A stretch of 64,000 bases of DNA from assembly GCF_001659605.2 (NCBI RefSeq), contig NC_035169.2, positions 15,872,263 to 15,936,262 of the forward strand, in the 5' to 3' direction. How positions within the stretch are numbered: the stretch's first letter is position 1; every line of letters starts with the position of its first letter. Position numbers and translations under genes: made by a program. Of this stretch, positions 1 through 64,000 are shown one piece after another. The notes beneath the pieces were generated by a model that searched no databases, was not told where the DNA came from, and saw only the letters and a program-made list of their open reading frames with translations. This stretch comes from Manihot esculenta. Its lineage: Eukaryota; Streptophyta; Magnoliopsida; Malpighiales; Euphorbiaceae.

Positions 1-3000
1 GCCATCTGTTTGTGGATGACAAGTAGTAGAATATAAGAGTTTAGTACCCAACTTACCCCACAATACTTTCCAAAAATGCGAAAGGTACTTTGTATCTCTA
101 TCTGACACAATTGTCCTTGGCACTCCATGAAGTCGAACCACTTCCCGGAAGAACAAGTCAGCGACATTGATGGCGTCATCAGTTTTATGGCAAGGAATGA
201 AGTGAGCCATCTTGCTAAACCTGTCGACAACAACAAATATGCTATCTCTACCACGCCTAGTCCTAGGTAAGCCAAGCACAAAGTCCATAGAAATATCTAT
301 CCAAGGTGAACTAGGAACAGGTAAAGGCATATAAAGACCATGAGGCATGGACTTAGACTTTGCCTGTCTACATGCAATACAAGAAGCACACACTTTCTCA
401 ACGTCTTTGCGCATTGAAGGCCAATAAAAATGCTCAAATAAGGTGTCATAAGTCTTATGTACTCCAAAATGCCCCATCAAACCACCACAATGAGATTCAA
501 GCACAAGCAGATCACGCATAGAGCATCTAGGTACACACAATTTCTTACCCTTAAACAAGTAACCATCATGCCTATAAAAAGAATTAAAAGCTCCATGCTC
601 AACATCATTAATGTACAAGTCTTTAACATTCGCAAAACCAAGCAATTTAGAACTCACAGCATTAATTAAAGCATACCTCCTGGACAAAGCATCTGCAACC
701 ACATTGTCTTTCCCATTCTTATACTTAATCACATATGGAAATTGTTCAATAAACTCAACCCACTTACCATGCCTCTTATTCAACTTGCCTTGTCCCTTCA
801 AGTGTTTTAAGGACTCATGATCCGTATGTATCACAAACTCCTTGGGCAGCAGATAGTGTTGCCACACGTCCAGTGCTCTCACCAAGGCATACAACTCCTT
901 TTCATAGGTTGAATAATTGAGATGTGCTCCGTTCAACTTCTCGCTGAAATAGGCTATTGGTTTCTTCTCTTGCATCAACACAGCCCCAATACCTACACCA
1001 GAAGCATCACACTCAATTTCAAAAGTTTTATCAAAGTTAGGTAAAGATAATATAGGATCGGATATTAATTTCCCTTTTAAGCAGTCAAAAGCTTCCTGTT
1101 TCTCCTCTCCCCATTTGAACCCAACTTCCTTCTTAATAATTCCTGTGAGTGGTGCTGCAATCGTAGAGAAATCGCGCACAAACCTCCTGTAAAAGCTTGC
1201 AAGGCCATGAAAGCTCCTCACATCTGAAATAGATTTAGGAATAGGCCACTCCTTTATAGCTTTCACCTTCTCTTCATCTACCTCAATTCCCTGTGCACTC
1301 ACAACAAAACCAAGGAAAACAAGTCTATCTATACAAAATGTGCACTTCTTAAGTTTCGCATACATGCTCTCTTGCCTCAAAACCTGCAGAACCAACCTAA
1401 CATGCTCAATATGTTCGTCGAGAGACCTGCTATAGATCAAGATATCATCAAAGTAAACAACTACAAATTTTCCTAAGTATGCACGCAACACATGATTCAT
1501 TAGCCTCATAAACGTACTAGGTGCATTTGACAAACCAAAAGGCATAACTAACCATTCATACAAACCATACTTTGTCTTAAATGCAGTTTTCCATTCATCA
1601 CCAGGTTTCATCCTAATCTGATGATATCCACTCATAAGATCAATTTTTGTAAAGTACCTGGCACCGTGAAGCTCATCCAACATGTCATCTAGCCGAGGTA
1701 TAGGATGCCTATACTTCACTGTGATCTTGTTAACTGCTCTACAATCAACACACATTCTCCATGTGCCATCCTTCTTTGGAACAAGCAGCACAGGAACAGC
1801 ACATGGACTTAAACTTTCTCTCACCAATCCCTTCTCCATAAGCTCGTCAATTTGCCTTTGCATTTCCTTTGTTTCCATTGGATTGCTTCGGTAAGCTGGT
1901 CTATTTGGAATGCTAGAACCAGGTATGAAATCTATCTGATGCTCAATCCCCCTCAACGGTGGCAATCCACTAGGTAGCTCATCCGGAAAGACATCAGTGA
2001 ATTCCTGCATCATAGACTTAAAACTAGAGGGCAAAGAAGAAAGGTTAATATCAGTGTCAGCAAATAAAATATCCTTATATCTTATAAGCAACATGGGCTG
2101 CCCTAAAGATATAGCACTCTTAGCCTCTCTCGCTCTCACATAAAATGTCTGTTTTGCCTTCCCCTCTTGCATCTTTTCTCTCACCAATGGGCCATTTATT
2201 GGTCTTGATTCTTTTCCAGCCTCTTTACCCTCAGACTCACACTTTTCTCTCATTTTTACCGTAGAACTCAAGCTCTCACTCCCCTTTGTAGCCAAGGCCG
2301 AAGCCTCCCTCTCCCTCTCCAGCATCTTTATTTGATCAGCATATACCTCTTGAGGTGATAAAGGAGCGAGTATAACCTTCTGTCCTTCATAAGTAAAGGA
2401 GTACTTGTTTTTGAACCCATCATGTTGCACCTTTCTATCATATTGCCACGGCCTACCCAACAACATATGGCTTGCCTGCATAGGTACCACATCACACAAG
2501 ATCTCATCCTTGTACCTACCAATAGAAAATGGTTAAGCACTTGGCGTGTGACCCTAACCTCACCACAATCATTCAACCATTGCAATCTGTATGGCTTAGG
2601 GTGTTTAATAGAAGCCGAACCCAATTTCTCCACCATATACACACTAGCCACATTTGTGCAACTACCCCCATCAATAATGAGAGTACACACTTTTCCATTA
2701 ACCAAACATCTAGTGTGAAATATGTTTTCCCGTTGTTCTAGGCTTTCTTCCTTAACCTGGATATTCAAAGCAGGCCTAGCAACCAGCATCTCACCACGTT
2801 CAGCAAGCAACACATTATCAACAAACACATCCGAGTCATCACAGTCATTATGAGCATCAATGAATTCAGTCATATTCTCATATATCTCATCATCACTATG
2901 ATTAGAATCAGACACTACACCCCCATCAGCAGTTGCTGTCATAACTCTTTTATTAGGACATTGAGATGCAATATGTCCTTTTCCCAAACATTTAAAACAT

Positions 3001-3503
3001 TTTATCTCTCTATTAGGGTTAGAAGAGTTAGAAGTACCTGACTGTTCCTTGTTATTCCCTTGAGAAGGTCCTTTGTCAGTGGGGACCGAATCTTTGCCCA
3101 CTTGGATTGGGCTTTTGTAATCTGTCTTTTCTCCACTTCTATAGCCTGGAAATCCACCACCACTATTTGAGGACTTGTTTGTGAGTTTAGGATTATTTCT
3201 GCCCTTGTGTCGCCTTTCTAATTTCATTGCTTTATCTACCATATCCTCCATTGTATTGGTACATGTCAAGTTCTTCAGCAATGTAGTGGTTAAGACCACC
3301 TAGAAATCTGGACATCAACATTTGCTCATCCTCCTCAATATGCGCCCTAGCCATCATCATCTCCATCTCCTTGTGGTATTCTTCCACACTCTTTCCTCCT
3401 TGCACCAGTCTTGCCAACCTGTTGTACAAATCCCTATAATAGTGCGAAGGAATAAATCTTTGGCGCATCAACTCTTTCAAGTAGTCCCATGGTGGAACTG
3501 CCC
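1..3503 (-). pseudogene. D1 gag (3' part)-protease-RT-RNase H-integrase, frameshifted
   Basis: Minus-strand coding. Seen in order: the end of the gag capsid region (3232-3503), a CCHC knuckle CFKCLGKGHIASQC (2958-2999), the protease motif IIDGGSC (2658-2678), RT with YFDDIL (1441-1455), the RH ECDAS motif (~977-1025) and [10 protein letters not shown] (~800-830), the integrase HHCC region (~360-500), and core motifs DISMDFVLG (~275-300) and IVSDRD (~90-115). The catalytic Glu lies beyond position 1. A 2-bp loss near 2533 (ggttaag for ggtataag) breaks the frame in PR, so the upstream frame ends at 2328. A 27-bp in-frame gap near 604, relative to 61560, removes nine residues. From ~2520 to 1 I saw no other interruption, but I did not check every codon. 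D-type coding resembles CRM chromovirus polyproteins. Confidence 0.88.
2958..2999 (-). other. CCHC zinc-knuckle codons of D1 gag
   Basis: CX2CX4HX4C pattern in the nucleocapsid part of gag, which binds genomic RNA in LTR retrotransposons. It is followed by a run of acidic and Ser residues leading into the protease. Family-A elements lack this knuckle, so it helps separate D from A copies. Confidence 0.9.
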
Positions 3504-4301
3504 TGACGCGGAACCCTATGGCACAAGCCTCAAACCCACACGCACAAGTAGATACGGAATCCAAAGATCTGATAAACCCACCTCCTATGGCACCCTAAAC
3601 TTAGAGAAGCTGAAACACCAATGATCGAAGGATTTAGATGAGAATCCGACAAACGCCACAACGAATAGTTGATAAGTTAGCCAAGATTCCTGGTGCAATT
3701 GATGAAAGCAAATCCTCACTCTCACTCAAAGCAATACACGCCAAAGGCATGAGAAGAATTCTGAAATTTTGATTAAAAGCTGTCTCTTACAATTGTTTCT
3801 TATCCTTATATAGTAAGGAGAAAAACAATTAAAACCCTAGGACACTCTTCTTGGGCCTGACTTAAACACATAAGGCCCAAGCCCAATCACATACTAAAAT
3901 AACACATAAGTATTAAAACATAAGCCCAAAACATGGCCCAACACTCTAAAACTTAAAAGGTAAGATATGGCCAGAATACAAGCCCAAACAAAGTTAAAAT
4001 AAAACAAGTGTTAAATCATAAAAATGTAGCAAGCCCATCATATCAATGCTGAATAAATTAGACAGCGATATCTCCATTACACACTTTAAGCAAGGTGAGT
4101 AGCTTAGGTGTGTCTTCAAGCTTCACGAGACATTTGCTAAAGGCAAGCTCAGTCAATTCTTGTGTTACTTGTTCTTGAATGTGTAAGTTCATAGCTGCTT
4201 TAAGCTTCTTAGCTTTGCTCCTTGTCACTGGTCCGCTAGGGAGCTCCAATGGATCCTTGCTTCCTTGATTGTCGTGTGATTGTGCTTGCTGGTTCGTATC
4301 A
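3504..4301 (-). repeat. LTR-D inside D1 gag (solo LTR, no clear TSD)
   Basis: A 798-bp LTR with both ends (TGACGCGG ... CGTATCA as read on the plus strand). It interrupts the gag capsid frame: the upstream part ends ...STRRNKG near 4302 and the downstream part resumes VPPWDYLKELM near 3490. Flanks tgccc and cttaa do not match, so this is not a clean insertion followed by equal LTR recombination; a deletion or ectopic LTR recombination is possible. Its first ~230 bp in sense orientation encode the D protein tail containing GPVTRSKAKKLKA. Confidence 0.85.
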
Positions 4302-4894
4302 CTTAAGCCCTTATTCCTCCTAGTGGATTTCAATTGATCCCACCAGAAAGAGGCATAACCCGTGAACTCAACGGCGGCGATATGAGACTTCTTCTCCTCG
4401 GTATAGTTATGACACTCAAATATTTGCTCAGTTTTTCTCTCCCATTCAATGTATTCTTCAGCATTGTTATTCCCTTTAAATTCAGGAACTTTCATCTTTA
4501 TGGAGCTCAAGACACCATCAATTGTGTTGGTTTGGTATGTCTCGGTGTCATCATCATTTCTCCTCTCCTCCTCTATTCCACCCTACGCCAGCTCTATTAC
4601 CTCCATGAACTTCTCCTCTCCCCCTTCCTTGTCCGACAATATCTTCTGTATCATCAACTTCACCTCGAACTTGAGGTTCTCGGACTTGTGGTCTATCGGG
4701 GTTAATAATTCGATGGGCCATTCTTGTAGAAGTGGAAGCCTGTGAGACTTTCAAACTCTCCATACTTACGGTCATCCTCTCAAGAGCCCTACTGAGCCTT
4801 TGTAACTCACCACTGACTGATTTCTTAAAGATCTCATAATCGTATTGTCTTTACTTTCACCAGTACTATCCAACACATTCTTGTCTTTACTCAT
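4302..4894 (-). pseudogene. D1 gag N-terminal part, frameshifted
   Basis: The start codon is probably at 4892-4894 (MSKDKNV...), the same start as in family-A ORFs. Capsid wording MSSIKMKVPEF and YIEWERKTEQIF is readable at 4302-4510. At least two frame changes occur: near 4836, and near 4553 where an upstream frame ends in an Arg/Gly/Glu-rich run. The capsid region is interrupted at 4302 by LTR-D. Gag forms the virus-like particle in which reverse transcription takes place. This is the only D-type gag capsid in the window. Confidence 0.8.
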
Positions 4895-5831
4895 CCTACC
4901 TTAAAACAATAAAGAACAAAGAGAACTAGCAACTATGGTGTTAGAAAGGAAAGCACTCAAGTGTCTGCACACTTACCACTCTTTTGCTGATTCTTCAATT
5001 GCACTTCAGAAACAAAGGTCAACCAACCAACCACAAGGTGCGTTTAATGAAACAAAGAAGAAAACCTAAAGAAAGAAGAAAGCGCGCAAAAACTAGAAAG
5101 AAGACACTGACAATTTGGAAAGTAACACACAAACTAGGTTTTGTGCTACTTGAAAAATATCACCTAGAGTATAGACACAAGCAAACAATACTCCAGCAAT
5201 GTCAAGGAAGTAAAAGCAAGCTTAAAATAAAAACGAAACTTTGAATTCAAATAAAAACGAATCTGGACAAAAGTTTGAATTTAATTCGCTTCAACGCAAA
5301 TTAAATACGGATCTATTTAAACCTACCCAAAAGGCAAGTATCAAAACCCCACAAATAGACTAAAAAAAAAAATCTCACTCAGTGCAGTATCATGGACGAA
5401 AATGGGCATTAAAAGATGGATCTGACACCAAATCGATTTAGATGCAGTTGCCTTAAATGTGCACCTTAAGAAATAGGTAGATTTCTTTTGTCTCCTAATC
5501 TGGATTCAACCCAATTCAAAATTCAAAATTGATTTCCATAAACTACAGCAATCAATTGAGATAGGTAAGGAAATATGGATGAAAAAGGAAGCATATCACA
5601 ATTTCGGCCAGATAAAGGTAAATAAGGCAAACGCAATTTTTTTTTTTCGTTTTTTTTTTTTTTTTTTTTTTTTGGATTTCGAATTTTCTTCCAAAAGAGA
5701 TTATGTGATAATTTATCAAGAAGGTGCAGCCATGAATACAAAAGCTTTCAACGAAGAAAAGAAAACTCAAAAAAATAACTCTAGATCCTGAGATAAATAA
5801 GAATTTACCTCACTTTGGCTTTGATACCAAC
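4895..5831 (-). other. D1 untranslated leader with tRNA-iMet-type primer-binding site
   Basis: About 0.94 kb separates the 5' LTR from the gag ATG and holds no convincing gene. The primer-binding site at 5816-5830 reads, in sense, TTGGTATCAAAGCCA. It differs by one base from the usual TGGTATCAGAGC. A long homopolymer tract (T on the plus strand, 5638-5673) lies close to the primer-binding site; family A has a tract at the same place. Short ORFs here are low-complexity shadows. Confidence 0.85.
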
Positions 5832-6624
5832 TGACGCGGAACCCTATGGCACAAGCCTCAAACCCACACGCACAAGTAGATACGGAATCCAAAGATCTGA
5901 TAAACCCACCTCCTATGGCACCCCAAACTTAGAGAAGCTGAAACACCAATGATCGAAGGATTTAGATGAGAATCCGACAAACGCCACAACGAATAGTTGA
6001 TAAGTTAGCCAAGATTCCTGATGCAATTGATGAAAGCAAATCCTCACTCTCACTCAAAGCAATACACGCCAAAGGCATGAAAGAAATTATGAAAAGTTTG
6101 ATTAAAAGCTGCCTCTTACAATTGTTTCTTATCCTTATATAGTAAGGAGAAAAACAAATAAAACCCTAAACACTATTCTTGGGTCTGACTTAAACACTTA
6201 AGGCCCAAGCCCAATCACACACTAAAATAACGCATAAGTATTAAAACATAAGCCCAAAACATGGCCCAACACTCTAAAACTTAAAAGATAAAATATGGCC
6301 AGAATACAAGCCCAAACAAAGCTAAAATAAGACAAGTGTTAAATCATAAAAATATAGCAAGCCTATCAATGCTGAATAAATTAGACAGCGCTATCTCTAT
6401 TACACACCTTAAGCAAGGTGAGTAGCTTAGGTGTGTCTTCAAGCTTCACTAGACATTTGCCAAAGGCAAGCTCAGTCAATTCTTGTGTTACTTGTTCTTG
6501 AATGTGTAAGTTCATAGCTGCTTCAAGCTTCTTAGCTTTGCTCCTTGTCACTGGTCCACTAGGGAGAACCAATGGATCCTTGCTTCCTTGATTATCATGT
6601 GATTGGGTTTGCTGGTTCGTATCA
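5832..6624 (-). repeat. 5' LTR of D1
   Basis: 793 bp, TG...CA, directly followed in sense by the primer-binding site, which fixes it as the 5' LTR. In sense the TATA element is ACTATATAAGG near 6135. The start of U3 encodes a copy of the D tail (GPVTRSKAKKLEA), as expected if the polyprotein of this family reads into its 3' LTR. Confidence 0.9.
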
Positions 6625-6843
6625 TTTGCTCTGTCAGCATACACCTTGTTCCTCTTCTCTATGTTAGACCTAGCCTTCTCATGTAAGGAGTTCACCAATT
6701 CTGCCTTTTTAGCACCTTCTAAACTAGCAAGCTCATGTAAGGGTAAAGGAACAAGATCAAGTACAGTTAGTGGGTTAAAACCATAAACAAGCTCAAATGC
6801 AGAAAACCCCGTAGAAGAATGTATGCTACGGTTATATGCAAAC
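6625..6843 (-). pseudogene. D-type integrase fragment, core end to C-terminal part
   Basis: Minus-strand codons read FAYNRSIHSSTGFSAFEL, then [10 protein letters not shown] and [17 protein letters not shown], the stretch after the integrase DDE core. D1 inserted at its downstream end (6624/6625). Its upstream neighbour in the same protein (ending CLPFIE) lies at 7129-7366 but on the opposite strand, showing an inversion. The open frame that continues into 6624-6381 is a chance fusion with the D1 LTR. Confidence 0.85.
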
Positions 6844-7128
6844 TGATACGGATCCAATAGAGTAAATTTCTAACAATGGTGTGGAGCAAACTTATGTCAT
6901 TCAAATGGATCTAAAAGGAGTTCAAAATTATATTCATATGATCCATATATATTTGGGGCGTGCTTCAACTCATATGGGACAGATTTGGTGCAACACTTGC
7001 AATCATAGGCTTAGGGAGCCTAATCAAACCTATGGGCTAAAACTACACAAAGGGAAGGCTAAAGTGAAGATCAAGTAAGGCTTTTGTGAAGATTCAGCTT
7101 TGTTATGATGGGCTTGCTATATAAGGAA
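6844..7128 (+). repeat. LTR-A fragment, U3 start with internal deletion
   Basis: Begins with the intact end TGATACGGATCC and follows LTR-A to about 7121 (gggcttgctata). It then appears to jump to the TATA region (tataagga) and joins integrase sequence. It still carries the 65-codon LTR-encoded frame (6881-7078). It lies inside the inverted block 6844-7366. Confidence 0.78.
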
Positions 7129-7366
7129 AGTGGCTCGACTTCATGGAGTGCCAAGGACAATTGTGTCAGATAGAGATACAAAGTACGTTTCGCATTTTTG
7201 GAAAGTTTGTGGGGTAAATTGGGTACTAAACTCTTATATTCTACTACTTGTCATCCACAGACATATAGCCAAACAGAGGTGGTGAATAGAACTCATGGTA
7301 CCTTACTCAGAGCTATAGTGGGTAAGAATTTGAACACTTGAGAAGATTGCTTGCCTTTCATTGAGT
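7129..7366 (+). pseudogene. D-type integrase core fragment (inverted piece)
   Basis: Plus-strand wording [14 protein letters not shown] and TTCHPQT, ending CLPFIE, is the integrase catalytic core. It carries a TGA at 7339-7341 in place of Trp, and a frameshift (tttgtgggg for the usual ttttgtgggg). Its last codons join exactly to the first codons of 6843-6625 when this block is flipped, so the two are halves of one older gene. Confidence 0.83.
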
Positions 7367-7813
7367 GAGGAGAAAAACACATAAGGCCCAAACCCAATCA
7401 CACACTAAAATAACACATAAGTATTAAAACATAAGCCCAAAACATGGCCCAACACTCTAAAACTTAAAAGATAAAGTATGGCCAGAATATAAGCCCAAAC
7501 AAAGCTAAAATAAAATAAGTGTTAAATAATAAAAATATAGCAAGCCCATCATAACAAAGCTGAGTCTTCACAAAAGTCTTACTTGATCTTCACTTTAGGC
7601 TTCCCTTTGTGTAGTTTTAGCCCATAGGTTTGATTAGGCTCCCTAAGCCTATGATTGCAGGTGTTGCATCAAATCTGTCCCATATGAGTTGAAGCACGGC
7701 TGAAATATATATGGATCATATGAATATGATTTTGAACTCCTTTTAGATCCATTTGAATGACATAAGTTTGCTCCACACCATTGTTAGAAATTTACCCTAT
7801 TGAACTCGTATCA
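7367..7813 (-). repeat. LTR-A fragment, promoter-proximal to U3 end
   Basis: Resembles the rightward half of a reverse LTR-A, from the TATA region (gaggagaaaaac) to the U3 terminus (cgtatca at 7813), with a ~40-bp internal loss near 7380. It abuts the Athila-like gag relic, and no TSD can be defined. Confidence 0.78.
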
Positions 7814-8362
7814 CGCGGAGATGGCTGAAGTCAATGCACAACCTGCTGCCCATGCTGAACCTGCTGTCCATGATGAATTAATACAAGAAAATCCAGCAAT
7901 GAGGCCACCAATGCCAAGAGAAAGAACACTGAGAGAGTTGGCAGCCCTATAGGTGATCAAGCACCTCTCTGCATCACCTATGCGCCTCTGACAGTCCGTT
8001 TTGAGCTCAAAACAGGTTTGATACATCTGCTACCTAAATTTAGAGGTTTGGAGAATGAAAATCCATATAAGCACTTGAAAGAATTTCACATTGTATGTTC
8101 ATCTATGAGGCCGCAAGGCATAACTGAAAAGCATGTTAAACTGAGAGCATTCCCATTCTCACATGATGATTATGCCAAAGATTGGTTGTTTTACTTACCA
8201 CTTGGATCAATCACTTCTTAGAATGGTATGGTAAGAGCTTTTCTGAATAAATATTTCCCTACTTCTAAAGCCATAGGCATAAGAAGAGAGATAAGTAGCA
8301 TTAAGCAAAAAGATACTGAGGATTTGTATGATTATTGGGAAAGATTTAAGAGATTGTGTACA
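7814..8362 (+). pseudogene. C family (Athila-like) gag fragment
   Basis: Readable motifs are PRERTLREL, EFHIVCSSMRPQG, KLRAFPFSHDDYAKDWLFYLP and FLNKYFPTSKAIGIRREIS, the gag pattern of Athila-type Ty3/gypsy elements. There are several frame breaks near 7950-8020 and a TAG at 8219-8221 in place of Trp (compare TGA at 11228 in the second copy). It ends near DYWERFKRLC, where unrelated sequence begins. Confidence 0.82.
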
Positions 8363-8610
8363 GTGTGTTACCTTTAAGCCTTTAAGCATAAAGATTCAAA
8401 TGTGATGTTGGTCTGCAAGTATGAAGTGTTGAACCAGCAGCTGCAGCATGCTTTCCATGTGTATGATTCGGGCCTCCATTCTATCAAGGTGAGATTCTAC
8501 AGACTGATCAACTGCTGGAGGTTCTGCTGATTTGGACAGTGATTTGGGCAAATCACTTGTCCAAATCACCTCTGCTATAGTTAAGTTATGCTAATTTACC
8601 CATCGATATG
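8363..8610. other. Unassigned ~0.25-kb spacer
   Basis: This does not match any other family in the window. On the minus strand part of it can be read as a helical, Met/Glu/Leu-rich stretch (for example LDRMEARIIHMESMLQLL) that could be the gag coiled coil of another element. No start codon, repeat or LTR border is evident. The last bases may belong to the Athila-like LTR, whose left border is uncertain. Confidence 0.4.
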
Positions 8611-10341
8611 TGATAGAGCATAAATTAGTTCATTTTATCTTGATATTATTGATGATTATTTATATGATTTCTGCTTAATTTAGTGCTTTTGATATTATTT
8701 TGCAGAAAATGGTGTAAAAGGACATTTTGGAGAAAATCCCCTAAAAAATGCCTTAATTGGAGCAAAAGAGTGCAAGCCTGCCAAGTTGAAATCAAGTCAA
8801 GCTAAATAAGGAAAGTGACAAATATGGAAAGAACATTCAGCCAAGGCAATTTGAAATTCAAATTTCAAAACTCCAAGTAGCCTTTTCCTTATTCAAGAAG
8901 CCAATTCTCAAGTTACCATAAATGAAGAGCCAAATAAGGAAAGCATTTTAAAATTCAAATCTCCAAGATTCATATTCAAATTTTGAATTTCAAGATTCAG
9001 CTTAGTAAGGAAGCTAAATCCAAAGATCACATGCTTGCCACCTCATGCCTTGCATATTCAAAACTCAAATTGCAAACGAGGCTCCACCTTCCTTATTAGT
9101 GCATGGGCGGCAAGGAGAGTGTGAAGGCAAGTCTTGGGCACCTTGGGCGGGATCTTGAAGACACTTGGGCAGCAAGAAAGGACCAAAGGCCCCACTCCTT
9201 GCACTTGAACACATGCCCCACGTTTTTCCCTTCTCACATGTGCATGGATGGCACATCTTGGACCAAGGGCATTTTGGGCAGCCTTTTGAAGTCTTTTGGG
9301 CAGCCTCTTGACACCTTGGGCAGCCTCTTCACTAATTAGGAAGCAAGTATCATCTAGGGCAACAATTTTCAAGTATAAAAAGACACATAAGGAGCCTCCC
9401 CATGCTTTTTGAAGCCCCCCTTGGAGGCACCTACGGGATTCACATCTCTTCTTCTACCTTTCTTCTTTTCTTTTATTTTTGGTTTTTGTTTCAGCCATGA
9501 GAGGCTGAAATCTTTTATTCTAGTTGAAGATTAGGCGATACTTTAGTTGTTATATGGATTGAGAGACTTGATCAAACATTGTTTAACTTTTGGTTGTTCA
9601 ATATTTGTGCAATTTCATGCTTGATTTCAATATTCCTTTGTTGTTTAGATCTACGTTGATTCTTGATTGCAAAGTAATAATATGTTAGTTTGGATGATTT
9701 AAGTCTGTAATTGCTTGGATTATTTAAACATAAGAACACTTGGTGTGAAAACTAAGGAAATTGTATGATCTAACGACATCTCATGCATTTGGGTAGTTAG
9801 GATTGGATCTCTCTATCTCTTCATGCAATTAACAATTGTTTTGATGCCTAAGGCCCAAGGACGTTCCTTGGCAATTTGTTAATTAGTAATTAATTAGGGG
9901 ACGTTCCCTAATTGGTTTAATCATAAGGAGAGACATGGTGGTGAGACGCGTCTTCCATCTCCGTAACTAATCTATTGAATCAATCAAAAGAAACTAAGTG
10001 TCAATGATCAATCCCAACAACTGAAGTGGATCCAATTCTTCAACTAGAGCTTTCTTATTATTTATTTCTCTTTTATTTTATTATTCGCTTATTTTATTGC
10101 TTTCAGTAGTTGTTTAATTGAATCAATCTCAAAATCCCCCATTTTACTTTCAGTTTTATCTCGTTTTCAGTTTTCTTCTTTTTCAGTTTATTTTTGTTTC
10201 AGTTTATTTTATTAGTCTTGATAAGGAAAATAGGTAAGTTCTCAATTCCCTGTGGATTCGATCCTTTCACCACTATCTGCAGTTCTAAATTGTTGATAAC
10301 CAGAGAGGTTATTTTTGACCGGTTTCAACAACCGCGAGTCA
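8611..10341 (+). repeat. 5' LTR of C family (Athila-like), approximate borders
   Basis: A long non-coding stretch ending just before a tRNA-Asp-type primer-binding site, which identifies it as a 5' LTR of ~1.73 kb, a usual size for Athila-type elements. The left border (near tgatagagcat) is inferred; the right border is taken at ...gcgagtca. It contains a TATA box at 9374, GGGCAGC-rich G/C patches around 9100-9340 and a T-rich 3' part (10060-10210). Short ORFs within it are chance frames. Confidence 0.72.
9374..9380 (+). promoter_or_regulatory. Candidate TATA box of the Athila-like LTR
   Basis: TATAAAA about 1 kb upstream of the LTR end and downstream of the G/C-rich patches, followed by a pyrimidine-rich region. 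The position is plausible for transcription start within an LTR; this is inference only. Confidence 0.5.
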
Positions 10342-10347
10342 AAAAAT

Positions 10348-10365
10348 TGGCGCAGTTGCCGGGGA
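10348..10365 (+). other. Primer-binding site of the C element (tRNA-Asp type)
   Basis: TGGCGCAGTTGCCGGGGA, one base from the TGGCGCCGTTGCCGGGGA site common in plant Athila/Tat-type elements, which pairs with the 3' end of tRNA-Asp. It lies 6-7 bp after the LTR end. Confidence 0.82.
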
Positions 10366-10393
10366 GTTGATTTCACTAATTTATTTTTCTTTC

Positions 10394-12204
10394 ATGACCA
10401 GATCTACCACCCTCAACAATGCTACTGAACAATTACCTTCTGCACCTACTGTCAAGACTGATGTTCCGAGAAACAGAACCAGCTGCGGTTCAAAAGGCAG
10501 CCATAAACACTACTTCACAACACACTTTAGCTGAAGAAAATTCTGTAGCACCTGCTATCAAATGTCCAGAAATTATTGCTGCTCATGATGCTGAAAACAA
10601 ACACAGCAACTGCTGTCTACCTTCTGCACCACCTGCTGCTGTCCAAGAACAGCAACATGCGAAGCTGCTGTCCAAGGGACAGCACATACTGAATCTGCCA
10701 TAACAGAACATGAGGTTGCTGTCCAAACAGAACCAGCAACATACACTGCTGAAACAGAACCAGCAACTGAAGAAATAGCACAAAACGTTGCTGCGTTTGC
10801 CCAAACAGCCGCTGAGATGGCTGAATTTCATGTGCAACTTGCTGCCCCTATTCAAAGACCAGCTGGACCAACTGTACATGCTGATATTGAACCAGAAAAT
10901 CCAGCCATGAGGGCACCAATACCAAGAGAAAGAACACTGAGAGAGTTGACAGCCCCTGTGGATCATCAAGCGCTATGGTGCATCACTAACCCACCTTTGA
11001 CAGCCCCTTTTGAGCTCAAAACAGGTTTGATACATCTACTACCTAAATTTAGAGGTTTGGAGAATGAAAATCCATATAAGCACTTGAAAGAATTTCAAAT
11101 TGTATGTTCATCCATGAGGCCGCAAGGCGTATCTGAAGAGCATGTAAAACTTAGAGCATTCCCATTCTCACTTGATGATTATGCCAAAGATTGGTTATTT
11201 TGCTTACCACCTAGATCAATCACTTCTTGAGATGGTATGGTTAGAGCTTTTCTGAACAAATATTTCCCAATTTCTAAAACCATAGGCATAAGAAGAGAGA
11301 TTTATGGCATTAAGCAAAAAGAAACTGAGGATTTGTATGATTATTGGGAAAGATTTAATAGATTGTGCACAAGTTGTCCTCAACATGACATTTCAGAAAA
11401 ATCCCTCATAGAATCCTTCTATGGAGGTTTACTACCATCCGAAAGGAAATTCATTGATGTAGCATATAGAGGTTCAATTGAAGATAGCACACCTCAAGCA
11501 ATTAGAGAGTTGATTTCAAGACTTGCAGTAGCATCTAGACAATATGGAGATGAAAAACAACTGCAAAAAGGAGTCAATGAGGTAAGTACATCTGTTCACA
11601 CTTCTCAAATTTCTAAACTAACCTCTTCTGTGAAAAGTCTTGTTATAGGTCAAGTTCAACAAGAATATACATTTGAAGGATTCTATGGACAGCCAAGACA
11701 TGATCCCTACCTTGACACTTACAATCCATGTTGGGAAGACCATCCAAACTACGGTTATGCAGAGGCTAACAATTACCAAAATTATCAAGGATATCAAGCC
11801 CAACCAGCACCTCCAAGTTCCATCCAGCACCTTGAGAAGATGATGGAAACAATGGTAAGTTCCATGCAAAGCATGCGACAGGACATAGGACAGCTGACTG
11901 CGTCTATGAGCGGATCTGAATCCCAAGGCACCTCAATGAATGCAAACATGTTAAGAAGAGAGGAAGAGTTTCAAGATGATGAGACAGATGATGAAAGTTG
12001 GCAAGTACAAGAGCAAGCTGCCGAAGAGACGCAACCAGAATACTGTTTGTCCAAACAGAACTTGTTGATAGTTTAGATATCACTGATTGTTTGAGCAAAG
12101 ATGTTTTTGATATGAATCAAGATGTTATTCTAAACAATGATTTATGCAGGGAAGAGAGCCAGAAAGAGCCAGAACTAAAAGAAACTGACTGTTGCACCCA
12201 ACAA
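10394..12204 (+). pseudogene. C family (Athila-like) gag, degenerate
   Basis: The start is taken at ATG 10394, 29 bp after the primer-binding site. The Ala/Glu/Thr-rich N-terminus changes frame at least twice before 10817. The capsid core runs 10817-12076: PRERTLRELTAP, GLIHLLPKFRGLE, KLRAFPFSLDDYAKDWLF, ESFYGGLLPSERKFIDVA. A single TGA (11228-11230, for Trp) splits two frames that are otherwise in phase. A further frame change lies before 12076, after which an acidic region can still be read to about 12200. There is no zinc knuckle, protease or RT: the element is broken off at an inverted gag copy. Confidence 0.85.
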
Positions 12205-12424
12205 CTACCTTTCTTCTCCATATTGTCTAGATGCAGCTGCCAGTGTTGAAATCAACTCTCTTATTGCTTGAGGCATTCTATCTTCAATTGAACCTCCACA
12301 TGCTACATCAATGAATTTTCTTTCGGATGGTAGCAATCCTCCATAGAAATATTCTATGAGTGATTTATCTGAGATGTCATGTTGAGGGCAGCTTGTGCAC
12401 AATCTCTTGAATCTTTTCCAAAAC
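12205..12424 (-). pseudogene. Inverted Athila-like gag fragment, downstream part
   Basis: Minus-strand codons WKRFKRLCTSCPQHDIS, YFYGGLLPSERKFIDVA and IEDRMPQAIREL. It continues, after removal of element B1, with 19780-20113. It lies tail to tail with the plus-strand gag at 10394-12204; the junction is near 12205. Confidence 0.85.
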
Positions 12425-12646
12425 TGATGTAAGCACGACCAACAACACCAAAAATGATGAGCTAGCATTGCCTCAAGGACCAATTACAAGGCTGAGATCC
12501 AAGAGGTTGAAGGAAGCACTTCAAGGATTCATGAAGGAATATGTTGAAGCTTTGCAAGTTCATTTTGAAGTTGAAGAACAATCTGGCCATTCCAAGTCAA
12601 TTAGGCCAAATGTGTCCTTATTGACAATTCAAATTCTGTATTTATA

Positions 12647-12840
12647 GTGGGTAGTCATTTAGTAGTTGGTAGTTAACCAGTAGTGGGTAGTTATTTGGTA
12701 GTGGGTAGTTAAACAGTAGTGGGTGGTTACCTAGTAGTGGATAGTGGCATAGATCATGGGTCCATGCATAGTTGTGGGTAGTGGCAAAGATCATGGGTCC
12801 ATGTATAGTAGTGGGAGGTGGCAAAGATCATGGGTCTTAA
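12647..12840 (+). repeat. Degenerate minisatellite in B U3 (GTAGTGGGTAGTTA-like units)
   Basis: Seven or more imperfect copies of a 15-25-bp unit containing agtagtgggtagt lie just upstream of the TATA box. Copy number differs between B LTRs (fewer around 36695-36810, a different arrangement at 43985-44145). Read antisense it makes a Tyr-Pro-Leu-rich frame with no coding value. Repeats in this position could act as enhancer units; that is inference. Confidence 0.8.
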
Positions 12841-12847
12841 TTTAGAC

Positions 12848-12855
12848 TATATAAA
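12848..12855 (+). promoter_or_regulatory. TATA box of B LTR
   Basis: TATATAAA directly after the U3 repeat block, about 300 bp before the LTR end. The same motif recurs in the other B LTRs (near 18652+ after removal of the insert, and 38630). Confidence 0.7.
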
Positions 12856-13150
12856 GCATCCATTTTTCTATTGTAGACAGATTATCAATTATTCAATACA
12901 ATTGCTTTATGCGATTCTTCTTTGAGAGCTTAAGAGAGATCTTGGTTCTTGACATTGCATCACGAATAAGGTTTGATACTAACTTGTATGTTTCTTATTC
13001 TTGCTGCTCTTGAAATCAATCCATTATACGTGTTCTTAATTGCATGTTAATTAAGGGTGCTTTAGATTGGGGAATTATTTTCTGAATTAAGTTCTTTTTA
13101 CTAGGGTATGTGTCGTTTCAGTCTCTAATAGGCTGGGGTTCCGCATCAAT

Positions 13151-13163
13151 TGGTATCAGAGCT
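13151..13163 (+). other. Primer-binding site of B1 (initiator-Met tRNA)
   Basis: TGGTATCAGAGCT, 2 bp after the LTR end, complementary to the 3' end of plant initiator-Met tRNA, the usual primer of plant Ty3/gypsy chromoviruses. Confidence 0.9.
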
Positions 13164-14121
13164 AGGCTTAGTAATAATTTCTTAACTATCCTTTGCGTCT
13201 TTGCATTCAATTTTGTCCATTATTGGCTGAATATATCACTTTGGAAATCTGGTTTGGGATACCTATTAGAGCCGAATACATTGTTTGGTTGTTGTTCAAA
13301 TCAAATTTTACCCTAAATTCTTGTTTAGGCTGAATTACTATCTTTAGTGATTTGGTTTATGCTTTCTGCCCTAATTCATATGCTGTCATTCTAATACTCT
13401 TAGAATAGTATTTCCAGTGTTTTACTTCTGTCCATAAAAAAAAAAAAAACAAAACAAGAAGAAAAAAAAAAAAGGAAAAAAAAAGAATTTCTGCCACTTT
13501 GGTTCATTTGTTCAAACTTCATCCTGATTGATATCTACTGATATAAATCATATTTCATATACCTTGAACATATTTCTGGGCTTGGAATTCGAAATACATG
13601 TTTGGGGTAGGTTTAGGACAAATTTGGGTAGTATTTTCACAAAACAGTTGTACTTAATACTTGCTGTTTTAAGTGTCTATTTTGTTTGCTTGCTTTGAAT
13701 TAATTTTGTTGAGTCAATATTAATATCAGTTAACCTAGGATTGCATGCTTAGGGAAAACTTCGTGTTAAGCACATCCGTCTTGTCAATTTTTGATTCTTA
13801 GTTTGTCAATTTGGTGTCTTCCTGTCTGTTGGTTCCTTACATTTAGTTTGACAAATTGCACATTGTTGAACATCTAATTACACTTAGTACACGAAATTTA
13901 ACTTTTGTGTGCTAAATCAATCTATTTGTTCATTTTGGTCAGTTTGCATCTAGTTTTGTTTCCTATCTTTTCTTCTTAGGTCTTTCCTTGCTTTCCTTAT
14001 TATTTGAATCATACAAGCTTGGCTTATTGAGTCCTTATTCTGAAGTGCACTTTTGAGATACCAAGTGAGTGCTTGAAAATTAAACACGTGAGTTGAGAGA
14101 ATTGTGAATTTTTTTTCTATA
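13164..14121 (+). other. B1 untranslated leader
   Basis: About 0.96 kb of AT-rich sequence with a purine/A-rich tract at 13435-13490. No credible gene. The first in-frame ATG of the polyprotein is 14104, but the ATG at 14122 (MSGHNTG) is the likelier start because the five residues before it are a poly-T-derived run. Confidence 0.75.
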
Positions 14122-17100
14122 ATGTCTGGGCATAATACTGGTGACACTTCTGACCCTACATTTGATCTTAAAGATATATATAAAGCTTTCATGGATAGCT
14201 TTCAGAAGCTAAATTCGAGAATGGATAACCTTGAGGACAACCTTAGATCTTCAAAGGGCAAGTCCATTCAGAGGGATGATGATACACACGATCCATCCTA
14301 TGATGAGGAAAATGAGGCACAATCAGCCCCTGTCCGAGCCAGAAGGTTCAATGATCGTGTACCATATGTAGATAACAGTATGAACTCCATAAAGATGAAG
14401 ATTCCAAGCTTCAATGGTAAGGCTGATGTTGATGCCTATTTAGAGTGGGAGCGTAAAGTGGAGATGGTTTTTAACTGTCAAAACTATTCCGATGATAAAA
14501 AGGTAAAACTTGCTGCCCTTGAGTTTTCAGATTATGCACTAATATGGTGGGATGAGCTTGTGAAATCTAGGAGAAGGAATGGAGAGTTACCCATTGCTAG
14601 TTGGGATGAGATGAAGCGAATCATGAGGAAGAAATATGTGCCTACTTATTACCATAGAGATCTCCATCATCAATTGCAAAGATTAACTCAGGGATCAAAG
14701 TCTGTTGATGAGTATCATAAGGAGATGGAGTTGCTCCTGATCAAAGCAAACATAGTGGAGGAGGAAGACCAGACTATGGCTCGTTTCTTTGGTGGTCTAA
14801 ACAAGGAGATTGCTGATGTGGTTGATTTGCAACCATATGTTGATTTGGAAGACTTGGTGAACATTGCAATTAAGGTGGAAAGACAAAGAGGCCGAAATAG
14901 ATGGGGGAGCAACAGGGCTGCTCAAAACTCCAACAGCAAATGGGGTTCCAAATGGAACACCAAGCCTGATCCTAAAAGGTTTGAAAAGTCTTCAACTCAA
15001 AAAGGCATGTTACCTTCCAAAGAAACATCCAACTCTCATGGTAAAAATGAATCCGCCCCAAAATCAAATAGAACTAGAGATATTCAGTGCTTTAAATGTA
15101 AAGGGCGTGGGCATTATGCCAATGAGTGTGCTAATAAACGTGCTATGGTAGTGAGGGGAGATGAGATAGTCTCCGAAAGTGATTCTGATTCTGATGAAGT
15201 ACCACCTTTAGAAGATTGTTCTGATGTAGAGATAGAAGAGTATCCTGTTCAAGGAGAGTCCTTAGTGATATTGCGTACTTTAAATGTTTCTATTAAAGAA
15301 GAGGGACTTGAACAGCGTGAAAACATCTTTCACACTCGTTGTTTGGTTGGTGGTAAAGTCTGTAGCATGATAATAGATTCGGGTAGTCAAGTTAATTGTG
15401 CTAGTACTATTTTAGTTGATAAATTAGGACTAGAAACTATTAAACACCCTAATCCTTACAGACTTCAGTGGTTGAATGATAGCGGCGAGGCAAAGGTAAC
15501 CAAGCAATGTAAAGTGTCATTTTCTATTGGCAAATATGTAGATGAGGTTACTTGTGATATTGTACCCATGCAGGCTGGACACATTTTGTTAGGTGGACCA
15601 TGGCAATTTGATAGGCGTGTCATTCATGATGGGTATAGTAATAGGTTTTCTTTTACGTTCCTCGGTGTAAAACATATACTTGTACCATTATCTCCTAAAG
15701 ATGTATATGCAGATCAAGTGAAATTACAACAATCTGCTAAATTGGGTAAGGGAGGTGAGACAAGTAAAAAGAATGAGGGAAAAGAGGCCAGTAGTAAAAT
15801 GAAAGTTTCGAATGGCCCAAAGGAGAGTGACTGCACGGGAAAGGATAAAAATGAGAGATGTGCAGGAGAGAAAACGTTAGTGAGTGTGGAGGTAAAAGGA
15901 GAGCTGAGTGAGAAGAGTGAAGAATTCAGCAAGTCTTCCTTTTATTGTAAAGAGAGAGAGCTGAAGAAAGCATACTTAGGGAAGAGAGCTTTGATTATAT
16001 TGCGTTTTAGTTCCAATTTTATGATTGAGACTAACCCTACTGTTGAATTGCCTAGTTCTTTTTCTAAGTTATTGCAGGAGTTTGCGGATGTATTTCCTGA
16101 GGAGGTGCCATCTGGGTTGCCACCCATTAGGGGAATAGAACATCAAATCGATTTTGTTCCTGGAGCTCAGATTCCAAACCGTCCAGCTTACCGTAGCAAT
16201 CCTGAGGAGACGAAGGAATTGCAAAAGCAAGTTGATGAGTTGCTAGCTAAGGGACATATCAGGGAGAGCCTTAGTCCATGCGCAGTACCTGTTTTGTTGG
16301 TTCCAAAGAAAGATGGAACAATGCGCATGTGTGTTGATTGTCGTGCGATCAACAAAATCACTGTAAAGTATCGCCATCCTATTCCTAGATTAGATGATAT
16401 GCTTGAAGAATTATGTGGTGCTGTTTTCTTTACAAAAATTGATTTGAAAAGCGGTTATCATCAAATTAGGATGAAGTTAGGTGATGAGTGGAAAACTGCC
16501 TTTAAGACAAAATATGGTTTATATGAATGGTTAGTCATGCCTTTTGGCTTAACTAATGCACCTAGCACATTTATGAGATTGATGAACCATGTTTTGCGTG
16601 ATTACCTAGGTAAGTTTGTGGTTGTGTATTTTGATGATATATTGATTTATAGCCGAAACATGGATGACCACATTAGGCATGTTGAACTTGTTTTACAGAA
16701 GTTGCGTGAACATTGAACTGTATGCTAATCTTAAGAAATGCACATTTTGTACTGATAGTGTCATATTCCTAGGATTTATTATTAGTTCACGTGGAGTTGA
16801 GGTAGATACTGAAAAGGTTAAGGCTATCCAAGAATGGCCTACACCTAAGAATGCTAATGAGGTGAGATCCTTTCATGGATTGGCAAGCTTCTATAGGAGG
16901 TTTGTTAGAGATTTCAGCACTATTGCTGCACCTCTAAATGAGATTATTAAAAAGGCTGTTGGGTTTAAGTGGGGTAAAGAACAGGAACTTGCATTTAACA
17001 CATTGAAAGAAAAACTTACTACCGCTCCTGTTTTAAGGTTACCTGATTTTTCTAAAACCTTTGAAATTGAATGTGATGCTTCTAGGATTGGTATTGGTGC

Positions 17101-18474
17101 TGTTCTTATGCAGGAAGGCCGACCCATAGCATATTTTAGTGAGAAGTTAGGTGGCGCACAATTGAACTATTCCACCTATGACAAAGAGTTCTATGCACTG
17201 ATTAGGGCTCTTGAAGTTTGGGAACACTACTTGCTGCCTAATGAGTTTGTGATTCATACCGACCATCAGTCTCTCAAACACTTGAAGGGACAAGGGAAGT
17301 TGAACAAGCGGCATTTTCTAAGTCCTTGCCACATGGGTTGTATACTCCTTTGCCTGTACCTACTGAACCTTGGACTGATATATCTATGGATTTTGTGATA
17401 GGTTTACCTAGGACAAAAAGAGGTAGAGATTCAGTGTTTGTTGTTGTAGATTGCTTTAGCAAGATGGCACATTTTATTCCATGTCATAAAACTGATGATG
17501 CAACGAACATAGCTGATTTGTTTTTCAGGGAAGTAGTCCGTTTGCATGGTATACCTAGGACTATTGTTTCTGATAGAGATTCTAAGTTCCTTAGTCATTT
17601 CTGGCGTGTTTTGTGGGGGAAATTGGGTACTAAACTTTTATTTTCTACTACTTGTCATCCACAAACAGATGGCCAAACTGAAGTTGTTAATAGGACTTTA
17701 GGAACTATGCTTCGTGCTATTGTGGGTAGGAACTTGAAAACTTGGGAAGAATGTTTGCCATATGTTGAATTTGCTTATAATCGAGCAGTCCATTCTTCTA
17801 CTGGTTATTCAGCTTTTGAGGTTGTGTATGGTTTTAATCCATTAACTGTACTAGATTTAATGCCTTTACCTTTGAACGAGTTGTCTAATTTAGATGGAAA
17901 AGCGAAGGCTGAAATGGTTAAATCAATACACGTGAAAGCGCGTGAGCATATTGAGAAGCGTAACAGCATATATGAGAAACAGGCCAATAAGGGTCGCAAG
18001 AAAGTTGTATTCAAACCAGGTGATTGGGTTTAGATCCATATGCGAAAGGAAAGGTTTCCAACTCAAAGGAAATCAAAACTCGATGCACGAGGGGATGGAC
18101 CAGATCAAGTGCTGAAACGAATCAATGACAATGCATACATAATTGATCTGCCAGGTGAGTTTGGTGTAAGTGCTACCTTTAATGTTTCTGATTTGTCTCC
18201 TTTTGATTTTGGTACAGATTCGAGGACGAATCCTTTTCAAGAGGGAGGGGATGATGTAAGCACGACCAACAACACCAAAAATGATGAGCTAGCATTGCCT
18301 CAAGGACCAATTACAAGGCTGAGATCCAAGAGGTTGAAGGAAGCACTTCAAGGATTCATGAAGGAATATGTTGAAGCTTTGCAAGTTCATTTTGAAGTTG
18401 AAGAACAATCTGGCCATTCCAAGTCAATTAGGCCAAATGTGTCCTTATTGACAATTCAAATTCTGTATTTATAG
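14122..18474 (+). pseudogene. B1 gag-pol polyprotein gene, frameshifted and deleted, tail in 3' LTR
   Basis: Domains in order: gag capsid (MNSIKMKIPSF at 14380, WWDEL at ~14550), CCHC knuckle CFKCKGRGHYANEC (~15087-15128), protease DSG (15376-15384), RT with YFDD (16627-16638), RH ECDAS (~17070), integrase core (IVSDRDSKF ~17565) and C-terminal [13 protein letters not shown] (~18165). Gag to RT is one open frame to 16716. A 1-bp insertion near 16713 (cattgaac; compare catgaac at 29515) shifts the frame. At ~17313 about 0.44 kb is missing compared with 29940-30378, removing the end of RH and the integrase HHCC region. TAG at 18031-18033 replaces Trp. The last frame runs through the purine tract into the LTR, ending at 18474 after GPITRLRSKRL. 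No chromodomain is evident after the integrase. Confidence 0.92.
18239..18251 (+). other. Polypurine tract of B1
   Basis: AAGAGGGAGGGGA directly before the 3' LTR; it primes plus-strand DNA synthesis. It is also translated, as part of the frame that enters the LTR. Confidence 0.85.
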
Positions 18475-19779
18475 TGGGTAGTCATTTAGTAGTTGGTAGT
18501 TAACCAGTAGTGGGTAGTTATTTGGTAGTGGGTAGTTAAACAGTAGTGGGTGGTTACCTAGTAGTGGATAGTGGCATAGATCATGGGTCCATGCATAGTT
18601 GTGGGTAGTGGCAAAGATCATGGGTCCATGTATAGTAGTGGGAGGTGGCAAAGATCATGGGTGACGCGGAACCCTATGGCACAAGCCTCAAACTCACACG
18701 CACAAGTAGATACGGAACCCAAAGATCTGATAAACCCACCTCCTATGGCACCCCAAACTTAGAGAAGCTGAAACACCAATGATCGAAGGATTTAGATGAG
18801 AATCCGACAAACGCCACAACAAATAGTTGATAAGTTAGCCAAGATTCCTGGTGCAATTGATGAAAGCAAATCCTCACTCTCACTCTAAGAAATACACGCC
18901 AAAGGCATGAAAGAAATTCTGAAAAGTTTGATTAAAAGCTGCCTCTTACAATTGTTTCTTATCCTTATATAGTAAGGAGAAAAAGAAATAAAACCCTAAG
19001 ACACTCTTCTTGGGCCTGACTTAAACACATAAGACCCAAGTCCAATCACACACTAAAATAACATATAAGTATTAAAATATAAGCCCACAACATGGCCCAA
19101 CACTCTTAAACTTAAAAGATAAAATATGGCCAGAATACAAGCCCAAACAAAACTAAAATAAAACAAGTGTTTAAATAATAAAACTTGCAAGCCCATCATA
19201 ACAAAGTTGAATCTTCACAAAAGCCTTACTTGATCTTCACTTTAGGCTTTCCTTTATGTAGTTTTAGCCCATAGGTTTGATTAGGCTCCCTCAGCCTATG
19301 ATTGCAAATGTTGCACCAAATCTGTCCCATATGAGTTAAAGCACGCCCTAAATATATATGGATTATATGAATATGATTTTGAACTACTCTTGGATCCATT
19401 GGAATGATATAAGTTTGCTCCACACCATTGTTAGAAATTTGTCCTATTGGATCCGTATCAATGGGTCTTAATTTAGACTATATAAAGCATCCATTTTTCT
19501 ATTGTAGACAGATTATCAATTATTCAATACAATTGCTTTATGCGATTCTTCTTTGAGAGCTTAAGAGAGATCTTGGTTCTTGACATTGCATCACGAATAA
19601 GGTTTGATACTAACTTGTATGTTTCTTATTCTTGCTGCTCTTGAAATCAATCCATTATAAGTGTTCTTAATTGCATGTTAATTAAGGGTGCTTTAGATTG
19701 GGGAATTATTTTCTGAATTAAGTTCTTTTTACTAGGGTATGTGTCGTTTCAGTCTCTAATAGGCTGGGGTTCCGCATCA
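18252..19779 (+). repeat. 3' LTR of B1, split by a solo LTR-A
   Basis: 18252-18661 plus 19466-19779 gives 724 bp, equal to the 5' LTR and almost identical to it. The intervening 18662-19460 is a solo LTR-A with TSD ATGGG. Confidence 0.92.
18662..19460 (-). repeat. Solo LTR-A in B1 3' LTR, TSD ATGGG
   Basis: 799 bp, both LTR ends intact, flanked by ATGGG at 18657-18661 and 19461-19465. A clean TSD shows that a whole A element inserted here and then lost its internal part by LTR-LTR recombination. Since it lies in a very young B1 copy, both events are recent. The 65-codon LTR frame is open (19226-19423). Confidence 0.93.
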
Positions 19780-20113
19780 AAAACTCATACAGATCTTCAG
19801 TCTCTTTTTGTTTTATGCCACTTATCTCTCTTCTTATGCCTATGGCTTTAGAAGTTAGGAAATATTTGTTCAGAAAAGCTCTGACCATACCATCCCAAGA
19901 ACTTATTGAACCAGGTGGTAGGTAGAATAGCCAATCTTTGGCATAATCATCAAGTGAGAATGGGTATACTCTCAATTTCACAAGTTCTTCAGATATGCCT
20001 TGTGGCCTCATGGTAGAACATACTATGTGAAATTCTTTCAAGTGTTTATGGGGGTCTTCATTCTCCAAACCTCTGAATTTATGTAGGAGGTGTATCAAAC
20101 CTGTTTTTAGCTG
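19780..20113 (-). pseudogene. Inverted Athila-like gag fragment, upstream part
   Basis: Minus-strand codons TGLIHLLHKFRGLENEDP, EFHIVCSTMRPQG and DDYAKDWLFYLPPGS, joining 12205-12424 across B1 and its TSD. Here the Trp codon that is stop in the two plus-strand copies is intact (SSWDGMV). It ends at ~20113 against a B LTR end piece. Confidence 0.86.
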
Positions 20114-20225
20114 TGTTCTTAATTGCATGTTAATTAAGGGTGCTTTAGATTGGGGAATTATTTTTTGAATTAAGTTCTTTGGGTATGTGTCGTTTCAGTC
20201 TCTAATAGGCTGGGATTTCGCATCA
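20114..20225 (+). repeat. B LTR, final 112 bp only
   Basis: Matches 13035-13148 with a few changes (TTTCGCATCA end), joined on the left to the inverted Athila-like gag. It is followed by the primer-binding site TGGTATCAGAGCT at 20228-20240. Confidence 0.88.
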
Positions 20226-20685
20226 ATTGGTATCAGAGCTAGGCTTAGTAATAATTTCTTAACTATCATTTGCGTCTTTGCATTCAATCTCGTCCATTAT
20301 TGGCTGAATGTATCACTTTGAAAATCTAGTTCGGGATACCTATTAGAGTCGAATACATTGTTTGGTTGCTGTTCAAATCAAATTTTACCCTAAATTCTTG
20401 TTTAGGCGGAATTACTATCTTTAGTGATTTGGTTTATGCTTTCTGCCCTAATTCATATGCTGCTATTCTAATACTCTTAGAATAGTATTTCCAGTGTTTT
20501 ACTTCTGTCCATATTAAAAAAAAAAAAAAACCAAAACAAGAAGAAAAAAAAAAGAAAAAAAAAAGAATTTCTGCCACTTTGGGTCATTTGTTCAAACTTC
20601 ATTCTGATTGATATCTACTGATATAAACCATATTTTGTATACCTTGAACATATTTCTGGGCTTGGAATTCGAAATACATGTTCGG
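20226..20685 (+). other. B-type primer-binding site and partial leader
   Basis: Collinear with 13149-13605 of B1, including the A-rich tract (20514-20560). It lacks the second half of the leader and the B gag start. No coding content. Confidence 0.82.
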
Positions 20686-23033
20686 TCCCCATTAACAAAG
20701 GACCTTCTAACCCTAATAGAAAGATAAAATGTTTTAAATGTTTGGGAAAAGGACATATTGCATCTCAATGTCCTAATAAAAGAGTTATGATAGCAACTGC
20801 TGATGGGGGCGTAGTGTCAGATTCTGATCATATTGATGATGAGATATATGCTAATATGACTGAATTGATTGATGCTCATAATGACTGTGATGATTCGGAT
20901 GTGTTTGTTGATAGTGTGTTGCTTGCTGAATGTGGTGAGATGCTTGTTGCTAGGCGTGCTTTGAATATCCAGGTTAAGGAAGTAAGCATAGAACAACGGG
21001 AAAACATATTTCACACTTGGTGTTTGGTTAATCGAAAAGTGTGTACTCTCATTATTGATGGGGGTAGTTGCACAAATGTGGCTAGTGTATATATGGTGGA
21101 GAAATTGGGTTTGGCTTCTATTAATCACCCTAAGCCATACAGATTGCAATGGTTGAATGATTGTGGTGAGGTTAGGGTTACACGCCAAGTGCTTATACCA
21201 TTTTCTATTGGTAGGTACAAGGATGAGATCTTGTGTGATGTGGTACCTATGCAGGCAAGCTATATGTTGTTGGGTAGGCCGTGGCAATATGATAGAAAGG
21301 TGCAACATGATGGGTTCAATAACAAGTACTCCTTTACTTATGAAGGACAGAAGGTTATACTCGCTCCTTTATCACCTCAAGAGGTATATGCTGATCAAAT
21401 AAAGATGCTGGAGAGGGAGAGGGAGGCTTCGGCCTTGGCTACAAAGGGGAGTGAGAGCTTGAGTTCTGCGGTAAAAATGAGAGAAAAGTGAGTCTGAGGG
21501 TAAAGAGGCTGGAAAAGAATCAAGACCAATAAATGGCCCATTGGTGAGAGAAAAGATGCAAGAGGGGAAGGCAAAACAGACATTTTATGTGAGAGCGAGA
21601 GAGGCTAAGAGTGCTATATCTTTAGGGCAGCCTATGTTGCTTATAAGATATAAGGAGATTTTATTTGCTGACACTGATATTAACCTTTCATCTTTGCCTT
21701 CTAGTTTTAAGTCTATGATGCAGGAATTCACTGATGTCTTTCCAGATGAGCTACCTAGTGGATTGCCACCGTTGAGGGAAATTGAGCATCAAATAGATTT
21801 CATACCTGGTTCTAGCATTCCAAATAGACCAGCTAACCGAAGCAATCCAATGGAAACAAAGGAAATGCAAAGGCAAATTGACGAGCTTATGGAGAAGGGA
21901 TTGGTGAGAGAAAGTTTAAGTCCATGTGCTGTTCCTGTGCTGCTTGTTCCAAAGAAGGATGTCACTTGGCGAATGTGTGTTGATTGTAGAGAAGTTAACA
22001 AGATCACAGTGAAGTATAGGCATCCTATACCTCGGCTAGATGACATGTTGGATGAGCTTCACGGTGCCAGGTACTTTACAAAAATTGATCTTATGAGTGG
22101 ATATCATCAGATTAGGATAAAACTTGGTGATGAATGGAAAACTGCATTTAAGACAAAGTATGGTTTGTATGAATGGTTAGTTATGCCTTTTGGTTTGTTA
22201 AATGCACCTAGTACGTTTATAAGGCTAATGAACATTTGTTGCGTGCATACTTAGGAAAATTTGTAGTTGTTTACTTTGATGATATCTTGATCTATAGCAG
22301 GTCTCTCAACGAACATATTGAGCATGTTAGGTTGGTTCTGCAGGTTTTGAGGCGAGAGAGCTTGTATGCTAAACTTAAGAAGTGCACATTTTGTATAGAT
22401 AGACTTGTTTTCCTTGGTTTTGTTGTGACTTTACCTTTACATGAGCTTGTTAGTTTAGATGGTGCTAAAAAGGCAGAATTGGTGAAGTCCTTACATGAGA
22501 AGGCTAGGTCTAACATAGAAAAGAGGAACAAGGTGTATGCTCACAGGGCAAATAGGAGACGGAAGAAAGTGTTGTTTGTTCCTGGTGATTGGGTTTGGGT
22601 GCACTTCCGAAAGAAACGATTTCCAAATCAGAGGAAGAATAAGCTGGATGCTCGTGGTGATGGTCCATTTCAAGTCTTAGAGCAAATCAATGGCAATGCT
22701 TATAAAATAGACTTGCCAGGTGAGTATGGGGTTAGTGCTACCTTTAATGTGTCTGACTTGTCTCCTTTTGACCATGTTCCAGATTTGAGGACAAATCTTT
22801 TCGAGGAAGGAGGGAATGATACGAACCAGCAAACCCAATCACATGAGAATCAAGGAAGCAAGGATCCATTGGTGCTCCCTAGTGGACCAGTGACAAGGAG
22901 CAAAGCTAAGAAGCTTGAAGCAATAACACAAGAATTGACTGAGCTAGCCTTTGGCAATTGTCTCGTGAAGCTTGAAGACACACCTAAGTTACTCACCTTG
23001 CTTAAGGTGTGTAATGGAGATTGTGCTATCTAA
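20686..23033 (+). pseudogene. D-type gag(NC)-PR-RT-(deleted)-IN tail
   Basis: Starts just before the knuckle CFKCLGKGHIASQC. The protease motif is IIDGGSC (~21050). A 1-bp change near 21485 breaks the frame after PR; RT resumes 21541-22254, then loses frame again at ATG AAC ATT TGT (~22230) while YFDDIL is at ~22268. At ~22430 the RT end (VFLGFVV) joins in frame to the integrase C-terminal region (LPLHELVSLDG), a ~1.9-kb loss of RH and most of integrase. It reads through the purine tract into the LTR and ends at 23033 (KVCNGDCAI). Confidence 0.87.
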
Positions 23034-23262
23034 TTTATTCAGCATTGATATGATGGGCTTGCTATATTTTTATGATTTAACACTTGTTTTATTTTAGTTT
23101 TGTTTGGGCTTGTATTCTGACCATATTTTATCTTTTAAGTTTTAGAGTGTTGGGCCATGTTTTGGGCTTATGTTTTAATACTTATACGTTATTTTAATGT
23201 GTGATTGGGCTTGGACCTTAGGTGTTTAAGTCAGACCCAAAAAGAGTGTCTTAGGGTTTTAT
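22817..23262 (+). repeat. LTR-D, U3 part only
   Basis: Begins TGATACGAACC after the purine tract (gaaggagggaa). It matches LTR-D to ttagggttttat, where it joins antisense D RNase H through a shared 'ttttat'. The rest of the LTR, with TATA, R and U5, is missing. Confidence 0.88.
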
Positions 23263-24566
23263 CAAAGTTAGGTAAAGAATAGGAGCGGATAGTAACTTCC
23301 CTTTTAAGCAGTCAAAAGCATTCTGTTGCTCCTCTCCCCATTTGAACCCAACTTCCTTCTTAATAATTCCTATGAGTGGTGCTGCAATCATAGAGAAATC
23401 TCGCACAAACCTCCTGTAAAAGCTTGCAAGGCCATGAAAGCTCCTCACTCCTTTATAGCTTTCACCTTCTCTTCATCTACCTCAATTCCCTGTGCACAAC
23501 AAAACCAAGGAAAACAAGTCTATCTATACAAAATGTGTACTTCTTAAATTTAGCATACAAGCTCTCTTGCCTCAAAACCTGCAGAACCAACCTAACATGC
23601 TCAATATGTTCGTCGAGAGACCTGCTATAGATCAAGATATCATCAAAGTAAACAACTACAAATTTTCCTAAGTATGCACGCAACACATGATTCATTAGTT
23701 TCATAAACGTACTAGGTGCATTTGACAAACCAAAAGGCATAACTAACCATTCATACAAACCATACTTTGTCTTAAATGCAGTTTTCCATTCATCACCAGG
23801 TTTCATCCTAATCTGATGATATCCACTCATAAGATCAATTTTTGTAAAGTACCTGGCACCGTGAAGCTCATCCAACATGTCATCTAGCCGAGGTATATGC
23901 CTATACTTCACTGTGATCTTGTTAACTACTCTACAATCAACACACATTTGCCATGTGCCATCCTTCTTTGGAACAAGCAGCACAGGAACAGCACATGGAC
24001 TTAAACTTTCTCTCACCAATCCCTTCTCCATAAGCTCGTCAATTTGCCTTTGCATTTCCTTTGTTTCCATTGGATTGCTTCGGTAAGCTGGTCTATTTGG
24101 AATGCTACAACCAGGTATGAAATCTATCTGATGCTCAATCCCCCTCAACGGTGGCAATCCACTAGGTAGCTCATCCGGAAAGACATCAGTGAATTCCTGC
24201 ATCATAGACTTAAAACTAGAAGTCAAAGAAGAAAGGTTAATATCAGTGTCAGCAAATAAAATCTCCTTATATCTTATAAGCAACATGGGCTGCCCTAAAG
24301 ATATAGCACTCTTAGCCTCTCTCGCTCTCACATAAAATGTCTGTTTTGCCTTCCCCTCCTGCATCTTTTCTCTCACCAATGGGCCATTTATTGGTCTTGA
24401 TTCTTTTCCAGCCTCTTTACCCTCAGACTCACACTTTTCTCTCATTTTTACCGCAGAACTCAAGCTCTCACTTCCCTTTGTAGCCAAGGCCGAAGCCTCC
24501 CTCTCCCTCTCCAGCATCTTTATTTGATCAGCATATACCTCTTGAGGTGATAAAGGAGAGAGTATA
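23257..24566 (-). pseudogene. D-type pol fragment (PR end, RT, RH start), antisense
   Basis: Minus-strand frame from [13 protein letters not shown] (~24540) through RT ([20 protein letters not shown]) to the start of RH ([13 protein letters not shown]). There is a small in-frame loss at RHPIP (RHIPRL) and a deletion near 23450-23495 at the RT/RH border. A2 is inserted at 24566 (TSD GTATA); the 15 bp at 28284-28298 continue this pol sequence. Three D pol pieces in opposite orientations (20686-23033, this one, 1-3503) show repeated D insertion and rearrangement. Confidence 0.86.
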
Positions 24567-25361
24567 TGACGCGGAACCCTATGGCACAAGCCTCAAACCC
24601 ACACGCACAAGTAGATAACGGAATCCAAAGATCTGATAAACCCACCTCCTATGGCACCCCAAACTTAGAGGAGCTGAAACACCAATGATCGAAGGATTTA
24701 GATGAGAATCTGACAAACGCCACAACGAATGGTTGATAAGTTAGCCAAGATTCCTGGTGCAATTGATGAAAGCAAATCCTCACTCTCACTCAAAGCAATA
24801 CACGCCAAAGGCATGAAAGAAATTCTGAAAAGTTTGATTAAAAGCCCCTCTTACAATTGTTTCTTATCCTTATATAGTAAGGAGAAAAACAAATAAAACC
24901 CTAAGACACTCTTCTTGGGCCTGACTTAAACACATAAGACCCAAGCCCAATCACACACTAAAATAACACATAGGTATTAAAATATAAGCCCACAACATGG
25001 CCCAACTCTCTAAAACTTAAAAGATAAAATATGGCCAGAATACAAGCCCAAACAAAACTAAAATAAAACAAGTGTTTAAATAATAAAATTAGCAAGCCCA
25101 TCATAACAAAGTTGAATCTTCACAAAAGCCTTGATCTTCACTTTAGGCTTTCCTTTATGCAGTTTTAGCCCATAGGTTTGATTAGGCTCCCTCAGCCTAT
25201 GATTGCAAGTGTTGCACCAAATCTGTCCCATATGAATTAAAGCACGCAGCAAATATATATGGATTATATGAATATGATGTTGAACTACTCTTGGATCCAT
25301 TGGAATGATATAAGTTTGCTCCACACTATTGTTAGAAATTTGTCCTATTGGATCCGTATCA
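24567..25361 (-). repeat. 3' LTR of A2
   Basis: 795 bp, preceded in sense by the purine tract AAAGAAAGAGGGAA. It contains the end of the A2 ORF: a 4-bp loss relative to other A LTRs removes the usual stop after KPKVKIK and extends the protein by 17 residues. Confidence 0.93.
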
Positions 25362-26545
25362 TTCCCTCTTTCTTTAGAAAAGATTCGTCCTCGAATCTTG
25401 CTGATATTTATGTCAAGAAGGAAAGCTTTAGGCACCCATGTATCTTCAAAGACCTCCTTTTGAATAGGTGGAAATAGTATAAAACTTTCATCATAGATGT
25501 TTTCATCAACAACCTGCACATGAAGAACAAATGAACTAGACATAAAAATATTAGTCATAGAAAGATCATGTGGATGTGACCCATTCTCCTCTACAACTTC
25601 CAAAACAGTCTTATTCACCTCCTCCACCTCATCAATCATGTGCTCCCCATGTCCACCATCATTCACAACCTCTTCTATAAGCTCATTAATGGAATTTTCA
25701 AGAACAACTACATTAGATGCATGCATTACAACTTCCTCTTCAATTTGAATATCTATGGAAGTTGACATGGGAACTTTAGCCTCTTCTTTCTCCTTTTCTT
25801 TCTCCATCTTCCCTGCTTGAACTAGTCTTGATTCTTTTCCAGCCTCGTTACCCTCAAACTCACTCTTTGCTCTCATTTTTTCCATAGAACTCAAGCTCTC
25901 ACTCACCTTTGTAGCCAAGGCCGAAGCCTCCCTCTCCCTCTCCAGCATTTTTATGTGATCGGCATATACCTCTTGAGGTGATAAAGGAGCGAGTATAAGC
26001 TTCTGTCCTTCATGAGTGAAGGAGAACTTGTTATTGAGCCCATCATGTTGCACCTTTCTATCATATTGCCACGGCCTACCCAACAATATATGGCTTGCCT
26101 GCATAGGTACCACATCGCACAAGATCTCATCCTTATACCTACCAATAGAAAATTGTATAACCACCTGGCGTGTAACTCTGACCTCACCACAATCGTTCAA
26201 CCATTGCAATCTGTATGGCTTAGGGTGTTTAATAGAAGCCAAGCCCAATTTCTCCACCATATACACACTAGCCACATTTGCACAACTACCTCCATCAATA
26301 ATGACAGTACACACTTTTCCATTAACCAAACACCTAGTGTGAAATATGTTTTCCCGTTGTTTCAGGCTTTCTTCCTTAACCTGCATATTCAGAGCACGCC
26401 TAGCAACAAGCATCTCACAATGTGCAGCAAGCAACACATTATTAACAAACACATCCGAATCATTACAGTCATTATTGCAATTATGAGTTCTTTGTGGTAT
26501 TCTTGTAGAAGTGGACGCTGGTGAGACATTCTGATCTTTACTCAT
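25076..26545 (-). CDS. A2 ORF: protease plus acidic region, reading into 3' LTR
   Basis: 489 residues if started at ATG 26543-26545 (MSKDQNVSPAS), which matches the start of the plus-strand copies; an upstream in-frame ATG (26623) would add 26 leader-encoded residues. Seen in order: a short N-terminus without capsid or knuckle; the retropepsin-like region with IIDGGSCAN and [11 protein letters not shown]; a charged linker; then an acidic segment unlike any part of D (examples: INELIEEVVNDGGHGEHMID, MTNIFMSSSFVL, DESFILFPPIQKEVFEDT); then KIRGRIFSKE at the purine tract; then an LTR-encoded tail with [19 protein letters not shown] and a Lys-rich end. The function of the acidic region is unknown. 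The frame is uninterrupted. Packaging and integration would need a partner such as D. Confidence 0.85.
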   Translation of the reverse strand: MSKDQNVSPASTSTRIPQRTHNCNNDCNDSDVFVNNVLLAAHCEMLVARRALNMQVKEESLKQRENIFHTRCLVNGKVCTVIIDGGSCANVASVYMVEKLGLASIKHPKPYRLQWLNDCGEVRVTRQVVIQFSIGRYKDEILCDVVPMQASHILLGRPWQYDRKVQHDGLNNKFSFTHEGQKLILAPLSPQEVYADHIKMLEREREASALATKVSESLSSMEKMRAKSEFEGNEAGKESRLVQAGKMEKEKEKEEAKVPMSTSIDIQIEEEVVMHASNVVVLENSINELIEEVVNDGGHGEHMIDEVEEVNKTVLEVVEENGSHPHDLSMTNIFMSSSFVLHVQVVDENIYDESFILFPPIQKEVFEDTWVPKAFLLDINISKIRGRIFSKERGNDTDPIGQISNNSVEQTYIIPMDPRVVQHHIHIIHIYLLRALIHMGQIWCNTCNHRLREPNQTYGLKLHKGKPKVKIKAFVKIQLCYDGLANFII

Positions 26546-27488
26546 CCTACCTTTAATCAACAAAGAACAAAGCGAACTAGCAAATATTGTGTTAGAAAAG
26601 AAAGAACTCAAGTGGTTGCACACTTACCACTCTTTTGCTGATTCTTCAATTGCACTTCAGAAACTAAGGTCAACCAACTAACCACAAGGTGCGTTTAATG
26701 AAACAAAAAAAAAGAAAACCTAAAGAAAGAACGAAGCGTGCAAAAACTAGAAAGAAGACACTGACAATTTGGAAAGTAACACACGAACAAGGTTTTGTGC
26801 TACTTGAAAATATCACCTAGAGTATAGACCCAAGCAAACAATACTCCAGCAATGTCAAGGAAGCAAAAGCAAGTTTAAATCAAAAAAGAAACTTTGAATT
26901 CAAATAAAAACGAACCTGGACAAAAGTTTGAAATTAATTCACTTCAAAGCAAATTAAATATGGATCTAATTAAATCTACCCAAAAAGGAAAGTATCAAAA
27001 CACTGCAAATAGAATCAGAAAAAAAAATGTAAATTTCTCTCAGATCAGAGACATGGACGAAAATTCTGGTGTTAAAAGAAGGATTTGACATCAAATCAAT
27101 TTAGATGCAATTTCCTTAAATGTGCACTTTAGGAAATAGGCAGAAATTATTTTATCTCCAAATCTGGATTCAACCAAATTCAAAATTCAAAATTGATTCC
27201 CATAAATTACAGCAATCAATTGAGATAGGTAAGGCAATATGGACGAAAAAGGAAACATACCACAATTTCGGCCAGATCAAGATAAATAAGGTAAAGGCAA
27301 TTTTTGACTTTTGATTTTTTTTTTTTTTTAGGATTTCGATTTTTTTTTTTTTTATAACTAATAATCAAGAAGGTGCCGCCATGGACACACAAGCTTTCAC
27401 CGGAAAGAACAAGGAAGAAAAGGAAAACTCAAAAACCCTAGATCCTAAGATAAATCAGAATTTACCTCACTTTGGCTCTGATACCAAC
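26546..27488 (-). other. A2 leader with primer-binding site
   Basis: About 0.94 kb between the 5' LTR and the ATG; its primer-binding site (27474-27487) is the exact TTGGTATCAGAGCC. It is collinear with the D1 leader (4895-5831), including the homopolymer tract next to the primer-binding site (27300-27352). Shared leader sequence suggests shared packaging signals. Confidence 0.85.
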
Positions 27489-28283
27489 TGACGCGGAACC
27501 CTATGGCACAAGCCTCAAACCCACACGCACAAGTAGATAACGGAATCCAAAGATCTGATAAACCCACCTCCTATGGCACCCCAAACTTAGAGGAGCTGAA
27601 ACACCAATGATCGAAGGATTTAGATGAGAATCTGACAAACGCCACAACGAATGGTTGATAAGTTAGCCAAGATTCCTGGTGCAATTGATGAAAGCAAATC
27701 CTCACTCTCACTCAAAGCAATACACGCCAAAGGCATGAAAGAAATTCTGAAAAGTTTGATTAAAAGCCCCTCTTACAATTGTTTCTTATCCTTATATAGT
27801 AAGGAGAAAAACAAATAAAACCCTAAGACACTCTTCTTGGGCCTGACTTAAACACATAAGACCCAAGTCTAATCACACACTAAAATAACACATAGGTATT
27901 AAAATATAAGCCCACAACATGGCCCAACTCTCTAAAATTTAAAAGATAAAATATGGCCAGAATACAAGCCCAAACAAAACTAAAATAAAACAAGTGTTTA
28001 AATAATAAAATTAGCAAGCCCATCATAACGAAGTTGAATCTTCACAAAAGCCTTGATCTTCACTTTAGGCTTTCCTTTATGCAGTTTTAGCCCATAGGTT
28101 TGATTAGGCTCCCTCAGCCTATGATTGCAAGTGTTGCACCAAATCTGTCCCATATGAATTAAAGCACGCAGCAAATATATATGGATTATATGAATATGAT
28201 GTTGAACTACTCTTGGATCCATTGGAATGATATAAGTTTGCTCCACACTATTGTTAGAAATTTGTCCTATTGGATCCGTATCA
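27489..28283 (-). repeat. 5' LTR of A2
   Basis: 795 bp, TG...CA, next to the primer-binding site. Compared with the 3' LTR I see differences at aagtctaatc, aaaatttaaa and cataacgaag, about four bases. Confidence 0.93.
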
Positions 28284-28298
28284 GTATAACCTTCTGTC

Positions 28299-29097
28299 TG
28301 ATACGGATCTAATAGGGCAAATTTCTAACAATTGTGTGGAGCAAACTTATGTTATTCAAACACATCTAAAAGGAGTTGAAAATCATATTCATATGATCCA
28401 TATATATTTGGGGCATGCTTCAACTCATATGGGACAGATTTGGTGCAACACTTGCAATCATAGGCTTAGGGAGCCTAATCAAACCTATGGGCTAAAACTA
28501 CACAAAGGGAAGCCTAAAGTGAAGATCAAGCAGGGTTTTGTGAAGATTCAGCTTTGTTATGATGGGCTTGCTATATTTTTATTATTTAACACTTATTTTA
28601 TTTTAGCTTTGTTTGGGCTTGTATTCTGGCCATACATTTATCTTTTAAGTTTTAGAGTGTTGAGCCATATTTTCGGCTTATGTTTTAATACTTATGTGTT
28701 ATTTTAGTGTGTGATTGGGCTTGGGCCTTAGGTGTTTAAGTCAGACCCAAGAAGAGTGTCTTAGGGTTTTATTTGTTTTTCTCCTTACTATATAAGGATA
28801 AGAAACAATTGTAAGATGCAGGTTTTAATCAAAATTTCAGAATTCTTTTCATGCCTTTGGCGTGTATTGCTTTGAGTGAGAGTGAGGATTTGCTTTCATC
28901 AATTGCACCAGGAATCTTGACTAACTTATCAACTATTCGTTGTGGCGTTTGTCAGATTCTCATCTAAATCCTTCGGTCATTGGTGTTTCAGCTTCTCTAA
29001 GTGTGGGGTGCCATAGGAGGTGGGTTTATGAAATCTTTGGATTCCATATCTACTTGTGCGTGTGAGTTTGATGCTTGTGCCATAGGGTTCCGCGTCA
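28299..29097 (+). repeat. LTR-A, complete, between a D pol scrap and an LTR-D piece
   Basis: 799 bp with both ends. Its left neighbour is 15 bp of antisense D pol and its right neighbour an internal piece of reverse LTR-D; flanks ctgtc and aatgc do not match, so it is not a clean solo LTR. The LTR-encoded frame runs through its U3. The TATA box is at 28789. Confidence 0.86.
28789..28795 (+). promoter_or_regulatory. TATA box shared by A and D LTRs
   Basis: TATATAA in ttactatataagg, present at the same place in nearly all A and D LTRs here, ~300 bp before the LTR end. It lies in the part of the LTR that A and D share, which implies a common promoter. Confidence 0.7.
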
Positions 29098-29354
29098 AAT
29101 GCTGAATAAATTAGACAGCGCTATCTCCATTACACACCTTAAGCAAGGTGAGTAGCTTAGGTGTGTCTTCAAGCTTCACGAGACATTTGCCAAAGGCAAG
29201 CTCAGTCAATTCTTGTGTTACTTGTTCTTGAATGTGTAATTTAATAGGTGCTTCAAGCTTCTTAGCTTTGCTCCTTGTCACTGGTCCACTAGGGAGCACC
29301 AATGGATCCTTGCTTCCTTGATTCTCATATGATTGGGTTTGCTAGTTCGTAGCA
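29098..29354 (-). repeat. LTR-D fragment, U3 start
   Basis: Reverse LTR-D from 'aatgctgaataaattagac' to its U3 end (here cgtagca instead of cgtatca). It carries the codons for the D tail (GPVTRSKAKKLEA) and directly abuts B RT at 29355. Confidence 0.85.
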
Positions 29355-31399
29355 CAAATGCACCTAGCATATTTATGAGATTGATGAACCATGTTTTGCG
29401 TGATTACCTAGGTAAGTTTGTGGTTGTGTATTTTGATCATATATTGATTTATAGCCGAAACATGGATGACCGCATTAGGCATGTTGAACTTGTTTTACAG
29501 AAGTTGCGTGAACATGAACTGTATGCTAATCTTAAGAAATGCACATTTTGTACTGATAGTGTCATATTCCTAGGATTTATTATTAGTTCACGTGGAGTTG
29601 AGGTAGATACTGAAAAGGTTAAGGCTATCCAAGAATGGCCTACACCTAAGAATGCTAATGAGGTGAGATCCTTTCATGGATTAGCAAGCTTCTATAGGAG
29701 CTTTGTTAGAGATTTTATCACTATTGCTGGACCTCTAAATGAGATCGTTAAAAAGGCTGTAGGATTTAAATGGGGTAAAAAACAGGAACTTGCATTTAAC
29801 ACATTAAAAGAAAAACCTACTACTGCTCCTGTTTTAAGGTTACCTGATGTTTCTAAAACCTTTGAAATCGAATGTGATTAAATACCGACCATCAGTCTCT
29901 CAAAAACTTGAAGGGACAAGGTAAGTTGAACAAGCGACATGGTAAGTGGGTTGAGTATCTCGAAATTTTTCCTTACGTGATTAAATACAAGCAAGGTAAA
30001 GAGAATGTGGTTGCCGATGCATTATCTAGACGTTATGCATTGACTTCCATACTTAGTTCTAAGTTGTTAGGATTTGAGCATTTGAAAGATATGTATGAGA
30101 ATGATACTAATTTTTCTGATGTATTTAAGGCATGTGAACATAGGGCATTTAAAAAGTTTTATTTGCATGATGGGTTTCTTTTTAGGGGGAAACAAATATG
30201 CGTACCTAATTGTTCAGTGCGTGAGTTGCTTGTTAGAGAATCACATTCAGGAGGATTAATGGGACATTTTGGTGTGCAAAAGACTTTAGACATGTTGAAT
30301 GAACACTTTTATTGGCCTAACATGCGAAAATATGTATAGAAAATTTGTGCTCAATGCTTTGCATGTAAACAAGCTAAATCTAAGTCCTTGCCACATGGGT
30401 TGTACACTCCTTTGCCTGTACCTACTGAACCTTGGACTGATATTTCTATGGATTTTATGATAGGTTTACCTAAGACAAAACGTGGTAGAGATTCAGTGTT
30501 TGTTGTTGTAGATCGCTTTAGTAAGATGGCACATTTTATTCCATGCCATAAAACTGATAATGCAACAAACATAGCTGATTTGTTTTTCAGGGAAGTAGTC
30601 CGTTTGCATGGTATACCTAGGACTATTGTTTCTGATAGAGATTCTAACTTCCTTAGTGATACGGATCCAATAGGGCAAATTTCTAACAATGGTGTGGAGC
30701 AAACTTATGTCATTCAAATGGATCTAAAAGGAGTTCAAAATCATATTCATATGATCCATATATATTTGGGGCGTGCTTCAACTCATATGGGACAGATTTG
30801 GTGCAACACTTGCAATCATAGGCTTAGAGAGCCTAATCAAACCTATGGGCTAAAACTACACAAAGGGAAGCCTAAAGTGAAGATCAAGTAAGGTTTTTGT
30901 GAAGATTCAGCTTTGTTATGATGGGCTTGCTATGTTTTATTATTTGAACACTTATTTTATTTTAGCTTTGTTTGGGCTTGTATTCTGGCCATATTTTATC
31001 TTTTAAGTTTTAGAGTGTTGGGCCATGTTTTGGGTTTATGTTTTAATAGTTATGTGTTATTTTAGTGTGTGATTGGGCTTGGGCCTTATGTGTTTAAATC
31101 AGGCCCAAGAAGAGTGTCTTAGGGTTTTATTTGTTTTTCTCCTTACTATATAAGGATAAGAAACAATTGTAAGAGGCAGCTTTTAATCAAACTTTTCAGA
31201 ATTATTTTCATGCCTTTGGCGTGTATTGCTTTGAGTGAGAGTGAGGATTTGCTTTTATCAATTGCACCAGGAATCTTGGCTAACTTATCAACTATTCGTT
31301 GTGGCGTTTGTCAGATTCTCATCTAAATCCTTCAATCATTGGTGTTTCAGCTTCTCTAAGTGTGGGGTGCCATAGGAGGTGGGTTTATCAGATCTTTGG

Positions 31400-32199
31400 T
31401 GACGCGGAACCCTATGGCACAAGCCTCAAACCCACACGCACAAGTAGATAAGGAATCCAAAGATCTGATAAACCCACCTCCTATGGCACCCCACACTTAG
31501 AGAAGCTGAAACACCAATGATTGAAGGATTTAGATGAGAATCTGACAAACGCCACAACAAATAGTTGATAAGTTAATCGAGATTCCTGGTGCAATTGATG
31601 AAAGCAAATCCTCACTCTCACTCAAAGCAATACACGCCAAAGGCATGAAAATAATTCTGATAATTTGATTTCAAAGCTGCCTCTTACAATTGTTTCTTAT
31701 CCTTATATAGTAAGGAGAAAAACAAATAAAACCCTAAGACACTCTTCTTGGGCCTGACTTAAACACATAAGGCCCAAGCCCAATCACACACTAAAATAAC
31801 ACATAAGTATTAAAACATAAGCCCAAAACATGGCCCAACACTCTAAAACTTAAAAGATAAAATATGGCCAGAATACAAGCCCAAACAAAGCTAAAATAAA
31901 ATAAGTGTTCAAATAATAAAACATAGCAAGCCCATCATAACAAAGCTGAATCTTCACAAAAACCTTACTTGATCTTCACTTTAGGCTTCCCTTTGTGTAG
32001 TCTTAGCCCATAGGTTTGATTAGGCTCCCTAAGCCTATGATTGCAAGTGTTGCACCAAATCTGTCCCATATGAGTTGAAGCTCGCCCCAAATATATATGG
32101 ATCATATGAATATGATTTTGAACCCCTTTTAGATCCATTTGAATGACATAAGTTTGCTCCACACCATTGTTAGAAATTTGCCCTATTGGATCCGTATCA
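31400..32199 (-). repeat. 3' LTR of A3
   Basis: 800 bp, preceded in sense by the purine tract ending GGAGAGAA. It encodes the last ~78 residues of the A3 ORF. Confidence 0.94.
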
Positions 32200-33383
32200 T
32201 TCTCTCCTTCTTTAAAAAAGATTCGTCCTCGAATCTTGTTGATATTTATGTCAAAAAGGGAAGCTTTAGGAACCCATTTATCTTCAAAGACCTCCTTTTG
32301 AATGGGTGGAAATAGGATAAAACTTTCGTCATGAATGTTTTCATCAACAACCTGCACATCAAGAACAAATGAACTAGACATAAAAATATTAGTCATAGAA
32401 AGATCTTGTGGATGTGACCCATTCTCTTCTACAACTTCCAAAACAGTCTTATTCACCTCCTCCACCTCATCAATCATGTGCTCCCCATGTCCACCATCAT
32501 TCACAACCTCTTCTATAAGCTCATTAATGGAATTTTCAAGAACAACTACATTAGATGCATGCATTACAACTTCCTCTTCAATTTCAATCTCTATGGAAGT
32601 TGACATTGAAACGTTAGCCTCTTCTTTCTCCTTTTCTTTCTCCATCTTCCCTCCTTGAACTAGTCTTGATTCTTTTCCAGCCTCGTTACCCTCAAACTCA
32701 CTCTTTTCTCTCATTTTTTCCGCAGAACTCAAGCTCTCACTCTCCTTTGTAGCCAAGGCCAAAGCCTCCCTCTCCCTCTCCAGCATTTTTATGTGATCGG
32801 CATATACCTCTTGAGGTGATAAAGGAGCGAGTATAAGCTTCTGTCCTTCATGAGTGAATGAGTACTTATTATTGAGCCTATCATGTTGCACCTTTCTATC
32901 ATATTGCCACGGCCTACCCAACAATATATGGCTTGCCTGCATAGGTACCACATCGCACAAGATCTCATCCTTATACCTACCAATAGAAAATGGTATAACC
33001 ACCTGGCGTGTAACTCTGACCTCACCACATTCGTTCAACCATTGCAATCTGTATGGCTTAGGGTGTTTAATAGAAGCCAAGCCCAATTTCTCCACCATAT
33101 ACACACTAGCCACATTTGCACAACTACCTCCATCAATAATGACAGTACACACTTTTCCATTAACCAAACACCTAGTGTGAAATATGTTTTCCCGTTGTTC
33201 CAGGCTTTCTTCCTTAACCTGCATATTCAGAGCACGCCTAGCAACAAGCATCTCACAATGTGCAGCAAGCAACACATTATTAACAGACACATCCAAATCA
33301 TCACAGTCATTATTGCAATTATGAGTTCTTTGAGGTATTCTTGTAGAAGTGGACGCTGGTGAGATATTCTGATCTTTACTCAT
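31965..33383 (-). CDS. A3 ORF: protease plus acidic region, reading into 3' LTR
   Basis: 472 residues from ATG 33381-33383 (MSKDQNISPAS). Same plan as the A2 ORF: IIDGGSCAN protease motif, [11 protein letters not shown], linker KEKEKEEANV, acidic segment (EIEIEEEVVMHASNVVVLEN, INELIEEVVND, DESFILFPPIQKEVFEDK), KIRGRIFFKEGEN, then the LTR tail with [14 protein letters not shown] and stop after KPKVKIK. The frame is intact. With identical LTRs this copy is a good representative of the currently mobile A subfamily. Confidence 0.86.
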   Translation of the reverse strand: MSKDQNISPASTSTRIPQRTHNCNNDCDDLDVSVNNVLLAAHCEMLVARRALNMQVKEESLEQRENIFHTRCLVNGKVCTVIIDGGSCANVASVYMVEKLGLASIKHPKPYRLQWLNECGEVRVTRQVVIPFSIGRYKDEILCDVVPMQASHILLGRPWQYDRKVQHDRLNNKYSFTHEGQKLILAPLSPQEVYADHIKMLEREREALALATKESESLSSAEKMREKSEFEGNEAGKESRLVQGGKMEKEKEKEEANVSMSTSIEIEIEEEVVMHASNVVVLENSINELIEEVVNDGGHGEHMIDEVEEVNKTVLEVVEENGSHPQDLSMTNIFMSSSFVLDVQVVDENIHDESFILFPPIQKEVFEDKWVPKASLFDININKIRGRIFFKEGENDTDPIGQISNNGVEQTYVIQMDLKGVQNHIHMIHIYLGRASTHMGQIWCNTCNHRLREPNQTYGLRLHKGKPKVKIK

Positions 33384-34318
33384 CCTACCTTGAATCAACA
33401 AAGAACAAAGAGAACTAGCAAATATTGTGTTAGAAAGGAAAGCACTCAAGTGTCTGCACACTTACCACTTTTTTGCTGATTCTTCAATTGCACTTCAGAA
33501 ACTAAGGTCAACCAACCAACCACAAGGTGCGTTTAATGAAACAAAAAAAAAGAAAACCTAAAGAAAGAACGAAGCGCGCAAAAACTAGAAAGAAGACACT
33601 GACAATTTGAAAAGTAACACATGAACTAGGTTTTGTGCTACTTGAAAAATATTACCTAGAGTATAGCCACAAGCAAACAATACTCCAGCAATGTCAAGGA
33701 AGTAAAAGCAAGCTTAAACCAAAAAGAAACTTTGAATTGAAATAAAGACAAATCTGGACAAAAGTTTGAATTTAATTCACTTAAATGCAAATTAAATATG
33801 GATCTATTTAAATCTACCCAAAAAAGGCAAGTATCAAAAACACCACAAATAGAATAAAAAAATATATATATATAAATTTCTCTCAGATCATAAATATGGA
33901 CGAAAATGGGCATTAAAAAAAAGGATTTGACACCAAATCGATTTAGATCCAATTGCCTTAAATGTGCACTTTAGGAAATAGGCAGAAATTCTTTTATCTC
34001 CTAATCTGGATTCAACCAAATTCAAAATTCAAAATTGATTCCCACAAATTACAGCAATCAATTGAGATAGGTAAGGCAATATGGACGAAAAAGGAAGTAT
34101 ATCACAATTTCGGCCAGATCAAGGTAAATAAGGCAAAGGCGATTTTTTTTTTTTGGATTTCAATTTTTTTTTTTTTTTTTTTTTAGATTAATAATCAAGA
34201 AGGTGCAGCCATGGATACACAAGCTTTCACCGGAAAGAACAAGGAAGAAAAGGAAAACTCAAAAACCCTAGATCCTAAGATAAATCAGAATTTACCTCAC
34301 TTTGGCTCTGATACCAAC
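33384..34318 (-). other. A3 leader with primer-binding site
   Basis: 0.93 kb, including the primer-binding site ending at 34317 (TTGGTATCAGAGCC in sense) and a T-rich tract at 34142-34185. No gene. Confidence 0.85.
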
Positions 34319-35118
34319 TGACGCGGAACCCTATGGCACAAGCCTCAAACCCACACGCACAAGTAGATAAGGAATCCAAAGATCTGATAAACCCACCTCC
34401 TATGGCACCCCACACTTAGAGAAGCTGAAACACCAATGATTGAAGGATTTAGATGAGAATCTGACAAACGCCACAACAAATAGTTGATAAGTTAATCGAG
34501 ATTCCTGGTGCAATTGATGAAAGCAAATCCTCACTCTCACTCAAAGCAATACACGCCAAAGGCATGAAAATAATTCTGATAATTTGATTTCAAAGCTGCC
34601 TCTTACAATTGTTTCTTATCCTTATATAGTAAGGAGAAAAACAAATAAAACCCTAAGACACTCTTCTTGGGCCTGACTTAAACACATAAGGCCCAAGCCC
34701 AATCACACACTAAAATAACACATAAGTATTAAAACATAAGCCCAAAACATGGCCCAACACTCTAAAACTTAAAAGATAAAATATGGCCAGAATACAAGCC
34801 CAAACAAAGCTAAAATAAAATAAGTGTTCAAATAATAAAACATAGCAAGCCCATCATAACAAAGCTGAATCTTCACAAAAACCTTACTTGATCTTCACTT
34901 TAGGCTTCCCTTTGTGTAGTCTTAGCCCATAGGTTTGATTAGGCTCCCTAAGCCTATGATTGCAAGTGTTGCACCAAATCTGTCCCATATGAGTTGAAGC
35001 TCGCCCCAAATATATATGGATCATATGAATATGATTTTGAACCCCTTTTAGATCCATTTGAATGACATAAGTTTGCTCCACACCATTGTTAGAAATTTGC
35101 CCTATTGGATCCGTATCA
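34319..35118 (-). repeat. 5' LTR of A3
   Basis: 800 bp, next to the primer-binding site and, as far as I can read, identical to the 3' LTR at 31400-32199. Confidence 0.94.
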
Positions 35119-35215
35119 TTTGGATTCCATATCTACTTGTGCGTGTGGGTTTGAGGCTTGTGCCATAGGGTTCCGCGTCACCTAGTCATTTCTGGCATGT
35201 TTTGTGGGGGAAATT

Positions 35216-36014
35216 TGACGCGGAACCCTATGGCACTAGCCTCAAACCCACACGCACAAGTAGATATGGAATCCAAAGATTTGATAAACCCGCCTCCTAT
35301 GGCACCCCAAACTTAGGGAAGCTGAAACACCAATGATCGAAGGATTTAGATGAGAATCGGACAAACGCCACAACGAATAGTTGATAAGTTAGCCAAGATT
35401 CCTGGTGCAATTGATAAAAGCAAATCCTCACTCTCACTCAAAGCAATACACGCCAAAGGCATGAAAATAATTCTGAAAAGTTTGATTAAAAGCTGCCTCT
35501 TACAATTGTTTCTTATCCTTATATAGTAAGGAGAAAAACAAATAAAACCCTAAGACACTCTTCTTGGACTTGACTTAAACACATAAGGCCCAAGCCCAAT
35601 CACACACTAAAATAACACATAAGTATTAAAACATAAGCCCAAAAGTTGGCCCAACACTCTAAAACTTAAAAGATAAAGTATGGCCAGAATACAAGCCCAA
35701 ACAAAGCTAAAATAAAACAAGTGTTAAATAATAAAAATATAGCAAGCCCATCATAACAAAGCTGAATCTGCACAACAGCCTCACTTGATCTTCACTTTAG
35801 GCTTCCCTTTGTGTAGTTTTAGCCCATAGTTTTGATTAGGCTCCCTAAGCCTATGATTGCAAGTGTTGCACCAAATCTGTCCAATATGAGTTGAAGCACA
35901 CCCCAAATATATATGGATCATATGAATATGATTTTGAACTCCTTTTAGATCCATTTGAATGACATAAGTTTGCCCCACACCAATGTTAAAATTTGCCCTA
36001 TTGGATCAGTATCA
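35216..36014 (-). repeat. Solo LTR-A in B2 integrase, TSD AAATT
   Basis: 799 bp, intact ends (one change near the U3 end, gatcagtatca), flanked by AAATT at 35211-35215 and 36015-36019. It interrupts integrase between ...LWGK and LGTKLLF. It lies only 35 bp from another solo LTR-A. Confidence 0.93.
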
Positions 36015-36647
36015 AAATTGGGTACTAAGCTTTTATTTTCTACTACTTGTCATCCACAGACAGATGGCCAAACTGAAGTTGTTAATAGGACATTAGGAAC
36101 TATGCTTCATGCTATTGTGGATAGGAACTTGAAAACTTGGGAAGAATGTTTGCCATATGTTGAATTTGCTTATAATCGAGCAGTCCATTCTTCTACTGGT
36201 TATTCACCTTTTGAGGTTGTGTATGGTTTTAATCCATTAACTGTATTAGATTTAATGCCTTTACCTTTGAATGAGTTGTCTAATTTAGATGGAAAAGCGA
36301 AGGCTGAGATGGTTGAATCAATACACGTGAAAGCGCGTGAGCATATTGAGAAGCGTAACAGCATATATGAGAAACAGGCCAAAAAAGGGTCGCAAGAAAG
36401 TTGTATTCAGACCAGGTGATTGGGTTTGGATCCATATGCGAAAGGAAAAGTTTCCGACTCAAAGGAAATCAAAACTCGATGCACGAGGGGATGGACCATA
36501 TCAAGTGCTGGAACGGATCAATGACAATGCATACATAATTGATCTGCCAGGTGAGTTTGGTGTAAGTGCTACCTTTAATGTTTCTGATTTGTCTCCTTTT
36601 GATTTTTGTACAGATTCGAGGACGAATTCTTTTCAAGAGGGAGGGGA

Positions 36648-37053
36648 TGATGTAAGCACGACCAACAACACCAAAAATGATGAGCTAGCATTGCCAGTAG
36701 TGGGTAGTTAACCAGTAGTGGATAGTGGCATAGATCATGGATCCATGCAAAGTAGTGGGTAGTGGCATATCATAGGTCCACGCATAGTAGTGGGAAGTGG
36801 CAAAAATCATGGGTCTTTATTAAGGTTATATAAGCATCTCTTTTTCTATATTGTACACAGATTATCAATTATTCACTTTAATGGCTTTATACGATTCTTC
36901 TTTGAGAGCTTAAAAGAGATCTTGGTTCTTGACAGTGCATCACGAATAAGGTTTGATACTAACTTGTATGTTTCTTATTCTTGCTGCTCTTAAAATCAAT
37001 CCATTATAAGTGTTCTTAATCGCATGTTAATTAAGGGTGCTTTAGATTAGGGC
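36648..37053 (+). repeat. 3' LTR of B2, internally deleted and cut at its end
   Basis: Begins TGATGTAAGC after the purine tract gagggagggga. A deletion after 'gctagcattgcc' removes the coding tail and part of the repeat block. The last ~100 bp, including the CA end, are missing, and the sequence passes into a family-A leader at ~37054. Confidence 0.86.
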
Positions 37054-38206
37054 AATTGCATCTAAATTGATTTGATGTCAAATCCTTCTTTTAACAACAG
37101 AATTTTTGTCCATGTTTCTGATCTGAGTGAAATCTACATTTTTCTTTTCTGATTCTATTTGTGGTGTTTTGATACTTTCCTTTTTGGGTAGATTTAAGTA
37201 GATCCATATTTAATTTGCGTTGAAGTGAATTAAATGCAAATTTTTTTGTCCAGGTTCGTTTTATTTGATTTCTAAGTTTCTTTTTTTGGTTTAAGCTTGT
37301 TTTTGCTTCCTTTACATTGTTGGAGTATTGTTTGCTTGTGTCTATACTCTAGGTGATATTTTTCAAGTAGCACAAAGCCTAGTTCGTGTCTTACTTTCCA
37401 AATTGTCCGTGTCTTCTTTCTAGTTTTTTGCGCGCTTCCTTCTTTCTTTAGGTTTTCTTCTTTGTTTCATTAAACGCACCTTGTGATTAGTTGGTTGACC
37501 TTAGTTTTTGAAGTGCAATGGAAGAATCAGCAAAAGAATGGTAAGAGTGCAAACACTTGAGTACTTTTTTTAACACAATATTTGCTAGTTCTTTTTGTTC
37601 TTTGTTGATTTAAGGTAGGATGAGTAAAGACAAGAATGTGGTGGATCGTACTGATGGAAGAGAATCGAATATGGGTAACGATTATAAGCTCTTTAAAAAG
37701 TCAGTCAGTGGTGAGTTACAAAGGCTCAATAAGACTCTTGAGAGGTTGACTGAAACTATGGAGAGTTTGAATGTCTCACAAGCTTCCACTTCTACAAGAA
37801 TACCTCAAAAAACTCTTAATTGCAATAATGACTCTGATGATTCGGATGTGTTGGTCAATAATGTGTTGCTTGCTACACATTGTGAGATGCTTGCTGCTAG
37901 GCGTGCTCTGAATATGCAGGTTAAGGAAGAAAGCCTAGAACAACGGGAAAACATATTTCACACTAGGTGTTTGGATAATGGAAAAGTGTGTACTCTCATT
38001 ATTGATGGAGGTAGTTGCACAAATGTGGCTAGTGTGTATATGGTGGAAAAATTGGGCTTGACTTCTGTTAAACACCCTAAGCCATATAGATTGCAATGGT
38101 TGAATGATTGTAGAGAGGTTAGGGTTACACGCCAGGTGGTTATACCATTTTCTATTGGTAGGTACAAGGATGAGATCTTATGTGATGTGGTACCTATGCA
38201 GGCAAG

Positions 38207-38932
38207 TGATGTAAGCACGACCAACAACACCAAAAATGATGAGCTAGCATTGCCTCAAGGACCAATTACAAGGCTGAGATCCAAGAGGTTGAAGGAAGCA
38301 CTTCAAGGATTCATGAAGGAATATGTTGAAGCTTTGCAAGTTCATTTTGAAGTTGAAGAACAATCTGGCCATTCCAAGTCAATTAGGCCAAATGTGTCCT
38401 TATTGACAATTCAAATTCTGTATTTATAGTGGGTAGTCATTTAGTAGTTGGTAGTTAACCAGTAGTGGGTAGTTATTTGGTAGTGGGTAGTTAAACAGTA
38501 GTGGGTGGTTACCTAGTAGTGGATAGTGGCATAGATCATGGGTCTATGCATAGTTGTGGGTAGTGGCAAAGATCATGGGTCCATGTATAGTAGTGGGAAG
38601 TGGCAAAGATCATGGGTCTTAATTTAGGCTATATAAAGCATCCATTTTTCTATTGTAGAGACAGATTATCAATTATTCAATACAATTGCTTGATGCGATT
38701 CTTCTTTGAGAGCTTAAGAGAGATCTTGGTTCTTGACATTGCATCACGAATAAGGTTTGATACTAACTTGTATGTTTCTTATTCTTGCTGCTCTTGAAAT
38801 CAATCCATTATAAGTGTTCTTAATTGCATGTTAATTAAGGGTGCTTTAGATTGGGGAATTATTTTCTGAATTAAGTTCTTTTTACTAGGGTATGTGTCGT
38901 TTCAGTCTCTAATAGGCTGGGGTTCCGCATCA
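38207..38932 (+). repeat. Solo LTR-B, TSD GCAAG
   Basis: 726 bp, TGATGTAAGC ... TTCCGCATCA, flanked by GCAAG at 38202-38206 and 38933-38937, inside the A unit 1 ORF. The full U3 repeat block and TATA (near 38630) are present. Confidence 0.94.
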
Positions 38933-39100
38933 GCAAGCCATATGTTGTTGGGTAGACCGTGGCAACATGATAGAAAGGTGCAACATGATGGGTTCAATAA
39001 CAAGTACTCCACTCATGAAGGACAGAAGGTTATACTCGCTCCTTTATCACCTCAAGAGGTATATGTTGATCAAATAAAGATGCTGGAGAGGGAGAGGGAG

Positions 39101-39897
39101 TGATGCGGAACCCTATGGCACAAGCCTCAAACCCACACGCACAAGTAGATACGGAATCCAAAGATCTGATAAACCCACCTCCTATGGCACCCCAAACTTA
39201 GAGAAGCTGAAACACCAATGATCGAAGGATTTAGATGAGAATCCGACAACGCCACAACGAATAGTTGATAAGTTAGCCAAGATTCCTGGTGCAATTGATG
39301 AAAGCAAATCCTTACTCTCACTCAAAGCAATACACGCCAAAGGCATGAAAGAAATTCTGAAAAGTTTGATTAAAAGCTGCCTCTTACAATTGTTTCTTAT
39401 CCTTATATAGTAAGGAGAAAAACAAATAAAACTCTAAACACTCTTCTTGGGTCTGACTTAAACACCTAAGGTCCAAGCCCAATCACACACTAAAATAACG
39501 CATAAGTATTAAAACATAAGCCCAAAACATGGCCCAACACCGTAAAACTTAAAAGATAAAATATGGCTAGAATACAAGCCCAAACAAAGCTAAAATAAAA
39601 CAAGTGTTAAATCATAAAAATATAGCCAGCCCATCATATCAATGCTGAATAAATTAGACAGCGCTATCTCCATTACACACCTTAAGCAAGGTGAGTAGCT
39701 TAGGTGTGTCTTCAAGCTTCACGAGACATTTGCCAAAGGCAAGCTGAGTCACTTCTTGTGTTACTTGTTCTTGAATGTGTAAGTTCATAGCTGCTTCAAG
39801 CTTCTTAGCTTTGCTCCTTGTCACTGGTCCACTAGGGAGCCCCAATGGATCCTTGCTTCCTTGATTTTCATGTGATTGGGTTTGCTGGTTCGTATCA
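39101..39897 (-). repeat. Solo LTR-D, TSD GGGAG
   Basis: 797 bp, flanked by GGGAG at 39096-39100 and 39898-39902. Its U5 end reads TGATGCGG instead of TGACGCGG, a C-to-T change. It shows D elements have inserted into A copies as well as the reverse. Confidence 0.94.
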
Positions 39898-40468
39898 GGG
39901 AGGCTTCGGCCTTGGCCACAAAGGGGAGTGAGAGCTTGAATTCTGCGGAAAAGATGAGAGAAAAGAGTGAGTTTGAGGGTAAAGAGGCTGAAAAAGAATC
40001 AAGACTAGTTCAAGGAGGGAAGGTGGAGAAAGAAAAGGAGAAAGAAGAGGCTAAAGTTCCAATCTCAACTTCCATAGAGATTGAAATTGAAGAGGAAGTT
40101 GTAATGCTTGAATCTAATGTAGTTGTTGTTGAGAATTCCATCAATGAACTTATAGAAGTGGTTGTGAATGATGAGGGAGATGGGGAGCACGTGATTGATG
40201 AGGTGGAGTAGGCGAATGAGATTGTTTTAGAAGTTGTAGAGGAGAATGGGTCACATCCACAAGATCTTTCTATGACTAATATTTTTATGCCTAGTTCATT
40301 TGTTCTTGATGTGCAGGTTGTTGATGAAAACATTCATGACGAAAGTTTTATCCTATTTCCACCTATTCCAAAGGAGGTCTTTGAAGATACACGGGTTCCT
40401 AAAGCTTCTCTTTTTGATATAAATATCAGCAAGATTCGAGGACGAATCTTTTCTAAAGAAGGAGAGAA

Positions 40469-41267
40469 TGATACGGATCCAATAGGGCAAATTTCTAACA
40501 ATGGTGTGAAGCAAACTTATGTCATTCAAATGGATCTAAAAGGAGTTCAAAATAATATTCATATGATCCAAATATATTTGGGGCGTGCTTCAACTCATAT
40601 GGGACATATTTGGTGCAACACTTGCAATCATAGGCTTAGGGAGCCTAATCAAACCTATGGGCTAAAACTACACAAAGGGAAGCCTAAAGTGAAGATCAAG
40701 TAAGGCTTTTGTGAAGATTCAGCTTTGTTATGATGGGCTTGCTATATTTTTATTATTTAACACTTGTTTTATTTTAGCTTTGTTTGGGCTTGTATTCTGG
40801 CCATACTTTATCTTTTAAGTTTTAGAGTATTGGGCCATGTTTTGGGCTTATGTTTTAATACTTATGTGTTATTTTAGTGTGTGATTGGGCTTGGGCCTTA
40901 GGTGTTTAAGTCAGGTCCAAGAAGAGTGTCTTAGGTTTTTATTTATTTTTATCTTTACTATATAAGGATAAGAAACAATTGTAAGAGGTAGCTTTTAATC
41001 AAAATTTCAAAATTCTTCTCATGCCTTTGGCGTGCATTGCTTTGAGTGAGAGTGATGATTTGCTTTCATCAATTGCACCAGGAATCTTGGCTTACTTATC
41101 AACTATTTGTTGTGGTGTTTGTCAGATTCTCATCTAAATCCTTAGATCATTAGTGTTTCAGCTTCTCTAAGTTTGGGGTGCCATAGGAGGTGGGTTTATC
41201 AAATCTTTGGATTCCATATCTACTTGTGCGTGTGGGTTTGAGGCTTGTGCTATAGGTTTCCGCGTCA
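40469..41267 (+). repeat. LTR-A shared by two adjacent A units
   Basis: 799 bp with a purine tract on its left (ending gaaggagagaa) and a primer-binding site on its right (41269-41282), so it is the 3' LTR of unit 1 and the 5' LTR of unit 2. This LTR-internal-LTR-internal order is what unequal recombination between LTRs, or a tandem integration, leaves. Confidence 0.9.
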
Positions 41268-42207
41268 GTTGGTATCAAAGCCAAAGTGAGGTAAATTCTT
41301 ATTTATCTCAGGATCTAGAGTTTTTTTTTTTTGAGTTTTTCCTTTTCTTCCTTATTAATTTCAGTGAAAGCTTGCGTATTCATGGCTGCACCTTCTTGAT
41401 AAATTATCACATAATCTTTTTTGGAAGAAAAATTTGAAATCTAAAAAAAAAAAAATCGCCTTTGCCATATTTATCTTGATCTGGCCGAAATTGTGATATG
41501 CTTCCTTTTTCCTCTATATTTTCTTACCTATCTCAATTGATTGCTGTAGTTTATGGGAATCAAGTTTGAATTTTGAATTGGGTTGAATCCAGATTAGGAG
41601 ACAAAAGAAATGTGCCTATTCCTTAAAGTGCACATTTAAGGCAACTGCATCTAAATCGATTTGATGTCAAATCCTCCTTTTAAAATTAGAATTTTCGTCC
41701 ATGTTTCTGATCTGAGTGAAATTTACATTTTTCTTTCTGATTCTATTTGTGGGGTTTTGATACTTTCCTTTTTGGGTAGATTTATATAGATCCATATTTA
41801 ATTTGCTTTGAAGTGAATTAAATTCAAACTTTTATTCAGGTTCATTTTTTTATTTCAATTCTAAGTTTCTTTTTTGGTTTAAGCTTGCTTTTGCTTGCTT
41901 GAAATTGCTGGAGTATTGTTTGCTTGGGTCTACATTCTAGGTGATATTTTTCAAGTAGCACAATGCCTAGTTCGTGTCTTATTTTCCAAATTGTCGGTGT
42001 CTTCTTTCTAGTTTTTTGCGCGCTTCCTTCTTTCTTTAGGTTTTCTTCTTTGTTTCATTAAACGCAACTTATGGTTGGTTGGTTGACCTTAGTTTCTGAA
42101 GTGCAATTGAAGAATCAGCAAACGAATGGTAAGAGTGCAAACACTTGAGTGCTTTTTTTAACACAATATTTGCTAGTTCTTTTTATTCTTTGTTGATTTA
42201 AGGTAGG
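41268..42207 (+). other. A unit 2 leader
   Basis: 0.94 kb, T-rich, collinear with the leaders of D1, A2 and A3. Contains short T- and A-tracts near 41320 and 41445. No gene; ATGs here open only short frames. Confidence 0.8.
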
Positions 42208-43526
42208 ATGAGTAAAGACAAGAATGTGGTGGATCGTACTGATGGAAGTAAATCGAATATGGGTAACGATTATAAGCTCTTTAAGAAGTCAGTCAGTGGT
42301 GAGTTACAAAAGCTCAATAAGACTCTTGAGAGGTTGACTGAAACTATGGAGAGTTTGAATGTCTCACAAGCTTCCACTTCTACAAGAATACCTCAAAAAA
42401 CTCCTAATTGCAATAATGACTGTGATGATTCGGATGTGTTGATTAATAATGTGTTGCTTGCTGCACATTGTGAGATGCTTGTTGCTAGGCGTGCTCTGAA
42501 TATGCAGGTTAAGGAAGAAAGCCTAGAACAACGGGAAAACATATTTCACACTAGGTGTTTGGTTAATGGAAAAATGTGTACTCTCATTATTGATGGAGGT
42601 AGTTGCACAAATGTAGCTAGTGTGTATATGGTGGAAAAATTGGGCTTGGCTTCTATTAAACACCCTAAGCCATATAGATTGTAATGGTTGAATGATTGTG
42701 GAGAGGTTAGGGTTACACGCCAGGTGGTTATACCATTTTCTATTGGTAGGTACAAGGATGAGATCTTCTGTGATGTGGTACCTATGCAGGCAAGCCATAT
42801 GTTGTTGGGTAGACCGTGGCAACATGATAGAAAGGTGCAACATGATGGGTTCAATAACAAGTACTTCTTCAGTCATGAAGGACAGAAGGTTATACTCGCT
42901 CCTTTATCACCTAAAGAGGTATATGTTGATCAAATAAAGATGCTAGAGAGGGAGAGGGAGGCTTCGGCCTTGGCCACAAAGGGGAGTGAGAACTTGAATT
43001 CTGCGAAAAAGATGAGAGAAAAGAGTGAGTTTGAGGGTAAAGAGGCTGGAAAAGAATCAAGACTAGTTCAAGGAGGGAAGGTGGAGAAAGAAAAGGAGAA
43101 AGAAGAGGCTAAAGTTCCAATCTCAACTTCCATAGAGATTGAAATTGAAGAGGAAGTTGTAATGCATGAATCTAATGTAGTGGTTGTTGAGAATTCCATC
43201 AATGAACTTATAGAAGATGTTGTGAATGATGAGGGACATGGGGAGCACGTGATTGATGAGTTGAAGGAGGCGAATGAGACTGTTTTGGAAGTTGTAGAGG
43301 AGAATGGGTCACATCTACAAGATCTTTCTATGACTAATATTTTTATGCCTAGTTCATTTGTTCTTGATGTGCAGGTTGTTGATGAAAACATTAATGACGA
43401 AAGTTTTATCCTGTTTCCACCTATTCCAAAGGAGGTCTTTGAAGATACATAGGTTCCTAAAACTTCCCTTTTTGATATAAATATCAGCAAGATTCGAGGA
43501 CAAATCTTTTCTAAAGAAGGAGAGAA
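42208..43526 (+). pseudogene. A unit 2 ORF with two nonsense codons
   Basis: MSKDKNVVDRTDG start, helical N-terminus, IIDGGSCTN protease motif. TAA at 42682-42684 replaces Gln (CAA) and TAG at 43450-43452 replaces Trp (TGG), both C:G-to-T:A changes. The frame between them (42688-43452) has the complete acidic region (MTNIFMPSSFVLDVQVVDEN). After the second stop the frame continues through KIRGQIFSKEGEN into the LTR. Confidence 0.87.
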
Positions 43527-43653
43527 TGATACGGATCAAATAGGGCAAATTTCTAACAATGGTGTGGAGCAAACTTATGTCATTCAAATGGATCTAAAAG
43601 GAGTTCAAAATCATATTCATATGATCCATATATATTTGGGACAGATTTGGTGC
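43527..43653 (+). repeat. LTR-A U3 start, truncated
   Basis: Starts TGATACGGATC after the purine tract and stops at the U5 end of a reverse LTR-B (43654). The missing remainder seems to resume at 45177 or 45909 (end of LTR-A/D up to 46108), so a B element probably inserted here with later loss. Confidence 0.82.
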
Positions 43654-44174
43654 TGATGCAGAACCCCAGCCTATTAGAGACTAAAACGACACATACCCTA
43701 GTAAAAAGAACTTAATTCAGAAAATAATTTCCCAATCTAAAACACCCTTAAATAACATGCAATTAGGAACACTTATAATGGATTGATTTTAAGAGCAGCA
43801 AGAATAAGAAATATACAAGTTAGTATCAAACCTTATTTGTGATGCAATGTCAAGAACCAATATCTCTCTTAAGCTCTCAAAGAAGAATCGCATAAAGCAA
43901 TTGTATTGAATAATTGATAATTTGTGTACAATATAGAAAAAGAGATGCTTATATAACCTAAATAAAGACTCATGATCTTTGCCACTTCCCACTACTATTC
44001 ATGGACCCATGATCTATGCCACTACCCACTACTTTGCATGGATCCATGATCTATGCCACTATCCACTACTGGATAACTACCCACTACTGGTTAACTACCC
44101 ACTACTGGTTAACTACCCACTACTAAATAACTACCCACTATAAATACAAAATTTGGATTGTCAATAAGGACACA
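43654..44174 (-). repeat. LTR-B (reverse), U5 to mid-U3
   Basis: Begins at its U5 end (TGATGCAGAACCCC) and follows LTR-B to ggacacatt, where ~205 bp of U3 and the purine tract are missing and B integrase follows directly. Contains the U3 repeat block with a different unit order. Confidence 0.87.
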
Positions 44175-45176
44175 TTCGAATCTGTACCAAAATCAAAAGA
44201 AGACAAATCAGAAACATTAAAGGTAGCATCCCCTCGTGCATCGAGTTTTGATTTCCTTTGAGTCGGAAACCTTTCCTTTCGCATATGGATCCAAACCCAA
44301 TCACCTGGTCTGAATACAACTTTCTTGCAACCCTTATTGGCCTGTTTCTCATACATTTTGTTCGGCTTCTCAATATGCTCACGCGCTTTCATGTGTATTG
44401 ATTTAACCATTTCAGCCTTCGCTCTTCCATCTAAATTAGACAGCTCGTTCAAAGGTAAAGGCACTAAATCTAATACAGTTAATGGATTAAAAACATACAC
44501 AATTTCAAAAGGTGAATAACCAGTAGAACAATGGATAGCGCGATTATAAGCAAATTCAACATATGGCAAACATTCTTCCCAAGTTTTCAAGTTCCTACCC
44601 ACAATAGCACGAAGCATAGTTCCTAAAGTCCTATTAAAAACTTCAGTTTGGCCATCTATTTGTGGATGACAAGTAGTAGAAAAGAAAAGTTTAGTACCCA
44701 ATTTCCCCCACAAAACACGCCAGAAATGACTAAGGAACTTAGAATCTCTATCAGAAACAATAGTCCTAGGTATACTATGCAAACAAACTACTTTCTTGAA
44801 AAACAAATCAGCTATGTTCGTTGCATCATCAGTTTTATGACATGGAATAAAATGTGCCATCTTACTACAACAACAAACACTGAATCTCTACCTCTTTTTT
44901 TCCTAGGTAAACCAATCACAAAATCCATAGATATATCAGTCCAATGTTCAGTAGGTACAGGCAAAGGCGTATACAACCCATGTGGCAAGGACTTAGATTT
45001 AGCCTGTTTACATGCAAAGCATTGAGTACAAATTTTCTCTATATATTTTCGCATATTAGGCCAATAAAAGTGTTCATTCAACATGTCTAAAGTCTTTTAC
45101 ATACCAAAATATCCCATTAACCCTCCTGAATGCGATTCTCTAACAAGCAACTCACGCACTTAACAATTGGATATGC
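44175..45176 (-). pseudogene. B-type integrase, antisense
   Basis: HHCC region ([18 protein letters not shown]), core ([39 protein letters not shown]) and C-terminal part ([20 protein letters not shown]). A gap joins KLDARGD to ATFNVSDL. A small deletion near 44868 (VVVVRW) shifts the frame. It joins LTR-B downstream and an LTR-A/D end piece at ~45177. The segment from 44621 is duplicated in tandem. Confidence 0.85.
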
Positions 45177-45356
45177 ATCAATTGCACCAGGAATCTTGGC
45201 TAACTTATCAACTATTCGTTGTGGGATTTGTCAGATTCTCATCTAAATCCTTCGATAATTGGTGTTTCAGCTTCTCTAAGTGTGGGGTGTCATAGGAGGA
45301 GGGTTTATCAAATCTTTGGATTCCATATCTACTTGTGCGTGTGGGTTTGAGGCGCG
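45177..45356 (+). repeat. LTR-A/D end piece (copy 1)
   Basis: R/U5 portion from atcaattgcaccagg to ggtttgaggcg, without the final CA end, which is lost at the duplication joint. Confidence 0.8.
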
Positions 45357-45908
45357 TCCTAAAGTCCTATTAAAAACTTCAGTTTGGCCATCTATTTGTG
45401 GATGACAAGTAGTAGAAAAGAAAAGTTTAGTACCCAATTTCCCCCACAAAACACGCCAGAAATGACTAACTTAGAATCTCTATCAGAAACAATAGTCCTA
45501 GGTATACTATGCAAACAAACTACTTTCTTGAAAAACAAATCAGCTATGTTCGTTGCATCATCAGTTTTATGACATGGAATAAAATGTGCCATCTTACTAC
45601 AACAACAAACACTGAATCTCTACCTCTTTTTTTCCTAGGTAAACCAATCACAAAATCCATAGATATATCAGTCCAATGTTCAGTAGGTACAGGCAAAGGC
45701 GTATACAACCCATGTGGCAAGGACTTAGATTTAGCCTGTTTACATGCAAAGCATTGAGTACAAATTTTCTCTATATATTTTCGCATATTAGGCCAATAAA
45801 AGTGTTCATTCAACATGTCTAAAGTCTTTTACATACCAAAATATCCCATTAACCCTCCTGAATGCGATTCTCTAACAAGCAACTCACGCACTTAACAATT
45901 GGATATGC
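45357..45908 (-). pseudogene. B-type integrase fragment (duplicate)
   Basis: Second copy of 44621-45176: HHCC region and first part of the core (to [15 protein letters not shown] region), carrying the 4-bp loss that shifts the frame after IVSDRDSK. Confidence 0.84.
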
Positions 45909-46108
45909 ATCAATTGCACCAGGAATCTTGGCTAACTTATCAACTATTCGTTGTGGGATTTGTCAGATTCTCATCTAAATCCTTCGATAATTGGTGTTTC
46001 AGCTTCTCTAAGTGTGGGGTGTCATAGGAGGAGGGTTTATCAAATCTTTGGATTCCATATCTACTTGTGCGTGTGGGTTTGAGGCGTGTGCCATAGGGTT
46101 CCGCGTCA
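45909..46108 (+). repeat. LTR-A/D end piece (copy 2), with intact CA end
   Basis: R/U5 region ending gggttccgcgtca at 46108, followed by antisense B gag. It probably represents the far end of the LTR begun at 43527. Confidence 0.82.
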
Positions 46109-46426
46109 CATTTTTTTTCTTCATTATTCGCTTCATCTCCTCCCAACTAGCAATGGGTAACACTCCATTCCTTCTCCTAGATTCACAAGCTCATCCCACC
46201 ATATTAGTGCATAATCTGAAAACTCAAGGGCAGCAAGTTTTACCTTTTTATCGTCGGAATAGTTTTGACAGTTAAAAACCATCTCCACTTTACGCTCCCA
46301 CTCTAAATAGGCATCAACATCAGCTTTACCATTGAAGCTTGGAATCTTCATCTTTATGGAGTTCATACTGTTACCTACATATGGTACACGATCATTGAAC
46401 CTTCTGGCTCGGAAAGGGGCTGATTG
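46109..46426 (-). pseudogene. B-type gag capsid fragment, antisense
   Basis: MNSIKMKIPSFNGKADVDAY and KLAALEFSDYALIWWDEL are readable on the minus strand, followed by a 1-bp loss (VNLGEG for VKSRRRNG frame) and the scrap EMKRIM. It ends at the U5 end of an A element at 46427. Confidence 0.85.
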
Positions 46427-47225
46427 TGACGCGGAACCCTATGGCACAAGCCTCAAACCCACACGCACAAGTAGATACGAAATCCAAAGATCTGATAAAC
46501 CCACCTCCTATGGCACCCCAAATTTAGAGAAGCTGAAACACCAATGATCGAAGGATTTAGATGAGAATCCGACAAACGCCACAACGAATAGTTGATAAGT
46601 TAGCCAAGATTCCTGGTGCAATTGATGAAAGCAAATCCTCACTCTCACTCAAAGCAATACACGCCAAAGGCATGAAAATAATTCTGAAAATTTGATTAAA
46701 AGCTCCCTCTTACAATTGTTTCTTATCCTTATATAGTAAGGAGAAAAACAAATAAAACCCTAAGACACTCTTCTTGGACCTGACTTAAACACATAAGGCC
46801 CAAGCCCAATCACACACTAAAATAACACATAAGTATTAAAACATAAGCCCAAAACATGGCCCAACACTCTTAAACTTAAAAGATAAAGTATGGCCAGAAT
46901 ACAAGCCCAAACAAAGCTAAACTAAAACAAGTGTTAAATAATAAAAATATAGCAAGCCCATCATAACAAAGCTGAATCTTCACAAAAGTCTTACTTGATC
47001 TTCACTTTAGGCTTCCCTTTGTGTAGTTTTAGCCCATAGATTTGATTAGGCTCCCTAAGCCTATGATTGCAACTGTTCCACCAAATCTGTCCCATATGAG
47101 TTGAAGCACGCCCCAAATATATATGGATCATATGAATATGATTTTGAACTCCTTTTAGATCCATTTGCATGACAAAAGTTTGCTCCACACCATTGTTAGA
47201 AATTTGCCCTATTGGATCCGTATCA
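46427..47225 (-). repeat. 3' LTR of A5
   Basis: 799 bp, both ends intact; encodes the end of the A5 ORF (with WWNSCNHRL in place of WCNTCNHRL, so the first Cys is lost in this copy). Confidence 0.92.
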
Positions 47226-48409
47226 TTCTCTCCTTCTTTAGAAAAGATTCGTCCTCGAATCTTGCTGATATTTATGTCAAAAAGAGAATCTTTAGGAACC
47301 CATGTATCTTCAAAGACCTCCTTTTGAAAAGGTGGAAATAGGATAAAACTTTTGTCATGAATCTTTTCATCAACAACCTGCACATCAAAAACAAATGAAC
47401 TAGACATAAATATATTAGTCATAGAAATATCATGTGGATGTGACCCATTCTCCTCTACAACTTCCAAAACAGTCTTATTCACCTCCTCCACCTCATCAAT
47501 CATGTGCTTCCCATGTCCACCATCATTCACAACCTCTTCTATAAGCTCATTAATGGAATTTTCAAGAACAACTACATTAGATGATTGCATTACAACTTCC
47601 TCTTCAATTTGAATCTCTATGGAAGTTGACATTGGAACTTTAGCCTCTTCTTTCTCCTTTTCTTTCTCCATCTTCCCTCCTTGAACTAGTCTTGATTCTT
47701 TTCCAGCCTCGTTACCCTCAAACTCACTCTTTTCTCTCATTTTTTCCACAGAACTCAAGCTCTCACTCACCTTTGTAGCCAAGGCCGAAGCCTCCCTCTC
47801 CCTCTCCAGCATTTTTATGTGATCGGCATATACCTCTTGAGGTGATAAAGGAGCGAGTATAAGCTTCTGTCCTTCATGAGTGAAGGAGTACTTGTTATTG
47901 AGCCCATCATGTTGCACCTTTCTATCATATTGCCACGGCCTACCCAACAATATATGGCTTGCCTGCATAGGTACCACATCGCACAAGATCTCATCCTTAT
48001 ACCTACCAATAGAAAATGGTATAACCACCTGTCGTGTAACTCTGACCTCACCACAATCGTTCAACCATTGCAATCTGTATGGCTTAGGGTGTTTAATAGA
48101 AGCCAAGCCCAATTTCTCCACCATATACACACTAGCCACATTTGCACAACTACCTCCATCAATAATGACAGTACACACTTTTCCATTAACCAAACACCTA
48201 GTGTGAAATATGTTTTCCCGTTGTTCCAGGCTTTCTTCCTTAACCTGCATATTCAGAGCACGCCTAGCAACAAGCATCTCACAATGTGCAGCAAGCAACA
48301 CATTATTAACAGACACATCCGAATCATCACAGTCATTATTGCAATTATGAGTTCTTTGAGGTATTCTTGTAGAAGTGGACGCTGGTGAGATATTCTGATC
48401 TTTACTCAT
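46991..48409 (-). CDS. A5 ORF: protease plus acidic region, reading into 3' LTR
   Basis: 472 residues from ATG 48407-48409 (MSKDQNISPAS). Same layout as the A3 ORF and uninterrupted: [20 protein letters not shown], a charged linker, the acidic segment (EIQIEEEVVMQSSNVVVLEN, DKSFILFPPFQKEVFEDT), KIRGRIFSKEGEN and the LTR tail ending KPKVKIK. Differences from A3 are scattered substitutions. Confidence 0.85.
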   Translation of the reverse strand: MSKDQNISPASTSTRIPQRTHNCNNDCDDSDVSVNNVLLAAHCEMLVARRALNMQVKEESLEQRENIFHTRCLVNGKVCTVIIDGGSCANVASVYMVEKLGLASIKHPKPYRLQWLNDCGEVRVTRQVVIPFSIGRYKDEILCDVVPMQASHILLGRPWQYDRKVQHDGLNNKYSFTHEGQKLILAPLSPQEVYADHIKMLEREREASALATKVSESLSSVEKMREKSEFEGNEAGKESRLVQGGKMEKEKEKEEAKVPMSTSIEIQIEEEVVMQSSNVVVLENSINELIEEVVNDGGHGKHMIDEVEEVNKTVLEVVEENGSHPHDISMTNIFMSSSFVFDVQVVDEKIHDKSFILFPPFQKEVFEDTWVPKDSLFDINISKIRGRIFSKEGENDTDPIGQISNNGVEQTFVMQMDLKGVQNHIHMIHIYLGRASTHMGQIWWNSCNHRLREPNQIYGLKLHKGKPKVKIK

Positions 48410-49350
48410 CCTCCCTTGAATCAACAAAGAACAAAGAGAACTAGCAAATATTGTGTTAGAAAGGAAAGCACTCAAGTGTCTGCACACTTACCACTCTTTT
48501 GCTGATTCTTCAATTGCACTTCAGAAACTAAGGTCAACCAACCAACCACAAGGTGCGTTTAATGAAACAAAAAAAGAAAACCTAAAGAAAGAACGAAACG
48601 CGCAAAAACTAGAAAGAAGACACTGACAATTTGAAAAGTAACACATGAACTAGGTTTTGTGCTACTTGAAAAATATTACCTAGAGTATAGCCACAAGCAA
48701 ACAATACTCCAGCAATGTCAAGGAAGTAAAAGCAAGCTTAAACCAAAAAGAAACTTTGAATTGAAATAAAGACGAATCTGGACAAAAGTTTGAATTTAAT
48801 TCACTTCAATGCAAATTAAATATGGATCTATTTAAATCTACCCAAAAAAGGCAAGTATCAAAACACCACAAATAGAAAAAAAATATATATATATAAATTT
48901 CTCTTAGATCATAAATATGGACGAAAATGGGCATTAAAAAAAAAGGATTTGACACCAAATCGATTTAGATCCAATTGCCTTAAATGTGCACTTTAGGAAA
49001 TAGGCAGAAATTCTTTTATCTCCTAATCTGTATTCAACCAAATTCAAAATTCAAAATTGATTCCCACAAATTACAGCAATCAATTGAGATAGGTAAGGCA
49101 ATATGGACGAAAAAGGAAACATACCACAATATCGGCCAGATCAAGATAAATAAGGTAAAGGCGATTTTTGATTTTTGATTTTTTTTTTTTTAAGGATTTC
49201 GGTTTTTTTTTTTTTATAACAAATAATCAAGAAGGTGTAGCCATGGACACACAAGCTTTCACCGAAAAGAATAGGAAAGAAAAGGAAAACTCAAAAACCC
49301 TAGATCCTAAGATAAATCAGAATTTACCTCACTTTGGCTCTGATACCAAC
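48410..49350 (-). other. A5 leader with primer-binding site
   Basis: 0.94 kb; exact TTGGTATCAGAGCC primer-binding site at its LTR end, a T tract at 49165-49215, and a short AT repeat near 48885. No gene. Confidence 0.83.
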
Positions 49351-49694
49351 TGACGCGGAACCCTATGGCACAAGCCTCAAACCCACACGCACAAGTAGAT
49401 ACGGAATCCAAAGATCTGATAAACCCACCTCCTATGGCACCCCAAACTTAGAGAAGCTGAAACAAAAATGATCGAAGGATTTAGATGAGAATCTGACAAA
49501 CGCCACAACGAATAGTTGATAAGTTAGCCAAGATTCCTGGTGCAATTGATGAAAGCAAATCCTCACTCTCACTCAAAGCAATACACGCCAAAGGCATGAA
49601 AATAATTCTGAAAATTTGATTAAAAGCTCCCTCTTACAATTGTTTCTTATCCTTATATAGTAAGGAGAAAAACAAATAAAACCCTAAGACACTC
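49351..49694 (-). repeat. 5' LTR of A5, U5/R and promoter-proximal part only
   Basis: Follows LTR-A from TGACGCGG to 'ctaagacactc', including the TATA region, then changes at 49695 to a plus-strand A leader starting gcctttgcc. Confidence 0.87.
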
Positions 49695-50446
49695 GCCTTT
49701 GCCATATTTATCTTAATCTGGCCGAAATTGTGATATGCCTTCCTTTTTCATCTATATTTCCTTACCTATCTCAATTGATTGCTGTAGTTTATGGGAATCA
49801 AGTTTGAATTGTGAATTGGGTTGAATTCAGAGTAGGAGACAAAAGAAATCTGCCTATTCCTTAAAGTGCACATTTAAGGCAACTGCATCTAAATCGATTT
49901 GATGTCAAATCCTCCTTTTAAAACCAGAATTTTCGTCCATGTTTCTGATCTGAGTGAAATTTACATTTTTCTTTCTGATTCTATTTGTGGGGTTTTGATA
50001 CTTTCCTTTTCGGATAGATTTATATAGATCCATATTTAATTTGCTTGGAAGTGAATTAAATTCAAACTTTTATTCAGGTTCATTTTTTTATTTGAATTCT
50101 AAGTTTCTTTTTTGGTTTAAGCTTGCTTTTGCTTCCTTGACATTGCTGGAGTATTGTTTGCTTGGGTCTATACTCTAGGTGATATTTTTCAAGTAGAACA
50201 AAGCCTAGTTCGTGTCATACTTTCCAAATTGTCAGTGTCTTCTCTCTAGTTTTTTGCACGCTTCCTTCTTTCTTTAGGTTTTCTTCTTTGTTTCATTAAA
50301 CGCACCTTATGGTTGGTTGGTTGACCTTAGTTTCTGAAGTGCAATTGAAGAATCAGCAAAATAATGGTAAGAGTGCAAACACTTGAGTACTTTTTTTTAA
50401 CACAATATTTGCTAGTTCTTTTTGTTCTTTGTTGATTTAAGGTAGG

Positions 50447-52382
50447 ATGAGTAAAGACAAGAATGTGGTGGATCGTACTGATGGAAGTGAATCGAATATG
50501 GGTAACGATTATAAGCTCTTTAAGAAGTCAGTCAGTGGTGAGTTACAAAAGCTCAATAAGACTCTTGAGAGGTTGACTGAAACTATGGAGAGTTTGAATG
50601 TCTCACAAGCTTCCACTTCTACAAGAATACCTCAAAAAACTCCTAATTGCAATAATGACTGTGATGATTCGGATGTGTTGGTTAATAATGTGTTGCTTGC
50701 TGCACATTGTGAGATGCTTGTTGCTAGGCGTGCTCTGAATATACAGGTTAAGGAAGAAAGCCTAAAACAACGGGAAAACATATTTCACAATAGGTGTTTG
50801 GTTAATGGAAAAGTGTGTACTCTCATTATTGATGGAGGTAGTTGCACAAATGTGGCTAGTGTGTATATGGTGGAAAAATTGGGCTTTGCTTCTATTAAAC
50901 ACCCTAAGCCATATAGATTGCAATGGTTGAATGATTGTGACGCGGAACCCTATGGCACAAGCCTCAAACCCACAAGCACAAGTAGATATGGAATCCAAAG
51001 ATCTGATAAACCCACCTCCTATGGCACCCCACACTTAGAGAAGCTGAAACACCAATGATTGAAGGATTTAGATGAGAATCTGACAAACGCCACAACAAAT
51101 AGTTGATAAGTTAATCGAGATTCCTGGTGCAATTGATGAAAGCAAATCCTCACTCTCACTCAAAGCAATACACGCCAAAGGCATGAAAATAATTCTGATA
51201 ATTTGATTTCAAAGCTCCCTCTTACAATTGTTTCTTATCCTTATATAGTAAGGAGAAAAAGAAATAAAACCCTAAGACACTCTTCTTGGGCCTGACTTAA
51301 ACACATAAGGCCCAAGCCCAATCACACACTAAAATAACACATAAGTATTAAAACATAAACCCAAAACATGGCCCAACACTCTAAAACTTAAAAGATAAAA
51401 TATGGCCAGAATACAAGCCCAAACAAAGCTAAAATAAAATAAGTGTTCAAATAATAAAACATAGCAAGCCCATCATAACAAAGCTGAATCTTCACAAAAA
51501 CCTTACTTGATCTTCACTTTAGGCTTCCCTTTGTGTAGTTTTAGCCCATAGGTTTGATTAGACTCTCTAAGCCTATGATTGCAAGTGTTGCACCAAATCT
51601 GTCCCATATGAGTTGAAGCACGCCCCAAATATATATGGATCATATGAATATGATTTTGAACTCCTTTTAGATCCATTTGAATGACATAAGTTTGCTCCAC
51701 ACCATTGTTAGAAATTTGCCCTATTGGATCCGTATCAGATTGTGGAGAGGTTAGGGTTACACACCAGGTGGTTATACCATTTTCTATTGGTAGGTATAAG
51801 GATGAGATCTTATGTGATGTGGTACCTATGCAGGCAAGCCATATGTTGTTGGGTAGACCGTGGCAACATGATATGAAAGGAGAAATAAGAGGGTAAAGAG
51901 GCTGGAGAAGAATCAAGACTAGTTCAAGGAGGGAAGGTGGAGAAAGAAAGGAGAAATAAGAGGCTAAAGTTCCAATCTCAACTTCCATAGAGATTGAAAT
52001 TGAAGAGGAAGTTGTAATGCATGAATCTAATGTAGTTGTTGTTGAGAATTCCATCAATGAACTTATAGAAGAGGTTGTGAATGATGAGGGACATGGGGAG
52101 CACGTGATTGATGAGGTGGAGGAGGCGAATGAGACTGTTTTGGAAGTTGTAGAGGAGAATGGGTCACATCCTCAAGATCTTTCTATGACTAATATTTTTT
52201 GTGCCTAGTTCATTTGTTCTTGATGTGCAGGTTGTTGATGAAAACATTCATGACGAAAGTTTTATCCTATTTCCACCTATTCCAAAGGAGGTCTTTGAAG
52301 ATACACGGGTTCCTAAAGCTTCTCTTTTTGATATAAATATCAGCAAGATTCGAGTACGAATCTTTTCTAAAGAAAGAGAGAA
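50447..52382 (+). pseudogene. A unit 3 ORF, split and deleted
   Basis: MSKDKNVVDRTDG start, IIDGGSCTN; interrupted at LQWLNDC by a solo LTR-A, resuming DCGEVRVTHQVV. A deletion near 51875 removes the protease end and part of the linker; a further change near 51950 and one at ~52197 (ttttttgtgcc for ttttatgcc) shift the frame. The acidic region is readable in two pieces (52017-52208 and 52201 on). Confidence 0.85.
50938..51737 (-). repeat. Solo LTR-A, TSD GATTG
   Basis: 800 bp with intact ends, flanked by GATTG at 50933-50937 and 51738-51742. It shares small markers (cacacttag, taatcgag) with the LTRs of A3, so it belongs to the same young subfamily. Confidence 0.94.
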
Positions 52383-52653
52383 TGATACGGATCCAATAGG
52401 GCAAATTTCTAACAATGGTGTGGAGCAAACTTATGTTATTCAAATGGATCTAAAAGGAGTTCAAAATCATATTCATATGATCCATATATATTTGGGGCGT
52501 GCTTCAACTCATATGGGACAGATTTGGTGCAACACTTGCAATCATAGGCTTAGGGAGCCTAATCAAACCTATGGGCTAAAACTACATAAAGGGAAGCCTA
52601 AAGTGAAGATCAGAAACAAAGCTGAATCTTCACAAAAGTCTTACTTGATCTTC
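52383..52653 (+). repeat. LTR-A start with inverted continuation
   Basis: Follows LTR-A U3 to gtgaagatca (52612). The following LTR bases then appear in reverse complement (52613-52653, aaacaaagctgaatc to gatctt), a micro-inversion at the joint with the copia relic. Confidence 0.8.
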
Positions 52654-53921
52654 TAAACTGGCAAGCTATCTACATGATTATTATGTTCATCTCAACAAGG
52701 GCTCTCATCAATCTTCTTTATCCTGTGTTACTTCTTTTCCTATTCAACATTACCTTTCCTATGACAGATTACCTCCCTCATATAGATCATTTGTGTTAAA
52801 TGTCAGCTATACTCTTGAGCCAGCCACTTATCATCAAGCTATTAAATTTTCACATTGGAGACAAGCTATTAGGATGAATTAAATGCCTTACAGTCTAATA
52901 ATACATGGTCAATTACTAGTCTTCCTATTGGAGTCAAGACCATAGGGTGTAAGTGGGTATATAAAGTCAAAATCAAGTCTGATGGGAGTATTGAAAGATA
53001 TAAAGTTAGATTTATAGCCAAGGGCTACACACAAAGGGAGGGTTTTGATTTTACAAAAACTTTTAGTCCTGTAGCTAAACATACTACTGTTAGGACTAAA
53101 CAAGGTTGGTTTCTTTCTCTATTAAAGGTGCATAATGCTTTTTTAAATGGAGATTTGAATGAGCATGTCTACATGGACATTCCTTTGGGTTATACAGTGC
53201 AAGGGGAGTATGGAGTTAATTCAAAGTTAGTAAGCAAGTTACAAAATTCTTTATATGGCCTAAAATGGGCTTCAAGACAATGGAATGTAAAGTTCACGCA
53301 GTGCTTGATTGTAGAAGGTTTCTCACAGTCTAAATCAAACTATTCATTTTTTACAAAACACGTGAATAAAAGCTTCATTGTTGTCCTTGTTTATATGAAT
53401 GATATCATTGTTAGTAGTAATGATAAGTGGTTAGTTAACCAATTCAAAAATTGCTTGAGTTCCCATTTCAAGTTGAAATATTTGGGTACCTTATAATATT
53501 TTCTTGGACTTGAAATAGCCAAAAATGCAAAAAGTATCATGATTTCTCACAGAAAGTTTGTTTTGGAGCTACTGGAGGAATATGACATACTTGGATCCAA
53601 ACCAATCACCTTTCTTGTTGAAATAAATGCGAAATTGACTCATGTTGACCCAGAATTACTGACAGATCCCATTGTCTATAGAAAAACTGTTGGAAAATTA
53701 ATGTACATTACACTAACAAGGCCAAATATTTCCTATGGTGTGCATATATCGTTGCAGTTTTTAGATAAGCCTGCTCAAATTCATCTAGATGCTGCATTTA
53801 AAATTCTTAAATACCTGAAGAATGCTCCGGGGTAAGGTTTATTCATGTCTATTCATTCAGAATCTAAGTTGACAGCATATTGTGATAGTGATTGGGCCAA
53901 CTGCATTTAAACTAAAAGGTC
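52654..53921 (+). pseudogene. Ty1/copia RT-RNase H relic
   Basis: Copia-type RT wording: GCKWVYKVKIKSDGSIERYK, AKGYTQREGFDFTKTFSPVA, NAFLNGDLNEHVYMDIP, YGLKWASRQWN, VYMNDIIVSS (the usual YVDD is altered to YMND), then the connection/RH region YRKTVGKLMYITLTRPNISY and YCDSDWANC. Upstream (52660-52860) a weakly readable integrase-RT linker. There are frame changes near 52870 and 53100 and TAA at ~53495 (GTL-stop-YFLGLEI) plus TAA at ~53835. No LTR, gag or integrase core; unrelated to the Ty3 families around it. Confidence 0.87.
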
Positions 53922-54539
53922 TGACGCGGAACCCTATGGCACAAGCCTCAAACCCACACGCACAAGTAGATACGGAATCCAAAGATCTGATAAACCCACC
54001 TCCTATGGCACCCCAAACTTAGAGAAGCTGAAACACCAATGATCGAAGGATTTAGATGAGAATCCGACAAACGCCACAACGAATAGTTGATAAGTTAGCC
54101 AAGATTCCTGATGCAATTGATGAAAGCAAATCCTCACTCTCACTCAAAGCAATACACGCCAAAGGCATGAAAGGAATTCTGAAAAGTTTGATTAAAAGCC
54201 GCCTCTTACGATTGTTTCTTATCCTTATGTATAGGAGAAAAACAAATAAAATCCTAAACACTCTTCTTGGGTCTGACTTAAACACCTAAGGCCCAAGCCC
54301 AATCACACACTAAAATAACGCATAAGTATTAGAACATAAGCCCAAAACATGGCCCAACACTCTAAAACTTAAAAGATAAAATATGGCCAGAATACAAGCC
54401 CAAACAAAGCTAAAATAAAACAAGTGTTAAATCATAAAAATATAGCAAGCCCATCATATCAATGCTGAATAAATTAGACAGCGCTATCTCCATTACACAC
54501 CTTAAGCAAGGTGAGTAGCTTAGGTGTGTCTTCAAGCTT
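53922..54539 (-). repeat. LTR-D, first part, split by the E/A insertion
   Basis: Reverse LTR-D from its U5 end TGACGCGG to gtgtcttcaagctt. It continues at 60412 (agcttcacgagac) after the 5.87-kb insert; agctt is duplicated. The far end at 60487 is cut by a deletion into D integrase. Confidence 0.9.
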
Positions 54540-55416
54540 TGACGCGGAACCCTATGGCACTTAGTCCTCAAACCCCGTCGCACCTCTGATATAGATTCCA
54601 AGAACGTGGATAAACCACCCTCTATAGCACCCTAAGCTTAGCGAAGCTAGAACACTAATAACGGAAGGATTTTGTAGAACGGATCAGAAGAACGCCACTA
54701 TCGAAATTGATAAGTTGGTCTGATTCGTGATGCAATCAATGAAAGAAGCAAACTCTCACTCTCTCAAAGAAGGCCGAAATTTGCATAAAGCAAATCTGAA
54801 TTAAATTTGTCAAAAAAACAAAAAAAGTGTCTGATATAAGAATTTAAGGCCTTATTTATAGTGTAAGGCAAAAACCTAAACCTAGTTGGAAAAGGAAAAC
54901 AAATACTAAGTCAGAATTCCTATCCCAACAGGGAAACAAGCTAAAATAACAAAAATAACTGCCAAGTCTTTAAAAACCAACCACATTCTCGTATGCCTCA
55001 ATAGTTCCAGCAGAAACCACAACCTCAGGGACGAAACCACAACCTGCTTATGGTTCGGGCTGATTCTCCACTATCTTCCTCCATGATGTGCTCCAAAATT
55101 AACTTCCACAAAACACAAAAGTATCTTCGGCTAACTGAATGTCGCGAGCGCGACTTTGATAATGGTAGCGAGCGCTACAAATCTTCAATTTGCTTCTGCT
55201 TCATCCATGCATACACCCAGCAACGTAATCAGCTTCGAATGACCTTCAAGTTCCTTCTCGCACTTATCCCTAGCAATTTCAGTCATCTCTCTTGTAATAA
55301 ATTCTTGAATATGCAATCCAAGAGTAACGCCGTACTTCCTTGCTTTATTCCTTGTCAATGGTCCTTGTTGTAGCTCCAAGGGATCCTTGCCTTGCTTCCC
55401 ATGCTGGTTCACATCA
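54540..55416 (-). repeat. LTR-E (3' LTR)
   Basis: 877 bp, TGACGCGG ... TTCACATCA on the plus strand. The terminal ~20 bp at the U5 end match LTR-A and LTR-D, but most of the rest is diverged. The sense TATA is ACACTATAAATAAGG near 54855. A purine tract (aaagaaggggagaa in sense) adjoins at 55417. The E polyprotein tail ends inside it at 55185. Confidence 0.88.
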
Positions 55417-58190
55417 TTCTCCCCTTCTTTAAAAAGATTTGTCCTCAAATCTGCATCGTCATAAGGAGACAAATCAGAAACATTAAAAGTGGCACTAACA
55501 CCATACTCACCAGGCAAGTCAATCTTATAAGCATTGTCATTGATCTTCTCCAAGACTTGAAATGGACCATCACCACGCGCATCCAGCTTATTCTTCCTTT
55601 GATTTGGGAACCTCTCCTTGCGAAAATGCACCCAAACCCACTCTCCAGGAGCAAACACCATCTTCTTGCGACCCCTATTCGCAATATCAGCATACGTCTT
55701 GTTCTTTTTCTCCATGTTAGCTCGTGCTTTCTCATGCAAAGCTTTCACCAAGTCAGCTTTCTTCTCTCCATCTAAACTTACAAGTTCATTAGAAGGTAAT
55801 GGCAAAAGATCAAGAACAGTTAGTGGATTAAAGCCATAAACTAGCTCAAATGGCGAATAACCTGTAGAAGAATGAATAGAACGATTATAAGCAAATTCAA
55901 TAAAAGGTAAACAATCTTCCCAAGTAGCCAAATTCTTACCCACTATAGATCGCAATAACGTACCAAGAGTACGATTCACAACCTTGCTTGTACTTAATCA
56001 CATATGGAAATCTCTCAATTCGTTCGATCCACTTACCATGCCGTTTGTTCAACTTACCTTGGCCCTTCAAATGCTTGAGGGATTCATGGTCAGTATAAAT
56101 CACGAACTCCTTTGGCAGCAAGTAATGCTCCCACACGTCCAACGCCCTCACCAAAGCATGTAACTCCTTGTCATATGTAGAATAACTCAGTTGTGCACCA
56201 TTGAGTTTTTCACTAAAATATGCTATTGGCTTCTTCTCTTGCATCAGCACAGCCCCAATACCTACACCAGAAGCATCACATTCAATCTCAAAAATTGAAT
56301 CAAAATTAGGCAAAGCTAAGACAGGTGCAGATGTCAACTTCCCTTTCAAATTCTCAAACGCCTTTTGCTGCTCTTCTCCCCACTGAAATCCAACCTCCTT
56401 TTTGATAATGCTAGTGAGTGGTGCTGCAATGGTAGAAAAATCCTTCACGAATCTTCTATAGAAACTTGCTAGCCCATGGAAGCTCCTCACTTCAGTCACG
56501 TTCTTAGGAACAGGCCATTCCTTTATAGCTTTCACTTTCTCTTCATCAACTTCTAATCCCTGTGCACTCACAACAAAGCCAAGAAAAACAAGCCTATCCA
56601 TGCAAAATGTGCATTTCTTAAGCTTGGCATATAAGTTTTCTGTTCTCAAAGCTTCCAACACTATCCTACCATGCTCTAAATGCTCATCTAATGTCTTACT
56701 ATAGATCAGAATGTCATCAAAATAAACAACAACAAATCTGCCCAAATAAGCTCTCAAAACATGGTTCATTAATCTCATAAATGTACTCGGTGCATTAGAC
56801 AACCCAAAAGGCATTACTAACCACTCATATAGGCCATATTTTGTTTTAAAAGCTGTTTTCCACTCATCCCCAGGTTTCATACGAATTTGATGATATCCAC
56901 TCATAAGATCAATTTTAGTAAAATACCTTGCACCATGTAACTCGTCCAACATGTCGTCAAGTCGTGGAATGGGATGTCGATACTTCACCGTGATCTTATT
57001 TACAGCCCTACAATCGACACACATCCTCCACGTGCCATCTTTCTTTGGTACCAGCAAAACAGGAACGGCACAAGGGCTTAAGCTCTCTCTAATCAAGCCT
57101 TTCTCCAACAGCTCCTCCACTTGTCGCTGCATCTCCTTGGTCTCCATTGGGTTACTTCGATATGCTGGTCTATTTGGAATCGTCGAACCAGGTATGAAGT
57201 CGATTTGGTGTTCAACTCCCCTTAATGGCGGTAAACCACTAGGCAGCTCCTCTGGAAACACATCTTGAAAATCCTGCAACATAGACACAAAACTAGAAGG
57301 CAAATGGTCAAGTGAAACATCAACATTAGTAAACAAAGTTTCTTTATATCTAATGAGCAATAACGGCTGCTCGTTAGATATTGCAAATTTAAGCTCTCTT
57401 GGTTTCGCATAAAAAGTTTGTTTCACCTTTCCTTGGTTTTCTCTCACCAATGGGCCATTTATTTGATTATTTTCTTTTCTGGCCTCCTTTCCCAATTTCT
57501 TCTCACATTCACTCTCCTTATCATGTTCTCTCGCACTTCCCTTAATTTTTAAAGTAGCACCCCTTTTGGTCGAATCTTGCTTTGCTTTTTCATGCATCTT
57601 CCGATGATCTTCATACACCTCCAACGGTGATAATGGTACAAGAGTAACCAGCTTTCCTTCATAGGTAAATGTGTACCTATTTGAATACCCATCATGCTGC
57701 GCCTTCCTATCAAATTGCCATGGTCTTCCTAACAACATATGGCCAGCTTGCATAGGAACTACATCACACAACACTCCATCTTTATACCAGCCTATAGAGA
57801 ATGGTATCTTCACTTGTTTAGTAACCTTCACCTCTCCACTATCATTAAACCATTGTAGTCTATATGGATGTGGATGTTTTAAACAAGTCAATTTCAGCTT
57901 CTCCACCATTGTCTCACTTGCAGCATTGGTGCAACTACCACTGTCAATGATGAGCATACAAACTTTACCCTCAACTAAACATCTAGTATAAAATATGTTA
58001 TCTCGTTGCTCTAGACCTTCTTCTTTCACTTGCATATTCAAAGCACGCCTAGCAACTAACATATCACCACGTTCAGCAACCAACGCATTCTCAACTTCTT
58101 CTTCACACTCATCAACATCATCAAGCATATCATTCATATCATTATTATCACCATCACTATGGTCAGAATCAGAAACTAAACCCCCATCCC
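55185..58190 (-). pseudogene. E-type PR-RT-RH-(deleted)-IN end
   Basis: Opens in the spacer between gag knuckle and PR ([11 protein letters not shown]). Protease IIDSGSCTN keeps the canonical DSG. RT is complete with [11 protein letters not shown] and [11 protein letters not shown] has [13 protein letters not shown] and [12 protein letters not shown]. At 55980 RH (VIKYKQG) joins to the integrase core (NRTLGT) through a shared ggt, losing ~250 residues including HHCC and the first catalytic Asp residues, and breaking the frame. The integrase C-terminus ([13 protein letters not shown]) and tail (LQQGPLTRNKARKYG) read into the LTR. The RT frame is long and otherwise unbroken (55936-58190). Confidence 0.88.
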
Positions 58191-58361
58191 AATTCAAAAT
58201 TCAAAATTCAAAATTAATTCCTATAATTTACTGCAATCAATTGAAATAGGTAAGGCAATATTGACGAAAAAGGAAGTATATCACAATTTCGGCCAGATCA
58301 AGGTAAATAAGGCAAAGGCGATTTTTTTTTTTTTTTTTTTTTAGATTAATAATCAAGAAGG
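58190..58361 (-). other. A-type leader piece, inverted
   Basis: Reverse leader sequence (tcaaaattcaaaat ... aataatcaagaaggtgca) matching 34020-34205, joined on the left to E gag-PR spacer through ccaattcaaaa and on the right to plus-strand A leader through a shared 'gtgca'. It includes the T tract (58321-58342). Confidence 0.83.
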
Positions 58362-58470
58362 TGCAATTGAAGAATCAGCAAAAGAGTGGTAAGTGTGCAA
58401 ACACTTGAGTTCTTTCTTTTCTAACACAATATTTGCTAGTTCTCTTTGTTCTTTGTTGATTTAAGGTAGG

Positions 58471-59847
58471 ATGAGTAAAGATCAGAATGTCTCACCAGCG
58501 TCCACTTCTACAAGAATACCTCAAAGAACTCATAATTGCAATAATGACTGTGATGATTCGGATGTGTTTGTTAATAATGTGTTGCTTGCTGCACATTGTG
58601 AGATGCTTGTTGCTAGGCGTGCTCTGAATATGCAGGTTAAGGAAGAAAGCCTGGAACAACGGGAAAACATATTTCACACTAGGTGTTTGGTTAATGGAAA
58701 AGTGTGTACTGTCATTATTGATGGAGGTAGTTGTGCAAATGTGGCTAGTGTGTATATGGTGGACAAATTGGGCTTGGCTTCTATTAAACACCCTAAGCCA
58801 TACAGATTGCAATGGTTAAACGATTGTGGTGAGGTCAGAGTTACACGCCAGGTGGTTATACCATTTTCTATTGGTAGGTATAAGGATGAGATCTTGTGCG
58901 ATGTGGTACCTATGCGGGCAAGCCATATATTGTTGGGTAGGCCGTGGCAATATGATAGAAAGGTGCAACATGATGGGCTCAATAACAAGTACTCCTTCAC
59001 TCATGAAGGACAGAAGCTTATACTCGCTCCTTTATCACCTCAAGAGGTATATGCCGATCACATAAAAATGCTGGAGAGGGAGAGGGAGGCTTCGGCCTTG
59101 GCTACAAAGGAGAGTGAGAGCTTGAGTTCTGTGGAAAAAATGAGAGAAAAGAGTGAGTTTGAGGGTAACGAGGCTGGAAAAGAATCAAGACTACTTCAAG
59201 GAGAGAAGATGGAGAAAGAAAAGGAGAAAGAAGAGGCTAAAGTTCCAATGTCAACTTCCATAGAGATTGAAATTGAAAATTCCATTAATGAACTTATAGA
59301 AGAGGTTGTGAATGATGGTGGACATGGGGAGCACATGATTGATGAGGTGGAGGAGGTGAATAAGACTGTTTTGGAAGTTGTAGAGGAGAATGGGTCACAT
59401 CCACATGATCTTTCTATGACTAATATTTTTATGTCTAGTTCATTTGTTCTTGATGTGCAGGTTGTTGATGAAAACATCCATGATGAAAGTTTTATACTAT
59501 TTCCACCTATTCAAAAGGAGGTCTTTGAAGATACATGGGTGCCTAAAACTTTCCTTCTTGACATAAATATCAGCAAGATTCGAGGACGAATCTTTTCTAA
59601 AGAAAGAGGGAATGATACGGATCCAATAGGACAAATTTCTAACAATGGTGTGGAGCAAACTTATATCATTCCAATGGATCCAAGAGTAGTTCAAAATCAT
59701 ATTCATATAATCCATATATATTTAGGGCGTGCTTTAACTCATATGGGACAGATTTGGTGCAACATTTGCAATCATAGGCTGAGGGAGCCTAATCAAACCT
59801 ATGGGCTAAAACTACATAAAGGAAAGCCTAAAGTGAAGATCAAGTAA
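58471..59847 (+). CDS. A ORF of the chimera: protease plus acidic region, reading into LTR
   Basis: 458 residues, MSKDQNVSPAS start 110 bp after the leader joint. [20 protein letters not shown], linker, acidic region with a 15-residue in-frame gap compared with A2 (EIEIENSINELIEEV), then DESFILFPPIQKEVFEDT, KIRGRIFSKERGN, and LTR tail with [14 protein letters not shown] and stop after KPKVKIK. It is intact. The leader before it (58361-58470) has no primer-binding site or LTR. Confidence 0.86.
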   Translation: MSKDQNVSPASTSTRIPQRTHNCNNDCDDSDVFVNNVLLAAHCEMLVARRALNMQVKEESLEQRENIFHTRCLVNGKVCTVIIDGGSCANVASVYMVDKLGLASIKHPKPYRLQWLNDCGEVRVTRQVVIPFSIGRYKDEILCDVVPMRASHILLGRPWQYDRKVQHDGLNNKYSFTHEGQKLILAPLSPQEVYADHIKMLEREREASALATKESESLSSVEKMREKSEFEGNEAGKESRLLQGEKMEKEKEKEEAKVPMSTSIEIEIENSINELIEEVVNDGGHGEHMIDEVEEVNKTVLEVVEENGSHPHDLSMTNIFMSSSFVLDVQVVDENIHDESFILFPPIQKEVFEDTWVPKTFLLDINISKIRGRIFSKERGNDTDPIGQISNNGVEQTYIIPMDPRVVQNHIHIIHIYLGRALTHMGQIWCNICNHRLREPNQTYGLKLHKGKPKVKIK

Positions 59848-60411
59848 GGCTTTTGTGAAGATTCAACTTTGTTATGATGGGCTTGCAAGTTTTATTATTT
59901 AAACACTTGTTTTATTTTAGTTTTGTTTGGGCTTGTATTCTGGCCATATTTTATCTTTTAAGTTTAAGAGTGTTGGGCCATGTTGTGGGCTTATATTTTA
60001 ATACTTATATGTTATTTTAGTGTGTGATTGGACTTGGGTCTTATGTGTTTAAGTCAGGCCCAAGAAGAGTGTCTTAGGGTTTTATTTCTTTTTCTCCTTA
60101 CTATATAAGGATAAGAAACAATTGTAAGAGGCAGCTTTTAATCAAACTTTTCAGAATTTCTTTCATGCCTTTGGCGTGTATTGCTTTGAGTGAGAGTGAG
60201 GATTTGCTTTCATCAATTGCACCAGGAATCTTGGCTAACTTATCAACTATTTGTTGTGGCGTTTGTCGGATTCTCATCTAAATCCTTCGATCATTGGTGT
60301 TTCAGCTTCTCTAAGTTTGGGGTGCCATAGGAGGTGGGTTTATCAGATCTTTGGATTCCGTATCTACTTGTGCGTGTGAGTTTGAGGCTTGTGCCATAGG
60401 GTTCCGCGTCA
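59613..60411 (+). repeat. LTR-A (3' LTR of the A half)
   Basis: 799 bp after the purine tract AAAGAAAGAGGGAA; ends TTCCGCGTCA at 60411. Closest by small markers to the solo LTR at 18662 (attgcaaatgttgcacc type). From 59735 it is part of a large tandem duplication. Confidence 0.92.
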
Positions 60412-60487
60412 AGCTTCACGAGACATTTGCCAAAGGCAAGCTCAGTCAATTCTTGTGTTACTTGTTCTTGAATGTGTAAGTTCATAG
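60412..60487 (-). repeat. LTR-D, second part of the split LTR
   Basis: Continues 53922-54539 after the TSD, then stops at gtaagttcata where D integrase sequence begins; ~170 bp of U3 plus the coding end up to NDNAYK are missing. Confidence 0.87.
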
Positions 60488-62560
60488 GTTATAACCATTG
60501 TCATTGATTCGCTCTAAGACTTGAAATGGACCATCACCACGAGCATCCAGCTTATTCTTCCTCTGATTTGGAAATCGTTCCTTTCGGAAGTGCACCCAAA
60601 CCCAATCACCAGGAACAAACACCACTTTCTTCCGTCTCCTATTTGCCCTGTCAGCATACACCTTGTTCCTCTTTTCTATGTTAGACCTAGCCTTCTCATG
60701 TAAGGACTTCACCAATTCTGCCTTTTTAGCACCATCTAAACTAGCAAGCTCATGTAAAGGTAAAGGAACAAGATCAAGTACAGTTAGTGGGTTAAAACCA
60801 AAACAAGCTCAAATGGAGAAAACCCTGTAGAAGAATATATGCTACGGTTATATGCAAACTCAATGAAAGGCAAGCAATCTTCCCAAGTGTTCAAATTCTT
60901 ACCCACTATAGCTCTGAGTAAGGTACCAAGAGTTCTATTCACCACCTCTGTTTGGCCATCTGTCTGTGGATGACAAGTAGTAGAATATAAGAGTTTAGTA
61001 CCCAACTTACCCCACAATACTTTCCAAAAAATGCGAAAGGCACTTTGTATCTCTATCTGACACAATTGTCCTTGGCACTCCATGAAGTCGAACCACTTCC
61101 CGGAAGAACAAGTCAGCGACATTGATGGCGTCATCAGTTTTATGGCAAGGAATGAAGTGAGCCATCTTGCTAGTCCTGTCGACAACAACAAATATGCTAT
61201 CTCTACCACGCCTAGTCCTAGGTAAGCCAAGCACAAAGTCCATAGAAATATCCATCCAAGGTGAACTAGGAACAGGTAAAGGCATATAAAGACCATGAGG
61301 CATAGACTTAGACTTTGCCTGTCTACATGTAATACAAGAAGCACACACTTTCTCAACGTCTTTGCGCATTGAAGGCCAATAAAAATGCTCAAATAAGGTG
61401 TCATAAGTCTTATGTACTCCAAAATGCCCCATCAAACCACCGCAATGAGATTCAAGCACAAGCAAATCACGCATAGAGCATCTAGGTACACACAATTTCT
61501 TACCCTTAAACAAGTAACCATCATGCCTATAAAAAGAGTTAAAAGCTCCATGCTCACAAGCCACAAACACATTGCCGAAATCAACATCATTATTGTACAA
61601 GTCTTTAACATGCGCAAAACCAAGCAATTTAGAACTCACAACATTAATTAAAGCATACCTCCTAGACAAAGCATCTGCAACCACATTGTCTTCCCCATGC
61701 TTATACTTAATCACATATGGAAATTGTTCAATAAACTCAACCCACTTACCATGCCTCTTATTCAACTTGCCTTGTCCCTTCAAGTGTTTTAAGGACTCAT
61801 GATCCGTATGTATCACAAACTCCTTGGGCAGGAGATAGTGTTGCCACACGTCCAGTGCTCTCACCAAGGCATACAAATCCTTTTCATAGGTTGGATAATT
61901 GAGATGTGCTCCGTTCAACTTCTCACTGAAATAGGCTATTGGTTTCTTCTCTTGCATCAACACAGCCCCAATACCTACACCAGAAGCATCACACTCAATT
62001 TCAAAAGTTTTATCAAAGTTAGGTAAAGATAATATAGGAGCAGATATTAACTTCCCTTTTAAGCAGTCAAAAGCTTTCTGTTGCTCCTCTCCCCATTTGA
62101 ACCCAACTTCCTTCTTAATAATTCCTGTGAGTGGTGCTGCAATCGTAGAGAAATCGCGCACAAACCTCCTGTAAAAGCTTGCAAGGCCATGAAAGCTCCT
62201 CACATCTGAAATAGATTTAGGAATAGGCCACTCCTTTATAGTTTTCACCTTCTCTTCATCTACCTCAATTCCCTGTGCACTCACAACAAAACTAAGGAAA
62301 ACAAGTCTATCTATACAAAATGTGCACTTCTTAAGTTTAGCATACAAGCTATCTCGCCTCAAAACCTGCAGAACCAACCTAACATGCTCAATATGTTCGT
62401 CGAGAGACCTGCTATAGATCAAGATATCATCAAAGTAAACAACTACAAATTTTCCTAAGTATACACGCAACACATGATTCATTGGCCTCATAAACGTACT
62501 AGGTGCATTTGACAAACCAAAAGGCATAACTAACCATTCATACAAACCATACTTTGTCTT
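60488..62560 (-). pseudogene. D-type RT (part)-RH-IN, antisense
   Basis: Frame 61007-62545 covers the end of RT ([18 protein letters not shown]), RH ([25 protein letters not shown]), HHCC ([29 protein letters not shown]) and the integrase core to [11 protein letters not shown]. An extra A near 61025 (six instead of five) shifts the frame; core and C-terminus follow ([32 protein letters not shown]). A missing A near 60800 shifts it again; the duplicate at 63620 has the extra A. It stops at RT KTKYGMYEW, where the duplicated LTR-A begins. Confidence 0.88.
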
Positions 62561-63235
62561 TAACTCATATGGGACAGATTTGGTGCAACATTTGCAATCA
62601 TAGGCTGAGGGAGCCTAATCAAACCTATGGGCTAAAACTACATAAAGGAAAGCCTAAAGTGAAGATCAAGTAAGGCTTTTGTGAAGATTCAACTTTGTTA
62701 TGATGGGCTTGCAAGTTTTATTATTTAAACACTTGTTTTATTTTAGTTTTGTTTGGGCTTGTATTCTGGCCATATTTTATCTTTTAAGTTTAAGAGTGTT
62801 GGGCCATGTTGTGGGTTATATTTTAATACTTATATGTTATTTTAGTGTGTGATTGGACTTGGTCTTATGTGTTTAAGTCAGGCCCAAGAAGAGTGTCTTA
62901 GGGTTTTATTTCTTTTTCTCCTTACTATATAAGGATAAGAAACAATTGTAAGAGGCAGCTTTTAATCAAACTTTTCAGAATTTCTTTCATGCCTTTGGCG
63001 TGTATTGCTTTGAGTGAGAGTGAGGATTTGCTTTCATCAATTGCACCAGGAATCTTGGCTAACTTATCAACTATTTGTTGTGGCGTTTGTCGGATTCTCA
63101 TCTAAATCCTTCGATCATTGGTGTTTCAGCTTCTCTAAGTTTGGGGTGCCATAGGAGGTGGGTTTATCAGATCTTTGGATTCCGTATCTACTTGTGCGTG
63201 TGAGTTTGAGGCTTGTGCCATAGGGTTCCGCGTCA
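62561..63235 (+). repeat. LTR-A, truncated at start (duplicate)
   Basis: Copy of 59735-60411, starting within the LTR-encoded frame and ending TTCCGCGTCA at 63235, followed by the same LTR-D piece (63236-63311). Confidence 0.88.
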
Positions 63236-64000
63236 AGCTTCACGAGACATTTGCCAAAGGCAAGCTCAGTCAATTCTTGTGTTACTTGTTCTTGAATGTG
63301 TAAGTTCATAGGTTATAACCATTGTCATTGATTCGCTCTAAGACTTGAAATGGACCATCACCACGAGCATCCAGCTTATTCTTCCTCTGATTTGGAAATC
63401 GTTCCTTTCGGAAGTGCACCCAAACCCAATCACCAGGAACAAACACCACTTTCTTCCGTCTCCTATTTGCCCTGTCAGCATACACCTTGTTCCTCTTTTC
63501 TATGTTAGACCTAGCCTTCTCATGTAAGGACTTCACCAATTCTGCCTTTTTAGCACCATCTAAACTAGCAAGCTCATGTAAAGGTAAAGGAACAAGATCA
63601 AGTACAGTTAGTGGGTTAAAACCAAAAACAAGCTCAAATGGAGAAAACCCTGTAGAAGAATATATGCTACGGTTATATGCAAACTCAATGAAAGGCAAGC
63701 AATCTTCCCAAGTGTTCAAATTCTTACCCACTATAGCTCTGAGTAAGGTACCAAGAGTTCTATTCACCACCTCTGTTTGGCCATCTGTCTGTGGATGACA
63801 AGTAGTAGAATATAAGAGTTTAGTACCCAACTTACCCCACAATACTTTCCAAAAAATGCGAAAGGCACTTTGTATCTCTATCTGACACAATTGTCCTTGG
63901 CACTCCATGAAGTCGAACCACTTCCCGGAAGAACAAGTCAGCGACATTGATGGCGTCATCAGTTTTATGGCAAGGAATGAAGTGAGCCATCTTGCTAGTC
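63236..64000 (-). pseudogene. LTR-D piece and D-type integrase (duplicate), cut by right edge
   Basis: Copy of 60412-61175. 63236-63311 is the LTR-D scrap; from 63312 minus-strand integrase reads [42 protein letters not shown]. The frame near 63626 is intact here, unlike 60800 in the first copy; the extra A before SHFW (63850) is present in both. Confidence 0.86.

Follow-up and report, generated by a model that had tools for sequence, protein, structure and literature searches.

How could one retrotransposon insertion come to have the same kind of end on both of its sides? An LTR retrotransposon is expected to be bordered by one U3 and one U5 end, whereas a segment of Manihot esculenta DNA at 54540-60411 of the window (the whole stretch of 64,000 nucleotides analyzed here, positions 15,872,263 to 15,936,262 of contig NC_035169.2) was found, when read within the window, to have a U5-type LTR end at both outer sides. 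The segment is a single insertion within an LTR of a family designated D (LTR-D), and its surroundings in the window are a nest of LTR elements. Three families are concerned: D, which bears a reverse transcriptase (RT); A, which is short, lacks RT and has U5/R in common with D; and E, which bears RT and is more distant, with an identity of about 76% to D in its internal part. The features of the locus, from left to right, are as follows.

53922..54539, minus strand: left part of the host LTR-D, with its U5 end at 53922; 95.5-97% identical to the LTR-D copies at 3503, 5831 and 39101.
54535..54539: left copy of the target-site duplication AGCTT; uninterrupted paralogs hold a single copy.
54540: left terminus of the insert, U5-type, where TGACGCGGAACCCTATGG starts.
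54540..55416, minus strand: 3' LTR of E, U5 end outermost; at least 39 other 100% matches in the genome.
55417..58188, minus strand: internal part of E, with a protease region (recognized by eye), RT, RNase H, the C-terminal part of integrase and the PPT.
58188..58365, minus strand: leader of A (A coordinates about 911-1091, by comparison with an A copy on C7), antisense on the plus strand.
58361..58365: GTGCA microhomology at the fold-back, where the antisense A leader meets A in sense orientation.
58361..59612, plus strand: internal part of A, resuming at A coordinate about 1612 (same C7 comparison).
59613..60411, plus strand: 3' LTR of A, U5 end outermost.
60411: right terminus of the insert, U5-type, where CCATAGGGTTCCGCGTCA stops.
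60412..60416: right copy of AGCTT; again, uninterrupted paralogs hold a single copy.
60412..60487, minus strand: right part of the host LTR-D; the copies at 4119, 6442, 29172 and 39715 match it at 97-99% along 76-78 bp.
62558..64000, plus strand: second copy of the right border, produced by tandem duplication and running past the window to 65388.

The left side ends in an E LTR on the minus strand, whose U5 end reads TGACGCGG, and the right side in an A LTR on the plus strand, whose U5 end reads CCGCGTCA; no primer-binding site (PBS) was found next to either the TGACGCGGAACCCTATGG or the CCATAGGGTTCCGCGTCA terminus. The terminal 21 U5 bases (TGACGCGGAACCCTATGGCAC) are common to E and A, and the U3 starts of the two families (TGATGTGAACC and TGATACGGATCC) are unlike. 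The outer E and A LTRs are inverted relative to each other and can be aligned only toward the U5 side, where about 230 bp are 73% identical. A single AGCTT without interruption exists in five of five LTR-D paralogs (near 4119, 6442, 29172 and 39715, and at 22954 on the minus strand), these being all of the LTR-D copies with the site in the window once the insert itself and the second copy of its right border are set aside. Random 5-mers agree about once in 1024 cases. The window contains 34 pairs of U5 ends that stand head to head at distances under 25 kb; equal flanks were recognized only for 54540/60411 and 54540/63235, and position 63235 is the tandem-duplicated right border of the insert, which is present twice because of a 2.83-kb tandem duplication (59734-62557 and 62558-65388, with three gap positions and one mismatch in 2831). 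The U5/U3 pair 46427/51737, read as unrelated, is likewise flanked by equal sequences (GATTG), so that chance agreement of flanks can happen. It is well supported that the insert represents one integration event of DNA bearing U5 at both ends.

The left arm derives from E, with 99.6-99.8% identity to an E copy of full length and 99.1-100% to every E piece compared, and it gave Pfam matches to RVT_1, RT_RNaseH and SH3_Tf2-1. Among at least 120 protein matches to the E reverse transcriptase, the most identical is from Manihot esculenta (92% over 84% of the query region). Read from the LTR inward, the internal part begins with the PPT side and passes through the C-terminal part of integrase, RNase H and RT to the protease region (by eye), ending at 58188. 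Its RT and RNase H are of the Ty3 type and its integrase lies downstream of RNase H, as in Ty3/gypsy-type elements. The E family has LTRs ending in TG...CA, 5-bp duplications and a tRNA-like PBS, GGCTCTGATACCAAA on the reverse strand adjoining the 5' LTRs, which we take to match the initiator-Met tRNA. In the E arm, 749 bp of the integrase region are deleted at 55981/55982, with a 2-bp overlap (AC). The deleted 749 bp sit between RNase H and the C-terminal part of integrase in the full-length E copy, and the corresponding part of D matched Integrase_H2C2 and, with a score below threshold, rve; as predicted from homology to D, the missing piece is the integrase core region. Among the best 40 scored matches in the genome, the window alone spans this deletion joint.

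The right arm (58361-60411) is 99.76% identical over 2051 bp, with five mismatches, to the A copy at C7:2975450-2979111. Two A copies of 3.7 kb in the window have LTRs, a PBS and equal 5-bp flanks, and the family, with LTRs, PBS and PPT and without reverse transcriptase or integrase, is a non-autonomous LTR retrotransposon. An ORF of 460 amino acids in the right arm (58465-59847) had no Pfam match at an E-value of 0.001. The 3' LTRs of E and A are both intact, and the 5' LTR of each is absent.

The two arms do not simply meet. The full-length E copy agrees with the insert up to 58188 and A agrees from 58188 on, with an overlap of one base; 58185-58365 differs from the C7 A copy by one mismatch in 181 bp, and this copy is the nearest for both A pieces among the 11 A copies compared. 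The leader of E itself was considered as the source of the central segment and rejected, since the full-length E copy diverges past 58188 where the C7 A copy continues to match. The central joint is ambiguous when compared against the copies in the window alone. At the fold-back, A coordinate about 911 is joined via GTGCA to A sense coordinate about 1612, within the near match GAAGGTGCA/GAAGTGCA, and about 110 nt separate the stop of the inverted leader from the A 5' LTR. As read from these comparisons, the fold-back is inside A and not between E and A. The microhomologies at the joints are thus 2 bp (deletion), 1 bp (E/leader) and 5 bp (fold-back), and among the best 40 scored of 1311 candidates (114 match rows), the window alone spans E, leader and A together. 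A preliminary description of this locus had claimed a head-to-head chimera of E and A with two U5 ends and a perfect AGCTT target-site duplication, which is confirmed by the type of both ends, the AGCTT at either border and its single occurrence in all five paralogs; it had further pictured the 3' halves of E and A as joined through their 5' parts, and here the two families are borne out, but their simple meeting is not, because 58188-58365 is A's own inverted leader.

The insertion is young, because only five of 5702 positions are private, that is, different from all copies compared. The comparison included 22 E LTRs, seven and six E internal pieces and seven A pieces, a position being scored when covered by at least two copies; two positions were counted twice, and because best-matching copies were used, 5/5702 represents a lower bound on the divergence. 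The substitution rate of plants is about 1e-8 per site per year, and at this rate the figure, taken as a lower bound, means an age of tens of thousands of years. With so few private positions, the E and A donors both look recently active.

Minus-strand cDNA of an LTR element starts at the primer-binding site, and its 5' end becomes the U5 terminus. As minus strands start at U5, a duplex with U5 at both ends would amount to two minus-strand cDNAs joined head to head. We consider it probable that an E-primed cDNA was extended on A RNA and then inverted onto a minus-strand cDNA of A, giving a linear U5/U5 DNA that was integrated normally. E RNA and A RNA would have been inside one particle, with tRNA priming on both, so that each minus-strand DNA would open with a U5 end. 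The E-started strand would have jumped over the integrase core at the 2-bp microhomology, gone on to a point slightly beyond the protease region on its upstream side and changed template there, at one base pair, to the leader of the A RNA, which would have been copied until about 110 nt before the A 5' LTR. Its 3' end may then have paired via GTGCA with the A minus-strand cDNA, in place of the normal second strand transfer, and the latter cDNA would have been copied back to A's own U5 end. After completion of the second strand, a linear DNA with U5 at both ends would result, and one integrase could have bound, processed and inserted both ends in the ordinary concerted way, leaving the 5-bp duplication; a single integrase could handle both because the 21 terminal U5 bases of E and A are identical. 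The types of the ends, the duplication, the uninterrupted paralogs, the nearest copies of every segment, the joints and the young age are observed; co-packaging, the order of the switches and the use of the integrase are what we infer from the anatomy of the insert.

Several features of the insert are in keeping with this route. Missing 5' LTRs together with intact 3' LTRs are what is expected if second strand transfer failed. The minus-strand polarity is kept from E into the A leader and is inverted at the last step only, so that the passage from E to the leader resembles ordinary copy-choice between packaged RNAs, and an inversion near the end of the template would account jointly for the 3' LTRs, the absence of 5' LTRs, the inverted leader and the 5-bp duplication. 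What counts against a cDNA origin is that the microhomologies at the joints fit DNA end joining too. That products of E and A met, as had been proposed, is well supported by the joining of the inverted A leader to E. Between the two routes then offered for this meeting, the anatomy of the joints (an inverted A leader that breaks off some 110 nt short of the A 5' LTR, overlaps of 2, 1 and 5 bp at the joints, no 5' LTRs) favors a fold-back or strand-switched cDNA and leaves the concerted integration of two cDNAs less favored.

In the latter route, the U5 end of an E cDNA and the U5 end of an A cDNA would have been inserted in concert at one site, and their free ends resected and joined with the capture of an inverted A-leader fragment. 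Microhomology at the joints and the identity of the E and A U5 ends for 21 bases speak for such an event, but it requires a kilobase-scale loss from both donors, both 5' LTRs included; the captured third piece would happen to be A, to have minus-strand polarity and to stop about 110 nt short of the A 5' LTR; and the integrase-region deletion, present in no other of the best 40 scored matches, becomes a separate event. We regard this explanation as unlikely. Decidedly unlikely is a succession of events in which A inserted at AGCTT, E inserted exactly at the left border of A with re-use of AGCTT, and a later complex deletion and small inversion removed both 5' halves. Although the locus is crowded with nested elements and has been recently rearranged (for example, by the 2.83-kb tandem duplication of the right border), this succession demands an independent E insertion at the sole position adjoining the A terminus, and 5/5702 private positions leave little time for multiple events; by reasoning, moreover, homologous recombination inside the LTRs should keep their outermost bases. 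By the same reasoning, LTR-LTR homologous recombination as the source of the insert was rejected, since it would keep the outermost LTR bases in place. Finally, an error of assembly, by which E, A and LTR-D repeats were wrongly joined, is very unlikely: all parts do come from high-copy, near-identical families, and the neighboring 2.83-kb near-identical tandem copy could be a product of assembly too, but a mis-join does not normally produce two U5 ends flanked by a 5-bp duplication that is exact to the base and agrees with five uninterrupted paralogs, the insert carries private substitutions, and its joints lie at microhomologies of 1-5 bp and not at long identical repeats.

To see how other insertions of E end, a 640-Mb assembly of 86 contigs was searched. 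Both ends could be read in 17 other E insertions, drawn from the 39 best matches to the E LTR outside the window, and all 17 were U5/U3, with equal 5-bp flanks in 15 and unequal flanks in two. A further 33, drawn from the 39 best matches outside the window in the search with the deletion joint, were read for the type of their far-side end only: an E 5' LTR in ordinary orientation behind the PBS was found in 29, an A-type LTR in one and no E LTR in three, all three of which have A sequence within E. In 25 of the 33, the reading extended to the E U3 end. The other six of these 39 comprise two with a U5 flank only and four that were already known or lie in a tandem complex; a tandem complex exists around C4:13738219. 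Both sets, being the best matches to the insert, are biased toward young intact copies. Neither among the 17 E insertions with both ends read nor at the 33 far sides was a second complete U5/U5 insertion found. The segment 46427-52651 was rejected as a candidate: it has a U5 left end and a fold-back at 49693/49694, but its second U5 end is absent, the right end being a truncated LTR accompanied by an inverted piece of 39 bp, and the flanks of the segment are unequal. Likewise rejected were C2:25420953, where the opposite U5 belongs to an A sequence nested in E with a flank repeat of its own, and two further A-in-E loci, one with a nested A and the other with a complex A structure.

The closest known structures are the template-switching complexes of cereals (Sabot and Schulman 2007; PMC1950507), described in the available text as two in about 7 Mb of Triticeae sequence, one in rice and one in maize, in direct orientation, with three LTRs and 5-bp duplications. 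Like the insert, they are reported there as two parents fused in reverse transcription, integrated once and flanked by a 5-bp target-site duplication. They differ in having a shared internal LTR and highly similar, directly oriented outer LTRs, whereas the parents of the insert stand head to head without a third, internal LTR, its outer LTRs belong to two distinct families, and it ends in U5 on either side. For Tnt1 of tobacco, the accessible text (PMC2923131) infers several RNAs per particle with template switching, and, as is proposed here, particles that contain RNAs of different copies, trans service to a defective copy and recombinant cDNA; the Tnt1 recombinants described there have ordinary LTRs, unlike the insert with its two U5 ends, and the terms 'head-to-head' and 'inverted' are absent from that text. 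Concerted joining of U5-only ends to one target, as proposed for the insert, has been assayed in vitro for retroviral integrases (PMC3790719, as far as its available text describes), but with purified enzyme and oligonucleotides, whereas the present case is genomic and concerns a plant Ty3-type element. In a study on silencing of an active Arabidopsis element (PMC11624286), the part available reports a read-pair search for oppositely oriented LTRs in which none were found, the insert size being limiting; its authors suggested tandem or nested insertions as a source and cited Mu killer. That study considers head-to-head LTRs as a potential source of hairpins; the origin proposed for our insert is different, namely a single product of reverse transcription. 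A head-to-head case in PMC12312487 is, by the text available, a DNA transposon. Among the open-licence papers listed, judged by titles and abstract openings, none describes a U5/U5 or head-to-head LTR case arising as a single insertion, and none documents a switch from one minus-strand DNA to another with inversion of the strand in a plant LTR retrotransposon.

Judging by the orientation of the LTRs, both LTR promoters of the insert would face outward. Since the E arm lacks the integrase core and the presumed gag (upstream of the protease) and A lacks RT, copying of the whole insert as a unit is improbable, and we see in it a dead end that preserves the trace of the event that produced it. Two U5 ends with a clean target duplication are a signature of the joining of two minus-strand cDNAs, and any genome can be screened for it; the signature is diagnostic because U5 ends are the start points of minus-strand synthesis. 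On balance, we think it likely that the locus records a natural, single-step insertion of DNA from two families made by a strand-inverting switch of two minus-strand cDNAs in one particle, that two U5 ends suffice for a plant retrotransposon integrase in vivo, and that RNA of an RT-bearing element and RNA of an RT-less member of another family were carried together. Inverted arrangements are discussed as triggers of transposon silencing (PMC11624286, in the part available). If the reading given here is true, cross-family co-packaging would be recorded at this locus, a U3 end would not be required for integration in vivo, and there would be a one-step route to head-to-head LTR pairs with their promoters outward.

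Besides the insert at 54540-60411, in which an E arm and an A arm stand head to head, the window holds a further head-to-head structure, at 46427-52651, which folds back at 49693/49694 from A on the minus strand to an A variant on the plus strand. Its right end consists of the truncated LTR of the A variant, followed by 39 bp of inverted LTR, and examination of the ends and flanks of the structure revealed neither a second U5 end nor a target duplication. The left arm of this structure and some further A and A/D LTR sequences in the window are as follows.

46427-52651, left arm, minus strand: A element, spanning from the U5 of the 3' LTR to part of its own 5' LTR
28299-29097: A LTR, with D internal sequence as left neighbour and a D LTR as right neighbour
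45176-45353 and 45908-46108: two A/D LTR fragments within a local tandem repeat (period about 732 bp)

The A LTR at 28299-29097 has no target duplication at its borders, and its arrangement fits a deletion between two A insertions. A left flank of GATTG occurs at 46422-46426 and again at 50933-50937, each time beside an A LTR end. At 52880-53900 lies a remnant that, judged by eye from the sequence alone, resembles a reverse transcriptase gene of the Ty1/copia type.

The insert's right border is tandemly duplicated (window 59734-64000, together with the assembly stretch L064). The two copies of this 2.83-kb duplication differ by one mismatch and three gap positions in 2831, and the duplication either arose very recently or was produced by the assembly. 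Near 62558, where it starts, a few bases of sequence are in common.

Other A and E structures were seen elsewhere in the genome. In the stretch L102 (C1:12796950-12805600), an A structure (about 4482-7945) lies within an E element, in place of ~186 bp of E that are missing; it begins inside an A LTR (position 584), terminates in an inverted A LTR piece, and is one more aberrant cDNA-like product. An E LTR in L041 (C4:13737280-13738280) has a PBS on one side and a PPT on the other, which marks it as the internal one in a tandem E complex. Two E elements (C18:17936524-17943819 and C15:18271155-18278477) have normal U5/U3 ends and unequal 5-bp flanks, which suggests recombination between E copies.
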